The position numbers and the translations under genes were made by a program. DNA of 64,000 nucleotides from Rubrivivax sp. Its GTDB lineage: Bacteria > Pseudomonadota > Gammaproteobacteria > Burkholderiales > Burkholderiaceae_C. Position 1 is the first letter of the stretch. The number at the start of each line of letters is the position of its first letter. The notes beneath the pieces were generated by a model. That model was not told the DNA's origin, searched no databases, and was given only the letters and a program-made list of their open reading frames with translations. Shown piece by piece: positions 1-64,000 of the stretch. The DNA lies in contig JAEUPB010000075.1 in NCBI GenBank assembly GCA_016789955.1, positions 124,001-188,000 on the forward strand, read 5' to 3'.

Positions 1-777
1 GCCGACACGTCGATGAAGATGGAGGCGCTGACCGACTTCATGAAGGACCAGCCGGTCAAGGCGGTCTACCTGATCAACCAGAACTACGCGCACGGCCAGC
101 AGGTCTCGAAGTACTTCCGCGACACCATGGCGCGCAAGAAGCCCGACGTGAAGATCGTCGGCGACGACCTGCACCCGATCGGCCAGGTGAAGGACTTCGC
201 GCCCTACGTGGCCAAGATCAAGGCCTCGGGCGCCGACTCGGTGGTCACCGGCAACTGGGGCCAGGACCTGACGCTGCTGATCAAGGCGGCCAAGGACGCC
301 GGCCTCACCGCGAACCTCTACACGTACTACGCCGGCGTCAGCGGCACGCCCACCGCGCTGGCGGCGGGCGTGGGCGGCAAGGTGCGCGTGGTGGCCTACA
401 GCCACAACGGCCTGCCCGATCCGGTGAAGACGCTGCAGAACAAGTTCAAGGGCAAGTTCAACGACGACTGGTACACCGGCGCCACCTACAACGGACTGAT
501 GATGCTGGCCACCGCGATGGCGCAGGCCAAGAGCACCGACCCGGTGAAGGTGGCCGCGGCGATGGAGGGCCTGAAGTTCAAGGGCTTCCAGGGCGAGGTG
601 GAGATGCGCAAGGCCGACCACCAGCTGCAGCAGGGCCTTTACATCAGCGAGTGGCGCAAGGCCGACGCGAAGGTGCCCTACTCTGTGGAGAACACCGGCT
701 GGAACTTCCAGGAGGTCAAGGCGATCCCGGCCTACGTGGCGAGCACGCCCACGTCGTGCCAGATGAAGCGCCCGTGA
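1..777 (+). CDS. LivK-type ABC substrate-binding protein (5' end cut by window)
   Basis: The window opens inside this gene, so the signal peptide and part of the N-terminal lobe are missing; 258 codons are readable in frame from base 1. The remainder reads as a type 1 periplasmic-binding fold (LivK/Peripla_BP_6 family), which captures a ligand in the periplasm and delivers it to an ABC permease. Visible landmarks are a YTYYAG loop, a YNGLMMLATAM helix after it and a single late Cys near the C-terminus. livH follows after 16 bp and the K-H-M-G-F order is complete, which supports the call. Ligand is not readable: amino acids, amides, urea and aromatic acids all use this family. Confidence 0.93.
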   Translation, partial: ADTSMKMEALTDFMKDQPVKAVYLINQNYAHGQQVSKYFRDTMARKKPDVKIVGDDLHPIGQVKDFAPYVAKIKASGADSVVTGNWGQDLTLLIKAAKDAGLTANLYTYYAGVSGTPTALAAGVGGKVRVVAYSHNGLPDPVKTLQNKFKGKFNDDWYTGATYNGLMMLATAMAQAKSTDPVKVAAAMEGLKFKGFQGEVEMRKADHQLQQGLYISEWRKADAKVPYSVENTGWNFQEVKAIPAYVASTPTSCQMKRP

Positions 778-793
778 TCCTGCCGCACCCGCG

Positions 794-1828
794 GTGGATC
801 TCTCGTACTTCCTGATCTCGCTGCTCAACGGCCTGTCCAACGGGCTGTTGCTGTTCATGCTCGCGTCGGGCCTGACGCTCATCTTCAGCATGATGGGCGT
901 GCTGAACTTCGCCCACGCGAGCTTCTACATGGTGGGCGCCTACCTCGCCTACACGGTGACGCAGGCGATCGGCTTCTGGTGGGGCCTGCTGCTGGCGCCG
1001 CTGCTGGTGGGCGCGATGGGTGCGGCCTTCGAGCGCCACGCGCTGCGCCGCGTGCACAAGTTCGGCCACGTGCCCGAGCTGCTGATCACGTTCGGGCTGT
1101 CGTACATCGCGCTCGAGCTGGTGCAGCTGATCTGGGGCCGCCAGGCGCTGAACTTCCAGCCGCCGGAGTCGCTGCGCGGCTCGCTGTTCACCATCGTCGA
1201 GCTGCCCGCGTCGGCCGGCGGCCTGGGCGTGGCGATGGGCGAGAAGCCCGACGCCTGCGCCAGCGTGGCCGGTGCCATCTGCACCACCTTCCCCGAGTTC
1301 CGCGCCTTTGGCATGGCGGTGGCGGTGGGCATGCTGGTGGCGGTGTGGCTGCTGCTGACGCGCACGCGCATCGGCCTCGTGATCCAGGCAGCGCTGACGC
1401 ACCCCGAGATGGTCGAGGCGCTCGGCCACAACGTGCCGCGCGTGTTCATGATGGTGTTCGGCGGCGGCACCGCGCTGGCGGCGCTGGCCGGCGTGATCGG
1501 TGGCGCGCTGCGCGTGACCGAGCCGTCGATGGCGCTGGCCGTGGGCGCGCAGGTGTTCGCGGTGATCGTGATCGGCGGCATGGGGTCGCTGGCCGGCGCC
1601 TTCATCGCCTCGGTGGGGCTGGGCGTGATCGAGTCGTTCGCGGTGGGCAGCGATCGTTCCATCGCCGACTTCCTGGCGTGGCTGGACGTGGCCGTCACGC
1701 CACAGACCTTCGGCTACGCAGTGTGGAGCGTCAAGCTCAGCCAGATCGCCGCGATCCTGCCGTTCCTGCTGCTGGTGCTGATCCTGATCTTCCGGCCCAA
1801 GGGCCTGCTCGGCACGCGAGAGGGCTGA
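794..1828 (+). CDS. livH: Branched-chain amino acid ABC transporter permease LivH
   Basis: Inner-membrane permease, 344 residues, GTG start. It opens with the classic LivH amino terminus (SLLNGLSNGLLLFMLASGLTL), then the FSMMGVLNFAHASFYM segment that is the family hallmark, and about eight hydrophobic segments ending in an FRPKGLLG tail. Slightly longer than the usual ~300 residues because of a periplasmic loop around residues 135-165 with two Cys (ACASVAGAICTT). It should form the transmembrane heterodimer with LivM, energised by LivG and LivF. livM begins five bases after its stop codon, so the genes are surely co-transcribed. Confidence 0.95.
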   Translation: MDLSYFLISLLNGLSNGLLLFMLASGLTLIFSMMGVLNFAHASFYMVGAYLAYTVTQAIGFWWGLLLAPLLVGAMGAAFERHALRRVHKFGHVPELLITFGLSYIALELVQLIWGRQALNFQPPESLRGSLFTIVELPASAGGLGVAMGEKPDACASVAGAICTTFPEFRAFGMAVAVGMLVAVWLLLTRTRIGLVIQAALTHPEMVEALGHNVPRVFMMVFGGGTALAALAGVIGGALRVTEPSMALAVGAQVFAVIVIGGMGSLAGAFIASVGLGVIESFAVGSDRSIADFLAWLDVAVTPQTFGYAVWSVKLSQIAAILPFLLLVLILIFRPKGLLGTREG

Positions 1829-1833
1829 ACGGC

Positions 1834-3105
1834 GTGGCGCTGAACAAGGGACGCTGGATCGTCTGGGGCTGCTACGCGCTGGTGCTGGCGGTGGCGCCGC
1901 TGCTGTTCACCAGCAGCCTGGCGCAGACGATGCTCTCGCAGATGGGCATCGCGATCATCGCGTGCCTGGCCTTCAACATGCTGCTCGGGCAGGGCGGCAT
2001 GCTGAGCTTCGGGCATGCGGTGTACTCGGGGCTGGGCTCGTTCTTCGCGATCCACACGCTGAACCTCGTCAGCAAGGGCGCGATGGCGCTGCCGGTGAGC
2101 CTGATCCCGCTGGTGGCCGGCGTGTTCGGCATGCTGTTCGCGGTGCTGCTGGGCTACGTCACCACGAAGAAGGCCGGCACGCCGTTCGCGATGATCACGC
2201 TGGGCGTGGGCGAACTGGTCTACGCGATGTCGCTGATGTTCCCGGGCTTCTTCGGCGGCGAGGGCGGCATCAGCGGCAACCGCGTGGCCGGGCAGCCGTT
2301 CCTCGGCGTCACGTTCGGGCCGCAGATCCAGCTCTATTACCTGATCGCCGTCTACACCTTCGTCTGCACCGCGGCCATGTACGCCTACACGCGCACGCCG
2401 CTGGGTCGCATGCTCAACGCGGTGCGCGACAACCCCGAGCGCGTCGAGTTCATCGGCTACTCCACGCAGCGCGTGCGCTACCTGGCGTTCATCGCCAGCG
2501 GCTTCTTCATGGGCATCTCCGGGGGGCTGGCGGCGCTGAACTTCGAGATCGTCACCGCCGAGGTGGTGGGCGCCGCCCGCTCGGGCGCCTACCTGCTGTT
2601 CACCTTCCTCGGCGGCGCGGTGTTCTTCTTCGGCCCGATCATCGGCGCGGTGCTGCTGGTGCTGGCACTGGTGCTGCTGTCGGAGCTGACGCAGGCGTGG
2701 CTGTTGTACCTGGGCATCGTGTTCACCTTCATGGTGATGTACGCGCCGGGCGGCATCTCCAGCCTGATCATGATGAACCTGCGCGTGGCCTCGTACGGCA
2801 AGCTGGGTCGCATCGTCGGAAGCTACCTGGCGCTGGGCGGACTGGCGTTCGTGATCCTCGTCGGCGCTTCGGCGATGATCGAGATGGTCTACCACCTGCA
2901 GCTCAACGAGGCGGTGGGCCCGCAGATGCGCTTCATGGGCGCGACGCTGAATGCCAACGGGTTCGACAGCTGGTTCGGTGCCGGCCTCGTGCTGCTGACC
3001 GGCGTGGCGCTGTTCGAGGTGGCGCGGCGGCAGTTCGTGCGCGAATGGGGCCACGTGCAGGAGGAAATCGAGCACGAGGTGAAGCAGCGGGAGGCCGGAG
3101 CGTGA
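1834..3105 (+). CDS. livM: Branched-chain amino acid ABC transporter permease LivM
   Basis: Second permease subunit, 423 residues from the GTG at 1834. The core shows the LivM signatures LAFNMLLGQGGMLSFGHAVY near the N-terminus and the cytoplasmic loop TPLGRMLNAVRDNPERVEFIGY that docks on the ATPases. The family is usually about 320-350 residues; here the fold is followed by a roughly 100-residue tail with two more hydrophobic segments and a charged end (EEIEHEVKQREAGA). An upstream in-frame extension exists but lies within livH, so the GTG directly after livH is preferred. The stop codon overlaps the start of livG (GTGA), indicating translational coupling. Confidence 0.93.
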   Translation: MALNKGRWIVWGCYALVLAVAPLLFTSSLAQTMLSQMGIAIIACLAFNMLLGQGGMLSFGHAVYSGLGSFFAIHTLNLVSKGAMALPVSLIPLVAGVFGMLFAVLLGYVTTKKAGTPFAMITLGVGELVYAMSLMFPGFFGGEGGISGNRVAGQPFLGVTFGPQIQLYYLIAVYTFVCTAAMYAYTRTPLGRMLNAVRDNPERVEFIGYSTQRVRYLAFIASGFFMGISGGLAALNFEIVTAEVVGAARSGAYLLFTFLGGAVFFFGPIIGAVLLVLALVLLSELTQAWLLYLGIVFTFMVMYAPGGISSLIMMNLRVASYGKLGRIVGSYLALGGLAFVILVGASAMIEMVYHLQLNEAVGPQMRFMGATLNANGFDSWFGAGLVLLTGVALFEVARRQFVREWGHVQEEIEHEVKQREAGA

Positions 3106-3884
3106 CCGCCCCGCTGGCCCTCGAGCTGCGCGACCTGCGCAAGAGCTTCGGCAAGACCGAGATCATCCGCGGCGCATCTCTGGCGGTGCGCCCCGGCGAG
3201 CGCGTGGCCATCATCGGCCCCAACGGCGCCGGCAAGAGCACGCTGTTCAACCTGATCAGCGGCCGCTTCGCGCCGACCTCCGGCGAGATCCACCTGAACG
3301 GCCGCCGCATCGACGGGCAGACGCCGTACGCGATCAACCGGCTGGGCCTGTCGCGCAGCTTCCAGGTGAGCAACCTCTTCACGCGGCTGTCGGTGTTCGA
3401 GAACGTGCGCTGCGCGGTGCTGTGGAGCCTGGGCTACCGCTACGCCTTCTGGAAGTTCCTGGCCGACCTGCGCGACGCCAACGAGCGCACCGAGCAGGTG
3501 CTGGCGATGATCAAGCTCGACCGCCGCCGCGACGTGCTGGCGATGAACCTCACCTACGCCGAGCAGCGGGCGCTGGAGATCGGCATGACCATCGCCGGCG
3601 GTGCCGACGTGGTGCTGCTCGACGAGCCCACCGCCGGCATGAGCAAGAGCGAGACCGGCCGCTTCGTCGAGCTGATCCGCGACGTCACGCGCGGCAAGAC
3701 GCTGCTGACGGTGGAGCACGACATGGGCGTGGTGTTCGGCCTGGCGGACAAGATCGCGGTGCTGGTGTACGGCGAGGTGATCGCGTTCGACGAACCAGCC
3801 GCGGTGCGCGCCAACCCGCGCGTGCAGGAGGCCTACCTGGGCTCGGTGCTGGCCGAGCAGTCGGCCGCTGCGGCCGGGCACTGA
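3102..3884 (+). CDS. livG: ABC transporter ATP-binding protein LivG
   Basis: Cytoplasmic ATPase of the Liv importer, 260 residues, GTG start overlapping the livM stop. Walker A GPNGAGKST sits at residues 39-47, Walker B VVLLDEPT near 172 and the switch His in VEHD near 203. The ABC signature region reads LTYAEQRALEIGM instead of the more usual LSYGEQR, so the glycine of the signature is an alanine; this is within the range seen in LivG relatives but worth noting. The C-terminal YGEVIAFDEPAAVRANPRVQEAYLG stretch is typical of LivG. Confidence 0.95.
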   Translation: MTAPLALELRDLRKSFGKTEIIRGASLAVRPGERVAIIGPNGAGKSTLFNLISGRFAPTSGEIHLNGRRIDGQTPYAINRLGLSRSFQVSNLFTRLSVFENVRCAVLWSLGYRYAFWKFLADLRDANERTEQVLAMIKLDRRRDVLAMNLTYAEQRALEIGMTIAGGADVVLLDEPTAGMSKSETGRFVELIRDVTRGKTLLTVEHDMGVVFGLADKIAVLVYGEVIAFDEPAAVRANPRVQEAYLGSVLAEQSAAAAGH

Positions 3885-3900
3885 GAACGGGCGCACGACC

Positions 3901-4596
3901 ATGCTCGAACTGCGCGACGTCCACGCCTACTACGGCAAGAGCCATGTGCTGCACGGCGTGCAGTTCAGCGTGGGCACCGGCGAGATCGTGGCGCTGCTGG
4001 GCCGCAACGGCTCGGGCCGCTCGACCACCGTCAAGACCATCATGGGCCTGGTGCACGGCACCGGCGAGGTGAACTGGCAAGGCCAGCCGCTGCTCGGCCT
4101 GCCGGCCTTCGAGATCGCGCACCGCGGCATCGGCTACGTGCCCGAGAACCGCGACATCTTCCCCACGCTCACGGTGCACCAGAACCTGCTGCTGGGGCAG
4201 AAGTCGGCACGGCGCAAGGGCAGCTGGGGCTTCGACGACATGTACGGCATGTTCCCGCGGCTGAAGGAGCGCCAGCACACCGAGGCCGGCGTGCTCTCCG
4301 GCGGCGAGCAGCAGATGCTGACGCTGTGCCGCACGCTGATGGGCGACCCCGAGCTGATCATGATCGACGAGCCCACCGAGGGCCTGGCGCCCAAGATCGT
4401 CGAGCTGGTGGCCGAGTACCTGCGCGAGCTGAAGCGCCGCGGCATCGGCGTGCTGCTGGTCGAGCAGAAGCTCACCATCGCGCTGGAGGTGGCCGACCGC
4501 TGCCTCGTGATGGGCCACGGCCAGATCGTCTTCGAAGGCACGCCGGCGCGGCTGCGCGCCGACGCGACGATCCGCAAGGAGTGGCTGGAGGTCTGA
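3901..4596 (+). CDS. livF: ABC transporter ATP-binding protein LivF
   Basis: Second ATPase, 231 residues, last gene of the importer. The ABC signature LSGGEQQML, Walker B LIMIDEPTEGLAP and a C-terminal WLEV tail are intact. The Walker A reads GRNGSGRST, so Arg40 stands where the phosphate-binding Lys normally is; livG keeps its Lys, and one consensus site per heterodimer may suffice. The gene lies 16 bp after livG and 31 bp before the convergent stop of the next gene. No clear terminator hairpin is visible in that short gap. Confidence 0.94.
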   Translation: MLELRDVHAYYGKSHVLHGVQFSVGTGEIVALLGRNGSGRSTTVKTIMGLVHGTGEVNWQGQPLLGLPAFEIAHRGIGYVPENRDIFPTLTVHQNLLLGQKSARRKGSWGFDDMYGMFPRLKERQHTEAGVLSGGEQQMLTLCRTLMGDPELIMIDEPTEGLAPKIVELVAEYLRELKRRGIGVLLVEQKLTIALEVADRCLVMGHGQIVFEGTPARLRADATIRKEWLEV

Positions 4597-4627
4597 GCGC
4601 GCGCGGGTGCGTCTCGGCTGCCGCGCG

Positions 4628-5749
4628 CTACGCGAGGGACGGCAGCACAGCCTCGCGCCGGCTGCGCGCGGCGGCGAACAGGGCGGCCAGCAGCAGCAGC
4701 GGCGTCGCAGGTTCCGGCACGCCGCCCGGGTCGCCACCGACCACCTGCACGTTGTAGGCCGTGCCCGAGCCGAACGACAGCGTCGTGCCGGACGGCACCA
4801 GGATGCGCTGCAGCGTCGCGGTGTTGTAGGCATCGACATCGGCGCCGTTGGAGCCGCCGGCGGTCAGCATGCTCGCGAATCCGTCGTACAGCCACTCGCC
4901 GGCTTCGTCGTCGAACACCGCGGCGTGCACCAGCATGGTCCAGGACACCACCTGGTCCACGCTGCCGGACGAGTGGTCCGGCGTGCTTCCCGGCAACGGG
5001 ATGATGTGGGTGTTGCGGATGCTGTCGAAGGACGGGGCGCAGTCGATCAGCATGCTGCACGACATGAACTGCACGCCGTTCAGGACATCCGCGTAGCCGC
5101 CGTCTTCAGAGCCGAAGGGCGTGAGTTCCTTGCCGAACACGAAGGAGAGCTGGCCGTCGCCGCTCCACGAGCCATGGAGCAGGAACTCGAACGTCACCGG
5201 GATCGTCGGGCCGGCGTAGTGGAAGTCGTCGGTGTAGCCCGCGCTGGCGCGGGCCCCTCTGGAGATGTAGTCGGCGGTGAACGTGCCGTCGCCGCCTGGA
5301 ACACCCAGGCAGTCCGGTCCGGCGGCCGGGTCGGCGCAGACGCGCGGCGCGGTGTGGATGCGTGCCCGGCTGATGCCGTAGTCGGAACGGGCCTGGGCAC
5401 CGGTGTGGGTCTCCAGGCCTGGGGCCGGCGTGTTCCACCAGTTGGGGCCGCCGCCGACCAGGCCGGGATCCGCGCAGGGGGGCTCGCCGGGGCCGGCATT
5501 GACGCACCCGCCGACGCGGCTGAGCCTCGATCCATCCGGCAGGGTGACCGTCGCGCCGAACTTCTGATTGAGCACCACGTCGGTGACGGCGCCGTCGCCA
5601 AAGTGGATCACGCGGTGGTAGGCGAGCCCGGTCTCGGCCTCGAGCAGCAGTTGCGGCGCCGCGTGGGCGCCCTGGACGGCCACCAGCGAGCAGGCGGCCA
5701 GCACCGCCGTGGCCAAGGGCGAGCGACGGCGGATACGAAGCGATGACAT
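4628..5749 (-). CDS. PEP-CTERM sorting domain protein, function unknown
   Basis: Secreted or surface protein of 373 residues starting at the ATG at 5749, which has a strong GGAGG site seven bases upstream. A signal peptide is visible (basic MSSLRIRRR, hydrophobic core, cut after AQGAHA-type motif near residue 30). The last 20 residues are VPEPATPLLLLAALFAAARS and a basic tail, the PEP-CTERM signal recognised by an exosortase. The middle is Gly/Asp/Thr-rich with several Cys, like other beta-rich PEP-CTERM proteins, with no recognised enzyme domain. It follows the giant regulator gene by 46 bp on the same strand, so the two may be linked in expression. A longer in-frame reading exists but starts inside that regulator. 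Confidence 0.85.
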   Translation of the reverse strand: MSSLRIRRRSPLATAVLAACSLVAVQGAHAAPQLLLEAETGLAYHRVIHFGDGAVTDVVLNQKFGATVTLPDGSRLSRVGGCVNAGPGEPPCADPGLVGGGPNWWNTPAPGLETHTGAQARSDYGISRARIHTAPRVCADPAAGPDCLGVPGGDGTFTADYISRGARASAGYTDDFHYAGPTIPVTFEFLLHGSWSGDGQLSFVFGKELTPFGSEDGGYADVLNGVQFMSCSMLIDCAPSFDSIRNTHIIPLPGSTPDHSSGSVDQVVSWTMLVHAAVFDDEAGEWLYDGFASMLTAGGSNGADVDAYNTATLQRILVPSGTTLSFGSGTAYNVQVVGGDPGGVPEPATPLLLLAALFAAARSRREAVLPSLA

Positions 5750-5773
5750 GGTGATTCCTCCCCGGTCCTCTGG

Positions 5774-5791
5774 CGGTGCGAAGGCGCACCG
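5774..5791. terminator. Small hairpin between regulator and PEP-CTERM gene
   Basis: A 7-bp perfect stem (CGGTGCG / CGCACCG) closes on an AAGG tetraloop. It lies just after the stop of the large regulator and before the ribosome-binding site of the PEP-CTERM gene. There is no T-run, so it could be a weak attenuator, an mRNA stability element or chance in GC-rich DNA. Confidence 0.3.
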
Positions 5792-5795
5792 GGGA

Positions 5796-8700
5796 TCACT
5801 GTGCGGACGATGCGTTGCCAGGTCGTTGCAAGAGCGTTGCAAGCGCCGCGGCCAGGATCGGCAGGAGGGGGCGCGGCGTCTTGGGGCATTGCAGGTGCCG
5901 GTCGGCGGCGACTGCGGCACGGGCGAGCTCGGCCTCGAGGTCGGTTCCGGGAACGGCGTCGGCCCCGGGCGCCGGCGCGGTGGCATGCTGCACCAGGTGA
6001 GCCAGCGCCATGAGGCGGGCCGCTGCCGCGCGCACGCCCACTTCGATGTGGACCCATGGCGCCGATGCCGACGTGACGCCGTCGAGGGCCTCGAGGGCTT
6101 CCCGGGCCCGGGTCGGGCGCCCGGCGAGCCAGTACTCGGCCCAGCAGACGGCGGCGTTCTGGCGATCGGTGAGCTCGTGCAGTTCCTCCACCCGAGGCAG
6201 ATGTCCCAGTACCTCGCGCGCGTGGGCCAGGTCGCCCTTGGCGAGGGCGAGGCGAACGCGGTTGAAGGCGAGCTTGATGCGCGCGCCTTCCTTCGTGTCG
6301 GGCATCGACGGCCCGGCCAGCGCCAGGATCGTGTCGGCGGCCGCGTAGTCTGCGCTCGTGGTGTAGATGTCGAGCGTCATGGAGATGCTGTCGAGCAGTT
6401 GGAAGGAATCCGCCGTCTCCCGAGCCAGCGCGATCGAGACGCCGGCCTCGGCCTTGGCGGCCTCGATGTGTCCCTGCTGGTAGTGCGCCTGGGCCAGCAC
6501 GCTGCGCAGCATCGACTCCTGGATCTGGCCGGAGTAGGTCGCCGACGCACGGATCCCTTCGTCGGCGTAGCGCGCCGCCAGCACGGGCTCGCCGCGCTCG
6601 AGCGCCGTGTTGCCGAGGTTGTTGCACAGCAGGCGCTGCAGCTCCACCATCCGCAGCAGTCGCGCCTGGTCCAGCGCCTGCTCCATCGAGTGCCGGGCCT
6701 GGCGGACGTCGCCGATGCCGCTCTGGATGAGGCCCAGGTTCGACAGTGCGCGTGCCACGGAGCGTGGCGACCCGGACAGGCGTGCGAACTGCAGGTTGTG
6801 TTGCGCATGCGGCAGCGCCTTCTGCGGCTGGCCGCCGCGGTGGTAGCCCCAGATGAGGGCGGCGCGAAGATCGGCCTGGATCGCGGGCGTCGAGCCCGAG
6901 AGCCGCAGCGCCGCTTCGGCCTCGTCCGTACCCTCGTCGAGTCGCAGCAGGCCGATCAGCGCCTGGCTGCGCACCAGCATGGCGTGGGCCCGCAAGGGCG
7001 CCTTGCGCGGCAGCACTCCCAGCACCTCGTCGGTCAGCTCGATCGCCGCCTGGTAGCGCGACATCATGCTCAACGCATTGGCCGCTTCCACCGAAGCCTC
7101 CAACGCGAGGGCTGCGGTCTGCGGGCTGGTCTGCCATTGGTCGCGCCAGCGCAGGAGCTCCTCCAGCGCGGCCTGCATCGCGGGCGCGGCATCGACGACG
7201 CGCTCACATCGGACCTGCTGGCTCAGGATCTCGAAGCGCTGTCTCGGCGTGGGCCCGTCGTCGAGCGCGTGTCGCCAATGGGCGCGGGCCTGGTCGAAGG
7301 CTGCGGACTGCAGCGCGGCGACGGCAGCGCGCATGCGGTGTTCCACCGCTCGGCTGGGTTGACCGCCCTGTTCGAAATGGACGGCCAGCGCCTCGGCGCC
7401 CAGGCCGACGCGCGCCCCGGCCAGTGCCAGGCGCAGATGCACGAGGCGCCGCCGCTCGGGGGCGAGCGCACCATCGACCGCCAGGCGCACCAGATCGTGG
7501 GCGAATGCATAGCCGTCGCCCTGGACCCGCAGCATGCGCGCGGCCAGCGCTTGTTCCAGCGCGTCGATGGCCTCCAGTTCGGACAACGCGCAGGCCTCGG
7601 CCAGCAAGCGGGGCGTGAACGGTTCGGCGGTCAGCACGGCGGCGTCCAGCAAGCGCGTCGCGGCTGCCGGCACCATGCGGACGCGGGCGAGCACGGCGTC
7701 GCGCACGCTGGCGGGGAAGGGCCATGCGGCCTCGTCGACGCCGGCGCCGCGCAGCAGGCCCAGGCCGACCCAGTGGCGCAGGGTTTCGGAGGCATAGAAG
7801 GCGTTGCCCCCGGTGGCCGCATGCAGCCGGCCGCCCAGCCGTTCGAGCAGTGCCGCATCGGCATCGGCCGACGTCGCCCCATCCGACGGCAGGCCTGCGG
7901 CCTCGCGCACCATCGCCTGCACGTCCGCTGCGACGAGCGGCTCGAGGCGGAGCAGGGCGGCGCCCCCTTGCTGCAGGGTCCGGCCGGCCTGCTCGCTGGC
8001 GGCGTCGTGTGACGGTCGTTGGGTGAAGACCATGCGTGCGGCGCCGGCCGGCCCCTCGGCGGCAGCCGAAGGCTGGGCCTGCGCATCCCGCCGGCGATTG
8101 GACGCGAGGCGCTGGAACAGCGGCCGGCTGGCGGCGTCGGCGAGATGGAAGTCATCCACCAGCACCGCATCGAAGCTGCCGTGGCTCAGCAGCTCGAACG
8201 CGGCCTGCGCCGCCTCCTGCAGCCGCAGCTGATCGGCCGGCGTGGCCACGCGCCGGGGGGCGGGGCCCAGCTCGGGCACGATGTACGCCAGCTCGACCTG
8301 CATCCACAGCGGCAGGCTGGCGTCGCCGAGCGCGCCGCCCGCGAGCACACGCAGCAGGCGCACGAACGACGCATAGGGTGACTCGGCGTCCTCGGCACGG
8401 CAGCAGGCCACCGCCAGCGCGCCTTGGGCGGACAGGAACTCGTGGGCCAGCCGCGTCTTGCCGGCACCGGCTTCGCCTTCGAGCAGCATCACGGTGCCCG
8501 CCTGCCACGCGGCCTGCATCCACCGCCAGGCTTCGGTACGCCCGCGCAGCGCGAAGGTGGATGACGAGGCGCCTTGCCTCAGCGCCGCGGGCCCGGGCGA
8601 GCCGGACCGCGAGGATCGGATCGAGCGCGCCAGAGCCTCGGTCTCGGGCATCGGCTCCAGGCCCAGTTCACTGGACAGGGTCCGCTTGCAGCGCACGAAC

Positions 8701-9335
8701 TGCGCCAGTGCCTCTTCACGTCGCCCGAGGCTGACCAGCAGGCGCATCGCTTCCCGGTGCAGGTTCTCCTGCAGGGCATCGACGCGAAGCAGCTCCTGCA
8801 CCGCGTGCAACGCCGGTTCCAACTGGCCTTCGGCCGCGAGCGCGGCCGCGCGCAGGCGCGCGGCCTGGCGCAGCAGCTCCGTCACCCGGGCGCGCTCGGC
8901 CATCAGCCACGCGTCGAAGGCACCCGACTCCGGCGCGTGGAGCCCCTCGGCGAGCACGGCGTCGACCGGCCAATGGAGCGACGGCTCGCCGGGCGTCACG
9001 CCAGGCCCGTGCGGGCCGGCGCACGCCCTTTCCAGGTCGTGCACGTCGCACACGAGCCGGTCGGCGTGCAGCCCATCGATCCCGCCGGACCTCGTGAGCA
9101 GCTCATCGGCGCCCGCGTCGCGCAGGCGCTGCAGCTCGCGGCGCAGGTTGCGCCGTGCCGCGGGCGAGTCGAGGCCGGGCCAGAGCCAGGACGCCAGCCG
9201 ATCGCGGGGGGTGGGCTGCGCCAGCGCCAGCACGAGCAGCAGCGCCTGCGCGTTGCGGGTGGGTAGGCTCAGCGCCTGGCCATCGCGCAGCAGCGCAACG
9301 GGTCCGAGCAATCTCAGTTGGAACGCTGCGCCCAC
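5796..9335 (-). CDS. BTAD/SARP-type transcriptional activator with AAA ATPase and TPR domains
   Basis: Very large regulator, 1179 residues from the GTG at 9335. Order of domains: an OmpR-like winged-helix start (FQLRLLGPVALL, roughly residues 5-95), a bacterial transcriptional activation domain of helical repeats (about 95-245, ending LGLEPMPETEALAR), an NTPase with Walker A GEAGAGKT near residue 290 and acidic VDDFHLADAAS Walker B-like segment, then a long C-terminal series of TPR-like helices. This is the AfsR/SARP or MalT-like signalling-ATPase architecture, better known from actinobacteria. The start was chosen because the winged-helix begins right there; a further 200 upstream codons are in frame but overlap the divergent gene and look non-coding. 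No ligand can be inferred. The downstream PEP-CTERM gene is a plausible target. Confidence 0.85.
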   Translation of the reverse strand: MGAAFQLRLLGPVALLRDGQALSLPTRNAQALLLVLALAQPTPRDRLASWLWPGLDSPAARRNLRRELQRLRDAGADELLTRSGGIDGLHADRLVCDVHDLERACAGPHGPGVTPGEPSLHWPVDAVLAEGLHAPESGAFDAWLMAERARVTELLRQAARLRAAALAAEGQLEPALHAVQELLRVDALQENLHREAMRLLVSLGRREEALAQFVRCKRTLSSELGLEPMPETEALARSIRSSRSGSPGPAALRQGASSSTFALRGRTEAWRWMQAAWQAGTVMLLEGEAGAGKTRLAHEFLSAQGALAVACCRAEDAESPYASFVRLLRVLAGGALGDASLPLWMQVELAYIVPELGPAPRRVATPADQLRLQEAAQAAFELLSHGSFDAVLVDDFHLADAASRPLFQRLASNRRRDAQAQPSAAAEGPAGAARMVFTQRPSHDAASEQAGRTLQQGGAALLRLEPLVAADVQAMVREAAGLPSDGATSADADAALLERLGGRLHAATGGNAFYASETLRHWVGLGLLRGAGVDEAAWPFPASVRDAVLARVRMVPAAATRLLDAAVLTAEPFTPRLLAEACALSELEAIDALEQALAARMLRVQGDGYAFAHDLVRLAVDGALAPERRRLVHLRLALAGARVGLGAEALAVHFEQGGQPSRAVEHRMRAAVAALQSAAFDQARAHWRHALDDGPTPRQRFEILSQQVRCERVVDAAPAMQAALEELLRWRDQWQTSPQTAALALEASVEAANALSMMSRYQAAIELTDEVLGVLPRKAPLRAHAMLVRSQALIGLLRLDEGTDEAEAALRLSGSTPAIQADLRAALIWGYHRGGQPQKALPHAQHNLQFARLSGSPRSVARALSNLGLIQSGIGDVRQARHSMEQALDQARLLRMVELQRLLCNNLGNTALERGEPVLAARYADEGIRASATYSGQIQESMLRSVLAQAHYQQGHIEAAKAEAGVSIALARETADSFQLLDSISMTLDIYTTSADYAAADTILALAGPSMPDTKEGARIKLAFNRVRLALAKGDLAHAREVLGHLPRVEELHELTDRQNAAVCWAEYWLAGRPTRAREALEALDGVTSASAPWVHIEVGVRAAAARLMALAHLVQHATAPAPGADAVPGTDLEAELARAAVAADRHLQCPKTPRPLLPILAAALATLLQRPGNASSAQ

Positions 9336-9341
9336 CGGTCC

Positions 9342-9433
9342 ACTGTAGCGGGTGAGGGCCCGCCCGGCGGGGCAACGCCTGTCGCCGTTCGGGCGGCGCT
9401 GCCGGGGCCGGCAGCCGGTGTCGACGCTACAGT
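9342..9433. repeat. 9-bp inverted repeat spanning a divergent promoter region
   Basis: ACTGTAGCG at 9342-9350 and its reverse complement CGCTACAGT at 9425-9433 bracket the gap between the minus-strand regulator and the plus-strand M20 gene. Read toward each gene, each arm contains TACAGT, a possible -10 element; a near-identical CTACAGTC occurs 33 bp upstream of the AraC gene at 47841. The arms may therefore be two promoters facing away from each other or sites for one regulator. I see no good -35 partners. Confidence 0.35.
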
Positions 9434-9531
9434 CGCCGCGACCGCACCATCGATGGACCTGGAGACCCGCGCGATGCCCCCGATGCCCCACCGCAGACAC
9501 GCGATGCGGGCCGCTGCCGCGCGACCCGCCG

Positions 9532-10704
9532 ATGGATGACGCCATCCCCCTGCTCGAGCGGCTCGTGGCCACGCCCAGCCAGGCCGGGCTGGACGACCTC
9601 GGCGCGATCGTCGGCGTGATCCTCGAGCAGCTGCGGCGCTGGCGCGTGCCGCACGCGGTCGTCGGCCGCTCCGGGCGCCCGCGCGCGATCGTCATCAACC
9701 CGCCGCGCGATGCCGGCGACGAGGTGCTGCTGCTGAACGCCTGCGTCGACACCGCGCCGGTAGGAGACCGCACGGCGTGGCGCCACGACCCGTTCGCCGC
9801 CGACGTCGCGGACGGCTGGATGATCGGCCGCGGCGTCGCGGACTCCAAGGCGGCGGTGGCCAACTTCTGTGAACTGGCGCGGCACGTGTCGCTGAACCCG
9901 ACGCGCGGCGCGCCGCACCCACGTCGCCGCGTGACCATCGTCTTCGACTGCGACGAGCACAGCGGCCGCTTCGGCGGTATCCGCGACGTCGTGCGCGTGC
10001 ACGGCTTCCCGGCCCACTGCGCGATCGGCTACCCGGGCCGCGACGAGATCGTCGCCGGCTCACGCGGCTACTGGCGCACGGTGCTCACGCTGCGCGGCGC
10101 GATGGGCCACTCCGGCAGCGAGACCGTGCCGGCCGAACTCGCCACGCGCAAGCTCGCAAAGCTGCTGCAGCGGCTCGACGAGATCGCCGCGCCGCCCGAC
10201 GACCCCGGGCGCTTCCCGCTCGGCCCGCGCGCATCGGCGACCTGGGTGCGCACCGGCGCGCGCACGCACTCGGTCACCGCGTCGCGCATCGACGTCGCGA
10301 TCGACGTGCGGCTCACGCCGGATTTCGATGCCGCGGCCGCCCAGGCGGCGATCGACGGCATCCTGGCCGACATCGCCGCGACGATCGGCGGCGCGCACCC
10401 GTCGCGCTACGCAACACCGCGGAGCTGGCCGGCCTATCGCACGCCCGACGACGCGCTGCTGCCGCGGCTGATGCAGCGTGCGGCCGAGGCCGTGACGGGC
10501 ACGCGGCCGCCGCTGGTCACCTGCGGCCCCAGCAACATCGGCAACTTCCTCGCGAGCCGCGGCACGCAGGTCCTGGCCGGCTACGGCGTGGACTGCCGCG
10601 GCGTGCACGGCGCCGACGAGGCGGCGCGGCTGGACTCGATGACGCCAGTGCGTGCGGTGTATGCGGAGGCCGTGCGGCGTTACCTGGCCGGCCAAGAGCC
10701 CTGA
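9532..10704 (+). CDS. M20-family metallopeptidase/deacylase with altered metal ligands
   Basis: Cytosolic hydrolase of 390 residues, start at MDDAIPLLERL. The M20 frame is clear: NACVDTAP (70-77), GRGVADSKAA (100-108), DCDEHSGRFGG (139-149), the lid-domain GAMGHSGSE stretch and a C-terminal GVHGADE. Two usual zinc ligands are changed: the His of HxD is Cys71, and the second Glu of the EE pair is His143, while Asp104 and the catalytic Glu142 remain. Family members remove acyl or aminoacyl groups (ArgE, DapE, carboxypeptidase G2). The substrate is unknown, and the site may bind a different metal or only one ion. The gene stands alone, divergent from the large regulator. Confidence 0.82.
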   Translation: MDDAIPLLERLVATPSQAGLDDLGAIVGVILEQLRRWRVPHAVVGRSGRPRAIVINPPRDAGDEVLLLNACVDTAPVGDRTAWRHDPFAADVADGWMIGRGVADSKAAVANFCELARHVSLNPTRGAPHPRRRVTIVFDCDEHSGRFGGIRDVVRVHGFPAHCAIGYPGRDEIVAGSRGYWRTVLTLRGAMGHSGSETVPAELATRKLAKLLQRLDEIAAPPDDPGRFPLGPRASATWVRTGARTHSVTASRIDVAIDVRLTPDFDAAAAQAAIDGILADIAATIGGAHPSRYATPRSWPAYRTPDDALLPRLMQRAAEAVTGTRPPLVTCGPSNIGNFLASRGTQVLAGYGVDCRGVHGADEAARLDSMTPVRAVYAEAVRRYLAGQEP

Positions 10705-10804
10705 GGTCTCCCTAGGTCGTGCTGCGCGGGCCCCCCGCGTGGGGGAGGCGGGGGCGCCGGCTCGGCCATAGCATGACACGGTCTCGTGTCCGCCGTGCCT
10801 CGCC

Positions 10805-11161
10805 ATGTCCCTGTTCACGATGATCGCGCTGGCCCTGTTCTCCCTCGTGGTGGTGCTGGCGTTGCGCTGGGCAGTGAGGGCCGCGTTGTGGCAGCGTCCG
10901 GCGCAGCGTTCGCGGGCGCGCCGGTACGGCCCGGCCCCGGCCTGGTCGTACGCCGGATCGGGTCGCGGCTCGCGCCCCGACCGCCCGTGGACGTCCGGCG
11001 ACCTCGCGGATCCGGAGGACGTGGCCGACCTCGTGACCTCGTGGGCCGACTCCCACAGGTCGCGCTCTTCCGATTCGGCGTTGGCTTGCTCGTCGACCGA
11101 CCGGGATTCCGGCGGCGCCTCCTGCTCCGCTGACACCGGTTCGTCGGCCGATCTGTCCTGA
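10805..11161 (+). CDS. Small putative membrane protein, unknown
   Basis: 118-residue reading frame starting with one convincing hydrophobic helix (MSLFTMIALALFSLVVVLAL) followed by an Arg-rich stretch and a Ser/Asp-rich acidic tail with two Cys. Codon third positions are strongly GC-biased as in neighbouring genes, though no good ribosome-binding site is seen. An antisense frame overlaps it, but that has no start signal or recognisable feature. It resembles no family I know; a single-pass inner membrane protein with a disordered cytoplasmic or periplasmic tail is the safest reading. Confidence 0.45.
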   Translation: MSLFTMIALALFSLVVVLALRWAVRAALWQRPAQRSRARRYGPAPAWSYAGSGRGSRPDRPWTSGDLADPEDVADLVTSWADSHRSRSSDSALACSSTDRDSGGASCSADTGSSADLS

Positions 11162-11192
11162 CCGTGGGTACGCGCCTCGAGCGGGGAACTCG

Positions 11193-12092
11193 TCAGCTCG
11201 TGGCCGGGCACCCCGCCGTCAGCAGCCAGCCGGCCAGCGGGCCCACGTTCGTCAGCGCACCGTCGGGGCCGATGTAGTAGACGGCGTTGTCCGTCGCCGA
11301 GACGCCGACGTACGAGCGCGTGCCGGCGTAGTAGCGGTAGTAGTAGGTCTGGTAGACCTGCGACGTCGGCATCGCAGCGCCCGCGGCCGGCGCGAACAGC
11401 GTGGCGTAGCGCGTCTGCGCCCAGTCGAACAGGCAGTCGGCCGAGGCGAGCGAGTTGACTCGGTTGCCCTCCATGCGCAGGATGGGCGCCGAGAACACCT
11501 GCAGCACGCCGTCGATGACCTTCGGGAAGTAGGAACTGTAGTTCTGCCCGGTGTACCAGCCTTCGAGGTTCACCGTGCCGGGGGCCTGGCTCGGCATCCA
11601 GTTCGGGATGTTGAGCCCGATGTTGTAGACGTTGTCGTAGCTGACGAAGTAGTTGCGCCCGGCCACCAGCAGCACCGGCGGGAAGCGGCCACCGAGGTCG
11701 CCGCCGGCGCCGTCGGCGACGAAGCTGCCGCGCGCCAGCAACGCGCCCGAAGCGTTGTTCTCGCGCACCTCGAAGGTGACCGTGCGCGACGCCACCGGGC
11801 CTTGCTGCGTCGGGCTGCCGACGTTGCGGAAGGTCGAGAAGTGGCCGTCGAGCGTGTGGCTGTAGGCCGGCGTGTAGACCCAGCCGATGTTGCTGTTGGC
11901 GAAGGCCAGGAACGGCGGTGCGCCGTCGCCGTTGATGCTGGCGACGACGCTGCTGGCCTGCGCGAGGGTGGCTGCCGCGAGGCCCGCGGCGGCGAGCACG
12001 GCGCGCATCGCGCGCGTGGCTCGGCGGGCAGCACGGTGCGCGGCCAGGTGCAGGCCGGCGGAGAGGGCGGTGAGGAGCGGTGCGGTGTTCAT
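11193..12092 (-). CDS. Secreted protein with Burkholderiales-type YYYRYY tail domain
   Basis: 299 residues from the ATG at 12092 (MNTAPLLTALSAG); a shorter start at 12008 (MRAVLAAAG) would give a cleaner signal peptide ending AQA. The first two-thirds is a beta-rich domain with GWVYTPAYSHTLDG, FEVREN and YFVSYDNVYN motifs, resembling carbohydrate-associated or DUF4082-like sandwiches. After it comes a short domain with CLFDWAQTRYATLF, YYYRYYAGTRSYVGVS, VYYIGPDG, and a final Cys in LLTAGC; two Cys bracket the domain and could pair. I recall this tail from many otherwise unrelated exported betaproteobacterial proteins but know no name for it. Function unknown. Confidence 0.75.
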   Translation of the reverse strand: MNTAPLLTALSAGLHLAAHRAARRATRAMRAVLAAAGLAAATLAQASSVVASINGDGAPPFLAFANSNIGWVYTPAYSHTLDGHFSTFRNVGSPTQQGPVASRTVTFEVRENNASGALLARGSFVADGAGGDLGGRFPPVLLVAGRNYFVSYDNVYNIGLNIPNWMPSQAPGTVNLEGWYTGQNYSSYFPKVIDGVLQVFSAPILRMEGNRVNSLASADCLFDWAQTRYATLFAPAAGAAMPTSQVYQTYYYRYYAGTRSYVGVSATDNAVYYIGPDGALTNVGPLAGWLLTAGCPATS

Positions 12093-12219
12093 GGTGCGTA
12101 GCATCGCGGCGGGGGCCACCCCGGGCAAGCGCGCGCAGGTGACACGCGGGTGACGTTGCCGCCCCTGCGTCACCCGGGATCACGCCTCTGGCACCATCCC
12201 CTCGACGCCTCGCCTGCCC

Positions 12220-12690
12220 ATGCAGATCGTTCCCGCCACCGCCGATCACGTCGCCGCGCTCGCGCGGCTGCGCGTGGCCCTGCTCGAGGAGACCGGTGCC
12301 GCACTCGATGCAGCCGAGCGCGCGGCGCTGCTGCGCGACAACGAGGCGTTCTACGCCGGCCGCCTCGCGGCGCCGGACTGGCGCTCGTGGGTGGCGTTGT
12401 TCGAGGGCGAGGTGGGTGCCGTCGGCACGATGGCGCTGTGGCCGAGGCCCCCGTACCCCGGCAACCCGGCGGGCCTGGACGCCTACCTGCTCAACATGTA
12501 CACGGCTCCGGCCCGCCGCGGCCGCGGCGCCGCCACCGCGATCCTCGGCGCCGCGCTCGACTGGGCGCGCGGGCAGGGCGCGCGCAAGGTCGTGCTGCAC
12601 GCCACCGACGACGGCCGCCGCCTGTATGCGCGGCATGGCTTCGTCGCGTCGGCGCAGTACATGGAACTGGCGTGGCCGGCGCCGGCGTGA
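12220..12690 (+). CDS. GNAT family N-acetyltransferase
   Basis: 156 residues covering one complete GNAT fold. The acetyl-CoA pyrophosphate loop is MYTAPARRGRGAATAIL around residues 92-108, preceded by the beta-4 strand AYLLN and followed by KVVLHAT and the LYARHGFVAS motif of the last helix and strand. Such enzymes move an acetyl group from acetyl-CoA to an amine on a small molecule, antibiotic or protein. The acceptor cannot be read. The gene is monocistronic or loosely followed by the small exported protein 50 bp downstream. Confidence 0.85.
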   Translation: MQIVPATADHVAALARLRVALLEETGAALDAAERAALLRDNEAFYAGRLAAPDWRSWVALFEGEVGAVGTMALWPRPPYPGNPAGLDAYLLNMYTAPARRGRGAATAILGAALDWARGQGARKVVLHATDDGRRLYARHGFVASAQYMELAWPAPA

Positions 12691-12740
12691 TCGGCGTGCC
12701 GCCGCACAATCGCCGTTCGGATCGACGACGGGAGCGTGCG

Positions 12741-13025
12741 ATGGATCGACTGCGGCAAGGCCTGGCCCTCGCGCTGGTGTGCGCTGCCACGGCGGCGGCA
12801 GCGGAAGGCACCGGGTCGTCGGCGATGGCCTCTGCTTCCGCGGTGGCGGGCAAGGCCCAGAAGGGCGCGATGAAGGTTCAGGACGCCGCCGTGCGCGGCG
12901 TGAAGACCGGCGCCAACGCCGTGGCCCGCGGTGCCAGCGCCGCCGGCGCGGCGGTGAACAAGGGCGCGCGCAAGGTCGGGTTGCCGGCCGGGCAAGCGAA
13001 GCCGCAACCCGACACGCCGAACTGA
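12741..13025 (+). CDS. Small exported Ala/Gly/Lys-rich protein
   Basis: 94 residues. An SD-like GGGAG lies a few bases before the ATG. The signal peptide is clear: MDRLRQ, a short hydrophobic core and a cut after AAA near residue 20. The mature part is a low-complexity helix-prone string of repeating units such as KGAMKVQDAAVRGVKTGA and KGARKVG, rich in Ala, Gly, Lys and Val, ending in a Pro-rich tail. It resembles periplasmic histone-like or LEA-like small proteins, but no family assignment is possible. Confidence 0.6.
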   Translation: MDRLRQGLALALVCAATAAAAEGTGSSAMASASAVAGKAQKGAMKVQDAAVRGVKTGANAVARGASAAGAAVNKGARKVGLPAGQAKPQPDTPN

Positions 13026-13053
13026 ACGCCACGCACGACGCCCGGGACCGGGT

Positions 13054-14976
13054 TCAAATCTGCACGCGCGTTCCGAGCTCGACCACGGCGTTGTCCGGGA
13101 GCCGGAAGTAGCCCACCGCGCCGCCGGCCTGCCGGCTCATCGCGGCGTAGAGCCGATCGGCCCAGCGAGCCAGGCCTGCGCGCGGCTTCGGCACCACCGT
13201 CTCGCGGCTCAGGAAGTAGCTGGTCTCGAACGGGTCGATCGTGACGCCGTCGCCCAGCGACACGCGGGCCAGTGCGCGCGGCACGTCGGGGCTCTCCATG
13301 AAGCCGCAGTCCAGCACCACCTGCCAGAAGCCGTGCGGCAGCGCGGTGACCTGTGCGCGGCGCACATCGTCCACCCACGGCTGCTCGACGAAGCGCACGC
13401 TCAGCACGACGTTCCGCTCGTGCAGCACCTGGTTGTGCTTCAGGTTGTGCAGCAGCGCCTGCGGCACCACGCCCGGCTCGGCCACGAGGTAGACGGCGGT
13501 GCGCCGGGCGCGCGGCAGCGGGGCGTCCATCGTCGAGGTGAAGTCCGCCAGCGGGATCGCGTCCGTGCGCAGCTGCTCGAGCAGCAGGCGGCGGCCGCGC
13601 CACCACACCAGCATGAGCGCCGTCATCACGAGGCCCAGCGCCACCGTGAACCAGCCGCCGTCGAGGAACTTGGCCGAGCAGCCTGCCACCAGCAGGAGGT
13701 CGATGGCGCCGAACACCGCCGTGGCCCCGGCGGCCACGCCCGCGTGCAGGCCCCAGGCGCGGCGCACCACCACCCACGTCAGCACCGTCGTGATCAGCAT
13801 CGTCAGCGTCACCGCGATGCCGTAGGCGCTGGCCAGCGCCGACGAGCTGCGGAAGGCCAGCACCACCGCCACCACGCCCACCAGCAGCAACACGTTGACG
13901 CGCGGCATGTAGATCTGCCCGGCCTCGCCGGCCGACGTGTGGCGCACCACCATGCGCGGCAGGAAACCCAGCTGCACGGCCTGCCGCGTGACCGAGTAGG
14001 CCCCGGAGATCACCGCCTGCGACGCGATGATCGCCGCCAGCGTGGCCAGCACCAGCGCCGGCACGAGCATCGCCTGCGGGAACATCCGGTAGAACGGGTT
14101 CTCCAGCGCATCGGGCTCGGCGATCAGCAGAGCGCCCTGGCCCATGTAGTTCAGCGCCAGGGCCGGCAGCACGAGTCCGCTCCATGCGAGGCGGATCGGC
14201 CGACGTCCGAAGTGCCCCATGTCGGCATACAGCGCCTCCGCGCCGGTGATCGCCAGCACCACGGCGCCCACCGTCAGGAGCAGGCCCGGGCCGCGCTCGG
14301 CGAGGAAGGTGATCGCATGCAGCGGGTTCAGCGCCGCGAGGATCTGCGGCGCGCGAAAGATCTGCGCGATGCCGGTGATGGCGAGCACGACGAACCACAC
14401 CGTGATCACCGGCCCGAACCAGCGGCCCACGCTCGCGGTGCCGCGGCGCTGCACGACGAACAGCACGATGAGGATCACCACGCTGGCCGGCACGATGGCG
14501 TCGGCGAGGCTCGGTGCCACCACCTGCAGTCCCTCCATCGCGCCGAGCACCGAGATGGCCGGCGTCAGCAGCGAGTCGCCGTAGAACAGCGCCGCGCCCA
14601 GCACGCCCAGCACCAGCAGCGCGGTGCGCAGCCGCGGCTGCTCGCGCACCGCACCGGCGGCCAGTGCCGCCAGCGCGAACACGCCGCCTTCGCCGTGGTT
14701 GTCGGCGCGCAGCACGAGGATCACGTACTTCAGCGTGACGACGATCATCAGCGCCCACAGGATCGTGGAGACCGCGCCGATCAGGTGCGGCGCATCCAGC
14801 GGCACGCCGGTGGCCGGCGCGAACACCTCCTTCATCGTGTACAGCGGGCTGGTGCCGATGTCGCCGTAGACGACGCCGATGGCGCCCAGCGTGAGCGCCG
14901 CGGTGCCCTGGCGGGCGGGCGAGGCGAGCACAGATGCGGTCGGGTGCGGGCCGGCGGCGGTGTCGGTGCTGTTCAT
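13054..14976 (-). CDS. kup: KUP-system potassium uptake transporter
   Basis: Inner-membrane K+ importer of 640 residues, full family length. The hallmark [14 protein letters not shown] lies near residue 35, followed by about twelve hydrophobic helices and a hydrophilic C-terminal domain of roughly 150 residues. Other family motifs seen are [11 protein letters not shown] and [14 protein letters not shown]. It follows the KdpE-like regulator with only 24 bp between them, yet has its own copy of an 18-base motif 22 bp before the ATG, so it may be both read through and separately controlled. kdpFABC, the usual partner of a KdpDE pair, is not in the window. Confidence 0.96.
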
Positions 14977-14998
14977 GCCGCGAGCGTCGCCGCCCGCG

Positions 14999-15016
14999 CA
15001 TCAGGAACGCATAAGG
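14999..15016 (-). promoter_or_regulatory. 18-base motif upstream of kup (copy 1)
   Basis: Read on the minus strand this is CCTTATGCGTTCCTGATG. It matches the element at 17277-17294 at 16 of 18 positions, differing only at the first base and one internal base. It ends 22 bp before the kup ATG and overlaps the last codons and stop of the response regulator. Position and conservation suggest an operator or promoter element, most simply a site for the adjacent KdpE-like regulator. Confidence 0.55.
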
Positions 15017-15723
15017 ACCGTCGCGTCGGGGTCGGCGCGCAGCCGGTAGCCCACGCCCGGCTCGGTGAGCAGCCGCTCGGGCTGCGCCGGATCGGCCTCG
15101 AGCTTGGCGCGCAGCTGCCCCATGTAGAGTCGCAGGTAGTGCGTGTGGCCGATGAACTCGGCGCCCCACACGTCGGCCAGCAGCTGCCGGTGCGTCACCA
15201 CCTGCCCGGCGCTGCGCACCAGCCGTGCGAGCAGCGCGAACTCGGTGGGCGTGAGGTGCACCGGCGCGCCGTCGCGCTGCACGCTGCGCGTGGCCAGGTC
15301 CACCGCCAGCGGGCCGTCCTCGTAGCGCGTGACGGCCGGCTGTGCGGTGGTGCCGCGGTGGCGCAAGGCCACGCGCAGCCGCGCCAGCAGTTCGCCGATG
15401 GCGAAAGGCTTGACGAGGTAGTCGTCGGCGCCGGCGTCGAGCAGCGCCACCTTGTCGGCTTCGGCGTGGCGCGCGGAGATGACGACCACGGCGGCGCGGC
15501 GCCCCTGCCGGCGCAGCGCGGCCAGCACCGCGGCGCCGTCGCCGTCGGGCAGGCCGAGGTCCAGCAGCACGAGGTCGAACGCGTCGGGCGCGGCGTGCGC
15601 GAGCTGCGCCAGTGCGTCGGCCTGGCTGGCGGCCGTGCGCACGAGGTAGCCCGCGGCTTCGAGCGCGTCGCGCAGCGTGGCGCGCAGCTCGCGGTCGTCC
15701 TCGACGAGCAGCACGGTGGTCAT
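15001..15723 (-). CDS. OmpR/KdpE-type response regulator
   Basis: 240-residue two-component regulator. Receiver domain at about 1-115 with acidic pocket VEDD, phospho-acceptor Asp in LVLLDLGLPDGDG, conserved ISAR and the KPF lysine; winged-helix DNA-binding domain from about 135, with LTPTEFALLARLV, THRQLLADVWG and a C-terminal GVGYRLRAD. The HYLRLYMGQLRAKLEADP stretch is especially KdpE-like. It starts two bases after the kinase stop codon, so the pair is translationally linked. The probable target is kup, whose upstream motif overlaps this gene's own stop. Confidence 0.9.
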   Translation of the reverse strand: MTTVLLVEDDRELRATLRDALEAAGYLVRTAASQADALAQLAHAAPDAFDLVLLDLGLPDGDGAAVLAALRRQGRRAAVVVISARHAEADKVALLDAGADDYLVKPFAIGELLARLRVALRHRGTTAQPAVTRYEDGPLAVDLATRSVQRDGAPVHLTPTEFALLARLVRSAGQVVTHRQLLADVWGAEFIGHTHYLRLYMGQLRAKLEADPAQPERLLTEPGVGYRLRADPDATVLMRS

Positions 15724-15725
15724 GC

Positions 15726-17252
15726 TCAGGCGTCCACGGTGCTGACCGCCGGCACCTCGCGCACCGGCAGCCAGCATTCGAAGGCGCTGCCGCCATGCCC
15801 GCGCGCGCGCAGCCGCAGCTCGCCGCCGTGCGCTTGCGCGATGGCTCGGCACACCGCCAGCCCCACGCCGCTGCCCGGGCGCTCGGGCGCCGCGGGGCGG
15901 CCGGCCATCGGCTCGGCGCCGCGCTGCCACGGCTCGAACACCTGGTCGCGCGAGGCCGGCGCGATGCCCGGGCCGCGGTCGCGCACCGCCAGCACCAGCT
16001 GATCGCCGTGGCGGCGCGCCAGCACCTCCACCGGCGTGCCGTCGGGGCTGTACTTCAGCGCGTTGTCGATCAGGTTGTCGAGCAGCTGCGCGATCAGCAG
16101 CGGGTCGCACCACACCAGCGGCAGCCCGGGCTCCAGGCGCACCCGCAGCCGGGCCTGCGCCTCAGGCGTGCGGGCGTGGCGCATCACCGCGCCGATCAGT
16201 TCCTCGGCCGACTCCCAGTCGCAGCGCAGCGGCACCCCGGGGGCGTCGAGCCGCGCGAGCTGCAGCGCGTTCTCGGTCATGCGCGCCAGGCGCCGTGCCT
16301 CGTCGGCGATGCGCGCGGCGAGCACACGGCGCGGCTCGGGGGCGAGCTGCGCGGCCTGGTCCTGCAGCGAGGTGGCTGCGCCGAGGATGGTGGCCAGCGG
16401 CGTGCGGAAGTCGTGCGAGAGCGCCGCCAGCAGCGCGTTGCGCACGCCCTGCGCCTGCGCGCGCTCGTCGGCCGCCGCGGCGGCGCGCTGCACGGCGCGC
16501 CGGTGCAGCGCCGCGCCGAGCTGGTCGCAAAGCCCCTGCAGGTGGGCCACGGCCACGGCCGGCGGCCGCCGCGCGCCCAGGCCGTGCAGCAGCGCCGCAC
16601 CCTGGGCCGCCGAACGGCCGGCGGCGCCACGCAGCGGCAGGTAGGTGTCGGGCTGCTCGACATGTCGCAGGCTGCCGGGCCCGAGCGCATGGCCTTGCCG
16701 CACGCAATGCGCCAGACCCGCGCGCTGGTTGGCGTCTGCCGCGCCGATGCAGGGGCCGGTGTCGGCGGTGCCGGCGGTGGCCACGAGCACGGTGGCTGGC
16801 ACGCCCGCGGCGGCCTCCAGCAGCGTGCGCAGCGTGCCGGCCTCGGCCAGCGGGTCGTCGCTGTCGCGCAGGCGTTCGCCGAACTCGCGCAACGCGGCCT
16901 CGCGGCGCGCCGCGTCGGCGGCGGCCTCGGCGTGCCGTCGCTGGCGGGCCATCAGCACCGCCACCAGCGTGTTGACGACGCCGATGGCCAACAGCAGCCA
17001 CGCGTGCTGCGCCAGGCCCACTGCCAACGTGTGCCGGGGCTCGACGAAGCACCAGTTGAAGGCGACCACGGCGCCCGCTCCGGCCAGCACGCCGGCCCAG
17101 GCCGGCAGCAGCGGCGCGGCCAGCGCCGACGTGGCCACGAGCACCATCGCGAGGTTGGCGAGGTCGACGCTGCCGTCCAGCGCGGCCATCGCGGCGAAGC
17201 CGGCAGCCCACAGCACACCGGCGATCAGGGCATGGCGCCACGCGTTGCGCAT
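15726..17252 (-). CDS. KdpD-like sensor histidine kinase lacking the N-terminal KdpD/Usp domains
   Basis: 508 residues from the ATG at 17252 (MRNAWRHAL); an in-frame ATG at 17279 adds nine residues. It begins with the four-helix membrane module typical of KdpD (FNWCFVEPRHTLAVG is the family landmark), then a GAF-like linker, a HisKA helix with the phospho-His in ALSHDFRTPLA, and a HATPase domain with N box DNLIDNALKYSPDG, G1 DRGPGIAP and G2 GSGVGLAVC. E. coli KdpD is about 890 residues and starts with a KdpD plus Usp domain region of about 400 residues; that half is absent and no fragment of it precedes this gene, since corA lies there. The 17252 start is preferred because it puts the upstream motif at the same distance as in kup. 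Confidence 0.88.
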   Translation of the reverse strand: MRNAWRHALIAGVLWAAGFAAMAALDGSVDLANLAMVLVATSALAAPLLPAWAGVLAGAGAVVAFNWCFVEPRHTLAVGLAQHAWLLLAIGVVNTLVAVLMARQRRHAEAAADAARREAALREFGERLRDSDDPLAEAGTLRTLLEAAAGVPATVLVATAGTADTGPCIGAADANQRAGLAHCVRQGHALGPGSLRHVEQPDTYLPLRGAAGRSAAQGAALLHGLGARRPPAVAVAHLQGLCDQLGAALHRRAVQRAAAAADERAQAQGVRNALLAALSHDFRTPLATILGAATSLQDQAAQLAPEPRRVLAARIADEARRLARMTENALQLARLDAPGVPLRCDWESAEELIGAVMRHARTPEAQARLRVRLEPGLPLVWCDPLLIAQLLDNLIDNALKYSPDGTPVEVLARRHGDQLVLAVRDRGPGIAPASRDQVFEPWQRGAEPMAGRPAAPERPGSGVGLAVCRAIAQAHGGELRLRARGHGGSAFECWLPVREVPAVSTVDA

Positions 17253-17276
17253 GGCGCCGGACGATGCGCGCGCCGG

Positions 17277-17294
17277 CATCAGGAAAGCATAAGC
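17277..17294 (-). promoter_or_regulatory. 18-base motif upstream of KdpD-like kinase (copy 2)
   Basis: Minus-strand reading GCTTATGCTTTCCTGATG, the second copy of the element before kup. It lies 24 bp upstream of the preferred kinase start, almost the same spacing as the kup copy. If the longer kinase start at 17279 were used, the motif would overlap that start codon, which argues against it. Likely an autoregulatory site of the two-component pair. Confidence 0.55.
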
Positions 17295-17326
17295 GGCGCC
17301 GCCGCGATCGGAGATCCCGCCGGTGG

Positions 17327-18301
17327 CTACAGCCAGCCCGTCCTGCGGAAGCGCCAATACAGCGTCGCCGCCGCGGTGACGATCAGGCCCAGCGCCATCG
17401 GATAGCCGTAGGCCCACTTCAGCTCGGGCATGTGCTCGAAGTTCATGCCCCAGATGCCGGCCATCGCGGTGGAGATCGCGAAGATCGCGGCCCAGGCCGC
17501 CAGCCGCTTGGTGGTCTCGGTCTCCTCGATGCCGACCATCGACAGATTCACCTGGATCGCCGTGCCGATGGTCTCGCGGATCGCCTCCACCGAGCCATTG
17601 ATGCGCGACAGGTGGTCGTGCACGTCGCGGAAGTATTCCTGCGTGGCGGCGCAGGCGGCCGGTACGCGGCCGCCGTGCAGCTTGCCGGCCACCTCGAGCA
17701 GCGGCGCCACCGCGTGGCGCAGCACGGTGGCGCGGCGCTTCAGGTCGTACAGCCGCTCGATGTTCGTGCGCGCGGCGCCGCGTTGGAAGATCTTCGACTC
17801 GATCGCATCGAGCTCGGTCTCCACCGCATCCAGCAGCGGGAAGTAGCGGTCGACCACCGCGTCCATCAGCGCGTACAGCACGAAGCCCGAGCCGTGCTTC
17901 AGCAGCTCGGGTTCGCGCTCGCAGCGGCCGCGTACGCCGAGGAAGTCCTGCCGGCTGTCGTTGCGCACCGAGAGCACGAAGTTCGAGCCGACGAACACCG
18001 CCACCTCGCCGGCATGCAGCGAGCCGGCGTCCTGCGGGTCGGCCTCCAGCAGCCGCATCACGACGAAGAGCATGTCGCCGTACTCCTCGATCTTGGGCCG
18101 CTGGTGGCCGTGCCGGGCGTCCTCCACGGCCAGTTCGTGCAGGTTGAACTCCTCCTGCATCTGGCGCAGTTCGTCGTCGGTGGCGTCGCGCAGCGCGACC
18201 CACACGAAGGCGCCTGGCTTGATGATCCACTCGCTGATGTCCTCCACCGGGATGTCGGCCAGCTTGCGGCCTTGTTCGTACACGACGCAGTTGATGAGCA
18301 T
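17327..18301 (-). CDS. corA: CorA-family magnesium/cobalt transporter
   Basis: 324 residues. Large cytoplasmic N-terminal domain with the RPKIEEYGDMLFVVMRLL segment and a long stalk helix (AVETELDAIESKIFQ), then two C-terminal membrane helices. The signature at the end of the first helix reads WGMNFEHMPEL, with the essential GMN intact and Trp replacing the usual Tyr before it. The C-terminal basic RFRRTGWL is typical. CorA proteins pass Mg2+ as homopentamers, gated by intracellular Mg2+. It is divergent from the FadB-like gene and 47 bp upstream of the kinase on the same strand. Confidence 0.94.
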   Translation of the reverse strand: MLINCVVYEQGRKLADIPVEDISEWIIKPGAFVWVALRDATDDELRQMQEEFNLHELAVEDARHGHQRPKIEEYGDMLFVVMRLLEADPQDAGSLHAGEVAVFVGSNFVLSVRNDSRQDFLGVRGRCEREPELLKHGSGFVLYALMDAVVDRYFPLLDAVETELDAIESKIFQRGAARTNIERLYDLKRRATVLRHAVAPLLEVAGKLHGGRVPAACAATQEYFRDVHDHLSRINGSVEAIRETIGTAIQVNLSMVGIEETETTKRLAAWAAIFAISTAMAGIWGMNFEHMPELKWAYGYPMALGLIVTAAATLYWRFRRTGWL

Positions 18302-18395
18302 GAAAGGGGCCTCCGCCCGGAATGGTGACAGAGGCGGATCGTGTTCGCGCAGCGGTCTGTCACCGCAGCGACACGACGGTCTTCGGCGTGGTCCC

Positions 18396-18418
18396 TAGAA
18401 TCGAACGATCGTTCGCTT
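18396..18418 (+). promoter_or_regulatory. Putative promoter -10 with overlapping palindromic operator
   Basis: A perfect 14-bp palindrome CGAACGATCGTTCG (18402-18415) extends to 20 bp with one mismatched pair. It overlaps TAGAAT (18396-18401), a good -10 hexamer; a weak ACGACG lies 17 bp upstream as a -35. The site is about 55 bp before the ATG of the FadB-like gene. Palindromes of this shape and length are typical of TetR-family repressors, several of which control acyl-CoA catabolism; the repressor itself is not in the window. Confidence 0.55.
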
Positions 18419-18471
18419 TCGCGGCGGACCTTGCTTCCTCTTCCGCTCCCAGAACCGCAGGAGACATCCCG

Positions 18472-20580
18472 ATGAGCGCCAGCTACGACGTGCGCGGCCC
18501 GGTGGCCGTGATCACCCTGAACAACCCGCCGGTGAACGGGCTGGGCTACGACACCCGCTGCGGCATCGCCGACGGCATCACGAAGGCCGAGGCCGATCCG
18601 TCGATCGAGGCGATCGTCATCACCGGCGCCGGCAAGGCGTTCTCGGGCGGCGCCGACATCCGCGAGTTCGGCAGCCCCAAGGCGGTGGCCGAGCCCAACC
18701 TGCTCTCGCTGATCCGCATGGAGGACGACTGCCGCAAGGTCATCGTCGCCGCGGTGCACAGCGTGTGCATGGGCGGCGGCCTCGAGCTGGCGCTGGGCGC
18801 GCACTACCGCGTGGCAGCGCCGGGCGCCAACGTCGCGCTGCCCGAGGTGAAGATCGGCCTGATCCCGGGCGCCGGCGGCACGCAGCGCCTGCCGCGCGTG
18901 CTGGGCGTGGAGACGGCGCTGAACATGATCGTCAGCGGCGAGCCGGTGAAGAGCGAGATGCTGGCCGCGCTGCCGGGCCAGAAGCTGTTCGACAAGATCA
19001 TCGACGGCGACCTGATCGAGGGCGCGGTGGCGTTCGCGCGCGAGAAGGCCGCCGAGCATGCCTCGAGCGGCAAGCCGCTGCCGCGCGTGCGCGACCTGCC
19101 GGTGAAGCACCCGAACCCCGACGCCTACTTCCAGTTCGCGCGCAACACCGTCAAGGCGATGGCGAAGAACTTCCCCGCGCCGGCCAAGTGCGTCGATGCG
19201 GTGGAGGCGGCGCTCAAGCGCAAGTTCGACGACGGCATGGTCTACGAGCGCGAGGTCTTCCTCGGCCTGATGTGGACGCCGGAGTGCCGCGCGCTGCGCC
19301 ACGCGTTCCTGGCCGAGCGCGCCGCCAGCAAGATCCCCGACGTGCCCGAAGGCACGCCGCAGCGCACCATCGCCCAGGTGGCGGTGATCGGCGCCGGCAC
19401 GATGGGCGGCGGCATCACGATGAACTTCCTCAACGCGGGCATCCCGGTGACGATGCTCGAGATGAAGCAGGAGGCGCTGGACCGCGGCGTGGCCACGATC
19501 CGCAAGAACTACGAGGCGCAGGTCAAGAAGGGCAAGCTGAAGGCCGACAAGTACGAGCAGCGCATGGCGCTGCTGAAGACCACGCTGTCGTACGACGACG
19601 TGAAGAACGCCGACCTCGTCATCGAGGCGGTGTTCGAGGAGATGGGCGTGAAGGAGAAGGTGTTCCGCACGCTCGACGAAGTGATGAAGCCCGGCGCGAT
19701 CCTCGCTTCCAACACCTCGACGCTGGACGTGAACAAGATCGCCTCGTTCACCAAGCGCCCGCAGGACGTGGTGGGCCTGCACTTCTTCAGCCCGGCCAAC
19801 GTGATGAAGCTGCTGGAGGTGGTGCGCGGCGAGAAGACCGCCAAGGACGTGCTGGCCACCGTGATGGCCGTGGCCAAGAAGATCCGCAAGACCGCGGTGG
19901 TCTCGGGCGTGTGCGACGGCTTCATCGGCAACCGCATGATCGAGCAGTACTCGCGGCAGGCCGGTTTCCTGCTGGAGGAAGGCTGCACGCCGGCGCAGGT
20001 GGACAAGGCGATCGAGAAGTTCGGCTTCGCGATGGGCCCGTTCCGCATGGGCGACCTGGCCGGCAACGACATCGGCTGGGCCATCCGCAAGCGCCGCTAC
20101 CAGGAGAAGCCGGGCATGCGCTACAGCAAGACCGCCGACCTGCTGTGCGAGATGGGCCGCTACGGCCAGAAGACCGGCGCCGGCTGGTACGACTACCAGG
20201 CCGGCAAGCGCGACGCGATCCCGTCCAAGGTGGTCGTCGAGATGATCGAGAAGCACCGCGCCGATCTCGGCATCACGCCGCGCAAGATCAGCGACGACGA
20301 GATCGTGCACCGGCTCGTCTACGCGCTGGTCAACGAGGGCGCCAAGATCGTCGAGGAAGGCATCGCCAGCAAGGCCAGCGACCTGGACATCGTCTACCTC
20401 ACCGGCTACGGCTTCCCGCTGTGGCGCGGCGGCCCGATGTGCTATGCCGACACGCAGGGCCTCTTCAACGTGGTGCAGGCGATGAATCGCTTTGCGCGCA
20501 ACCCGCTGGACGACGCGGACTTCTGGGAACCCGCGCCGCTGCTGGCGCGCCTGGCCGCCGAGGGCAAGACGTTCAGCTGA
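18472..20580 (+). CDS. FadB-type bifunctional enoyl-CoA hydratase/3-hydroxyacyl-CoA dehydrogenase
   Basis: 702-residue fusion enzyme of (S)-specific beta-oxidation. Residues 1-190 form the crotonase half, with [11 protein letters not shown] and the oxyanion/acid region [17 protein letters not shown] and [19 protein letters not shown] containing the catalytic Glu. From about residue 300 comes the NAD-binding Rossmann domain ([11 protein letters not shown]), then the catalytic His in [17 protein letters not shown] and two C-terminal helical domains ([19 protein letters not shown]). Start chosen at 18472, which has GGAG upstream; an earlier in-frame start would overlap the operator. It heads the fatty-acid gene run, with a thiolase two genes later completing the cycle. 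Confidence 0.95.
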
Positions 20581-20582
20581 AA

Positions 20583-20660
20583 GTGGGCCCCCCAGCTCCC
20601 TCCCGGTCGCAGCCCCCCAAGGGGGCGCTCGTCAGCGGACCGGCGTAGCCGGATCCGCGC
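20583..20660 (+). repeat. Dispersed GC-rich intergenic repeat (copy 1)
   Basis: Fills the gap between two genes. It begins GGGCCCCCCAGCTCCCTC, contains a GCCCCC-CAA-GGGGGC hairpin and ends with the hairpin GGACCGGC-GTA-GCCGGATCC (20637-20656) followed by GCGC. The same beginning and end recur at 27397-27500. In the terminal hairpin the outer pair is A-T here and G-C in the other copy, a compensatory change. It may act as a terminator or mRNA end; this type of repeat is common between genes in Burkholderiales. Confidence 0.6.
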
Positions 20661-20683
20661 CGATGCTCGGTCAACCCCACTCC

Positions 20684-22165
20684 ATGCGTCGCCTCTTCGT
20701 CGCTATCCTGGCCGCCGTCGGGCTGCTGGTGGTGGCCTTGCTCGCCAACACCTTCCGCCACGGCTCGAAGCAGATGACGGTGCCACCGCTGGCGAAGCTG
20801 GCGGTGGACACCGACGGCGCAGCGCAGTCGCTGGCGGCGGCGGTGCAGGCGAAGACGGTCTCGGGCCTGCTGAACCCCGAGGGTACGGCGGCCGAGTTCG
20901 ACAAGCTGCACGAGCACTTGCGCCATCGCTACCCGCTGGTGCACGAGAAGCTGCAGCGCGAGGTGGTGGGCGCGCACAGCCTGCTGTACACGTGGAAGGG
21001 CAGCCAGCCGCAGCTGAAGGCGCTCGTGCTGATGGCGCACCAGGACGTGGTGCCGATCGCCCCGGGCACCGAGGCGCAGTGGAAGCAGCCGCCGTTCAGC
21101 GGCACCATCGAGGGTGGCCGCGTCTGGGGCCGCGGGTCGTGGGACGACAAGGGCAACCTGATCGCGCAGCTCGAGGCGGTGGAGATGCTGCTGAAGGCCG
21201 GCTTCCAGCCGCAGCGTACGGTGCTGCTGGCCTTCGGCCACGACGAGGAGGTCGGCGGCAAGGCCGGCGCGGTGAAGATCGCCGAACTGCTGAAGGCGCG
21301 CGGCACCCCGATCGAGTCGGTGATCGACGAAGGCCTCGTCGTCACCGAAGGCATCCTGCCCGGCGTGGCGCAGCCGATCGCGCTGATCGGCGTGGCCGAG
21401 AAAGGCTACGCGTCGCTGCGCCTCGTGGCCACCGGGACGCCGGGGCACTCGTCGATGCCGCCGCCGGGGGCCGGGCAGAGCGCCATCGGCGCGCTGTCGC
21501 AGGCGTTGGCGCGGCTGGACGCGCAGCCGGTGCCCGGCGGCATCACCGGCGTGGCGCACGAGATGTTCACGACGCTCGCGCCCGAGCTGCCGCTGGGCCA
21601 GCGGGTGGCGATGTCCAACCTGTGGCTGCTCGGCCCGGTGGTCGAGCGCATGCTGTCGAAGGCGCCCGGCACCAACGCGCTGATGCGCACCACCACCGCG
21701 ATGACCATCGTCAACGCCGGCAACAAGGAGAACGTGCTGCCGGGCCGCGCGGAGGCGATCGTCAACTTCCGCCTGCTGCCCGGCGACACCGCCGAGAGCG
21801 TCGAGGCGCACGTGCGCAAGGCCATCGCCGACGATCGCATCACGATCGAGCGGCTGCCCGACACGGCGCCGGCCTCGAAGGTGTCGTCGAGCACCGGCGA
21901 GGCCTACAAGCGCATCGAGCGCGCCACGCGCGAGGTGTTCCCCGATGCGATGGTGGCCCCGGGCCTGATGCTCGGCGGCACCGACGGCCGCCACTTCGAC
22001 GGCATCGCCGATGCCGTCTACCGCTACACACCGATCCGCGCCGACAGCGAGAAGCTCAAGCTCTTCCACGGCACCGACGAGCACGTCACCGTCGACTCGC
22101 TCGCCGACATGATCCGCTTCTACCACCGCCTGGTGCAGCTCGCCGCCAGCGCGCCCAACCCCTAA
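20684..22165 (+). CDS. Membrane-anchored M20 carboxypeptidase, PM20D1/CPS1-like
   Basis: 493 residues from MRRLFVAILAAVG; an in-frame ATG at 20663 adds seven residues. One N-terminal membrane helix or uncleaved signal anchors the enzyme outside the cytoplasm. Canonical M20 zinc motifs are intact: LMAHQDVVP, WGRGSWDDKGN, FGHDEEVGG and a C-terminal HGTDEHV. Length and motif context match the yeast carboxypeptidase S / PM20D1 branch, which cleaves or forms N-acyl amino acids and peptides. In this operon an N-acyl amino acid hydrolase feeding fatty acids to beta-oxidation is plausible but unproven. Confidence 0.87.
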   Translation: MRRLFVAILAAVGLLVVALLANTFRHGSKQMTVPPLAKLAVDTDGAAQSLAAAVQAKTVSGLLNPEGTAAEFDKLHEHLRHRYPLVHEKLQREVVGAHSLLYTWKGSQPQLKALVLMAHQDVVPIAPGTEAQWKQPPFSGTIEGGRVWGRGSWDDKGNLIAQLEAVEMLLKAGFQPQRTVLLAFGHDEEVGGKAGAVKIAELLKARGTPIESVIDEGLVVTEGILPGVAQPIALIGVAEKGYASLRLVATGTPGHSSMPPPGAGQSAIGALSQALARLDAQPVPGGITGVAHEMFTTLAPELPLGQRVAMSNLWLLGPVVERMLSKAPGTNALMRTTTAMTIVNAGNKENVLPGRAEAIVNFRLLPGDTAESVEAHVRKAIADDRITIERLPDTAPASKVSSSTGEAYKRIERATREVFPDAMVAPGLMLGGTDGRHFDGIADAVYRYTPIRADSEKLKLFHGTDEHVTVDSLADMIRFYHRLVQLAASAPNP

Positions 22166-22201
22166 ACCCGGCCCCCAGCCCAGACCCGAGGACGCCCGCC
22201 C

Positions 22202-23373
<1,172 letters not shown>

Positions 23374-23377
<4 letters not shown>

Positions 23378-24285
23378 CCACCCCCGTGCCGGCGCTGCGG
23401 ACGCCCGACGAGCGTTTCGCGAACCTGCCCGGCTACCCCTGGGCGCCGCGCTACACCGAGCACGCCGGGCTGCGCGTGCACTACCTCGACGAAGGCCCGC
23501 GCGACGCGCCGGCCACGGTGCTGTGCCTGCACGGCAACCCGAGCTGGAGCTACCTGTACCGGCACATGATCCCGGTGTTCACCGCTGCGGGCCTGCGCGT
23601 GGTGGCACCCGACCTGATCGGGTTCGGCCGCAGCGACAAGCCGGTGGACCCGGCCGCGCACACCTGGGAGCTGCACCGCGGCATGCTGCTGGCGTTCGTC
23701 GAGCGGTTCGACCTGCGCGACGTGATGCTGGTCTGCCAGGACTGGGGCGGCATCTTCGGCCTCACGCTGCCGATGGACCTGCCGGGCCGGTTCACGCGGC
23801 TGCTGGTGATGAACACCGGGCTGGGCACCGGCAGCGTCACCGAGGGCTTCCGGCAGTGGCGCGCGTACTCGAACGCGCAGCCGGATCTCGCCATCGGCCG
23901 CATGCTCGCGCGCGGCAAGCGCGACCTGTCTCCGGCCGAGGCCGCCGCCTACGACGCGCCGTTCCCCGACCCCAGCTACAAGGCCGCGGTGCGCGCCTTC
24001 CCGGATCTCGTGCCCGATGCGACGCTCCGCGGCCCCGATGCCCCCGGCATCGAGGTGTCGCTGCGCGCCGCCGCGTGGTGGCGCGACGAGTGGGCCGGCG
24101 AGAGCTTCATGGCCATCGGCATGCAGGACCCGGTGCTCGGCCCGTCGGCGATGCAGGCGCTGCGGCAGATCATCCGCGGCTGCCCCGAGCCGATGGAAGT
24201 CGCCGACGGCGGCCACTTCGTGCAGGAGTGGGGCGGGCCGATCGCGCGGGCGGCACTCTCGCATTTCCGACTGTCGAACACCTGA
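23374..24285 (+). CDS. Haloalkane dehalogenase-like alpha/beta hydrolase
   Basis: 303 residues, GTG start overlapping the thiolase stop (GTGA). The fold and key residues match subfamily I haloalkane dehalogenases such as DhlA and DhmA: oxyanion [13 protein letters not shown], nucleophile elbow VCQDWGG with Asp123 followed by the halide-binding Trp124, a late acid in [10 protein letters not shown] and the catalytic His in GGHFVQEWG. Asp nucleophile plus adjacent Trp separates this group from esterases, which have Ser, and from epoxide hydrolases, which lack the second halide residue pattern. In a beta-oxidation operon its real substrate may be an epoxide, a haloalkanoate or an ester; tests are needed to decide. 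Confidence 0.82.
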
Positions 24286-24293
24286 CCCCTTCG

Positions 24294-24719
24294 ATGCAGC
24301 CCGTCGACCTCCCCACCCTGCGCAGCTTCTTTCACGCGGCCCCGTTCATGGTCGACCTCGGTGTCGAACCCGTCGGCGTCGGCCCCGGCCGCGTCGAGAC
24401 GGAACTGGTGATCGCAGCTCGCCACCGGCAGCACACCGGCGTCGTGCACGCGGGCGTGCTGGCCTCGCTGGCCGACCACACGATGGGTGCCGCGGCGCAG
24501 ACGCTGGCCCCGGCCGGGCACTGGATCCTCACCGCCGAGCTGAAGACCAGCCTGCTGCGCGGTGCCGATGGCGAGAAGCTCGTCTGCACGGCCGAGGTGA
24601 TCAAGCCCGGCCGCCGCATCAGCTTCACCGAAGCCGAAGTGCACGCAGTGCGCGGCAGCGAGCGCGTGCTGGTGATGAAGGCCTCGGCCACCATGGCCGT
24701 GGCGGAAGCGAAAGCCTGA
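24294..24719 (+). CDS. PaaI-type hotdog thioesterase
   Basis: 141 residues, one hotdog domain. The conserved motif reads VVHAGVLASLADHTMG, where HAG replaces the usual HGG, followed by the central helix and the strand HWILTAELKTSLLR. Enzymes of this type hydrolyse acyl- or aryl-CoA thioesters and release blocked intermediates, recycling CoA. It begins eight bases after the hydrolase gene in the same operon. Confidence 0.85.
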   Translation: MQPVDLPTLRSFFHAAPFMVDLGVEPVGVGPGRVETELVIAARHRQHTGVVHAGVLASLADHTMGAAAQTLAPAGHWILTAELKTSLLRGADGEKLVCTAEVIKPGRRISFTEAEVHAVRGSERVLVMKASATMAVAEAKA

Positions 24720-24744
24720 CCGACGCAGGCACCGAGGCACTCCG

Positions 24745-26583
24745 ATGACATCGATGCGCGACACCCTGGACTTCCTGCTGTACGACTGGCTGCGTGTCGA
24801 GTCGCTGGTCGAACGGCCCCGATTCGCCGACCACTCGCGCGAGACGTTCTCGTCGGTCCTCGACACCTGCCAGCGCATCGCCGCCGAGAAGTTCGCGCCG
24901 TTCAACCGGCTGGCCGACACCGAGGAGCCGCGCTTCGACGGCCAGCGCGTGCACCTGCCGGCCTGCACCTACGAGGCGGCACTGGCGTACGCCGGCTCGG
25001 GCATGCTGGCCGCGGCGCAGGACGCCGAGATCGGCGGCATGCAGCTGCCCTGCGTGGTGGAGATGGCCGCCAACGCGTTCTTCAGCAAGGCCAGCGTGGC
25101 GATGAGCGGATACGGCATGCTCACCAGCGGCAACGCCAACCTGCTGATGGCGCACGGCACGCCGAAGCAGCGCGAGGTGTTCGCGGCGCGCGAGTTCGCC
25201 GGGCGCTGGTTCGGCACGATGTGCCTGTCGGAGCCGCAGGCCGGCTCGTCGCTGTCGGATGTCGCCACGCGCGCGGTGCCCGATGGCGCCGACTTCGAGG
25301 CCGATCCGCTCGGCCCGCGCTACCGGCTGCGCGGCCACAAGATGTGGATCTCCGGCGGCGAGCACGAGATCACCGAGAACATCGTGCACCTGGTGCTGGC
25401 CAAGATCCCCGGGCCCGATGGCCGGCTCGTGCCGGGCACCAAGGGCATCTCGCTGTTCATCGTGCCCAAGCGGCTGGTGGACGCACACGGCGAACTCACC
25501 GGTGAGCGCAACGACGTGGCGCTGGCGGGCCTGAACCACAAGCTCGGCTACCGCGGCACCACCAACTGCCTGCTGAACTTCGGCGAGGGCACGTACCCGG
25601 TGCGAGGCAATGAAGGCGGGGGATTGGACGGCGCCGGAGCCGGCGCCGTGGGCTACCTGGTCGGCCGCCCCGGTGAAGGCCTGCGCTGCATGTTCCACAT
25701 GATGAACGAGGCTCGCATCGGCGTCGGCCTCGGCGCCGTGATGCTGGGCTACGCCGGCTACGAGGCGAGCCTCGAGTACGCGAAGCAGCGGCCGCAGGGC
25801 CGGCCGATCGGCCCTGCGGGCAAGGACCCGGCCGCGCCGCAGCGGCCGATCATCGAGCACGCCGACGTGAAGCGCATGCTGCTGGCGCAGAAGGCGTACG
25901 TCGAAGGCGGCTTCGCCCTGGAGCTGTATTGCGCGCGGCTCGTCGACGAGCAGCACACCGGCGGCGAGGCACCGGCACGCGAAGCCGCGCTGCTGCTGGA
26001 GATGCTCACGCCCATCGCCAAGAGCTGGCCCAGCGAATGGTGCCTGGAGGCCAACTCGCTGGCGATCCAGGTGCACGGCGGCTACGGCTACACGCGCGAC
26101 TTCGCGGTGGAGCAGCACTGGCGCGACAACCGCCTGAACATGATCCACGAGGGCACGCACGGCATCCAGGGGCTGGACCTGCTGGGCCGCAAGGTGGTGA
26201 TGGACGGCGGCGCGGGCCTGAAGCTGCTCGCATCGCGCATCAACGCGACGATCGAGGCCGCCGGCCGCAGCGCCGCGCATGCCGAGGCCGCGAACGGCCT
26301 GGCCGCGGCACTGCAGAAGCTCGGCGCGGCGACGAAGGCCGCGTGGTCCACCGGCGTGCCCGAAGAGGCGCTGGCCAACGCCACGCCGTACCTGCAGGCC
26401 TTCGGGCACGTGGTGGTGGCCTGGCTGTGGCTGGACGTGGCGCTGGCCGCGCCGCAGCGCCCGGGCACGCAGGCCGCGATGCGCTACTTCCACGCCTACG
26501 AGCTGCCGAAGATCGATGCCTGGCTGGGCGTGGCTGCGCGGCGCGAGCCGGTGGTGCGCGAGATGCAGCCCGACTGGTTCTGA
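24745..26583 (+). CDS. Acyl-CoA dehydrogenase with extra C-terminal domain (DmdC-like)
   Basis: 612 residues, longer than the standard 380. The FAD-dependent acyl-CoA dehydrogenase core includes MCLSEPQAGSSLSDV, WISGGEHEITENIVHLVLAK and the ARIGVGLGAVMLG region; the conserved catalytic zone is followed by HGGYGYTRDFAVEQHWRDNR and the substrate/FAD-tail stretch EGTHGIQGLDLLGRK. About 120 extra residues at the end form the helical domain seen in the DmdC / long acyl-CoA dehydrogenase group. It introduces the 2,3-double bond in an acyl-CoA; chain preference is unknown. Confidence 0.92.
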   Translation: MTSMRDTLDFLLYDWLRVESLVERPRFADHSRETFSSVLDTCQRIAAEKFAPFNRLADTEEPRFDGQRVHLPACTYEAALAYAGSGMLAAAQDAEIGGMQLPCVVEMAANAFFSKASVAMSGYGMLTSGNANLLMAHGTPKQREVFAAREFAGRWFGTMCLSEPQAGSSLSDVATRAVPDGADFEADPLGPRYRLRGHKMWISGGEHEITENIVHLVLAKIPGPDGRLVPGTKGISLFIVPKRLVDAHGELTGERNDVALAGLNHKLGYRGTTNCLLNFGEGTYPVRGNEGGGLDGAGAGAVGYLVGRPGEGLRCMFHMMNEARIGVGLGAVMLGYAGYEASLEYAKQRPQGRPIGPAGKDPAAPQRPIIEHADVKRMLLAQKAYVEGGFALELYCARLVDEQHTGGEAPAREAALLLEMLTPIAKSWPSEWCLEANSLAIQVHGGYGYTRDFAVEQHWRDNRLNMIHEGTHGIQGLDLLGRKVVMDGGAGLKLLASRINATIEAAGRSAAHAEAANGLAAALQKLGAATKAAWSTGVPEEALANATPYLQAFGHVVVAWLWLDVALAAPQRPGTQAAMRYFHAYELPKIDAWLGVAARREPVVREMQPDWF

Positions 26584-26606
26584 ACCCCATCCCAGGAGAC
26601 CCCCGC

Positions 26607-27395
26607 ATGAGCACCCCCATCCAGAAACTCTTCGACCTCACCGGCAAGACGGCCCTCGTCACCGGCGGCTCGCGCGGCCTCGGGCTGCAGATCGCCGAGG
26701 CGCTGGGGCAGGCCGGCGCGAAGATCATGCTGACCTCGCGCAAGGCCTCCGACCTCGAGGAGGCCGCCGGCGACCTGCAGGCGCAGGGCATCGACGCGCG
26801 CTGGGTGGCTGCCGACGCCAGCGACCCGGCGCAGATCCAGAAGGTCGTCGACGAGACGATGCAGCGCATGGGCCACATCGACATCCTGGTGAACAACGCC
26901 GGCGCCACCTGGGGTGCCGCCGTCGAGGACCATCCGCTGGAGGCCTGGGACAAGGTGATGGACCTGAACGTCCGCAGCATCTTCCTGTTCAGCCAGGCCG
27001 TGGGCCGCGCCAGCATGCTGCCGCGGGGCAGCGGGCGCATCATCAACGTGGCCAGCATCGCCGGCCTCGGCGGTTCGCTGGAGATGAAATTCATCGCCTA
27101 CGGCACCAGCAAGGGCGCGGTGGTGAACTTCACGCGCACGCTGGCCGGCGAATGGGGGCCGCGCGGCATCACCGTCAATGCGCTGGCGCCGGGATTCTTC
27201 CCGAGCAAGATGACCAAGGGTGTGCTGTCGACCTTCGGCGTGGAGAACCTCGCCGCCCGCGCGCCGCTGCGCCGCATCGGCGACGACGACGACCTGAAGG
27301 GCGCGGCGCTGCTGTTCGCCAGCGACGCGGGCAAGCACATCACGGGGCAGATCCTGGCAGTGGACGGCGGCGTCTCCGTCGTGCACGGTGGGTGA
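26607..27395 (+). CDS. Short-chain dehydrogenase/reductase (gluconate 5-dehydrogenase/FabG-like)
   Basis: 262 residues, GGAGA before the ATG. NAD(P)-binding TGGSRGLGLQIAE at residues 20-32, structural NNAG, catalytic Ser in NVASIAGLGG and the YGTSKG tetrad Tyr/Lys, ending in an AVDGGVSVVHGG tail. Sits directly after the acyl-CoA dehydrogenase, so it likely reduces or oxidises a 3-hydroxy/3-ketoacyl-CoA or a side-chain alcohol. Substrate undetermined. Confidence 0.88.
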   Translation: MSTPIQKLFDLTGKTALVTGGSRGLGLQIAEALGQAGAKIMLTSRKASDLEEAAGDLQAQGIDARWVAADASDPAQIQKVVDETMQRMGHIDILVNNAGATWGAAVEDHPLEAWDKVMDLNVRSIFLFSQAVGRASMLPRGSGRIINVASIAGLGGSLEMKFIAYGTSKGAVVNFTRTLAGEWGPRGITVNALAPGFFPSKMTKGVLSTFGVENLAARAPLRRIGDDDDLKGAALLFASDAGKHITGQILAVDGGVSVVHGG

Positions 27396-27396
27396 C

Positions 27397-27500
27397 ATGG
27401 GGCCCCCAAGCTCCCTCTGGTCGCTACCCCAGGGACCCGGAAGGGGCCCCTTCGTGGCCCCGGGGGCTCTTGCAGCGGGCCGGCTGAGCCGGACCCGCGC
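27397..27500 (+). repeat. Dispersed GC-rich intergenic repeat (copy 2)
   Basis: Starts ATGGGGCCCCCAAGCTCCCT and ends with the hairpin GGGCCGGC-TGA-GCCGGACCC (27477-27496) plus GCGC, matching the copy at 20583-20660. Between them this copy carries a longer GC-rich insertion with GGGGCCCCTTCGTGGCCCC. It separates the SDR gene from the next thioesterase gene and probably ends or attenuates transcription from the upstream block. Confidence 0.6.
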
Positions 27501-27544
27501 AAGCGGCTTGGTCTGGACACTTCTTGGTACGCCGGGGCGCTGAC

Positions 27545-28024
27545 GTGTCCAAGCGCATCGCGTTCCCGATCCGCATCCCGTTCGTCGAGGAACTCGGCCT
27601 CGAGCTGTGGGGCTTCGCCGACGGAAAGGCCGAGCTGCGCATGGACCTCGCCGAGGCGCACCTGAACTCGTGGGAGGTGGCGCACGGCGGCGTGCTGATG
27701 ACCATGCTCGACGTGGCGATGGCGCATGCCGCGCGCAGTGCCAACAGCCACGACCCGGCGCACGCGATCGGCGTGGCCACGATCGAGATGAAGACCACCT
27801 TCATGCGCCCAGCCGAAGGCGAGCTGCGCGCGCTGGGCACGCTGCTGCACCGCACGACGACGATGGCGTTCACCGAAGGCCGCGTGCTCGATGGCGAGGG
27901 GCGCCTGTGCGCGCACGCCAGCGGCACCTTCAAGTACCTGCGCGGCCTGCCGGTCTCCACGCGCAAGGCGAAGGCCTTGCGCGGCACGCAGCCCGAATCC
28001 GACGAATCGAAGGACCCGTCATGA
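27545..28024 (+). CDS. PaaI-type hotdog thioesterase
   Basis: 159 residues from the GTG at 27545, chosen over an upstream TTG because family members start with a short SKRI-type sequence just before IPFVEELG. The active-site motif VAHGGVLMTMLDVAMAHAAR is fully conserved (HGG plus Asp), followed by VATIEMKTTFMRPAEG. A C-terminal tail of about 25 charged residues extends past the fold. It hydrolyses an acyl- or aryl-CoA. The stop overlaps the next gene (ATGA). Confidence 0.86.
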   Translation: MSKRIAFPIRIPFVEELGLELWGFADGKAELRMDLAEAHLNSWEVAHGGVLMTMLDVAMAHAARSANSHDPAHAIGVATIEMKTTFMRPAEGELRALGTLLHRTTTMAFTEGRVLDGEGRLCAHASGTFKYLRGLPVSTRKAKALRGTQPESDESKDPS

Positions 28025-29046
28025 CCCTGCCCACCACCAACATCCAGATGCTGCTCGTCTCGCGTCCCACCGGCGAGCCGGGCCCCGACAACTTCCGCCT
28101 CGTCGAGACGCCGCTGCCGGCGCTGAAGGACGGCCAGGTGCTGGTGCGCCACCACTGGCTGAGCCTGGACCCGTACATGCGCGGCCGCATGAGCGAGGAG
28201 AAGAGCTACGCGCAGCCGCAGCCGCTGGGTGCGGTGATGATCGGCGGCACCGCCGGCGTGGTGGCGACGTCGCGCCACCCGGGCTATGCCGAGGGCGATG
28301 CGGTCGTCGGCATGGGCGGCTGGCAGGCGTACTCGGTGGTCGATGCAGCCACGCCAGGCCTGCTGCGCAAGGTCGATGCGACGCGCGTGCCCTTGTCGGC
28401 CTACCTGGGCGCCGTCGGCATGCCCGGCGTCACCGCGTGGATGGGCCTGACGCAGATCCTCACGCCCAAGGAGGGCCAGACCATCGCGGTGAGCGCCGCC
28501 AGCGGGGCCGTGGGCAGCATGGTCGGCCAGCTCGCGAAGGCGCGCGGCTGCCGCGTGGTGGGCGTGGCCGGCGGGCCGGAGAAATGCGGTTGGGTTACCG
28601 CCACGCTGGGCTTCGACGCCTGCGTCGACCACAAGCGCCACGGCGACCTCGCATCGATGACCGCGGCGCTGCGCGAGGCCGCACCGCGCGGCATCGACGG
28701 CTACTTCGACAACGTCGGCGGCCTCGTGCTCGACGGCGTGATGGCCGCGATGAACGACCACGGCCGCATCGCCGTGTGCGGCATGATCGCCGGCTACAAC
28801 GGCGCGCCGATGGCGATGGCCAACCCGATGCTGATCCTGCGCTCGCGGCTGCTGATCCAGGGTTTCATCGTCAGCGAGCGCATGGACCTGTGGCCCGCGG
28901 CGCTGAAGGAACTGGCCGACGGCGTCGCCGAAGGGCGGCTGAAGTACCGCGAGACCATCGCCGAGGGCCTGGCCGCGGCGCCCGAGGCCTTCGTCGGCCT
29001 GCTGAAGGGCCGCAACTTCGGCAAGCAGCTCGTGAAGCTGGCCTGA
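28021..29046 (+). CDS. NADP-dependent zinc-free MDR oxidoreductase (CurA/leukotriene B4 dehydrogenase type)
   Basis: 341 residues. N-terminal catalytic domain with SLDPYMRGRM, the signature of the prostaglandin reductase/CurA branch that lacks zinc ligands, then the Rossmann domain with the AASGAVGSMVGQLAK loop and FDNVGG. Such enzymes reduce the double bond of alpha,beta-unsaturated ketones or aldehydes using NADPH. In this cluster it may reduce an enone or enoyl intermediate. Its ATG overlaps the stop of the thioesterase. Confidence 0.9.
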   Translation: MTLPTTNIQMLLVSRPTGEPGPDNFRLVETPLPALKDGQVLVRHHWLSLDPYMRGRMSEEKSYAQPQPLGAVMIGGTAGVVATSRHPGYAEGDAVVGMGGWQAYSVVDAATPGLLRKVDATRVPLSAYLGAVGMPGVTAWMGLTQILTPKEGQTIAVSAASGAVGSMVGQLAKARGCRVVGVAGGPEKCGWVTATLGFDACVDHKRHGDLASMTAALREAAPRGIDGYFDNVGGLVLDGVMAAMNDHGRIAVCGMIAGYNGAPMAMANPMLILRSRLLIQGFIVSERMDLWPAALKELADGVAEGRLKYRETIAEGLAAAPEAFVGLLKGRNFGKQLVKLA

Positions 29047-29074
29047 TATCGTTCTCCGACCAACGGCGGTACCC

Positions 29075-29524
29075 GTGGACTGGACCTGGTCGCGCTTCGC
29101 CGAGCTGGGCGTCGACAACCTGTACGACGCGCTGGCGCTGCGCTGCGAGGTGTTCATCGTCGAGCAGGGGCCCTACCTCGACCCTGACGGGCTGGACCGG
29201 CATGCCTGGCACCTGCTCGGTCGCGAGGGCGGGGCGCTCGGCGCCTACCTGCGCGTGGTGGACCCCGGCTACAAGTACGACGAGCCGTCGATCGGCCGCT
29301 TGGCGTGCGCGCGCGACCAGCGCGGCCGCGGCCTCGGCCGCGAGCTGATGCGACGCGGCCTCGACCACTGCGCGGCGATGTGGCCGGGCCGCGCGATCCG
29401 CATCAGTGCGCAGGCGCACCTGCAGCGCTTCTACGGCAGCCTCGGCTTCGAGCCGGTGGGCGGCGCCTACGACGAAGACGGCATCCCGCACATCGAGATG
29501 CTGCGGCTGGGGAGTTCACGATGA
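29075..29524 (+). CDS. ElaA-like GNAT acetyltransferase
   Basis: 149 residues, GTG start. The family hallmarks of ElaA are present: LRCEVFIVEQGPYLDPDGLD near the start, the acetyl-CoA loop RDQRGRGLGRELMRRGL and the closing HLQRFYGSLGFEPVG. E. coli ElaA has no firmly known substrate. Its stop codon overlaps the ATG of the following acyl-CoA dehydrogenase, so it is translated with that gene even though the function seems unrelated. Confidence 0.87.
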   Translation: MDWTWSRFAELGVDNLYDALALRCEVFIVEQGPYLDPDGLDRHAWHLLGREGGALGAYLRVVDPGYKYDEPSIGRLACARDQRGRGLGRELMRRGLDHCAAMWPGRAIRISAQAHLQRFYGSLGFEPVGGAYDEDGIPHIEMLRLGSSR

Positions 29525-31170
29525 GCCTGACGCATGAAGTCTTCAACCAGAGTTCGCCGCTGGTCGACGTGAACCTGTACGACGCGCACCCGGCGCTGCA
29601 GGCGGCGGTCGACGCCTTCCACCCCGGCGCCGACCGCGCGCCGTTGAGGGCGCTGGGCGCAGAGATGGGTTCGGCCGCGATGCAGACGCACGCGCGCCTG
29701 GCCAACACGCACGCGCCGGTGCTGCACACGCACGACGTGCAGGGCAGGCGCATCGACGAGGTCGAATTCCACCCGAGCTACCACGCACTGCTGGGCGCGG
29801 CACTGGCGCATGGGCTGCACGGCACGCCGTGGTCGCACGGGGCTGGCGGGCATGTGGAGCGCGCCGCGGGCTTCATGCTCTACACCGAGGCCGAGCCGTC
29901 GGTGCTGTGCCCGGTGTCGATGACCTACGCGGTGACGCCGTCGCTGCGCGCCAACGCCGCGCTGCACGCCGACTGGGCGCCCCGCGTGGCCGCCACGCGC
30001 TACGACGCGCGCTTCGTGCCCGGCACGGCGAAGAGCACGGTGACGATGGGCATGGGCATGACCGAGAAGCAGGGCGGCTCGGACGTGCGTGCGAACACCA
30101 CGCGTGCCGTGCCCGACGGCAGCGACGCCTGGGGCCGCCGCCACGCCGTCACGGGGCACAAGTGGTTCATGTCGGCGCCGATGTGCGACGCCTTCCTCGT
30201 GCTGGCGCAGGGGCCGGGCGGCCTCTCGTGCTACTTCGTGCCGCGCTTCCGGCCCGACGGCACGCTGAACGACATCCGCATCCAGCGGCTGAAGGACAAG
30301 CTCGGCAACCACGCCAATGCCAGCAGCGAGGTCGAGTTCGAGGCGGCGAGCGGCTGGCTGGTCGGCGACGAGGGCCGCGGCGTGCCGCAGATCCTCGCGA
30401 TGGGCGCGCTGACGCGCCTGGACTGCGCGCTCGGCACCGCCGGGCTGATGCACGCGGCGCTGGCGGTGGCCGTGCAGCACGCCCGCGAGCGCAAGGCCTT
30501 CGGCCGGCGGCTGGTCGAGCAGCCGCTGATGCGAAACGTGCTGGCCGACCTCGCGCTCGAGAGCGAGGCTGCCACGTTGCTGGCGATGCGCCTGGCCGCC
30601 GCGGTGGACCGCACCGAGAACGGCGCCGACACCGATGGCCACGAGGCGCTGATGCGCCGCGTGCTGACGCCGATCGCGAAGTTCTGGGTCTGCAAGCGCG
30701 GCAGCCATTTCGCGCAGGAAGCGATGGAGTGCCTGGGCGGCAACGGCTACGTCGAGGCGGCGGGGCAGGGCGCGATGGCGCGCATCTACCGCGAGATGCC
30801 GCTGAACTCGATCTGGGAAGGGGCAGGCAACATCCAGAGCATCGACCTGCTGCGGGCCCTGCGCGCCGGCCCGGTGGCCGATGCGCTGATGCACGAGCTG
30901 GCGCCCGCGCGCGCCGTGAGCCCGGTGGTGGCCCGCCACGCCGACGCGCTGCACGCCGCGCTCGACGGCGATGCCGACGAGATCGGCTCCCGGCGCCTGG
31001 CGCGCGACACCGCGCTGCTGGTGCAGGCCGCGCTGCTGCACCGGCTGAGCCCGCCGCCGCTGTTCGAGGCCTTCGTCGCATCGCGCCTGCAAGGCGCCAA
31101 CGACGCGTTCGGCCAGCTTCCGCGCGCCGCCGACTTCGACACGATCCTCGCGCGCCACGGCGCTGCCTGA
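29521..31170 (+). CDS. AidB-like acyl-CoA dehydrogenase family protein
   Basis: 549 residues, close to the 541 of E. coli AidB. Motifs include MGMGMTEKQGGSDVRANTT, KWFMSAPMCDAFLVLAQ, FVPRF and the C-terminal CLGGNGYVEA and SIWEGAGNIQSIDLLR, all diagnostic of this branch. AidB is a flavoprotein with weak isovaleryl-CoA dehydrogenase activity that also binds DNA and is linked to alkylation response in enterics. Here the surroundings are catabolic, so an acyl-CoA role is more likely. The ATG overlaps the GNAT stop. Confidence 0.9.
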   Translation: MSLTHEVFNQSSPLVDVNLYDAHPALQAAVDAFHPGADRAPLRALGAEMGSAAMQTHARLANTHAPVLHTHDVQGRRIDEVEFHPSYHALLGAALAHGLHGTPWSHGAGGHVERAAGFMLYTEAEPSVLCPVSMTYAVTPSLRANAALHADWAPRVAATRYDARFVPGTAKSTVTMGMGMTEKQGGSDVRANTTRAVPDGSDAWGRRHAVTGHKWFMSAPMCDAFLVLAQGPGGLSCYFVPRFRPDGTLNDIRIQRLKDKLGNHANASSEVEFEAASGWLVGDEGRGVPQILAMGALTRLDCALGTAGLMHAALAVAVQHARERKAFGRRLVEQPLMRNVLADLALESEAATLLAMRLAAAVDRTENGADTDGHEALMRRVLTPIAKFWVCKRGSHFAQEAMECLGGNGYVEAAGQGAMARIYREMPLNSIWEGAGNIQSIDLLRALRAGPVADALMHELAPARAVSPVVARHADALHAALDGDADEIGSRRLARDTALLVQAALLHRLSPPPLFEAFVASRLQGANDAFGQLPRAADFDTILARHGAA

Positions 31171-31196
31171 CCCTCGACCCCGACGACGGACCCGAC

Positions 31197-32135
31197 ATGC
31201 CCGAACCCTTCCTGCTCCACCACTACGCCGGCTCCCCGTTCGCCGAGAAGACGCGGCTGATGCTCGGCCACAAGCGGCTGCCGTGGGTCTCGGTGCAGAT
31301 CCCGGTCGTGATGCCCAAGCCCGACGTGGTGGCGTTGACCGGCGGCTACCGCCGCACGCCGCTGCTTCAGCGCGGCGCCGACGTGTGGTGCGACACCGCG
31401 CTGATCGCGCGCGTGCTCGAGGCCGAGCAGCCCGAGCCGACGCTGTACCCCGCGTCGGCCCCGCTGGCGCCGCTGCTGGCCCAGTGGCTGGACGGCAGCT
31501 TCTTCTGGACGGTGATCGGCTACACGATGCAGCCGGCCGCGCTGCCGCACCTGTTCGCCGGGGTTCCGCCCGAGGCGATGAAGGCCTTCGCCGACGACCG
31601 CCGGCCGTTCTCCGGCCACCTGCCGGTGCCGCGCGGCGCCGATGCCGCGGTGCAGCTGCGCGCCACGCTGCAGGCACTGGAGCAGCAGCTCGGCCACGGC
31701 AGCGGGTACCTCTACGGCGATGCGGTGTCGATCGCCGACTTCTCGCTGGCCCACAACCTGTGGTTCGTGCGTCGCGCCGGGCCGCTGGCCGCGGTGCTGG
31801 ACGCGTATCCGCGGCTGCAGGCCTGGTACGAGCGCATCACCGCGCCGGGCCATGGCGCGTTCGAGACGATGCGCAGCGAGGATGCCGTGCGCCTGGCCGC
31901 GCAGGCCACCGGCCACCTGCCGTGCGCCGTGCAGCCCGGGCTCGGGTTCGAGGCCGGGCAACCGGTCACGGTGGCGGCCAGCGACTACGGCACCGACCCC
32001 GTGCACGGCACGCTCGTGGGCCTGACCGCCGACGAAGCCGTGGTCGAGCGCATCGACGCCCGCGCGGGCACCGTGCACGTGCACGTGCCGCGCGCCGGAT
32101 TCAAGCTCAGCATCCGCAAGCAGGAGACCGCATGA
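31197..32135 (+). CDS. Glutathione S-transferase-like protein with C-terminal beta extension
   Basis: 312 residues. The N-terminal thioredoxin-like part starts FLLHHYAGSPFAEKTRLML and keeps the cis-Pro motif RRTPLLQ; the helical C-terminal GST domain has the YLYGDAVSIADFSLA signature with the conserved Asp. After about residue 240 an additional stretch of 65 residues, rich in Val, Thr and Gly, reads like a small beta-barrel (VTVAASDYGTDPVHGTLVG). GSTs with such tails are unusual. It may conjugate or isomerise an electrophilic intermediate. Its stop overlaps the next ATG. Confidence 0.84.
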   Translation: MPEPFLLHHYAGSPFAEKTRLMLGHKRLPWVSVQIPVVMPKPDVVALTGGYRRTPLLQRGADVWCDTALIARVLEAEQPEPTLYPASAPLAPLLAQWLDGSFFWTVIGYTMQPAALPHLFAGVPPEAMKAFADDRRPFSGHLPVPRGADAAVQLRATLQALEQQLGHGSGYLYGDAVSIADFSLAHNLWFVRRAGPLAAVLDAYPRLQAWYERITAPGHGAFETMRSEDAVRLAAQATGHLPCAVQPGLGFEAGQPVTVAASDYGTDPVHGTLVGLTADEAVVERIDARAGTVHVHVPRAGFKLSIRKQETA

Positions 32136-33040
32136 CCCTCGCCCGTGGCCAGACGGCCGTGATCACCGGGGCCGCTTCAGGCTTCGGCCTCGAAGCCAGC
32201 CGCATCGCCGCGCGCCGCGGCATGAATGTCGTGATGGCCGACGTGCAGCCCGATGCGCTGGAGCTCGCGTCGCGCGAGATCACGGCACTCGGCGCGGCGG
32301 TGCTGCCGTTCAAGCTCGATGTGTCGAACGCGTCGCAGGTCGAGGCGCTGGCCGAGGCCACCGTGCAGCGCTTCGGCGCGCCGCACCTCGTGTTCAACAA
32401 CGCCGGCGTCGGCGCCGGCGGGCTGATCTGGGAACACTCGCTGAAGGACTGGGAGTGGGTCGTCGGCGTGAACCTGATGGGCGTGGCGCACGGCGTGCGC
32501 GTGTTCACGCCGCGCATGCTGGCCGCCGCGCAGGCCGACGCGGGCTACCAGGGCCACATCGTCAACACCGCCAGCATGGCCGGGCTGCTGTGCCCGCCGA
32601 ACATGGGCGTCTACAACGTCACCAAGGCCGCCGTGGTCTCGATGAGCGAGACGCTGCACCAGGACCTCGCGCTCGTCACCGAGCAGGTCCATGCGCACGT
32701 GCTGTGCCCGTACTTCGTGCCGACCGGCATCCACCACAGCGAGCGCAACCGGCCCGACGGCATGAAGGACGCCGGCCTGCGCCCGACCAAGAGCCAGCTG
32801 ATCGCCGCCGCGATGAGCGAGAAGGCCGTGACCAGCGGCCGCATCACCGCGGCGCAGGTGGCGCAGTTCGTGTTCGACGCCTGCGACGCGAACCGCTTCT
32901 GGATCTACAGCCACCCGAAGGCGCTGGGCGGCGTGCAGACGCGCATGGAAGACCAGGTGATGGCGCGCAACCCCACCGACCCGTTCAAGGACCGGCCGGA
33001 GATCGGCACGGAGTTGCGGCGCGCGTTGCGTGAGGGCTGA
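32132..33040 (+). CDS. Short-chain dehydrogenase/reductase
   Basis: 302 residues. Cofactor site TGAASGFGLEASRIA, NNAG motif at FNNAGVGAGG, catalytic Ser in NTASMAGLL and YNVTKA Tyr/Lys pair; a longer C-terminal part (PYFVPTGIHHSERNR) puts it among classical SDRs of about 300 residues. It closes the operon that begins with the thioesterase at 27545, and its ATG overlaps the GST stop with GGAGA before it. Substrate unknown. Confidence 0.88.
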   Translation: MTLARGQTAVITGAASGFGLEASRIAARRGMNVVMADVQPDALELASREITALGAAVLPFKLDVSNASQVEALAEATVQRFGAPHLVFNNAGVGAGGLIWEHSLKDWEWVVGVNLMGVAHGVRVFTPRMLAAAQADAGYQGHIVNTASMAGLLCPPNMGVYNVTKAAVVSMSETLHQDLALVTEQVHAHVLCPYFVPTGIHHSERNRPDGMKDAGLRPTKSQLIAAAMSEKAVTSGRITAAQVAQFVFDACDANRFWIYSHPKALGGVQTRMEDQVMARNPTDPFKDRPEIGTELRRALREG

Positions 33041-33085
33041 GCCGCTGCCACGGCGCGGCGCGATGCGGCGCGCGGGCCACGGCCG

Positions 33086-33859
33086 ATGATCGGGCCCGCA
33101 GGGCTGTTCGTGGCCAAGCTGGCCGCGGTGGCGGCAGTGGTGCTCGGCTCCTCGGTGCTGGCCCGCCGCGTCGGCCACGCCGCCGGCGGCCTGCTGGCCG
33201 GGCTGCCGATGATCGCCGGGCCGATCACCGGGCTGATGCTGGTGGACATCGATGCCCGCATCGTGCGCGGCGTCTGCCTGGCGACACTGGCCTGCCAGCC
33301 GGCGCTGGTGGGCTATCTGCTCGTCTACGCGCATGCGGCACGGCGGCTGCGGCCGGCCGCCAGCCTCGCGGTGGCGGCCGCGGTGTTCCTCATCGGCGGC
33401 GTTCTGCTGCTCCTGCTGCCGTTGCCCGAGTGGGCGCGCATCGCGCTGGCGATCGCCGGGCCCCCGCTGGCGCTGCGGTGGATGCCGGTGCTCGGCGCGC
33501 AGCCGCTGCGGGCGGTGGCCCAGCCGCGCGGCGAGCTGGCGATCCGCGTCGGCGTGGCGGTGCTGATCGCAGCCGGCGTGATGTGGGGCGCGCAGCACCT
33601 GGGCCCCGGCCCGGCCGGCCTGCTGCTGGCCACGCCGATCACCGGTGTCGTGCTGCCGCTGTTCACGCAGGCGCGCCACGGCGGGGAGGCCACCGCCGCG
33701 TTGCTGGGCGGCTTCCTGCGCGGGCAGGTGGGTTTCGTCGCCTTCTTCCTCGTGATGCTGGCGGCGCTGCCGGGGTGGCCGGGGTGGGTGGCATGGCCGC
33801 TGGGAATGTCGGCGGCGGCAGGCGCCGCGCACGTCGCGCGGAGGGTGTGGCGGCCTTGA
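33086..33859 (+). CDS. Multi-pass membrane protein with internal duplication
   Basis: 257 residues with roughly eight hydrophobic helices and almost no long loops. Two related segments stand out: AAGGLLAGLPMIAGPITGLML near residue 35 and GPAGLLLATPITGVVLPLF near 175, so the protein appears built from two homologous halves. No conserved transporter motif that I can name; GlpM- or DUF-type small integral membrane proteins are similar in layout. It ends two bases before a strong hairpin. Confidence 0.7.
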   Translation: MIGPAGLFVAKLAAVAAVVLGSSVLARRVGHAAGGLLAGLPMIAGPITGLMLVDIDARIVRGVCLATLACQPALVGYLLVYAHAARRLRPAASLAVAAAVFLIGGVLLLLLPLPEWARIALAIAGPPLALRWMPVLGAQPLRAVAQPRGELAIRVGVAVLIAAGVMWGAQHLGPGPAGLLLATPITGVVLPLFTQARHGGEATAALLGGFLRGQVGFVAFFLVMLAALPGWPGWVAWPLGMSAAAGAAHVARRVWRP

Positions 33860-33861
33860 AC

Positions 33862-33892
33862 GACGAAGGGCCCCTGCGGGGGGCCCTTCGTC
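33862..33892. terminator. Bidirectional terminator hairpin
   Basis: A perfect 13-bp stem, GACGAAGGGCCCC paired with GGGGCCCTTCGTC, with a five-base TGCGG loop. It sits exactly between two convergent genes, beginning three bases after the plus-strand stop and ending about 30 bases before the stop of the minus-strand PEP-CTERM gene. T-runs are poor on both sides, but position and stem strength make a shared terminator the best reading. Confidence 0.8.
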
Positions 33893-33923
33893 TGAATGGG
33901 TTCGGAGCGACCGGCGTGTCCGC

Positions 33924-34883
33924 TCAACGCACTGCGCGGCGGCGCAGGCCCGCGAGCGACAGCAGCGCCAGACCCGCCAGCGCCAGCGACCCGGGAGCCG
34001 GGACCAGCGTGATCTCGGTCGTGCAGGGCTTGGTCGTGCTGTCACAGGTCAGCAGGCCGCCTTCGCCGAGCGCCGTGCCGTAGTTGAAGACGACGTAGTT
34101 GATCTGGCTGAGCGTGAAGCCCAGCGGCACGTCGAAGAGGAACGTTGCCGTGCCCTTCACGAGCGAGCGGTTCGCGACCCCGCCGTTGTTGTCGTAGTTC
34201 GACGAACTGCCGCCGATGATGGAGTAGGCCAGCCCGTCCGGGGGCGTCCCGCCGATGCCCTGGATGTCGGCGCCATCGGCATCGTTGCCGATGACATCCC
34301 CCGATCCGAACGCACCACCGAGACCCGCGGACGCCAATCCGACGTTGACACCGGCCACGGTGACCGAGCCGCTGGTGATCGAACCCGTCTTGGCCGCCCA
34401 TTCGCTGCCGATGTCACGGCCGGGCGCATAGATCGTCGTCTCGGCGCCGGACGTCGTGAACTCCGAGACGCGGCTGGTCGACGTCGCGTCCTTGGCCAGT
34501 ATCCCGCTGGTGCCGCCGCTGACATTGAAGAAGAGGCCGCTCAGGATGTCGATGGGAACCCAGTCGCCACCGGTGGAGCTGCCCGCGGTCGCGTTGTTGG
34601 TCAGCGTGACCTGGAGTTTCCCCGACACGATGTCGAACGACGCCGACGCGTTGCGATTGCCCGATCCGGTGGCCGTGAACGAGATTGCTGCGAGCGCCGG
34701 GACGGAAACCATCGCCAGCAATGCAGAGAGGGTGGCAAGGCTGGTGGCGGCGGTGTGGATGGCCGTGCCGGCTTTCCTCGCCGTGATGCCCGCGCTGGTG
34801 GGGCCGACCAGCGCCCGGGCGCTTTCGCGTTCCCAGGCCCTGCTGGACGAGCGCGACGCGTCGGGTGCGCTGCTGAGCGCCAA
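33924..34883 (-). CDS. PEP-CTERM-like exported protein
   Basis: Exported protein whose C-terminus is VPAPGSLALAGLALLSLAG plus three Arg, a PEP-CTERM-type signal with Ala in place of the usual Glu. The middle is Ser/Gly/Thr-rich and beta-prone (FTATGSGNRNASASFDI, GGSSSNYDNNGG) with a late Cys pair. A convincing signal peptide core (SLATLSALLAMVSVPALA) precedes ISFTATG, but no good start codon lies just before it: the choices are a TTG at 34883, used here, or the ATG at 34712, which would cut the signal. The 5' end therefore overlaps prsT on the other strand and its exact start is unresolved. Confidence 0.75.
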   Translation of the reverse strand: MALSSAPDASRSSSRAWERESARALVGPTSAGITARKAGTAIHTAATSLATLSALLAMVSVPALAAISFTATGSGNRNASASFDIVSGKLQVTLTNNATAGSSTGGDWVPIDILSGLFFNVSGGTSGILAKDATSTSRVSEFTTSGAETTIYAPGRDIGSEWAAKTGSITSGSVTVAGVNVGLASAGLGGAFGSGDVIGNDADGADIQGIGGTPPDGLAYSIIGGSSSNYDNNGGVANRSLVKGTATFLFDVPLGFTLSQINYVVFNYGTALGEGGLLTCDSTTKPCTTEITLVPAPGSLALAGLALLSLAGLRRRAVR

Positions 34884-37515
34884 GGGCTACGTGGCCGCGC
34901 ATCCGCGCGACCCTGCCGGGCGGCTGGCCCTGGGTCGGGCCTTGCTGGCCGCGGGCGACGCGCCCGGAGCCGAAGCCGAACTGAAGCGTGCACTGGAGTA
35001 CGGCGGAGTCGAGAACGACATCATGCCGGCGCTGGCGCAGGCGCTGCTGGTCCAGGAACGCCACGGCGAGCTGATCCGCCGCTACGCCACGGCGGTGATC
35101 GCGGATCCGGCCACGGCGGCCGAGGTGCACACCGTCGTCGCGGCGTCGTACCTGGCGACCGACCAGACGGCCCGGGCCCGGAGCACGATCGAACGTGTGC
35201 TCGGGGATCGGCCCGCGCATCGTCCGGCGCAGTTGCTGCGCGCACAGATCGTGGCGGCGGCCGGGGACCTGACCGGCGCCATGATGGTGGTCGACGACGT
35301 GGTGCAGGCCGAACCGTCCAACGGTCAGGCCTGGTACCTCAAGGCGGAACTGTTGCGCCGCCAGGGCGCCGACCCGCCGGTCGTCGTGGCCGCCTATCGC
35401 AAGGCGCTGAGTGTGCGCAGCGACCTGCTGCCAGCCCACGCCACGCTCATCGCGCTGCTGCTGCAGCACGGCGACTTGGCTGCCGCCAAGCAGCAGCTCG
35501 CGGACATGCAGCGCGCGTTCCCGAACCACCCGCAGTCGGCCTACCAGGACGCCCTGGTCGCGCTGCAGAGTGGAGAGTCGGCCCGGGCCCACGCCATCTG
35601 CCAGGCGCTGGCCGGGCGCGCGCCGGACAGCGTTCCAGTGCAGCGCCTGGCCGGCGTGGCGGCGCTCCGAGCCGGGGCCTATGCACAGGCCGAGACCGCA
35701 CTGAAGAAGGTCGCTGCCGCCGATCCGAAGGCAACCGCGCCGAGGGTCTGGCTGGCCGAGGCCCAGTGGCGCAGCGGGCGCGCCGATCATGCGCTGGCCA
35801 CGCTGGAGCCGCTGCTGCAGGGTGCGCAGGCCCAGGCCGACGCCCTCATGCTGGCCGGGCAGATCGAGCTGTCGCAGGGGCAGTACGCCCGTGCCGATGA
35901 CCTGCTCGCGGCGGCGGCCCGGCTCGAGCGGGACGGCGACGCGGCCCGCACGGTGCGCGCGGTGGCACTCTTGCGCGGCGGCCAGGGCGAGCGGGCGATC
36001 GCCGAGCTGGAGGCGATCATCTCCCGCGATCAGGGCAACGACGTGGCCGCGATGACGCTGATCGCCGCCAAGGCCCGCCGCGCCGACTACGCCGGCGCGC
36101 ATCAGGCACTCGCGGCTTTCGCCGCTCGGCACCCGCAGTCGCCCACGCCGGATTTCCTGCGTGGGCAGATCGCGTGGTCGCGTGGGGAACGCGCCGCGGC
36201 CCGCACGGCCTACGAGCAGGCCCTCGCCAAGGATCGATGGCACGTGCCGACCATCGATGCGCTGGCAGAGGTCGACCAGGCTGAAGGCAAGCCGTCCGAA
36301 GCCAGCAAGCGCTATGAGGCCCTCGCCGCACACGATCCGCGCCAGGTCCGTGCGATGCTCGCCATCGCGGCACTGGCGCTGCGACCGGGTGGCGGTGGGC
36401 CCGCCCAGGCCAAGCCGTGGACCGAACGCGCATTGAGAGCCGGCAATGGCGATCACGCCACGCGGACCGCCGCGATTCGCCTGTTTCTCCAGGCAGGCGA
36501 TGCGACGGCTGCCCTTCAGGCGGCCCAGGCGGCCGATGACGCGATGCCCCAGCAGCCTGACGTGCTGGCGCTGCTCGGGCAGGCGCAGGTGGCGGCCGGC
36601 GAACCGCGGCAGGCGATCACCACGCTCAGCCGCGCGATCGCGCTGCGCCCCGATTCTGCCGAGACGCACTTGCGTCTCGCCGAGGCCTACGAACGGGCGA
36701 GCCAGCCGGCCCAGGCCGAGCCACACCGTCGTCGTGCGGCCGAACTGGCACCAGGCTTGACTCAGGACCAGCTCGGCGTGGTGTCGGCGGCGATGACCGA
36801 TGGACGCATCGACGAGGCGCTGGCCGTGGCGCGGGCGCTGCAGCAGCGCCGCCCGCAGGACGCCGCGGGCTACCGCATCGAGGGCAACCTCCTGGCGCGC
36901 AGCCGGCAGTGGGATGGCGCCGTGGCCGCCTTTCGCAAGGCCGTCACGCGCGCCAAGCCGGCCGACGCGCCGATGCGTCTGCACTGGGCGCTGACCCTGG
37001 CGGGCCGCACGCGCGACGCGGCCGCGTTCGTCCAGGAGTGGTCGCGCACCCATCCTGCAGATGCCGGATTCCATCTCTACCTGGCCGAGGCCGCGATGCT
37101 CGGCGGGGACGTGGACCGCGCCGAGGCCGAGTACCGCCGGGTGGTCGAGCTCAGGCCAGACACCTCCGCGGCGCTGAACGCGCTGGCCTACCTCGCGGTG
37201 CAGCGCGGCAAGCCGGGGGCGATGGAGCTTGCGCAGCGGGCCGTGGCGCTGGCGCCGTCGAACGCCGACAACCTCGACACGCTGGCGCTCGTCTACGCGC
37301 ACGAGAAGCAGTGGGACAAGGCCATCGAGTGGCAGCTGAAGGCCGTGCGCCTGGCGCCCGAGAAGGGGGGCCTGCGGCTGCAGCTCGCACGCTGGTACCT
37401 GCAGTCGGGCAACAAGGCGAAGGCGCTCGAGCAGCTCGCGGAACTGTCCCGGCTCGGCACCGCGTTCACTGCGCACGCCGAGGTCGAGAAGCTGAAGAAG
37501 GAGGCCGGCGGATGA
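34732..37515 (+). CDS. prsT: PrsT-like PEP-CTERM system TPR-repeat protein
   Basis: 927 residues from the GTG at 34732, close to the roughly 900 of the PrsT family. A signal sequence (LVAAVWMAVPAFLAVMPAL, cut after TSARA) is followed by about twenty TPR units with the repeating pattern AxxxLxxALxxxPxx, for example LALGRALLAAGDAPGAEAELKRAL. The usual lipobox Cys of PrsT is missing, so it may be soluble in the periplasm. PrsT accompanies exosortase and extracellular polysaccharide genes in many Gram-negatives. In-frame codons continue upstream to 34456 but run antisense to the neighbouring PEP-CTERM gene and are unlikely to be used. The stop overlaps the next ATG. Confidence 0.83.
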   Translation: MARLVAAVWMAVPAFLAVMPALVGPTSARALSRSQALLDERDASGALLSAKGYVAAHPRDPAGRLALGRALLAAGDAPGAEAELKRALEYGGVENDIMPALAQALLVQERHGELIRRYATAVIADPATAAEVHTVVAASYLATDQTARARSTIERVLGDRPAHRPAQLLRAQIVAAAGDLTGAMMVVDDVVQAEPSNGQAWYLKAELLRRQGADPPVVVAAYRKALSVRSDLLPAHATLIALLLQHGDLAAAKQQLADMQRAFPNHPQSAYQDALVALQSGESARAHAICQALAGRAPDSVPVQRLAGVAALRAGAYAQAETALKKVAAADPKATAPRVWLAEAQWRSGRADHALATLEPLLQGAQAQADALMLAGQIELSQGQYARADDLLAAAARLERDGDAARTVRAVALLRGGQGERAIAELEAIISRDQGNDVAAMTLIAAKARRADYAGAHQALAAFAARHPQSPTPDFLRGQIAWSRGERAAARTAYEQALAKDRWHVPTIDALAEVDQAEGKPSEASKRYEALAAHDPRQVRAMLAIAALALRPGGGGPAQAKPWTERALRAGNGDHATRTAAIRLFLQAGDATAALQAAQAADDAMPQQPDVLALLGQAQVAAGEPRQAITTLSRAIALRPDSAETHLRLAEAYERASQPAQAEPHRRRAAELAPGLTQDQLGVVSAAMTDGRIDEALAVARALQQRRPQDAAGYRIEGNLLARSRQWDGAVAAFRKAVTRAKPADAPMRLHWALTLAGRTRDAAAFVQEWSRTHPADAGFHLYLAEAAMLGGDVDRAEAEYRRVVELRPDTSAALNALAYLAVQRGKPGAMELAQRAVALAPSNADNLDTLALVYAHEKQWDKAIEWQLKAVRLAPEKGGLRLQLARWYLQSGNKAKALEQLAELSRLGTAFTAHAEVEKLKKEAGG

Positions 37516-38087
37516 CGACGACCCTCGTGGCGCTCGGCCTGTTCGGGGTGCTCGTCGCGGCGGCCATCGCGGTGCTGCTGATGGCGCTGCTGCGCTCGCG
37601 CAAGTTCCGTGTCGAGGGGGCCGTGCCGCTCGACGCCCCGGCCGATCGCGTCTACGCCGAGCTGGAGGACTTCGGTCGCTGGCGCACCTGGTCGGCGTGG
37701 GCGGCGCGGGATCCGGCGATGGCCCTGCGGCTGACCGGTGCCCGTGCCGGCATGGGGGCTGCCTGCACATGGGCGGGCGACCGGATCACGGGTTCGGGCG
37801 GAATGGAAGTCGTGCATGCCGTGCCGCGGCAGAGGCTGATCATCCGTGTCATCTACCGCTCGCCGCGCGAACTCGAGGCGATCCTGGAATTCGAGGTGCG
37901 GGCGCAGCCCGACGGGGGCACGCTGCTGGCCTGGGCGTTCCACGGCCCGGCGTCGTTGCGGCTGCGCATCCTGGACGTCGTGCGCCTGCTGGGCCGCCAG
38001 GTGCGTGCGGAGATGTCGCACAACCTGGCCGGCCTGCGCGGCGCGCTCGAGCAGCCGGCCGCCGCGGCGACACAATCCACCCCATGA
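37512..38087 (+). CDS. Membrane-anchored SRPBCC (START/Bet v1-like) protein
   Basis: 191 residues: one N-terminal membrane helix (LGLFGVLVAAAIAVLLMALL), then a lipid- or polyketide-cyclase-like SRPBCC domain with APADRVYAELEDFGRW near the start and a closing amphipathic helix (QVRAEMSHNLAGLRGALEQ). These domains bind hydrophobic ligands in a deep pocket. It overlaps the prsT stop and the next start by four bases each, so it is translationally coupled to both. Confidence 0.82.
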   Translation: MTTTLVALGLFGVLVAAAIAVLLMALLRSRKFRVEGAVPLDAPADRVYAELEDFGRWRTWSAWAARDPAMALRLTGARAGMGAACTWAGDRITGSGGMEVVHAVPRQRLIIRVIYRSPRELEAILEFEVRAQPDGGTLLAWAFHGPASLRLRILDVVRLLGRQVRAEMSHNLAGLRGALEQPAAAATQSTP

Positions 38088-38905
38088 CCACGCTCACCGT
38101 CCGCCGGCTCCTCGTCGACCTGGAGACCCCGATCCCGCGCGGCTGGTGCGGGGGCGACGCCTTCCGCAGCGCGTTCTACGACGCGCTGTCGTTCAGCTTC
38201 CCGGCCGGCGAGCAGGTGTTCATCGACGCGATGAAGCTCGGCCTCGGGCGGCTCGACGCGGCCACCCGCGAGCGGATCGAGCCCGAGGTGCGCGGCTTCA
38301 TCGGCCAAGAGGCCACGCATCGCCGCGTGCACACCCTCTACAACCAGCACCTGGAGCGCCGCGGGCTCGTCAACCACTGGGAGGGCCGCATCCTGCGTCG
38401 GCGCGCCGCGCAGCTCGAAGGGCTGGATGCCCGCGCCTGGCTGGGCGTCACCGCGGCCACCGAACACTTCACCGCGATCTTCGCCGAGTACGTGCTGGCC
38501 TCCGACGCGCCGCTGGCCGGCGCGCCCGATCGGCTGCGTCAACTCTGGCAGTGGCATTCGGCCGAGGAGTCCGAGCACCGCTGCACCGCCTTCGACCTGT
38601 ACCGGCTCGCCGGCGGCAGCGAGCTGTGGCGGCGTCGCCTGTTCTACGTCGTCACCTGGCACTTCACCACCGACCTCGCGCGGCAGACGCTGAACAACCT
38701 CTGGCACGACGGTACCTGGTGGCGCCCGTCGACCTGGGCGCATGGGCTGCGCTTCCTGCTCGGCCGCGGCGGGCTGCTGCGCGAGATCGTGCCGCGCTGG
38801 CGCCACTACCTGCGGGCGGACTTCCACCCGTCGCAGGGCGACGGCTCCACCGGCGAGCGCTGGCTGCGCGAGCACGCCGAGCTGGCCCCGCCGGTCGCAC
38901 GCTGA
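38084..38905 (+). CDS. Ferritin-like metal-dependent hydrolase (PF10118 family)
   Basis: 273 residues. The protein matches the Metal_hydrol (PF10118) family: after an FSFPAGEQVFIDAM start come three carboxylate/His clusters, GQEATHRRVH, AATEHFTAIFAEY and EESEHRCTAFDLY, which would form a di-metal helical-bundle site. Biochemistry of the family is hardly known. It overlaps the SRPBCC gene by four bases; a ligand-binding SRPBCC protein next to a diiron-type enzyme suggests a joint role on a hydrophobic molecule. Confidence 0.85.
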   Translation: MTTLTVRRLLVDLETPIPRGWCGGDAFRSAFYDALSFSFPAGEQVFIDAMKLGLGRLDAATRERIEPEVRGFIGQEATHRRVHTLYNQHLERRGLVNHWEGRILRRRAAQLEGLDARAWLGVTAATEHFTAIFAEYVLASDAPLAGAPDRLRQLWQWHSAEESEHRCTAFDLYRLAGGSELWRRRLFYVVTWHFTTDLARQTLNNLWHDGTWWRPSTWAHGLRFLLGRGGLLREIVPRWRHYLRADFHPSQGDGSTGERWLREHAELAPPVAR

Positions 38906-38907
38906 GC

Positions 38908-39432
38908 GTGGCGGCACGCGCGGCCCCGGCCCCTGCGCGGGGGCGGCTGCGCCGGCGTCCCTCGGTCGTGCGGCGCGCCTTCACCGGCGTGCTGGCGCTG
39001 GTGATCCTGTTCGAGGAATGGGGCTGGGAGCCGCTGCAGGAGCTGCTGGGCCGCCTCACGCGCTGGCGCGTCGTGGCGGCGATGGAGCGCACCATCCGGC
39101 GGCTTCCGCCGTGGGCGGCGCTGGTGCTGTTCGCGGGCGTCTCGGTGGCGCTGCTGCCGGTGAAGCTGCTGGCGCTGGCACTGATCGGCCGCGGGCACGC
39201 GGCGCTGGGCCTCGTGGTGGTGATCGCGGCCAAGGTGGGCGGCACGGCGATGATGGCGCGCCTCTTCGCGCTGACGCGGCCGGCGCTGCTGCGCCTGCCG
39301 TGGTTCGCCGCGCTGTACACGCGGTGGACGGCCTGGAAGCAGGCGATCGTGGACCAGGTGCGGGCGTCGTGGGCCTGGCGCGCCGCGCGCCAGGTGAAGG
39401 CCGAGCTGATGCGGCGGTTGCGGCGCGCCTGA
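38908..39432 (+). CDS. Putative membrane protein, unknown
   Basis: 174 residues from the GTG at 38908, two bases after the previous stop. A basic N-terminus is followed by hydrophobic segments around FTGVLALVILFEEWGWEP, WAALVLFAGVSVALLPVKLLALALI and a Gly/Ala-rich helix, then a strongly basic C-terminus ending RRLRRA. No family recognised. The FEEWGW motif and LPVKLLALALIGRGH are reminiscent of small inner-membrane proteins in Burkholderiales. Last gene of the prsT operon. Confidence 0.7.
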   Translation: MAARAAPAPARGRLRRRPSVVRRAFTGVLALVILFEEWGWEPLQELLGRLTRWRVVAAMERTIRRLPPWAALVLFAGVSVALLPVKLLALALIGRGHAALGLVVVIAAKVGGTAMMARLFALTRPALLRLPWFAALYTRWTAWKQAIVDQVRASWAWRAARQVKAELMRRLRRA

Positions 39433-39454
39433 GCCAGGGTGCCGGCGGCCCTGG

Positions 39455-39976
39455 TCAGCCGGTGTCGGCCTCGCGCCGGCGGCGCTCCGCGGCAGGGTAG
39501 AGCACCTGCCGTTCGAGGTAGTGCTTCAGCCGCAGGATGCGCGGGTCGTCGCGGCCGCGGCTGCGGTCGAGCTGCTCGACCACCGCGTCCACGCGCAGCA
39601 TCAGCGCACCGCGGTCGTCGCGGCGCCAGCGGCCCGAGTGGCGCGCGGCCAGCACATCCTCGGGCTCGCTGCGGCCGGTTGCGCGCATCAGCCCGGCGCC
39701 ATCCACCCACTGGTGGCGGCCGTCGTCCTCGATGCGCAGCCACACGCCGGCGAACGCGTGGTGCACGCCCTCGCGCTCGCGCCAGAGGGCGCGCCGCAAC
39801 GGCGAGAGCCACTCGGTGTCGCTGCGGCCGAGCCACCACGGCAGCACGACGACCAGCGCCGCGGCCACCGCCAGCGCCAGCAGCCACGGCGGCATGCGCA
39901 GCAGCTGCAGCAGGCCGTTCAGCGCCATCGCGACCAGCAGCACGAAGGCGATGGCGATCCAGTGACCCTTTTGCAA
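39455..39976 (-). CDS. Putative two-helix membrane protein, unknown
   Basis: 173 residues from a TTG at 39976; GAGGCG nine bases upstream is the only credible ribosome-binding site, and the protein then begins with its hydrophobic helix (AIAFVLLVAMALNGLL), followed by a second (LLALAVAAALVVVLPWWLG). The rest is soluble: a region with WLRIEDDGRHQWVDGAGLMRA and a C-terminal helical stretch with ILRLKHYLERQVLYP. An upstream in-frame start at 40063 would add 29 residues that look like Arg-rich noise. Function unknown; it converges with the prsT operon. Confidence 0.68.
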   Translation of the reverse strand: MQKGHWIAIAFVLLVAMALNGLLQLLRMPPWLLALAVAAALVVVLPWWLGRSDTEWLSPLRRALWREREGVHHAFAGVWLRIEDDGRHQWVDGAGLMRATGRSEPEDVLAARHSGRWRRDDRGALMLRVDAVVEQLDRSRGRDDPRILRLKHYLERQVLYPAAERRRREADTG

Positions 39977-40083
39977 GGCGACGCCTCGTTGATTCGGGAG
40001 GAGGTGGCACGCATTCTCGCGGCGCCGCGGCGCGTGCGGTAGAACCACGCGGCGGCACGCCACGCCGCAGCACCGGGACTGCC

Positions 40084-41013
40084 ATGCGCCTGACCTCCGA
40101 CGCCCGCGGCGTCTACCCGATCGCCCCCACGCCGTTCCTCGACGACGGCACGATCGACACCGACTCGATCGACCGCCTCACCGACTTCTACCTCGGCTGC
40201 GGCGCCACCGGCCTCACGGTGCTCGGCCAGCTCGGCGAGGCGCCCAAGCTCGAGCACGCCGAGAGCGTGGCGGTGGCGGTGCGAATGATCCGGCGCGCGG
40301 CGTCGCTGCCGGTGATCGTCGGCGTCTCGGCGCCGGGTTACGCCGCGATGCGCGCGCTGACGCACGAGGTGATGGCGCAGGGCGCGGCCGGCGTGATGAT
40401 CGCGCCGCCGAACACGCTGCGCACCGACGACCAGATCGTCGGCTACTACGTGCAGGCGGTGGAGGCGATCGGCGCCGACGTGCCGTTCGTGATCCAGGAC
40501 TATCCGCTCACCTTCAGCGTGCAGATGACGCCGGGCGTGATCCGCCGCATCGCCGAGGCGCTGCCCAGCTGCACGATGCTCAAGCACGAGGACTGGCCGG
40601 GCCTGGAGAAGATCAGCACGCTGCGGCGCTGGGAGCGCGAGGGCGCGATGCGGCACCTGCCGATCCTGGTGGGCAACAACGGCCTGTTCCTCGACTACGA
40701 GATGGCGCGCGGCGCCGACGGCGCCAACACCGGCTACGCATTCCCCGACATGCTGGTGGACGTGGTGCGCCTGTTCGGCCAGGGCGAGCGCGAGGCCGCG
40801 CACGACCTCTTCGACGCGCACCTGCCGCTGCTGCGCTACGAGCAGCAGCCCGGCGTGGGGCTCGCGGTGCGCAAGCACATCCTGCATCGCCGAGGGCTGC
40901 TGCGCTCCGCGGCGCTGCGGGCCCCGGCGTCGCCGCTGTCGGCCGCCGCTCGGGCCGAGGTCGAGCACCTGCTGCAGCGGCTGGCAAGGCACGATGCCCG
41001 CGCCCGCGTGTAG
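40084..41013 (+). CDS. DapA-family aldolase/dehydratase
   Basis: 309 residues of the class I aldolase superfamily related to dihydrodipicolinate synthase. The Schiff-base Lys is in TMLKHEDW near residue 165 and the catalytic Tyr in VIQDYPLTF near 140; the GxxGE-like oxyanion region reads VLGQLGEAPKL, replacing the usual GTTGE, which argues against a true DapA. Members act on pyruvate-derived sugar acids, hydroxyproline derivatives or aromatic compounds. A Bug-type receptor follows 31 bp later, a pairing common in Burkholderiales and suggesting an organic-acid substrate. Confidence 0.86.
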   Translation: MRLTSDARGVYPIAPTPFLDDGTIDTDSIDRLTDFYLGCGATGLTVLGQLGEAPKLEHAESVAVAVRMIRRAASLPVIVGVSAPGYAAMRALTHEVMAQGAAGVMIAPPNTLRTDDQIVGYYVQAVEAIGADVPFVIQDYPLTFSVQMTPGVIRRIAEALPSCTMLKHEDWPGLEKISTLRRWEREGAMRHLPILVGNNGLFLDYEMARGADGANTGYAFPDMLVDVVRLFGQGEREAAHDLFDAHLPLLRYEQQPGVGLAVRKHILHRRGLLRSAALRAPASPLSAAARAEVEHLLQRLARHDARARV

Positions 41014-41044
41014 CCTCGCAGCTGAAACCACCGGAGACTCCCGC

Positions 41045-42034
41045 ATGCCGTTGTCGTCACCGTCGAACCTGCGCCGCCGCCACCTGATCGCCGCCGCCGC
41101 GGCCGCCATCGCCGTGCCCGCCGTGCGCGCGCAGGCCTGGCCCGCCAGGCCGATCACGCTGATCGCGCCGTACCCGCCCGGCGGCGGCGTCGACGCCGTG
41201 GCACGGCTGATCGGCGAGCGGCTCGCGCCGCGGCTGGGGCAGGCGGTGAACGTCGACAACAAGCCGGGTGCCGGCGCCACGCTGGGCGGCACGGCGCTGG
41301 CGCGCAGCGCGCCCGACGGCTACACGCTGATGCTGGGCAGCGTCGTCGACTACGCGATCGCGCCACACGTGCACAAGGCGCTGCCCTTCGACGCGCAGAA
41401 GGACTTCGTGCCCATCGTCGAGGCCGGATTCGGCACCGTGGGCCTGATCGTGCACGCCGAGCTGCCGGCGAAGTCCGTAGCCGAGCTGATCGCCCTCGCG
41501 AAGGCCAAGCCCGGCGAGCTGAGCTACGCCTCCTCGGGCGTCGGCGGGCTGCAGCACCTGAATGCCGAGATGTTCAAGCAGATGGCCGGCATCGACCTCG
41601 TGCACGTGCCGTACAAGGGCACGGCGCAGCTGCTGCCCGACCTGATCGCCGGGCGCATCCCGCTGGCCATCGACAGCCTGCCCGCGCACCTGCCGCACCT
41701 GAGGAGCGGCAAGACGCGCGCACTGGCCGTGGCCAGCCGCGCGCGCAGCCCGATCCTGCCGGACGTGCCGACGATGATCGAGTCGGGCCTGCCCGGCTAC
41801 GAGACCGCCACCAACTACACGCTGTACGCGCCGGCGCGCACGCCCGCCGAGGTGGTGGCGCTGCTGAACCGCGAGGCCAACGCCGTGCTGAAGATGCCCG
41901 AGGTGGTGGACAAGCTCACGTCGATGGGCATCGTGGTCACCGGCGGCAGCACCGAGGCGGCGGTGGCCCGCACCAGCGCCGAGGTCGCGAAGTGGGCGGC
42001 CGTGATCCGCAAGGGCAACCTGCAGCTGGGCTAG
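41045..42034 (+). CDS. Bug/TctC-type tripartite tricarboxylate receptor
   Basis: 329 residues, GGAG before the ATG. Signal peptide with RRRHLIAAAAAAIAVPAVRAQ, then the Bug fold: PITLIAPYPPGGGVDAVAR, DNKPGAGATLGG, the pocket loop PYKGTAQLLPDLIAG and DVPTMIESGLPGYE. Bug proteins bind dicarboxylates, nicotinate or aromatic acids; the genome encodes many of them as orphan sensors or receptors. No tctA/tctB membrane genes are adjacent. With the DapA-like enzyme it forms a small two-gene unit ending in the hairpin cluster downstream. Confidence 0.92.
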   Translation: MPLSSPSNLRRRHLIAAAAAAIAVPAVRAQAWPARPITLIAPYPPGGGVDAVARLIGERLAPRLGQAVNVDNKPGAGATLGGTALARSAPDGYTLMLGSVVDYAIAPHVHKALPFDAQKDFVPIVEAGFGTVGLIVHAELPAKSVAELIALAKAKPGELSYASSGVGGLQHLNAEMFKQMAGIDLVHVPYKGTAQLLPDLIAGRIPLAIDSLPAHLPHLRSGKTRALAVASRARSPILPDVPTMIESGLPGYETATNYTLYAPARTPAEVVALLNREANAVLKMPEVVDKLTSMGIVVTGGSTEAAVARTSAEVAKWAAVIRKGNLQLG

Positions 42035-42094
42035 GAGTCCGGGCGGCCGAGGCCACCCCGCCTCCTACCCTGCGGCTTTACGCACGGCTCCCCC

Positions 42095-42162
42095 GAGCCC
42101 CTCCGAGAGGGAGCTCCAGCTTGTCCGACCGCACCCTCCAGCCTCCCTCCGCGAGGGAGGCT
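42095..42162. terminator. Tandem hairpins between convergent genes
   Basis: Two stem-loops: GAGCCCCTC / GAGGG(A)GCTC at 42095-42116 with a CGA loop and one bulged A, and a perfect 10-bp stem AGCCTCCCTC-CGC-GAGGGAGGCT at 42140-42162. They share the core CCCTC-CGN-GAGGG, so one may be a duplicate of the other. Placed between a plus-strand stop and a minus-strand stop they can end transcription from both sides. No poly-T follows. Confidence 0.65.
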
Positions 42163-42242
42163 CCAGTCAGTCGCACCAGCGTTCCACCGTGGCCTGACTT
42201 GGCTCCCAGGCCGCCGGCGCGTCGCCGCGGACGCGGCAGTAG

Positions 42243-43202
42243 TCAGTACATCTGCCAGGCGATCGGTTCGTACGTGTAGCCGCCGCCGTCGCGCGTGCGC
42301 AGCTTGCCGATGCCGGGGAAGGGCAGGTGCACGGCACCCACCAGCAGGTCGTCCTTCACCGCCATCTCGAACAGCTCCTGGCGGCGCGCGCGGGCCTGGT
42401 CCTGGCTGAAATCGAACATCACGGTGATCTCGGGCCGCGCGAACTGCACCGGGCCCACGTGCATCGTGTCGCCCAGCAGCAGCAGCCTGGCGTTGCCCGA
42501 GCTCACCAGGTAGCAGCTGTGGCCGGGCGTGTGGCCCACCGCCGGCACCGAGCGGATGCCGGGCACGAGTTCGGCGCCCAGCTCGAACGGCTGCAGCCGG
42601 TCGCCGTAGGCGGCCATCGCGCGCTTGGCGGCGACGAAGCGGCCCTTCTGGTTCTCGGGCGCGGCGGCTTCCACCGCCGGGCTGCCCCAGTAGTCGACGT
42701 CGGCCTTGGCGATGCGCAGCACCGCGTTCGGGAACAGCTTCGCGCCCTCGGGAGCCACCGCGCCGTGCAGGTGGTCGCCGTGCATGTGCGTGATGTAGAC
42801 CTCGTCGACCTGGCCCAGCTCCAGCCCGGCGGCGGCCAGCGCCTGCGGCATGCGGCCCGCGGTGGGGCCGAGCATCTTCGCGCCGCCGCAGTCGATCATC
42901 ACGAGCTTCGAGCCCGTATTGACGAGGAAGCAGTTGACGGCGGTGCGGATCGGCATGATCACGCGGCCCGCGTCGAGCGCGCGCTGGATCACCTCGGGGT
43001 TGCCCTGCAGCACGGCCTGTGGCAGCTCGATGAAGCCGTCGAGCAGTGTGGTGACCTCGAAGGTGCCGAGCTTCATGCGGTGCACGCCCAGGCCGCTGCC
43101 GCCGGCCAGCGGAGCGGCGGCACGCGCGACGGGCGCCAGGGCGGCAGTGGCTGCGGTGGCGACGAGCGCGTGCAGCGCCTTGCGTCGGGTGGGTGGGGTC
43201 AT
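42243..43202 (-). CDS. Exported metallo-beta-lactamase-fold hydrolase
   Basis: 319 residues with GGAGGAG seven bases before the ATG. The N-terminus TRRKALHALVATAATAALAP looks like a twin-arginine or Sec signal. The fold's metal site is complete: THMHGDHLHG, a later His in AVGHTPGHS, the bridging Asp in LLGDTMH and a final His in AVHLPFPG. This is the general MBL-fold hydrolase type (lactonase, esterase or quorum-quenching related), with no feature of true beta-lactamases. It is transcribed with the PLP enzyme upstream or has its own start. Confidence 0.86.
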   Translation of the reverse strand: MTPPTRRKALHALVATAATAALAPVARAAAPLAGGSGLGVHRMKLGTFEVTTLLDGFIELPQAVLQGNPEVIQRALDAGRVIMPIRTAVNCFLVNTGSKLVMIDCGGAKMLGPTAGRMPQALAAAGLELGQVDEVYITHMHGDHLHGAVAPEGAKLFPNAVLRIAKADVDYWGSPAVEAAAPENQKGRFVAAKRAMAAYGDRLQPFELGAELVPGIRSVPAVGHTPGHSCYLVSSGNARLLLLGDTMHVGPVQFARPEITVMFDFSQDQARARRQELFEMAVKDDLLVGAVHLPFPGIGKLRTRDGGGYTYEPIAWQMY

Positions 43203-43327
43203 GCGAATCTCCTCCGGTGGGTCTGCGAACCGCGGCGCAGTGTAGGAGCACGGTCCGCACGAGCCGCCCGGGGCAATCCCGCGGCAACCTGCGGGCTCCG
43301 CGGCAGCACGTCGCGGGTTCGATGGCT

Positions 43328-44620
43328 TCAACCGAAGTCGATGCGCACCGCGTCGGTGATGCGGTAGTCCTCTTCCACCACCGGCATCCACGACCACTTG
43401 TCGAAGGTCGTGCACGGGTGCGAGATGCCCAGCCCCACGCGCTCGCCCACCACCGGTGCAAACGCGGCGTCGGCCGCGTCCCAGCGCAGGTGCGCGTGCT
43501 GGTCGTTGAGCCCGGTGATCCTCCAGCTCGGCGGCACGGCCTGCGGTACGAGCGAGCCAGCGGCCGCGCGCGCGATCGGGAACGGCATCTCGATGTCGTA
43601 CGACAGGTCGCGCCGGCCGCCGGTCAGCAGCGCCAGGCCCGGCTCGGGGCAAGACTGCACGTACGTCCACACCTCCAGCGCCGGGCGCAGCGTCTCGGTG
43701 CAGCCGCAGCGCTCGGCCACCGCGGCGAGCATGCGCCGGTACTGCCCGTGGTCGTGCGTCACATAGCAGCCCGAGCGCAGCAGGCCGCGCACCGGGCGGC
43801 CGAGCGCCGGCTTCAGCCGTCCGGCGACGAGGTCGAAGATCGCGGAGCCGCCGGCCGACATCAGCACCTCGTCGGCGTCGAACAGGCCCTCGGCGTCGCA
43901 GGCCCGGGCCAGCGCCTCGACGCGATCCATCAGCGCCTGTGCGTAGGGCACATCGGTCTCGCTGCGGCCCTTCGCACCCAGACCTTCGTAGCACTCGATG
44001 CCGCACAGGCGCACTGCCGTGCTCGCGTGCAGCCCACGGGCCAGCGCCAGCGCCTCGGCATGGCCGCGGCAGCCGGTGCGGCCGCCCTCGACGCCGAGTT
44101 CCAGCAGCACCTCGAACGGCGGTCCGGCATGCGCGGTGCTCCAGGCCTCGATCAGCGCGAGCTGCGCCGCCGAGTCGACGAGGAACACGATGCGCAGCCC
44201 GGCGTGCGCCGCGATCAGCGCGCGGATCGCGCCCAGGTCCGCGGCGCCCAGCACCTGGTTGGCGATCAGCACGCGGCGCGCGCCGGCCGACACGCCCACG
44301 GCGACCTGCGTGACGGTGGCGAAGGTGATGCCCCAAGCGCCGGCGTCCAGCTGGCGGCGGAACAGCTCGGGCGACATCGTCGTCTTGCCATGCGGCGCCA
44401 GGTCGATGCCGCGCTCGCGCACGAAGCGCTGCATCCACGCGATGTTGTGCGCCAGCGCCTCGCGCCTGAGCACCGCCAGCGGCAGCGGCAGCCGCCCGTC
44501 GAGCACGTGCCAGCCGGCCGCGGCGAGCTGCTCGCGGCTCATCGGCGGGGCGTCGTGGGGCCAGCCCTTCAGGCCGGGGGCGTAGGGGGTGTCGCGGCTG
44601 GCGCAGGTGTCGCCGGCCAT
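43328..44620 (-). CDS. PLP-dependent D-threonine aldolase/D-serine dehydratase-like protein
   Basis: 430 residues. N-terminal alanine-racemase barrel with the PLP lysine in APHGKTTMSPELF near residue 80, then FATVTQVAVGVSAG and GGSAIF phosphate loops; C-terminal D-ser_dehydrat domain with the metal pair GISHPCTTFDKW. This arrangement matches yeast-type D-serine dehydratase (DSD1) and D-threonine aldolase. Reactions are PLP-dependent cleavage or dehydration of D-hydroxyamino acids with a divalent metal. It starts two bases after the upstream MBL gene and probably shares its transcript. Confidence 0.86.
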   Translation of the reverse strand: MAGDTCASRDTPYAPGLKGWPHDAPPMSREQLAAAGWHVLDGRLPLPLAVLRREALAHNIAWMQRFVRERGIDLAPHGKTTMSPELFRRQLDAGAWGITFATVTQVAVGVSAGARRVLIANQVLGAADLGAIRALIAAHAGLRIVFLVDSAAQLALIEAWSTAHAGPPFEVLLELGVEGGRTGCRGHAEALALARGLHASTAVRLCGIECYEGLGAKGRSETDVPYAQALMDRVEALARACDAEGLFDADEVLMSAGGSAIFDLVAGRLKPALGRPVRGLLRSGCYVTHDHGQYRRMLAAVAERCGCTETLRPALEVWTYVQSCPEPGLALLTGGRRDLSYDIEMPFPIARAAAGSLVPQAVPPSWRITGLNDQHAHLRWDAADAAFAPVVGERVGLGISHPCTTFDKWSWMPVVEEDYRITDAVRIDFG

Positions 44621-44622
44621 CG

Positions 44623-45654
44623 TCACGGCATCATCTCGAAGCGGTCGCGGTTCGCGCGGGCGCACTCGGCGATCACGGTGAGCGTGCGCACCACGCCCTC
44701 GGTACCGATGACGAACGGGTTCGGTGCCGACGGGTTCGCGCGCAACGCGGCCAGCCGCGACACCGTGAGGTCGTTGGCCGGGTGGTTGGACAGCAGCACC
44801 TCGATCTTCTCGGTGCGCGCGATCTCGCGCATGCGGTCGGCCGCGGCGATGTAGGCGTCGAGCCGGCGCAGGTCGCGGCCGAAGTTGAAGCTGGTGCCGC
44901 CCCACACGACCGCACGCCAGCTGCGCGCGCCCGAGCGCACCTCGAACACCGGCGAGATCGTGCCCAGCGTATGGCCGGGGGTCACGACCATCGTCACCAT
45001 CGTGTCGCCCTGGCGCAGCACGTCGCCGTCCTGGATCGACAGGTCGCGTGTCCGGTCACGCCGCGGCGGCGCCGGCCAGATCGGGTTGGCGAACTCGAGC
45101 TGCGTCTCGGTCATCGTCCAGTCGATCTCGCTCATCACCACGCGCGGCTTCGAGGCCGCCGCGACCTCGCGGATGCGGTCGGCGCCGCCGTAGTGGTCGC
45201 CGTGCCCGTGCGTGACGAGGATGGTCTTGATCGACGCCGGGTCCAGCCCCTGCGCCTTCAGGCCACCGACGATCAGGCGATCGGCTTCGTCGACGGTGTT
45301 CAGCGCGTCGATCAGCACCAGGCCGTCGCTGGTCTTCAGCGCCCAGGCACTGACCCAGGCGCCGCCGACGTAGACGAGGTTGTCGAAGGCTGCGCCGGGC
45401 GGCGGCGCGGGCCGCGCGATGAGCCCGGCGAGGTCGATGCTGCCGGCCGCGGGGCGGGTGGCCGAGGCCGGCTTGCACAGGCCGAGGTACTCGGGGTACT
45501 CCTTGCCGGCGGCGCGGGTGGCCGCGTCGACATGGGCCTGCACCGAGGCTTCGGTGGCGGCGGCGAGAACCGCCGGGACCGGCAGCAGGCCGGCGGTGGC
45601 AATCGCCAGGACGGCGCTGCGCACGAGGCGCGGTGAGTGGAACTGAGGCGTCAT
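44623..45654 (-). CDS. Exported metallo-beta-lactamase-fold protein (subclass B3-like)
   Basis: 343 residues. Signal peptide VRSAVLAIATAGLLPVPAVLA with Ala-x-Ala cut. Zinc motif VTHGHGDHYGGAD, a later His in TPGHTLGTISPVF and the LSNHPANDL site give all ligands of the fold; the LGTISPVFEV segment and GGTSFNFG resemble B3-type beta-lactamase relatives. A true beta-lactamase cannot be claimed from sequence alone; many such proteins are lactonases or alkyl sulfatase-like. The start at 45654 (MTPQFHSP) is preferred over a TTG/ATG further up because the signal begins there. First gene of the minus-strand trio. Confidence 0.83.
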   Translation of the reverse strand: MTPQFHSPRLVRSAVLAIATAGLLPVPAVLAAATEASVQAHVDAATRAAGKEYPEYLGLCKPASATRPAAGSIDLAGLIARPAPPPGAAFDNLVYVGGAWVSAWALKTSDGLVLIDALNTVDEADRLIVGGLKAQGLDPASIKTILVTHGHGDHYGGADRIREVAAASKPRVVMSEIDWTMTETQLEFANPIWPAPPRRDRTRDLSIQDGDVLRQGDTMVTMVVTPGHTLGTISPVFEVRSGARSWRAVVWGGTSFNFGRDLRRLDAYIAAADRMREIARTEKIEVLLSNHPANDLTVSRLAALRANPSAPNPFVIGTEGVVRTLTVIAECARANRDRFEMMP

Positions 45655-45748
45655 GGCGGGCTGGCCGGCGGTGGATCGCCGGATCGTAGCTCGACCGGTC
45701 CTGCGCCCGGGTCGGCCGGCCGACGTGCGTGATCGCACCTTTCCAAGA

Positions 45749-45764
45749 ACATTTGTACAAATGT
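45749..45764. promoter_or_regulatory. 16-bp perfect AT-rich palindrome
   Basis: ACATTTGTACAAATGT is a perfect palindrome with core TGTACA, strongly AT-rich in an otherwise GC-rich region. It lies between the divergent MBL gene and mechanosensitive channel gene, 85-95 bp from each start. Such sites suit dimeric repressors (GntR, TetR) or MerR-like LitR/CarH regulators, several of which use TGTACA; the factor is not nearby. Confidence 0.55.
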
Positions 45765-45834
45765 AAATGCGGCGGCCGGAACTTCCCGGCTGCCGCTCGG
45801 ATCAGCTCCTGTCGGCAACCCGCAGGAGGCGCGC

Positions 45835-46752
45835 GTGCAGGGCTGGATGACGTGGTGGGAGACCTCGGGCGGCGAGCGCTGGCTGGTGCCGGCCCTGGCG
45901 GCGTTGCGCATCGTGCTGATCCTCGCCGCGGCCTGGCTGCTGGTCGCGGTGCTGCAGAAGCTCGTGAAGACGGCGCGTATCCGCATCGCCGCACGCCTGC
46001 AGGGCGAGGGTGCGGCGACGCGGGCCGAGACCATCGGCCGCGTGATCCGCTACCTGGTGGCACTCGTGGTCGGGGCGCTGGCACTGATGATGGTGCTGGC
46101 CGAGATCGGGATCTCGCTGGCGCCCATCCTCGGCGCGGCCGGCGTGGTGGGACTCGCGGTCGGGTTCGGCGCGCAGTCGCTGGTCAAGGACTACTTCACC
46201 GGCTTCTTCATCCTGTTCGAGGACCAGATCCGCACCGGCGACGTCGTCAAGGTCGCCGACATCGGCGGCCTCGTCGAGGACATCACGCTGCGCCACGTGC
46301 GGCTGCGCGACTACGACGGCACCGTGCACTTCATCCCCAACAGCCTCATCACCACCGTCAGCAACATGAGCCGCGGCCACGCGCAGTCCGTGTGCGACAT
46401 CGGCGTCGCGTACCGCGAGAACCTCGACGAGGTGTACACGGTGATGCGCGAGACCGCCGCCGCCCTGCGCGCCGACGCGGCCTACGCACCGCGCATCCTC
46501 GCGCCGCTCGAACTGGCCGGCGTCGAGCGCTGGGACGACAGCGCGGTGGTGGTGCGCTGCCGCTTCAAGGTGGTGCCGCTGGCGCAGTGGGACGTGCGGC
46601 GCGAATTCCTGAAGCGGCTCAAGCAGGCCTTCGACGAGCGCGGCATCGAGATCCCGTACCCACATGTCACGGTCTACGCCGGCGCCGACCGCCAGGGCCG
46701 CGCTCCGTCGCTGCCGGTGCGGCTCGACGGCGCCCCGGCGCGCGAGGGATGA
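45835..46752 (+). CDS. Small-conductance mechanosensitive channel (MscS family)
   Basis: 305 residues, GTG start with AGGAGG upstream. Three N-terminal membrane helices; the third is the pore helix GAAGVVGLAVGFGAQSLVKDYFTGF, followed by the beta domain FILFEDQIRTGDVVKVADIGG and the MscS vestibule with VHFIPNSLITTVSNMSRG. The channel opens under membrane tension and releases solutes in osmotic downshift. It ends right at a truncated toxin gene. Confidence 0.92.
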   Translation: MQGWMTWWETSGGERWLVPALAALRIVLILAAAWLLVAVLQKLVKTARIRIAARLQGEGAATRAETIGRVIRYLVALVVGALALMMVLAEIGISLAPILGAAGVVGLAVGFGAQSLVKDYFTGFFILFEDQIRTGDVVKVADIGGLVEDITLRHVRLRDYDGTVHFIPNSLITTVSNMSRGHAQSVCDIGVAYRENLDEVYTVMRETAAALRADAAYAPRILAPLELAGVERWDDSAVVVRCRFKVVPLAQWDVRREFLKRLKQAFDERGIEIPYPHVTVYAGADRQGRAPSLPVRLDGAPAREG

Positions 46753-46943
46753 AGCGCACTCTCGAGCGCCGTGCGCCGCTTTCCGGGCGGCAGCAGTCGG
46801 GCCCCGAGCATCATCTCCGCCTGGGTGACGGCCGTGACGAACAGGCTGTCGGCAGGCTGCGCCGCGATCCAGGCGAGCACCGCGGGTGCGGTTGCACTGC
46901 GCAGCAGTTCTGACAGGACGTTGGTGTCCAGCACCATGCTCAT
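46753..46943 (-). pseudogene. Truncated VapC/FitB PIN-domain toxin fragment
   Basis: About 64 codons from the ATG at 46943 match the start of FitB-like PIN toxins: MVLDTNVLSELL with the first catalytic Asp, the middle AWIAAQPADSLFVTAVTQAEM with the acidic residue and LPPGKRRTALESAL. Immediately afterwards the reading frame runs into the mscS gene on the opposite strand (stop at 46674) and loses similarity, so the C-terminal half with the remaining catalytic Asp residues is gone. No antitoxin gene is recognisable upstream. Likely a deletion remnant. Confidence 0.7.
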
Positions 46944-47117
46944 CGGCGGCGCGCCGGGGGCTTGCGTCGGGGCTGCGGGGGCGTCGCCGACGGGAGGTCG
47001 GGGGGCGGCCGCACCGGATCGCGGGGCTCGTTCCCGTGAGCGGGCTGAATCGGCCGCTGGCGCCGCGCGCCCCGCCCGTGGCCTGCAGCGGCGCCTGCGC
47101 GTAGCGGTCGCGGACGC

Positions 47118-47432
47118 CTAGACCCCGGACAGCACAGCGTCCAGCGCAGAGACCAGCGCGCTGGCCTGTGCCGCCACGTTGGCCACCGGTCGCCGCAGCA
47201 GCCTGGCCGGCAGCGGCGCGGCGTAGTGCGCCAGCGCATGCAGCCGGCGGCCCTTGACCACGATGACCGGACACAGGGACGTCGGCACCTTCCCGACGAA
47301 CTCCAGAACGGCCAGCGGCAGGGTCAACCGCGTGGCGAGGGCATCGAGCAGGTCGCTCTGGATCACGACCACGTAGGGGATCCCGGTGGCTGCGCTGCTG
47401 CTCGGATTGGCGTAGACATCGTACTGGGCCAT
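47118..47432 (-). CDS. ccdB: CcdB-family toxin
   Basis: 104 residues, full CcdB length. The start MAQYDVYANPS, the GIPYVVVIQSDLLDALATRL segment and the SLCPVIVVKGRRLHALAHYAA region match plasmid F CcdB, which poisons DNA gyrase; the C-terminal ends SALDAVLSGV rather than the WGI of F CcdB, so gyrase poisoning is an inference. It starts six bases after the antitoxin stop, in the usual antitoxin-toxin order. Confidence 0.88.
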   Translation of the reverse strand: MAQYDVYANPSSSAATGIPYVVVIQSDLLDALATRLTLPLAVLEFVGKVPTSLCPVIVVKGRRLHALAHYAAPLPARLLRRPVANVAAQASALVSALDAVLSGV

Positions 47433-47438
47433 CGGGCC

Positions 47439-47708
47439 TCACCACGGGCGCAGGTCGGCACCCGGAATGCCATGCGCTTCGACGCGGGCGTTCTCGGCGG
47501 CGATCCAGTCGCCGAACTCCGCCTCGAACGCCTTCCTGCGTGCGGCGCGGCTGGCCTTGGCTTGGCGAGCCTGCAGCGCCTGATAGTGCTCGGCCGAGAG
47601 GATCACGGTGTCGAGTTGACCTGCCTTTTCCACGAACACCGGTTCGCGCTTGGCCTGGGCGCAGAGGCTGCCGAATCGGTTCTTGGCTTCCGTGGCGGTG
47701 ACTCGCAT
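47439..47708 (-). CDS. Hybrid antitoxin: Phd/YefM-like N-terminus, CcdA-like C-terminus
   Basis: 89 residues, AGGAGG before the ATG. Residues 1-45 form a Phd/YefM fold (VTATEAKNRFGSLCAQA, VILSAEHYQAL) that would dimerise and bind the operator. Residues 55-89 look like the intrinsically disordered CcdA tail, with FEAEFGDWIAAENARVEAHG and LRPW at the end, which in CcdA wraps around CcdB. The gene is followed by ccdB, so the tail and toxin match even though the DNA-binding half belongs to another family. Confidence 0.85.
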   Translation of the reverse strand: MRVTATEAKNRFGSLCAQAKREPVFVEKAGQLDTVILSAEHYQALQARQAKASRAARRKAFEAEFGDWIAAENARVEAHGIPGADLRPW

Positions 47709-47727
47709 CGGGTGGTTCCTCCTGAGC

Positions 47728-47743
47728 TAGCCATTTTAGCCAT
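47728..47743 (-). promoter_or_regulatory. Tandem repeat operator before the hybrid antitoxin gene
   Basis: On the minus strand ATGGCTAAAATGGCTA is a direct repeat of ATGGCTA separated by two bases. It ends 19 bp before the antitoxin ATG, next to its ribosome-binding site. Phd/YefM-type antitoxins bind short repeated sites to repress their own operon, so this is a good candidate operator and its promoter. Confidence 0.5.
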
Positions 47744-47840
47744 TCGTCCTTCGGTACCGGCCGCGGCTGCGCCGCAGCGTTCCAACCCGCGCGTCGCGGC
47801 ACTACAGTCCCGCTGCCTCTGCCGCTCCCCGGCCCCGCCC

Positions 47841-48944
47841 ATGGACCCCATCCACCACACCATCGCCATCCAGCAGGTGCACGGCATCCTGCTGGGCGCG
47901 CGCCATCGTGGCCTGGCGGTGGAGCCGCTGCTGCTGCAGGCGGGCATCGCGCCGGCGCTGCTGGAGTCGCCGCTGGCGCGCATCTCGCAGCTCCAGTACG
48001 CGGCGCTGATCCGGCTGCTGCGGCGGCGGCTGCGCGACGAGCTCTGGGGGCTCACCGACCGCCCGCTGAAGCCCGGCACTTTCGCGCACGTGATGCGGCG
48101 TGGGGTGGGCTGCGCGACGCTCGGCGAGGCGCTGCGCGCGGGCCACGCGCAGTTGCACCTGCTGCTCGACGACTTCGTGCCGCGGCTGCAGGTGCACGGC
48201 GGCGTGGCGCGGCTGCGCTACGTGCCGCGGCGCGCGTCCGACACGCGGCTGGACTACGCGATCAAGGCCACGATGCTGCTGGGCTACGGCGCCGCGTCGT
48301 GGCTGGTGGCGCGGCGCATTCCGCTGCTCTCGGTGGACTACACCGACGGCCACCGCAGCGCCGAGACCTCGCGCGTCTACCAGGTGCCGGTGCGCTTCGG
48401 CGAGCCCTGCGTCGGCCTGTCGTTCGAGGCGCGCTGGCTCGAGCTGCCGGTGGTGCAGTCTCCGCAGAGCCTGCGCGACTGGCTGCGCGGCGCGCCGGCC
48501 AATCTGATCGTGCGCTACCGCGACAGCAGCAGCGTCACCGACCGCATCCGCCGCGTGCTGCGCAAGGGCCTGGGCGGCGAGATGCCGTCGCTGGACGACG
48601 TGAGCGCGATGCTCGCGGTGGCGCCGCAGACGCTGCGCCGCCGGCTGCAGGCCGAGGGCCGCGGCTTCCAGCAGCTGAAGGACGAGACCCGCCGCGACGC
48701 CGCCATCGAGTGGCTGCTGCAGACGCCGTGGCCGCTGCCCGAGATCGCCGCGCGGCTGGGCTTCTCGGAGGCCAGCACCTTCCACCGCGCGTTCAAGCAG
48801 TGGACGGGGCTGGCGCCGGGCGAGTACCGGCAGGTGCATGCGGCCGAGGAAGGGCGACGCGGCCCGGTGGCCTCCGTGGGCACCGTGGCATCGCGGCCGG
48901 GCGATGCGCCGGCCGCCAGCGTCCCGCAGACGCTGCTAGCCTGA
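47841..48944 (+). CDS. AraC-family transcriptional regulator
   Basis: 367 residues. The N-terminal two-thirds is the OruR/PF12625-type sensor domain (HGILLGARHRGLAVEPLLLQAG), and the C-terminal third is the AraC double helix-turn-helix with PSLDDVSAMLAVAPQTLRRRL and the second helix pair ending LGFSEASTFHRAFKQWTGLAPGEYR. Such regulators usually sense a metabolite and activate neighbouring genes; the convergent CoA transferase and Bug operon is the nearest catabolic set. Its stop overlaps that of the CoA transferase by nine bases. TACAGT lies 33 bp before the start as a possible -10. Confidence 0.9.
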   Translation: MDPIHHTIAIQQVHGILLGARHRGLAVEPLLLQAGIAPALLESPLARISQLQYAALIRLLRRRLRDELWGLTDRPLKPGTFAHVMRRGVGCATLGEALRAGHAQLHLLLDDFVPRLQVHGGVARLRYVPRRASDTRLDYAIKATMLLGYGAASWLVARRIPLLSVDYTDGHRSAETSRVYQVPVRFGEPCVGLSFEARWLELPVVQSPQSLRDWLRGAPANLIVRYRDSSSVTDRIRRVLRKGLGGEMPSLDDVSAMLAVAPQTLRRRLQAEGRGFQQLKDETRRDAAIEWLLQTPWPLPEIAARLGFSEASTFHRAFKQWTGLAPGEYRQVHAAEEGRRGPVASVGTVASRPGDAPAASVPQTLLA

Positions 48945-50150
48945 GCGGCCCGCCTGCACCACGCCCTGCGCGATCAGCTCGTCGATCTCGGCGTCGCTGC
49001 GGCCGCATGCGCGCAGCACCTCGCGCGTGTGCTCGCCCAGGTGCGGCGCGGCCGGCACGGGCTGCGCGTGCGCGCCATCGAAGCGTGCCGCCGGGCGTGG
49101 CATGCGGATGCGGCCGATGCCGGCGTGCGCCACCTCCGCGAAGGTGCCGTTGTGCATCACCTGCGCGTCGTGCGGCAGCTCGGCCTTTCGGTTGACGCGG
49201 CCGGCGGGCGCGCCTTCGGCAGCGAGCCGCTCGAGCCAGTGCGCCACCGGCTGCTGCGCGATGAAGCCCTCGGCCATTGCGCGCAGCTCAGCGTAGTGGC
49301 GGCGCCGCAGCGGGATCGTGGTGAAGCGCGGATCGACGATCCACTCCGGGTGCCCGAACGCGCGGCACATGCCGGCGAACTCGTCGTCCTGCGGCGTGAC
49401 CATCGCGAACCAGCCGTCGGCCGCGCGCCACAGCGCCAGCGTGCTGCCGTACTCGGGCACCGGCTCGGGCGGCTCGTCGAGGAACGCGTGGTTGTAGCCG
49501 GCCTCGGGCCACAGGAAGGCCACCGCGGCGTCGAGCATGTTCACCTGCACGCGGCGGCCGCCGCCGTCGCGGCTGCGCGCCAGCAGCGCGGCGGTGAGCG
49601 CCTGCGCCGCGGTGAGCGCGGTGACCTTGTCGCACATCAGCGTGCGCAGCAGCCGCGGCTCGCCGCTGCGCTCGTCGGGGTGCGCGTCGGCCATGCCCGA
49701 GACGGCCTGGATCACGGTGTCGTACACCCGCTCGCCGGCGCGCGGGCCGTCGGGCCCGTAGCCGGTGATCGAGAGCATGACGAGCCGCGGATGCTCGGCG
49801 TGCAGGCGCTCCCAGGGCAGGCCCAGTCGCTCCATCACGCCGGGGCGGAAGTTCTCCACCACCGCGTCGGCGCGCGCGATCAGCTCGCGCAGGATGTGCA
49901 GGCCCGCGGGCTGGCGCGCATCGAGCACGATCGAGCGCTTGCCGCGGTTCAGCGCGGCGTAGAGGCCGCTGAGGTCGCCCTTGGCAGGGCCGATCACGCG
50001 CGTCAGGTCGCCGCCGCGGCTCTCGACCTTGATCACCTCGGCGCCCTGGTCGGCGAGCATCCCGGTGGCCATCGGCCCCGAGACCACGGTGGAGAGGTCG
50101 AGGATGCGCAGGCCCGCCAGCGGGCGGCTCGCGTCCGGGACGGTGCTCAT
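48936..50150 (-). CDS. Family III CoA-transferase (CaiB/BaiF)
   Basis: 404 residues. The start LAGLRILDLSTVVSGPMATGMLADQGAEVIKVE and ENFRPGVMERLGLPWE are strong signatures of family III; the region RTLMCDKVTALTAAQALTAA carries the Asp that forms the mixed anhydride. The enzyme moves CoA between organic acids without ATP. It lies ten bases behind the Bug receptor gene on the same strand, so a receptor plus CoA activation of the bound acid is likely. Donor and acceptor unknown. Confidence 0.92.
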   Translation of the reverse strand: MSTVPDASRPLAGLRILDLSTVVSGPMATGMLADQGAEVIKVESRGGDLTRVIGPAKGDLSGLYAALNRGKRSIVLDARQPAGLHILRELIARADAVVENFRPGVMERLGLPWERLHAEHPRLVMLSITGYGPDGPRAGERVYDTVIQAVSGMADAHPDERSGEPRLLRTLMCDKVTALTAAQALTAALLARSRDGGGRRVQVNMLDAAVAFLWPEAGYNHAFLDEPPEPVPEYGSTLALWRAADGWFAMVTPQDDEFAGMCRAFGHPEWIVDPRFTTIPLRRRHYAELRAMAEGFIAQQPVAHWLERLAAEGAPAGRVNRKAELPHDAQVMHNGTFAEVAHAGIGRIRMPRPAARFDGAHAQPVPAAPHLGEHTREVLRACGRSDAEIDELIAQGVVQAGRSG

Positions 50151-50160
50151 CGCCGCGCCG

Positions 50161-51168
50161 CTACGGCTGATCGACCTTGATGTTGGCCGCGCGGATCGCC
50201 CGCGCGAAGATCTCGCCGTCGGCGCGGATGGCCTGCGCCAGCTGCTCCGGCGTGCTGCCCACCGGCTCCTGCCCGAATTCGAGCATGCGGTTGCGGATGT
50301 CGTCGGTGCGGATGGCCCGCGCGATGCCGTCGGAGAGCTTGGCCACGATGTCCTTCGGCGTGCCGGCCGGCGCCAGCACCATGAAGAAGCCCACCGGCTC
50401 GAAGCCCTTGTAGCCGAGTTCGAGGAACGTGGGCACGTCGGGGAACACGGTGGCGCGCTGCACGCCGGTCATCGCCAGCACCTTGGCCTTGCCCGCCTGC
50501 GCCAGCGGCCGCAGCGTGGCGGTGTCGAGGATCGCCGCCGACACCTGGCCGCCGAGCAGGTCGGTCACCATCGGTGCCGCGCCCTTGTAGGGGATGTGGG
50601 CCAGGTCGAGCTTGGCGGCGAGGTTCAGCGTCTCGCCGAAGATGTTGGCCGAGGTGCCCTGGCCGAACGACGCGTAGCTGTGCTTGCCCGGGTTGCGGCG
50701 CACCACCGCGATGAACTCCTCCAGCGTGTTGGCCGGGAAGTTCGCGGCCACCGCCAGCGCCACCGCCGAGCGCGACAGCAGCGACACCGGTTCGAAATCC
50801 TTCTGGATGTCGAACGGCAGCTTCTGGTACAGCGCGTGGGCGTAGATGATGTTGGAGATGGTCAGGCCGATCGCATAGCCGTCTGGCGGCATCTTGGCCA
50901 TCTGCGAGATGCCCAGCCAGCCGGCGGCGCCGGGCCGGTTGTCGATCACCGGCGGCTGGCCCCAGTACTCCTGCAGCTTGCCGCCGATGCCGCGCGCCAG
51001 CACGTCGTTGCTGCCGCCGGGCGTGAACGGCACGATGATGCGGATCGGCTTGTTCGGGTAGTCCTGGGCCTGGGCCTGGGCAAGGGCCTCGTTCGGGGCG
51101 ATGGCGGGGGCCAGGCCCAGCGCCAGCAGGTGGCGGCGGCGCAGGGTCGCGAGGGCGGGCAGGGGCAT
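50161..51168 (-). CDS. Bug/TctC-type tripartite tricarboxylate receptor
   Basis: 335 residues from the ATG at 51168, with GGAGA upstream. Signal peptide RRRHLLALGLAPAIAPNEALAQ, then PIRIIVPFTPGGSNDVLAR, DNRPGAAGWLG and HIPYKGAAPMVTDLLGGQ, plus DVPTFLELGYKGFE. Longer in-frame starts upstream add Arg-rich sequence not seen in the family. First gene of the unit with the CoA transferase; its 190-bp leader holds two inverted repeats. Confidence 0.92.
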   Translation of the reverse strand: MPLPALATLRRRHLLALGLAPAIAPNEALAQAQAQDYPNKPIRIIVPFTPGGSNDVLARGIGGKLQEYWGQPPVIDNRPGAAGWLGISQMAKMPPDGYAIGLTISNIIYAHALYQKLPFDIQKDFEPVSLLSRSAVALAVAANFPANTLEEFIAVVRRNPGKHSYASFGQGTSANIFGETLNLAAKLDLAHIPYKGAAPMVTDLLGGQVSAAILDTATLRPLAQAGKAKVLAMTGVQRATVFPDVPTFLELGYKGFEPVGFFMVLAPAGTPKDIVAKLSDGIARAIRTDDIRNRMLEFGQEPVGSTPEQLAQAIRADGEIFARAIRAANIKVDQP

Positions 51169-51209
51169 CGTCGTCTCCGGTGTCGTTCGTCGGCGCAGGG
51201 CGCGCCGAT

Positions 51210-51234
51210 CCGCACGGGCGTGCAGGCCGTGCGG
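51210..51234. repeat. 8-bp inverted repeat in the Bug gene leader
   Basis: CCGCACGG and CCGTGCGG flank a nine-base loop, 42 bases upstream of the Bug start codon. It could fold in the leader mRNA or be a protein site; in GC-rich DNA such a stem may also be chance. Confidence 0.3.
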
Positions 51235-51286
51235 CGCGGATCTTTCGGCGTGCGGGGCCGGCTGGCAATGACGGAAGAGATGACGC

Positions 51287-51311
51287 GGCATTGACCAAAA
51301 ACGCCAATGCC
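51287..51311. promoter_or_regulatory. LysR-box-like inverted repeat upstream of the Bug/CoA-transferase operon
   Basis: GGCATTG and CAATGCC are separated by eleven bases, giving the T-N11-A layout typical of LysR-type binding sites. It lies about 120 bp before the Bug start, a normal distance for such activators. No LysR gene is in the window. Confidence 0.4.
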
Positions 51312-51360
51312 CGCAGGCGCTCCGGGATGAACCTCGTCCGTGGGGCCGAGAGCCGCGCCG

Positions 51361-51606
51361 TCAGGTGGACTTCCGGGCCGAGGGACGCGTCGCCTCGGCG
51401 CGTTCGAGCTTGTCCAGCAGCGCGAGTGCCCGGCCGGGATCGCCGCGGGCCGCCCGGGTCTCGAACCGCACGCGGGCGTCGTAGTTGGCGAGCGCCACCG
51501 TGGCCAGCTCGTCCATCAGCTTGTTGACGCTCACCGAGTTCGCCCGCGCCAGGGCCTTCAGGCGCTCGTGCTTGTCATCGGGCAGGCGGATGGTCAGGGT
51601 GGACAT
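51361..51606 (-). CDS. Ribbon-helix-helix antitoxin-like protein
   Basis: 81 residues. The start MSTLTIRLPDDKHERLKALARANSVSVNKLMDE is a textbook ribbon-helix-helix DNA-binding domain; the rest is a charged helix ending in basic residues that could wrap a toxin. It overlaps the stop of the PIN toxin by 13 bases, so it is translated after it. The pairing PIN plus RHH is a type II toxin-antitoxin module, here with the toxin gene first. Confidence 0.78.
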   Translation of the reverse strand: MSTLTIRLPDDKHERLKALARANSVSVNKLMDELATVALANYDARVRFETRAARGDPGRALALLDKLERAEATRPSARKST

Positions 51607-52028
51607 GGGAACAACTCCAGGCAGCGCTCGGGCGGCAGCACCCGCAGCATCGGAAACTTCAATTCGCCCCGCGTCACGTCGCGCAGGTTGCGCGTGACGA
51701 TCACGTCGGCCTGCGCCGCCACCGCCAGCTCGATGAGATGGTTGTCGGCTTCGTCGGGCAGGTTGGGCCGCCACGCGTAGAACACCTCGACCCATCGGCA
51801 GCGCGAAAGCAGGGCATCGAGCACCGCCTCACGGTCGCGGGGCCCGAGGACCGAGTGCTCGAACAACGCCGATCGGCCCATCACGTCCTCGTACTCCGCC
51901 AGGAGGGCAGGGCCGATCACCGGGAGGTAGGCGCCTCGCAGGCAGGCCCTCAACACCGCCCGCGCACTGCCCCCGCCGCGCAGCAGCGCCGCGACGAGGA
52001 TGTTGGTGTCGAGCACGATCGTCGGCAC
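51594..52028 (-). CDS. PIN-domain toxin
   Basis: 144 residues. PIN fold with the N-terminal VLDTNILVAALL (first Asp), LLAEYEDVM (Glu), LPDEADNHLIELAVAAQAD with the paired acidic residues and VTRNLRDV as the final acid. Such proteins are metal-dependent ribonucleases that cut tRNA or rRNA; the family name is putative toxin component. It is the first gene of the pair, with the RHH antitoxin overlapping its end. Confidence 0.85.
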   Translation of the reverse strand: MPTIVLDTNILVAALLRGGGSARAVLRACLRGAYLPVIGPALLAEYEDVMGRSALFEHSVLGPRDREAVLDALLSRCRWVEVFYAWRPNLPDEADNHLIELAVAAQADVIVTRNLRDVTRGELKFPMLRVLPPERCLELFPCPP

Positions 52029-52188
52029 GTGTCAATGCTAGCGTATGTGCTGTCACTTTCCACACCCAACGGTCCGGCGTGTGCGGCATCGGCGCGCCGG
52101 CGCGGCCCCCGGCCCTGAGCGCTTTCGCCACGCCCCCCGGTGCTTACCGCCATTGGAAGCGTTGCCCGACCTGCGGACACTGGCGAAC

Positions 52189-53732
<1,544 letters not shown>

Positions 53733-53736
<4 letters not shown>

Positions 53737-54167
53737 CGCCAGCGCTCAGCGACGACCCGCGCCAGGTGTTCGACCGCGTGCCGTTCATGCGGCTGCTGGG
53801 CCTGCAGCGCGAGCGCTCCGAAGGCGGGCGGGCGCGCCTGGCGCTGCCGCCGCAGCCGGAGCTGGGCAACGTGATCGGCGCGGTGCACGGCGGCGCGCTG
53901 GCGACGCTGCTGGACGTGGCGATGGCCAGCGCGGCCGTGTCGGCGCGCGACTTCGTGCAGACCGCCGTGACGCTGGCGCTGCACACGCAGTTCATCGCGC
54001 CGGGCACCGGCCGGCTCGTCGCCGACGCGCAGTGGCTGCACAGCGATGGCGACGTGGCCCATTGCCGCGCCACCGTGACCGACGGGCAGGGGCAGCTGGT
54101 GGCGCAGGGGCAGGGCACCTTCCGCTACCTGCCGCGGCCGCACGGCACGGCGGCGTCCCCGACCTGA
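53733..54167 (+). CDS. PaaI-type hotdog thioesterase
   Basis: 144 residues. VHGGALATLLDVAMA with the full HGG and Asp, then TLALHTQFIAPG. It overlaps the ligase stop by four bases. A cleanup thioesterase for CoA esters made by the ligase is the simplest role; which ester is unknown. Confidence 0.85.
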
Positions 54168-54201
54168 CTCGTATCAACCCGCACGCTGACGGATCATCCC
54201 C

Positions 54202-55023
54202 ATGCAGCTCGACCTCACGCAGTTCCGCGGCCGCCACGTGTTCGTGGCCGGCGGCACCACCGGCATCAACTACGGCATCGCCGAGGCGTTCGGGCGCGTC
54301 GGCGCTCGCGTGGCGGTGCTCAGCCGCTCGGCCGAGAACGTGGCCACCGCGCAGGCCCGCCTGCAGGCGCTGGGCGGCGAAGCGCTGGGCTGCGTCGGTG
54401 ACGTGCGGCAGCCGGCCACGGTGCAGGAGGCGATGGCCCGCGCGGTGGCGGCCTACGGCCCGATCGACGTGCTGGTGTCGGGCGCGGCCGGCAACTTCCT
54501 GGCGCTGGCGGCCGAGATGTCGCCCAACGCCTTCAAGACCGTGGTCGACATCGACCTGCTGGGCAGCTTCAACGTGCTGCGATCGGCGCACGAACACCTG
54601 CGCAAGCCCGGCGCCTGCGTGATCCAGATCTCCGCGCCGCAGGCCGACACGCCGACGCCGTGGCAGTCGCACGTGTGCGCGGCCAAGGCCGGCGTGGACA
54701 TGCTGACGCGCACGCTGGCGCTGGAGTGGGGCGGCGAGGGCATCCGCATCAACTCGATCGTGCCCGGCCCGATCGCCGACACCGAAGGCATCCGCCGCTT
54801 GGCGCCCACGCCCGAGGCCCTCGAGCGCATGACCGCGCGCGTGCCGCTGCAGCGCATGGGCCGCTGCGAGGACGTGGCGCGCTGCGCGCTGATGCTGGCC
54901 AGCGACTGGGGCAGCTACATCACCGGCGCGGTGATCCCGGTGGACGGCGGCCTGTCGCTGACCGGGCCGCGCGATTTCGCATCGGCCGCGGCCGCGGCCG
55001 CTGCGGCGCGGAGCCGCGCGTGA
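54202..55023 (+). CDS. Peroxisomal-type 2,4-dienoyl-CoA reductase-like SDR
   Basis: 273 residues. The cofactor loop is FVAGGTTGINYGIAE and the C-terminal LEWGGEGIRINSIVPGPIADTEGIRRL is the signature of mammalian DECR-type reductases. Unlike ordinary SDRs the active-site Tyr is absent: SHVCAAKAG has Cys where YxxxK has Tyr, while the Lys remains, as in DECR enzymes that use other residues. It should reduce 2,4-dienoyl-CoA with NADPH, needed for unsaturated chains. The next gene begins within its stop codon. Confidence 0.82.
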   Translation: MQLDLTQFRGRHVFVAGGTTGINYGIAEAFGRVGARVAVLSRSAENVATAQARLQALGGEALGCVGDVRQPATVQEAMARAVAAYGPIDVLVSGAAGNFLALAAEMSPNAFKTVVDIDLLGSFNVLRSAHEHLRKPGACVIQISAPQADTPTPWQSHVCAAKAGVDMLTRTLALEWGGEGIRINSIVPGPIADTEGIRRLAPTPEALERMTARVPLQRMGRCEDVARCALMLASDWGSYITGAVIPVDGGLSLTGPRDFASAAAAAAAARSRA

Positions 55024-55370
55024 AGGGCGGGCCCACGTCGAACCCCACCACCGGGCGTGCCGCCGCGGCGATCGACGCCGACCCCGGTGCCCCTGCGCCC
55101 GGCGACCGCGGCGCGATCGTCGCGCTGCTCGACCGCGCGATGGCGCAGGCCGCGCGCGAACGCGCCGGCGATTCGCGCGAGGCCGAGGCCGTCGACCTGC
55201 ACGTGAGCTTCCTGCGCCCAGTGGCCGGGCGCATCGTCGCCGAGGGCCGCGCCGTCGGTGGCGGCCGCTCGACCTGCTTCTGCGAGGCCCGCCTCGTCGG
55301 CGCCGGCGGCGACATCGCCGCGCAGGCGATGGGCACCTACCGCTACCGCGAGGCCGCCGCCGCGCCGTAG
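55020..55370 (+). CDS. Degenerate PaaI-like hotdog protein
   Basis: 116 residues, GTG start overlapping the previous stop (GTGA). The fold resembles PaaI thioesterases (LHVSFLRPVAGRIVAEGRAVGGGRS, then MGTYRYRE), but the active-site segment reads PGDRGAIVALLDRAM: the His-Gly-Gly is replaced by Asp-Arg-Gly. It may be a noncatalytic partner or have moved its chemistry. It is short for the family by about 20 residues. Confidence 0.72.
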   Translation: MKGGPTSNPTTGRAAAAIDADPGAPAPGDRGAIVALLDRAMAQAARERAGDSREAEAVDLHVSFLRPVAGRIVAEGRAVGGGRSTCFCEARLVGAGGDIAAQAMGTYRYREAAAAP

Positions 55371-55420
55371 CGCGGCAGCCCGCGCACCCACCACCGACTT
55401 CCGCACGAGGACCCCACCCG

Positions 55421-56623
55421 ATGAGCACCGCCCGCCTCCAGCGCCCCGTCCACGTCGTCGGCGTGGGCATGATTCCGTTCACCAAGCCCGGCGCCAGTGC
55501 GCCGTACACGCAGATGGGCGCGCAGGCCGCGTCGCTCGCGCTGGCCGATGCGAACCTCGACTACGCGCTCGTCGAGCAGGCCTACGTCGGCTACGTCTAC
55601 GGCGACTCCACCGCCGGGCAGGCGGCGCTGTACGGCGTGGGGCTGAGCGGCATCCCGATCTTCAACGTAAACAACAACTGCTCGACGGGCTCGTCGGCGC
55701 TGTTCCTCGCGCGGCAGGCGGTGGAGAGCGAGCAGGTGGAATGCGCGCTGGCGCTGGGCTTCGAGCAGATGCAGCCCGGCGCGCTGAAGAGCCACTGGGA
55801 CGACCGGCCGTCGCCGCTGGCGCGCTTCGCGCAGGCGATGACCGAGCACCAGGGCTACCAGGCTGACGCGCCGCGCGCGGCGCAGTTCTTCGGCGGCGCC
55901 GGGCGCGACTACATCGCGCAGTACGGCATCCGCAAGGACACCTTCGGCCGCATCGCGGTGAAGGCGCGCCAGCACGCGGCCCGCAACCCGCTGGCGGTGT
56001 TCCGCCAGACGCTGACGCTCGACGAGGTGATGGCCGCGCCGACGGTGTTCGACCCGCTGACGCGCTACCAGTGCTGCCCGCCCACCTGTGGCGCGGCGGC
56101 GGCCATCGTCTGTTCTGCCGACTTCGCGCAGCGCCACGGGCTGGACCGCACGGTGGTGATCGCCGCGCAGGCGATGACTACCGACCGGCCGCAGGCCTTC
56201 GACGCCGACGACATGCGCCAGGTGGTGGGCGTGGACATGGCGGTGCGCGCCGCCCGGGCCGTGTACGAGGCCGCAGGCATCGGGCCCGAGGCGATCGACG
56301 TGGTGGAGCTGCACGACTGCTTCACCGCCAACGAGCTGCTCACCTACGAGGCGCTGGGCCTCACGCCCGAAGGCACCGCCGAGCGGTTCATCCTCGACGG
56401 CGACAACACCTACGGCGGCAAGGTCGTGACCAACCCGTCGGGCGGGCTGCTCTCCAAGGGCCACCCGCTGGGCGCCACCGGCCTGGCGCAGTGCTACGAG
56501 CTGACTCAGCAGCTGCGCGGCCGCGCCGAGCAGCGGCAGGTGGAAGGCGCGCGCATCGCGCTGCAGCACAACCTCGGCCTGGGTGGCGCGTGCGTGGTGA
56601 CGCTGTACCAGGCCGTGCACTGA
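55421..56623 (+). CDS. SCP-x/lipid-transfer-type thiolase
   Basis: 400 residues. The nucleophilic Cys87 is in NVNNNCSTGSSALF; the C-terminal half carries VELHDCFTANELLTYEALG and NPSGGLLSKGHPLGATG with the catalytic His. These HDCF and SKGHPLGATG motifs are specific to the SCP-x/lipid-carrier thiolase group that also includes aldolase-like Ltp enzymes of sterol side-chain degradation. It therefore may cleave a 3-keto or 3-hydroxy branched-chain acyl-CoA rather than plain fatty acyl-CoA. Confidence 0.9.
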   Translation: MSTARLQRPVHVVGVGMIPFTKPGASAPYTQMGAQAASLALADANLDYALVEQAYVGYVYGDSTAGQAALYGVGLSGIPIFNVNNNCSTGSSALFLARQAVESEQVECALALGFEQMQPGALKSHWDDRPSPLARFAQAMTEHQGYQADAPRAAQFFGGAGRDYIAQYGIRKDTFGRIAVKARQHAARNPLAVFRQTLTLDEVMAAPTVFDPLTRYQCCPPTCGAAAAIVCSADFAQRHGLDRTVVIAAQAMTTDRPQAFDADDMRQVVGVDMAVRAARAVYEAAGIGPEAIDVVELHDCFTANELLTYEALGLTPEGTAERFILDGDNTYGGKVVTNPSGGLLSKGHPLGATGLAQCYELTQQLRGRAEQRQVEGARIALQHNLGLGGACVVTLYQAVH

Positions 56624-56637
56624 GGAGGCCCGGACCC

Positions 56638-57087
56638 ATGCTCGACCGCCGCCACATCGGCACCGAATTCCCGCCGTACACGGTGGACGTGGAGCGCGGC
56701 CGGCTGCGCTTCTTCGCCAAGGCCACCGGGCAGACCGACCCGGTGTACGTCGACGACGAGGCGGCGCGCGCCGCCGGCCACCCGGGTCTGCCCGTGCCGC
56801 CGACCTTCTTCTTCTGCCTGGAGATGGACGGCCCGAATCCCGGCGCGATGCGCGAGCTGCTCGGGCTGGACCTGCGGCGCGTGCTGCACGGCGAGCAGGG
56901 CTTCACGTACCACCGGCTGGCGCATGCAGGCGAGCGGCTCACGTTCCGCCAGCGCATCGAGGACATCTACGACAAGAAGGGCGGGGCGCTGGAGTTCATC
57001 GTGCGCCGCACCGCGGTGAGCGACGCACAGGGCGCTGCTGTGGCCGAGCTGCGCGCCGTCACCGTCTACCGGAACCCGGCACCATGA
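56638..57087 (+). CDS. MaoC-like hydratase subunit without catalytic Asp/His
   Basis: 149 residues, GAGGAGG at 56623. It has the hotdog fold and the HadA/FAS1-like N-terminal dehydratase sequence GTEFPPYTVDVERGRLRFFAKATG. The catalytic Asp and His of the TGDxNPxHxD motif are replaced: the segment is GQTDPVYVDD, with Gln32 and Tyr37 at those positions. In mycobacterial HadAB the A subunit is likewise inactive and supports the B subunit. It overlaps the next gene by four bases, consistent with a heterodimer. Confidence 0.85.
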   Translation: MLDRRHIGTEFPPYTVDVERGRLRFFAKATGQTDPVYVDDEAARAAGHPGLPVPPTFFFCLEMDGPNPGAMRELLGLDLRRVLHGEQGFTYHRLAHAGERLTFRQRIEDIYDKKGGALEFIVRRTAVSDAQGAAVAELRAVTVYRNPAP

Positions 57088-57494
57088 AGACGCTGCCCGA
57101 CTGGAGCGCGCTGCAGGTGGGCGATGCGCTGCCCACGCTGGAGCTGCCGCCGCTGACGCGGCACACGCTGGCGCTCTACTGCGGCGCCAGCGGCGACCAC
57201 AACCCGATCCACGTCGACATCGACTTCGCGCGTTCGGCCGGCCTGCCCGATGTCATCGCGCACGGCATGCTCTCGGCGGCGTGGGTGGCGCGCGTGCTCA
57301 CCGACTGGGTACCGCAGCACGCCATCCGCTCGATCGACATCCGCTTCGCCGCGATGACCGGCGTGGGCGAGCGCATCACCTGCACCGGCCGCATCACCGA
57401 GAAGCTCGACCGCGCCGTGCGCGTGGCGCTGCAGACGGCCAACGCCGACGGCGCGGTGAAGCTCACCGCGGAAGCGGTGCTCGCGTGGCCATGA
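57084..57494 (+). CDS. MaoC-like (R)-specific enoyl-CoA hydratase, catalytic subunit
   Basis: 136 residues. GASGDHNPIHVD holds the catalytic Asp38 and His43; IAHGMLSAAWVARVL is the typical helix after them. Enzymes of this family add water to trans-2-enoyl-CoA to give (R)-3-hydroxyacyl-CoA. Translational overlap (ATGA) with the inactive subunit before it points to a HadAB-like pair. The product would suit the MFE-2-like dehydrogenase further down. Confidence 0.9.
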   Translation: MKTLPDWSALQVGDALPTLELPPLTRHTLALYCGASGDHNPIHVDIDFARSAGLPDVIAHGMLSAAWVARVLTDWVPQHAIRSIDIRFAAMTGVGERITCTGRITEKLDRAVRVALQTANADGAVKLTAEAVLAWP

Positions 57495-57516
57495 ACAACA
57501 CACCCTGGAGACACGC

Positions 57517-58347
57517 ATGAGCACACTCAAGCTCGACGGCAAGGTCGCATTGGTATCCGGCTCGGGGCGCGGCATCGGGCGCGAGATCGCGCTGAAGCTC
57601 GCCAGCGAGGGCGCCAGAGTCGTCGTCAACGACCTCGACGCCGAACCCGCCGCGCAGACCGTGGCCGAGATCACCGCCGCCGGCGGGCACGCGCTGGCCT
57701 GCACCGGCAGCGTCACCGAGCCGGGCTTCGCAGAGCGCTTCGTCGCCGCGGGCGTGGACGGTTTCGGCGGCCTGGACATCATCGTCAACAACGCCGGCTA
57801 CACCTGGGACACCGTGATCCAGAAGATGAGCGACGAGCAGTGGGAGGCGATGCTCGCCGTGCACCTGACGGCGCCGTTCCGCATCCTGCGCGCCGCTTCC
57901 GGATTCATCCGCGAGGCCGCGCGGCGCGAGGCCGACGAGGACCGCGAGGTGTTCCGCAAGGTCGTCAACATCTCGTCGACCTCGGGCGTGTTCGGCAACG
58001 CCGGGCAGGCCAACTACGCCGCGGCCAAGGCCGGCATCAACGGCCTCACGCGCGCGATGGCCAAGGAGTGGGGGCGCTACAAGGTCACCGTCAACAGCGT
58101 GGCCTTCGGGCTCATCCGCACGCGGCTCACCGAGGCCGATGCAAACGCCGGCGCGACCATCGACGTGGAAGGCCGGCAGATCCGCGTCGGCGTGAATCCG
58201 CAGATCCTGAAGACGGCCGAGTCGATGATCCCGCTGGGCCGCGGCGGCCACCCGCACGAGGCGGCCGGTGCCGTGTACCTGTTCTGCATCCCCGAGAGCA
58301 ACTACGTCACCGGTCAGGTGCTGGTCTGCGGCGGGGGCCGGCCATGA
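57517..58347 (+). CDS. SDR, FabG-like 3-oxoacyl reductase/dehydrogenase
   Basis: 276 residues. SGSGRGIGREIALKLA cofactor loop, NNAGYTWD, catalytic Ser in NISSTSGVFG, Tyr/Lys in NYAAAKAGI and a C-terminal YVTGQVLVCGGG. A longer insertion between residues 130 and 150 (FIREAARREADEDREVFRK) is unusual. It may act on (R)- or (S)-3-hydroxyacyl-CoA. Four-base overlap with the acyl-CoA dehydrogenase that follows. Confidence 0.88.
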   Translation: MSTLKLDGKVALVSGSGRGIGREIALKLASEGARVVVNDLDAEPAAQTVAEITAAGGHALACTGSVTEPGFAERFVAAGVDGFGGLDIIVNNAGYTWDTVIQKMSDEQWEAMLAVHLTAPFRILRAASGFIREAARREADEDREVFRKVVNISSTSGVFGNAGQANYAAAKAGINGLTRAMAKEWGRYKVTVNSVAFGLIRTRLTEADANAGATIDVEGRQIRVGVNPQILKTAESMIPLGRGGHPHEAAGAVYLFCIPESNYVTGQVLVCGGGRP

Positions 58348-59498
58348 TGCCCCGCCGCGCGTGGGAGGGCGACGACGTCGCGCTGCTGCGCGAAAACGCC
58401 CGCCGCTTCTTCCAGCGCGAATGCGTGCCCAACGAGCTGCGCTGGCGCGCGCAGCATCACGCCGAGCGCGGGCTGTGGAACAAGGCCGGCACCGCGGGCC
58501 TCCTGTGCGCCAGCATCCCCGAGGCCTACGGCGGCGGCGGCGGCAGCTTCGTGCACGAGGCCGTGCTGTGCGAGGAGCAGTGGTACTGGCTTTCGTACGC
58601 GTTCAGCAACAACGTGCACAGCGGCATCGTCGCGCACTACCTGCTGGCCTACGGCCGCGAGGACCAGAAGCGCCGCTGGCTGCCCAAGATGGCCACCGGC
58701 GAGCTGGTCTCCGCCATCGCGATGACCGAGCCCGGCGCCGGCACCGACCTGCAGCGCATCCGCACGCAGGCGCGGCGCGACGGCGACGCCTACGTGATCA
58801 ACGGCAGCAAGATCTTCATCACCAACGGCCTGCACGCCGACCTGGTGTGCGTGGCGGTGAAGACCGACGCCGCGGCCGGCTCCAAGGGCATCTCGCTGGT
58901 GATGGTCGAGACCGCGGGGCTCGCGGGCTTCCGCCGCGGGCAGCCGCTGGACAAGATCGGCCAGAAGCTCAACGACACCACCGAGCTGTTCTTCGACGAT
59001 GTGCGCGTGCCGGCCGAGAACCTGCTCGGCGACGCCGAAGGGCAGGGCTTCGTGCAGCTGATGCAGCAGCTGCCGCGCGAGCGGCTGATCATCGCCGTGG
59101 GCTCGGTGGCGCTGATGCGCCGCGCGATCGACGAGACGCTGGCGCATGTGCGCGAGCGGCAGGTGTTCGGCCAGCCGCTATTGAAGCAGCAGAACACGCG
59201 CTTCGTGCTGGCCGAGTGCGAGACGCAGGCGCGCGTGGCGCAGGCCTACGTCGACGACTGCATCGCGCGGCTGCAGGCCGGCACGCTCGACGTGCCCACC
59301 GCGGCGATGGCCAAGTGGTGGACCACCGACACCGCCTGCAAGGTGGTGGACGAGTGCGTGCAGATGTTCGGCGGCTACGGCTACATGAACGAGTACCCGA
59401 TCGCCCGGCTGTACACCGACGTGCGCGTGGGCCGCATCTACGGCGGCGCCAACGAGGTGATGAAGGAGCTGATCGCGCGCGAGCTGGAGCGCGGTTGA
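58344..59498 (+). CDS. Acyl-CoA dehydrogenase
   Basis: 384 residues, full family length. MTEPGAGTDLQRIRT and FITNGLHADLVCVAVKT are the FAD-binding signatures; the C-terminal MFGGYGYMNEYPIARLYTDVRVGRIYGGANEVMKELIAREL closes with the substrate-shaping helix. The catalytic Glu position near IYGGANEVM looks kept. ATG overlaps the previous stop. It should create the 2-enoyl-CoA for the MaoC pair. Confidence 0.93.
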   Translation: MMPRRAWEGDDVALLRENARRFFQRECVPNELRWRAQHHAERGLWNKAGTAGLLCASIPEAYGGGGGSFVHEAVLCEEQWYWLSYAFSNNVHSGIVAHYLLAYGREDQKRRWLPKMATGELVSAIAMTEPGAGTDLQRIRTQARRDGDAYVINGSKIFITNGLHADLVCVAVKTDAAAGSKGISLVMVETAGLAGFRRGQPLDKIGQKLNDTTELFFDDVRVPAENLLGDAEGQGFVQLMQQLPRERLIIAVGSVALMRRAIDETLAHVRERQVFGQPLLKQQNTRFVLAECETQARVAQAYVDDCIARLQAGTLDVPTAAMAKWWTTDTACKVVDECVQMFGGYGYMNEYPIARLYTDVRVGRIYGGANEVMKELIARELERG

Positions 59499-59521
59499 TC
59501 CCGCGCCGGCCCCGAACCACG

Positions 59522-61114
59522 ATGCCCACCACCGCGCACCTCGCCCACTGGCCCGCGCACGTGCCGCGCGAGCTGCTCGTGCCGCCGCTCACGCTGCCGC
59601 AGGCGCTCGCCGGCAGCGCCGCGCGTCGGCCGGCGCACGCGGCCATCGTCTTCGAGCGCTGCACCCTCACCTACGGCGACCTGGCCGCACGCGTCGATGC
59701 GCTGGCCGGTTGGCTGCAGCAGCGCTGTGGCGTGCACGCGGGTGACCGCGTGCTGCTGCTGTCCCAGAACCGCCCCGCCTGGGTGGTGGCGGCCTACGCG
59801 GTGCTGCGCGCCGGCGCGGTGCTCGTGCCGGTGAACCCGATGTGCAAGCGCGGCGAGATCGCCTTCCACGCCGACGACAGCGGCGCACGTGTGGCGCTGG
59901 TCAGCGAAGAGCTGATGGACGAATTGACGCAGGACTCGCCCTGCGCCGTCCTGCCGCTGGCCGACACCTTGGCCGCCGCGCGTGCCGCTGCGCTCGCACC
60001 CGGCCCGATGCCCGCCGACCCCGACGCGCTGGCCGTGCTGCCGTACACCTCGGGCACCACCGGCCAGCCCAAGGGCTGCCGGCATACCCATGCGACGCTG
60101 CGCGCGTCGCTCGCCGCCTCCGCCGTGTGGAAGCGGCTCGACGAACACAGCGTGGTGCTCGCCGTGGCGCCGCTGTTCCACATGCTCGGGCTGCAGAACG
60201 GCATGAACCTGCCGCTGATGCTGGGCGCCACCGCGGTGATGATGACGCGCTGGCATGCGGCCACGGCCGCCGAGCTGATCGAGCGCCACCGCGTCACCGC
60301 GTGGTCGGCGCCGCCGGCGATGGTGATCGACCTCTACGCCCAGCCCGGCACTGCGGCGCGGGACTTCTCGAGCCTGAAGCTGCTGTCCGGCGGCGGCGCC
60401 GCGATGCCCGAGGCGGTGGCCGCGATGCTGCGCGAGCGCCACGGCCTGGTCTACGAGGAAGCCTACGGCCTGACCGAGACTGCGTCGTTCCTGCACGCCA
60501 ACCCGCCGCAGCGCTGCAGGCGCCAGTGCCTGGGCATGCCGACGCAGGGTGTGCAGTCGATGGTGGTCGACCCCGAGACGCTGGCCGAGCTGCCCGCGGG
60601 CGAGGTGGGCGAGCTGCTGACGCACGCGCCGCAGCTGATGCTCGGCTACTGGCAGCGGCCCGACGCCGATGCCGAGGCCTTCGTGACGATCGGCGGCCGG
60701 CGCTGGTTCCGCACCGGCGACCTGGCCCATGTCGACGACGAGGGCTACTACTTCCTGCGCGACCGGCTCAAGCGCATGGTGAACGTGTCGGGCTACAAGG
60801 TCTGGCCGGCCGAGGTGGAAAGCCTGATGTACGCGCACCCGGCGGTGCACGAGGCCTGCGTCATCGCGGTGCCCGACCCCGAGCCCGGCCGCGATGGCCG
60901 CGAGCGCGTGCAGGCCGTGGTGGTGCTGAAGCCGCAGGCGCGCGGCACGGTCGACGAGGCGGCGCTGATCGCCTGGTGCCGCGAGCGCATGGCCGTCTAC
61001 AAGGCGCCGCGCGCGGTGGCCTTCGTCGATGCACTGCCGAAATCGGGCACCGGCAAGATCCAGTGGCGCGAGCTGCAGGAGACCTATGCGCGGGCAGCCG
61101 TTGCCAGCGGATGA
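59522..61114 (+). CDS. Acyl-CoA synthetase (AMP-forming)
   Basis: 530 residues. A3 LPYTSGTTGQPKGCRHTH, A5 YGLTETAS, A7 WFRTGDLAHVDD, hinge-region RLKRMVNVSGYKVWP and A10 Lys in SGTGKIQW. This second ligase differs clearly from the one at 52189, so the two may activate different acids. It is separated by 23 bp from the dehydrogenase gene. Confidence 0.92.
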   Translation: MPTTAHLAHWPAHVPRELLVPPLTLPQALAGSAARRPAHAAIVFERCTLTYGDLAARVDALAGWLQQRCGVHAGDRVLLLSQNRPAWVVAAYAVLRAGAVLVPVNPMCKRGEIAFHADDSGARVALVSEELMDELTQDSPCAVLPLADTLAAARAAALAPGPMPADPDALAVLPYTSGTTGQPKGCRHTHATLRASLAASAVWKRLDEHSVVLAVAPLFHMLGLQNGMNLPLMLGATAVMMTRWHAATAAELIERHRVTAWSAPPAMVIDLYAQPGTAARDFSSLKLLSGGGAAMPEAVAAMLRERHGLVYEEAYGLTETASFLHANPPQRCRRQCLGMPTQGVQSMVVDPETLAELPAGEVGELLTHAPQLMLGYWQRPDADAEAFVTIGGRRWFRTGDLAHVDDEGYYFLRDRLKRMVNVSGYKVWPAEVESLMYAHPAVHEACVIAVPDPEPGRDGRERVQAVVVLKPQARGTVDEAALIAWCRERMAVYKAPRAVAFVDALPKSGTGKIQWRELQETYARAAVASG

Positions 61115-61138
61115 CATGAGACCAGAGGAGTTCGAACG

Positions 61139-62047
61139 ATGATGCTCAGGGACAAGGTGGTGGTGGTGACCGGTGCCGGCGGCGGCATCGGCCGCGAGAT
61201 CGCGCTGGCGATGGCGGCCGAAGGCGCGCGCGTGGTGGTGAACGACATCGGCGCGTCGGTGGGCGGCCAGGGGCACGACGCCGGGCCGGCCCGGCGCGTG
61301 GTGGACGAGATCCGCGCCGCCGGCGGGCAGGCGGTGGCCAACACCGACAGCGTCAGCGACGGTGCCTCGGCTGCCCGCATCGTCGGCACCGCGATCGACG
61401 CCTGGGGCCGCGTGGACGTGGTGGTGAACAACGCCGGCATCCTGCGCGACCGCTACTTCCACAAAATGAGCGCCGAGGAGTTCGACTCGGTCATCCAGGT
61501 GCACCTGTACGGCAGCTTCCACGTCAGCCGCGCCGCCGCGCCGCACTTCAAGGAGCAAGAGAGCGGCTGCTACATCCACATGACGAGCACCTCGGGCCTG
61601 GTGGGCAACTTCGGGCAGGCCAACTACGCGGCGGCCAAGCTCGGCATCGCGGCGATGTCGAAGTCGATCGCGCTGGACATGCACAAGTTCAACGTGCGCT
61701 CGAACTGCATTTCGCCGTTCGCGTGGAGCCGCATGATCGGCTCCATCCCCACCGAGACGCCCGAGGAACAGGCGCGTGTCGAACGGCTCAAGCAGATGAC
61801 GCCGGCCAAGATCGCGCCATTGGCCGTCTGCCTGGCCAGCGACGACGCGAAGGACGTCACCGGCCAGATCTTCGCCGTGCGCAACAACGAGATCTTCCTG
61901 ATGAGCCAGCCGCGCCCGCTGCGCAGCGTGCAGCGCGGCGAGGGCTGGACGCCGCAGAGCGTGGCCGCGCATGCGCTGCCGGCGCTGAAGGCGAGCTTCT
62001 ACGCGCTCGATCGCTCGGCCGACGTGTTCTGCTGGGATCCGGTGTGA
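61139..62047 (+). CDS. MFE-2-type (R)-3-hydroxyacyl-CoA dehydrogenase-like SDR
   Basis: 302 residues, GAGGAG eight bases before the ATG. It matches the dehydrogenase domain of peroxisomal multifunctional enzyme 2: VTGAGGGIGREIA, NDIGASVGGQGHDAGPARRV, VVVNNAGILRDRYFHKMS, GNFGQANYAAAKLGI and FAWSRMIGSIP. In MFE-2 this domain oxidises (R)-3-hydroxyacyl-CoA and is fused to a MaoC hydratase; here hydratase and dehydrogenase are separate genes in one cluster. A C-terminal 70-residue extension has MSQPRPLRSVQRGEGWTP. Confidence 0.87.
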   Translation: MMLRDKVVVVTGAGGGIGREIALAMAAEGARVVVNDIGASVGGQGHDAGPARRVVDEIRAAGGQAVANTDSVSDGASAARIVGTAIDAWGRVDVVVNNAGILRDRYFHKMSAEEFDSVIQVHLYGSFHVSRAAAPHFKEQESGCYIHMTSTSGLVGNFGQANYAAAKLGIAAMSKSIALDMHKFNVRSNCISPFAWSRMIGSIPTETPEEQARVERLKQMTPAKIAPLAVCLASDDAKDVTGQIFAVRNNEIFLMSQPRPLRSVQRGEGWTPQSVAAHALPALKASFYALDRSADVFCWDPV

Positions 62048-62087
62048 TCCGCCGACCCCGGACCCCCACCCCTTCGAGGAGACCTGA

Positions 62088-63065
62088 TTGAACCGATGTT
62101 CCCTCGGCCGCCGTGCCGTGCTCGCGACGCTGGCCGCCACGGCCGTCGCCGCCCCCGCCTGGGCCCAGACCACCTACCCGGGCCAGCCGGTGAAGCTCAT
62201 CGTGCCGTACCCGGCCGGTGGCGCCACCGACATCCTCGGCCGCACGCTGGCGGCGAAGCTGCAGGAGGCCTGGGGCCAGACCGTGCTGGTGGAGAACCGC
62301 GCCGGCGCGTCCGGCACCCTCGGCAACAACGCCGTGGCCAAGGCGGCGCCCGACGGCTACACGGTGCTGGTCGCGATCACCGCGCTGATCCAGCAGCCCT
62401 CGCTGATGGACAAGCTGCCCTACGACCCGCTGAAGGACTTCGCGCCCGTCACGATGATTGCGCGCAGCCCGAGCATGCTGGCGGTGCCGCTGTCGTCGCC
62501 GGCGCGCACGCTGAAGGAGTTCGTCGAGCTGATGAAGAGCCAGCCCGGCAAGCACAGCTTCGGCAGCTACGGCGCGGGCACGTCGTCGCACATCCAGGGC
62601 GCGCTGCTGAACCTGCAGGCGGGGCTGGACCTGGTGCACGTGCCGTTCGCCGGCGCCGCGCCGCTGCTGACCAACCTCGTCGGCGGCCAGCTCTCGTCGG
62701 CCTTCATCGACAGCGCCTCGGCGCGCGCACAGCTCGCCAACATCCGGCCGTTGGCCGTGACCGGCACCGCGCGCATGCCCGGCCTGCCCGACGTGCCCAG
62801 TTTCCAGGAGCTGGGCTACCACTCGTACGACCCCTACGGCTGGTTCGGCGTGTTCCTGCCCGCGGCCACGCCGCCGGCGGTGGTGCAGAAGCTCTCCGAC
62901 GACGTGAACCGCATCCTGCGCCTGCCCGACGTGACGGCGCGCATCGAGGGGCTGGGCCTGCAGGTGGGCGGCGGGCGGCCCGAGGAGTTCCAGCAGACCG
63001 TGCAGCGCGAGCTGGCGCTGTACGCGAAGATCATCCGCGAGGCGAACATCCGGCTGACGCCCTGA
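62088..63065 (+). CDS. Bug/TctC-type tripartite tricarboxylate receptor
   Basis: 325 residues from the TTG at 62088, which has GAGGAGA six bases upstream; no ATG alternative precedes the signal peptide (GRRAVLATLAATAVAAPAWAQ). Family motifs PVKLIVPYPAGGATDILGR, ENRAGASGTLGNN, HVPFAGAAPLLTNLVGG and DVPSFQELGYHSYD are clear. It is the third orphan Bug receptor in the window and lies inside the acyl-CoA cluster, suggesting that the cluster's substrate is an organic acid caught in the periplasm. Confidence 0.91.
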   Translation: MNRCSLGRRAVLATLAATAVAAPAWAQTTYPGQPVKLIVPYPAGGATDILGRTLAAKLQEAWGQTVLVENRAGASGTLGNNAVAKAAPDGYTVLVAITALIQQPSLMDKLPYDPLKDFAPVTMIARSPSMLAVPLSSPARTLKEFVELMKSQPGKHSFGSYGAGTSSHIQGALLNLQAGLDLVHVPFAGAAPLLTNLVGGQLSSAFIDSASARAQLANIRPLAVTGTARMPGLPDVPSFQELGYHSYDPYGWFGVFLPAATPPAVVQKLSDDVNRILRLPDVTARIEGLGLQVGGGRPEEFQQTVQRELALYAKIIREANIRLTP

Positions 63066-63130
63066 CCCTCGCGCCGCGCCGGCGGGACAATGTGCCGCCG
63101 CCGCGTGGCCCGAGCCAGGAGAGACGCCCG

Positions 63131-64000
63131 ATGCATGCCGAGACCGACCCGCACCAGGAGATCCGCGACGCGGTGCGGCAGCTGTGCCGCCAGTTCCCGG
63201 ACGAGTACTTCCGGAAGGTGGACGAGCAGCGCGCCTACCCCGAGGCTTTCGTCGACGCGCTGACGAAGGCCGGCTGGATGGCCGCGCTGATTCCGCAGGA
63301 CTACGGCGGCTCGGGCCTGACGATGGCCGAGGCCTCGGTGATCATGGAGGAGATCAACCGCTCCGGCGGCAACTCCGGCGCCTGCCACGGGCAGATGTAC
63401 GTGATGAACGCCATCGTGCGCAGCGGCTCGGCGGCGCAGAAGCAGCGCTACCTGCCGAAGATCGCCACCGGCGAGCTGCGCATCCAGTCGATGGGCGTCA
63501 CCGAGCCCACCACCGGCAGCGACACGACGAAGCTCAAGACGATGGCCGTGAAGAAGGACGGCCGCTGGGTCATCAACGGCCAGAAGGTCTGGATCTCGCG
63601 CATCCAGCACAGCGACATGATGATCCTGCTGGCGCGCACCACGCCGCTGGCCGAGGTGCAGAAGCGCTCCGAGGGGTTGAGCTGCTTCCTCGTCGACCTG
63701 AAGCAGGCCGTCGGGCACGGCCTGACGGTGCGGCCGATCCTCAACATGGTCAACCACGAGACCAACGAGCTGTTCTTCGACAACCTCGAGATCCCCGAGG
63801 AGAACCTGCTCGGGCCCGAGGGGCGGGGGTTCAAGGTGTTGCTCGACGGGCTGAACGCCGAGCGCACGCTGATCGCCGCCGAGTGCATCGGCGACGGCTA
63901 CTGGTTCATCGACCGTGCGACGAAGTATGCGAACGAGCGTGTCGTGTTCGGCCGCAGGATCGGCCAGAACCAGGGCGTGCAGTTCCCGATCGCCGAGGCC
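63131..64000 (+). CDS. Acyl-CoA dehydrogenase (3' end cut by window)
   Basis: 290 codons are readable from the ATG at 63131, which has GGAGAG upstream, and the frame is open to the last base. Seen are the N-terminal helical domain (LIPQDYGGSGLTMAEASVIMEE), the FAD region SMGVTEPTTGSDTTKLKT and VWISRIQHSDMMILLARTT, and the start of the C-terminal helical domain with FGRRIGQNQGVQFPIAEA. The catalytic Glu lies beyond the window. Fourth acyl-CoA dehydrogenase here. Confidence 0.92.
   Translation, partial: MHAETDPHQEIRDAVRQLCRQFPDEYFRKVDEQRAYPEAFVDALTKAGWMAALIPQDYGGSGLTMAEASVIMEEINRSGGNSGACHGQMYVMNAIVRSGSAAQKQRYLPKIATGELRIQSMGVTEPTTGSDTTKLKTMAVKKDGRWVINGQKVWISRIQHSDMMILLARTTPLAEVQKRSEGLSCFLVDLKQAVGHGLTVRPILNMVNHETNELFFDNLEIPEENLLGPEGRGFKVLLDGLNAERTLIAAECIGDGYWFIDRATKYANERVVFGRRIGQNQGVQFPIAEA

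Follow-up and report, generated by a model that had tools for sequence, protein, structure and literature searches.

The window analysed here, a stretch of 64,000 nucleotides from Rubrivivax sp., contains a tightly packed run of 13 genes on the plus strand (Table 1), which, according to the ORF list and the adjoining sequence, extends from an acyl-CoA ligase gene at 52189, followed by a PaaI thioesterase gene at 53733, to about 64291. The last gene, encoding acyl-CoA dehydrogenase 2, crosses the edge of the window, and its ORF ends at L001:2291 (about 64291). As deduced from the ORF coordinates, neighbouring genes either overlap by 4 bp or are separated by 14-65 bp, and a scan for promoters and terminators gave no signal exceeding the shuffled expectation. 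The run presumably forms a conserved catabolic operon, the genes of which would be transcribed together. The first-pass annotation had placed a cluster at 54202..63065; all the genes it named there are real ORFs that match the named families in profile and solved-structure searches and lie in a same-strand run, but the span was too narrow. It had also reported a separate FadB-based set at 18.4-23.4 kb, which was found again, with 3HCDH and ECH domains plus a classical thiolase, the FadB-like protein scoring 469 bits, under the NCBIfam FadB cut-off of 870.

Upstream of the run lies a gene for an AraC-family regulator, a family found in 62 of the 80 relative loci used for comparison, which are the best 80 of 582 confirmed thiolase loci in other genomes. 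A family III CoA-transferase gene on the opposite strand is probably outside the operon. This CaiB-family neighbour was considered as a racemase and rejected, its score being only 81 bits to the solved racemase MCR versus 211 to the CoA-transferase.

Table 1. Genes of the run and its upstream neighbours, with the main basis of each assignment.
Feature	Position	Strand	Basis
AraC-family regulator, start uncertain	47802..48944	+	Pfam Arabinose_bd 1.3e-33, HTH_18 3e-17
Family III CoA-transferase, neighbour	48936..50150	-	top solved match succinate-hydroxymethylglutarate CoA-transferase, 211 bits
Acyl-CoA ligase 1 (AMP-forming), first in run	52189..53736	+	Pfam AMP-binding 7e-80
PaaI-type hotdog thioesterase	53733..54167	+	Pfam 4HBT 9e-10; exceeds TIGR00369 cut-off
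DECR-type SDR1	54202..55023	+	top solved match peroxisomal 2,4-dienoyl-CoA reductase 4fc6, 196 bits, 6.7e-57
Second hotdog thioesterase-like gene, GTG start, 4 bp into SDR1	55020..55370	+	Pfam 4HBT 1e-7
SCP2/SCP-x type thiolase	55421..56623	+	6hsj SCP2-thiolase type-1, 444 bits, 4e-132
MaoC N-type subunit, predicted inactive	56638..57087	+	Pfam FAS1_DH_region 1.6e-44
MaoC subunit with complete hydratase-2 motif SGDHNPIH	57084..57494	+	Pfam MaoC_dehydratas 1e-20
SDR2, NAD-type	57517..58347	+	YxxxK motif, beta-2 Asp; neighbours in other genomes; tree
Acyl-CoA dehydrogenase 1, LCAD type	58344..59498	+	top solved match long-chain acyl-CoA dehydrogenase 8w0t, 2e-101
Acyl-CoA ligase 2, long-chain type	59522..61114	+	NF006181 718 bits, cut-off 705
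SDR3, MFE-2-type 3-hydroxyacyl-CoA dehydrogenase	61139..62047	+	2et6 scores; tree
Bug/TctC-type periplasmic solute-binding protein	62088..63065	+	Pfam TctC 9e-63
Acyl-CoA dehydrogenase 2	63131..64000, on to ~64291	+	Pfam Acyl-CoA_dh domains; L001 ORF

Enzymes encoded in the run

The enzyme classes predicted for the run are well supported by sequence comparison. The thiolase exceeds the cut-off of NCBIfam NF006102 (682 bits versus 436) and has all four catalytic residues, namely Cys86 of NNNC, His297, His347 and Cys390 (zero-based numbering); its Cys motif, HDCF, GGLLSKGHP and GGAC are each conserved in 81 of 81 members, that is, the window and the best 80 of 582 loci. The second thioesterase-like gene falls below the TIGR00369 cut-off.

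Three short-chain dehydrogenases are encoded. SDR1 is likely to be an NADPH-dependent 2,4-dienoyl-CoA reductase. Loss of the YxxxK tyrosine is a hallmark of SDR-type DECR, and among 45 aligned members of its family this residue is replaced by Val in 41 and by Ala in 4, with Ser (44/45) and Arg (45/45) following strand beta-2. SDR1 is under the cut-off of the NCBIfam 2,4-dienoyl-CoA reductase model NF005811 (186 bits versus 318) and over that of the generic SDR subfamily NF005752 (389 versus 321). The joint SDR2/SDR3 family keeps the Tyr and Lys of YxxxK in 89 of 90 members and the beta-2 Asp in all 90. SDR3 scores 373 bits, summed over two domains, to the (3R)-hydroxyacyl-CoA dehydrogenase 2et6, versus 215 to human HSD17B4 (1zbq), 197 to 3qlj, an unassigned short-chain dehydrogenase, and 160 to 7sub, the best chain labelled as an oxoacyl reductase. 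In a tree of 18 rows, some of them partial, it clusters with both 2et6 domains (93/90, moderate support), leaving three FabG-type rows outside. An MFE-2 assignment was not supported for SDR2, which the same tree places apart from both the FabG-type and the MFE-2 rows (72/79) and which reaches 100 and 120 bits to the individual domains of 2et6 versus 138-152 to three FabG-type chains; it fits neither type clearly. SDR2 is a probable 3-hydroxyacyl-CoA dehydrogenase, and its homologue also adjoins the thiolase in Cupriavidus CH34 and Pseudosulfitobacter.

The two MaoC genes are adjacent, overlap by 4 bp and encode one catalytic and one non-catalytic subunit. In the latter, the catalytic Asp is replaced by Gln in 50 and by Glu in 1 of 51 aligned members from the relatives, and the His by Tyr in all 51, the best solved match being ChsH1/ChsH2 (1e-8). 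In the intact subunit, Asp, Asn and His are conserved throughout the 68 aligned members, and it matches best the HadB-type MaoC chain 4rv2_B, better than ChsH. As in the mycobacterial HadAB dehydratase, there are two genes with the catalytic residues on one subunit; unlike it, the pair does not reach either curated threshold (67.5 versus 180 bits for HadA, 71.1 versus 203 for HadB) and has catabolic surroundings. From what is known of the family, the pair would be expected to give (R)-specific hydration.

Compared with what had been proposed from the sequence at first, the SCP-x-type thiolase and the acyl-CoA dehydrogenase, which proved to be of the LCAD type, stand without change. For three other proposals the outcome is mixed: the DECR-type reductase agrees in its best solved match and lost tyrosine, but not in the curated model; the two-gene MaoC hydratase agrees in its residues and adjacency, but not in its HadA/HadB scores; and an MFE-2-type enzyme outside the FabG clade is present as SDR3, but not as SDR2.

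Relatives and distribution of the gene set

The gene run is not peculiar to this genome. Among the best 80 of 582 loci, close homologues, counted at identity thresholds set for this analysis and affected by the many loci that end at a contig edge or at the 10 kb flank, were found for the inactive (70/80) and intact (69/80) MaoC subunits, the dehydrogenase (68/80), ligase 2 (61/80), SDR2 (59/80), DECR (46/80) and SDR3 (40/80). Since homologues of the thiolase, both MaoC subunits, SDR2, the dehydrogenase and the ligase recur jointly in most of these loci, the gene set is more than a chance arrangement. In loci of Variovorax, a ligase about 71% identical to ligase 1 lies upstream of the thiolase gene, and some members of the set are also found in a terpene operon of an alphaproteobacterium and on a plasmid of Rhodococcus; genes on the plasmid records H1 and H4, which hold no gene table, were located by tblastn.

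The thiolase was detected in 45 of 200 genomes of the family (at 1e-150) and in 9 of 274 of the class (at 1e-80). Both further genomes of the same genus that were sampled are without it at 1e-150, so it is an accessory trait. Of the 17 family genomes, including the window's, whose thiolase is at least 73% identical, 16 have a close SDR3 and 9 have a close racemase; the corresponding numbers for the remaining 183 genomes are 17 and 0.

Two families vary between loci. The alpha-methylacyl-CoA racemase (GHDxNY motif, closest match MCR) is missing from the window locus and occurs in 46 of the best 80 of 582 loci, with GHDxNY in 45 of the 46 members and a match of 1e-61 to MCR for the member of locus L046; elsewhere in the window's genome, two racemase-motif proteins were found among the 8 of 17 homologues examined. 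A DUF35/SCP-x family is present in 37 of the same 80 loci, and Met takes the place of the thiolase Cys in every one of its 35 members that are 380 residues or longer. Neither a DUF35 domain nor a Cys-less SCP-x was found among the 13 genes of the run, and contig C32 of the same genome holds a homologue 61% identical to the Cys-less SCP-x of the relatives.

Candidate substrates and known systems

Taking these data together, we give about an even chance to the proposal that the operon breaks down acyl-CoAs that are methyl-branched and in part unsaturated, through an (R)-specific beta-oxidation. These would most likely come from isoprenoid-type acids, the substrate class that would fit best. In a presumed order of steps, the Bug protein would capture the acid outside the cell, two ligases would form its CoA ester, and the LCAD-type dehydrogenase would give the 2-enoyl-CoA, which the MaoC heteromer would hydrate to the (R)-3-hydroxyacyl-CoA. 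This would be oxidised by the NAD-type SDRs and cleaved by the SCP2-type thiolase, releasing acetyl- or propionyl-CoA, while the DECR-type SDR would clear even-position double bonds. Chains with a 2-methyl branch would also need a racemase; the racemase family lies in the locus itself in the relatives mentioned, and the two motif proteins are encoded elsewhere in this genome.

AtuA is a protein of acyclic terpene utilisation. On a Pseudosulfitobacter plasmid, a thiolase and an SDR2 (65% and 71% identical) lie within an operon annotated with AtuA and carboxylases; unlike atu/liu operons, the window run has no recognised AtuA or carboxylase. With genome size uncontrolled, all 17 genomes with a close thiolase have AtuA, versus 88 of 183 others; the share is 12 of 28 where the thiolase is more distant and, over all 45 thiolase genomes, 29 versus 76 of 155 (p 0.09, a weak link). 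This co-occurrence, absent for the more distant thiolases, is suggestive only. In the window's genome the AtuA gene is on a different contig from the run, and no carboxylase was found in the surrounding, composition-filtered ORFs that were read. For polyisoprene-derived acids, PMC8538451 gives candidate steps including a dehydrogenase, a dienoyl-CoA reductase and a thiolase, reports that a racemase is required, and names for one strain a dienoyl-CoA reductase that is a flavin enzyme of the Old Yellow Enzyme family rather than an SDR. A literature search that covered mostly papers outside subscription gave no description of the operon among the matches listed; its parts are of known kinds, and it is not a new system.

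Several observations count against this proposal of an (R)-specific route for branched, isoprenoid-type acids: the window locus is without a racemase, SDR2 falls outside MFE-2, and the DECR, HadA and HadB cut-offs are not reached. The flavin-type reductase in PMC8538451, the weak AtuA link, the location of AtuA on another contig and the absence of the thiolase from the two further genomes of the genus were counted in the same direction.

Degradation of sterol or bile-acid side chains, in which a ligase, a dehydrogenase, the MaoC pair, an SDR and an SCP-x would act as in igr-type operons (M. tuberculosis; C. testosteroni TA441 ORF40-44) and a DUF35-linked SCP-x would perform the final retro-aldol cleavage, seems unlikely. 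The heteromeric MaoC design, the ChsH1/ChsH2 match of the inactive subunit and the DUF35-linked SCP-x of many relatives, whose Met for Cys is expected of an Ltp2-like aldolase, are shared with those operons, and PMC12502768 provides a precedent in TA441, where cholate side chains are handled by MaoC/DUF35/Ltp2 genes. However, the MaoC subunits of the window are just distant relatives, the intact one being closer to HadB than to ChsH. The igr-type design has a ChsE1/E2-type dehydrogenase pair; instead, the dehydrogenase adjoining the MaoC pair is LCAD-like, and the run also differs in its true thiolase, its two ligases and its DECR-type enzyme, for which we know of no role in steroid schemes. 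The combination of ChsE1/E2, ChsH1/H2 and Ltp2 with DUF35 in one operon, which marks igr-type membership, is absent from the window run. With NF009479, which we take to be a ketosteroid dehydrogenase model, 0 of 26 genomes were over the cut-off, and matches under it appeared in 25 of the 26 and in 11 of 14 controls, so that this marker discriminates little.

An auxiliary beta-oxidation of ordinary long-chain unsaturated fatty acids, working alongside the FadB-type set of the window, would explain the LCAD-type dehydrogenase, the long-chain ligase and the DECR-type reductase, and it too has a low probability. To our knowledge, straight chains require no SCP2-type thiolase, racemase or DUF35/SCP-x, all of which would be superfluous, and the patchy distribution given above also argues against this role. 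Alicyclic or aromatic acids (e.g., 2-aryl- or cycloalkyl-propionates, with SCP-x cutting beside the ring) are very unlikely substrates: Bug proteins and CoA-transferases are frequent around such clusters and dehydrogenase 1 scores 222 and 216 bits to two cyclohexanecarboxyl-CoA dehydrogenase models, but these values are far below the cut-offs (575 and 650), profile searches recognised no ring-cleavage or monooxygenase gene among the 13 of the run, and the DECR and the long-chain-type ligase indicate chains.

Among known systems, the locus is close to the mammalian peroxisomal set for branched-chain beta-oxidation (SCPx, MFE-2, DECR2, AMACR), as the first-pass annotation had suggested: the thiolase resembles SCP2-thiolase, SDR1 resembles peroxisomal DECR, SDR3 has its top scores to MFE-2-type chains, and relatives add the racemase family. 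The resemblance is incomplete, since SDR2 does not group with MFE-2 and curated cut-offs are missed, and "peroxisome-like" here is a matter of shared families. Animals use a peroxisomal acyl-CoA oxidase, in contrast to the dehydrogenase of the window; moreover, the hydratase has two subunits and is unfused to the dehydrogenase, the locus is without a racemase, and the thiolase (400 residues, Pfam thiolase domains only) is without the C-terminal, lipid-binding SCP2 sterol-carrier domain of animal SCPx. A broader proposal, which we consider doubtful, is that a single mobile, repeatedly rearranged operon (racemase, dehydrogenase, hydratase, MFE-2-type dehydrogenase, SCP2-type thiolase and DECR2-type reductase) gives bacteria a complete, free-living equivalent of the 2-methyl-branched pathway of animal peroxisomes. 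It would act on polyisoprenoid acids with double bonds, many members would have a second, retro-aldol cleavage mode, and it may exemplify the type of bacterial source out of which the peroxisomal set was put together.

The operon is widespread in Burkholderiales, and once its substrate is known, it would be clear how these bacteria exploit isoprenoid acids or branched acids from plants. It could also provide a bacterial model for enzymes with human peroxisomal relatives and would permit a test of the origin of the peroxisomal enzymes.

The operon and its surroundings

The genes for the peroxisome-like (R)-specific set proposed in the first-pass annotation belong to a run of 13 genes, overlapping by 4 bp or spaced by 14-65 bp, whose final 0.3 kb lies beyond the window and was read in L001, the same locus extended past the window end. 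The run seems to finish after dehydrogenase 2, since the genes further on appear, from ORF reading, to encode a siderophore-interacting and a phasin-like protein together with a TamA/TamB pair. The source genome comprises 116 contigs and is 79.6% complete; the window spans 124001-188000 on its contig C84. The (S)-type FadB-based set claimed earlier is also present, as a single run in which the peptidase, the hydrolase and the first thioesterase have been named by ORF reading only.

Just upstream of the operon there is a toxin-antitoxin-like pair (PIN_3, 2e-24; the small partner is below the cut-offs). The stretch that separates the AraC regulator from the operon also holds, on the opposite strand, a second Bug/TctC receptor and a family III CoA-transferase. 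The latter, a CaiB-family neighbour, was considered as a racemase and rejected, being a CoA-transferase.

Features of the window, of contig C32 of the same genome and of plasmid pRJH1 (L115); unprefixed coordinates are window positions
Feature	Position	Strand	Content
FadB-type run	18472-28024		FadB-type enzyme, peptidase, thiolase, hydrolase, thioesterase, acyl-CoA dehydrogenase, SDR, thioesterase
AraC regulator	47802-48944	+	
CoA-transferase and Bug/TctC receptor	48936-51291	-	
Toxin-antitoxin-like pair	51361-52028	-	PIN-domain protein, ribbon-helix-helix-like partner
13-gene run	52189 to about 64291	+	
1		+	Ligase 1
2		+	PaaI thioesterase
3	54202-55023	+	SDR1, DECR-type
4		+	Second hotdog
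5	55421-56623	+	SCP2-type thiolase
6	56638-57087	+	Inactive MaoC
7	57084-57494	+	Intact MaoC
8	57517-58347	+	SDR2
9		+	LCAD-type dehydrogenase
10		+	Ligase 2
11	61139-62047	+	SDR3, MFE-2-type
12		+	Bug protein
13		+	Dehydrogenase 2
Cys-less SCP-x	C32:41353-42501		61% identical to relatives' DUF35-linked SCP-x
Fused biotin carboxylase-carboxyltransferase	C32:47517-50825		1102 aa
Second MFE-2-type SDR	C32:50901-51791		68% identical to SDR3
Further SCP-x-like protein	C32:51829-52932		
pRJH1 acyl-CoA dehydrogenase	L115:15029-16155		60% identity

All the operon parts belong to known families, and the layout resembles that of known (R)-specific catabolic operons. No account of the operon was found in the literature searched, which covered few subscription journals, and it is rated here as an uncharacterised example of a known operon type.

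Hydratase, dehydrogenases and thiolase

The earlier reading of the MaoC genes as one active and one inactive subunit is supported by their residues. The second gene conserves the complete hydratase-2 set in 68/68 aligned members, and in the first, across 51/51 aligned members, the catalytic Asp is replaced by Gln (50) or Glu (1) and the His by Tyr (51); the window motifs agree (TGQTDPVY in the first versus SGDHNPIH in the second). These 51 members are the yield of ORF clustering, tblastn detecting the gene in 70/80 loci. Because the pair does not reach the curated HadA and HadB cut-offs and matches ChsH1/H2 and HadB only distantly, it seems to form a distinct lineage that shares this split design.

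The closest solved structure to SDR1 is peroxisomal DECR, followed by mitochondrial DECR, and its score is below the NCBIfam dienoyl-CoA reductase cut-off. DECRs characteristically lack the Tyr of YxxxK, and this residue is substituted in 45/45 members of the SDR1 family (Val 41, Ala 4), with retention of the Lys and of the Ser (44/45) and Arg (45/45) expected of NADPH enzymes. SDR2 and SDR3 fall into one family in ORF clustering (n=90), with Tyr and Lys in 89/90 (one gap) and an Asp ending beta-2 in 90/90. In SDRs this Asp is a sign of NAD use and an oxidative role, which its presence suggests for this family. Among solved matches, SDR3 scores highest with 2et6, which we take to be yeast MFE-2 (373 bits across two domains), followed by HSD17B4 (215 bits) and 3qlj, a short-chain dehydrogenase without MFE-2 label (197 bits); the top chain labelled oxoacyl reductase reaches 160 bits. 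In an 18-row tree that includes partial sequences, SDR3 clusters with both 2et6 domains (support 93/90), SDR2 forms a separate group (72/79), and three FabG-type chains fall outside SDR3 and MFE-2. Therefore, the MFE-2-type description holds for one of the two, SDR3.

The thiolase matches SCP2-thiolase type 1 with 444 bits and retains all four catalytic residues, namely two His, the nucleophilic Cys and a further Cys; no sterol-carrier domain was found among its Pfam domains. Its best named relatives, among the matches listed, are Burkholderiales, chiefly Comamonadaceae.

Conservation and spread of the gene set

A contig scan gave at least 582 confirmed thiolase relatives, and the best 80 of these were analysed, genes being counted by tblastn at author-set thresholds together with ORF clustering. 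Fifty-two of the loci span 20.5 kb or more; in 11 of these 52 the genes 3' of the thiolase are exactly MaoC, MaoC, SDR, dehydrogenase, ligase, the most frequent arrangement, and many other loci deviate through a missed ORF or an antisense one. The MaoC pair is missing from three Bordetella loci and from Cupriavidus CH34, which do retain the thiolase and SDR2.

Loci with each gene family
Family	Best 80	Subset of 52
Inactive MaoC	70	44
Intact MaoC	69	44
Dehydrogenase	68	50
AraC	62	40
Ligase 2	61	44
SDR2	59	39
DECR	46	35
Racemase	46	33
SDR3	40	32
DUF35/SCP-x	37	29
Ligase 1	25	21

Two of these families occur in relative loci and are absent from the window locus. The first is the alpha-methylacyl-CoA racemase family, in which GHDxNY is present in 45/46 members and whose representative in L046, a locus from another genome, matches the solved MCR at 1e-61; in the window's genome, the motif appears in two proteins, on contigs C15 and C2 (8/17 homologues examined). 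The second is a DUF35-linked paralogue of SCP-x, for which L046 shows the Pfam domains zf-ChsH2 and OB_ChsH2_C; Met occupies the nucleophilic Cys position in 35/35 members of at least 380 residues, and Tyr a catalytic His position in 34/35 (one gap), residues that would be as expected of an Ltp2-like retro-aldolase. On contig C32 (stretches L108 and L109), the window's genome carries a second set, made up of SCP-x, carboxylase and MFE-2-type SDR genes, in which a Cys-less SCP-x lies about 8 kb from the second MFE-2-type SDR and the fused biotin-dependent carboxylase.

The thiolase was detected at 1e-80 in 9/274 genomes sampled from the class and at 1e-150 in 45/200 from the family, the window's genome included in both cases, and at 1e-150 in 0/2 other same-genus genomes of the family sample. 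Identity reaches at least 73% in 17/200 family genomes; close SDR3 is found in 16 of these 17 versus 17/183 others, and a close racemase in 9/17 versus 0/183. Plasmid pRJH1 of Rhodococcus pyridinivorans carries the thiolase (71%), both MaoC genes (57%, 50%), SDR2 (66%), ligases, and a CaiB/BaiF gene that shares 40% identity with the racemase, along with an acyl-CoA dehydrogenase recovered as two tblastn pieces and missing from the gene table, which may be broken. A conjugative Pseudosulfitobacter plasmid harbours the thiolase and SDR2 within an operon whose annotation includes AtuA and biotin carboxylases. Given these plasmid copies, transfer of the gene set between lineages is likely.

Candidate substrates

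The catabolism of 2-methyl branches requires a racemase, that of even-position double bonds a dienoyl-CoA reductase, and that of 2-methyl-3-oxoacyl-CoA an SCP2-type thiolase. In PMC8538451, such steps are listed as candidates for polyisoprene-derived acids, racemase-less mutants are cited as having lost growth, and the dienoyl-CoA reductase named for one strain belongs to the flavin enzymes rather than to the SDRs. AtuA was found in all 17 genomes with thiolase of at least 73% identity versus 88/183 others (raw counts, genome sizes unadjusted), a suggestive co-occurrence; over all thiolase genomes the association is weak (29/45 versus 76/155), and it is not seen among the more distant thiolases (12/28).

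A role of the operon in steroid side-chain degradation has support, since relatives contain the aldolase-type SCP-x paralogue and there is a precedent in TA441 (PMC12502768), although DECR, a true thiolase and a dehydrogenase of LCAD type speak against it. The whole set fits the degradation of methyl-branched acids that also bear double bonds.
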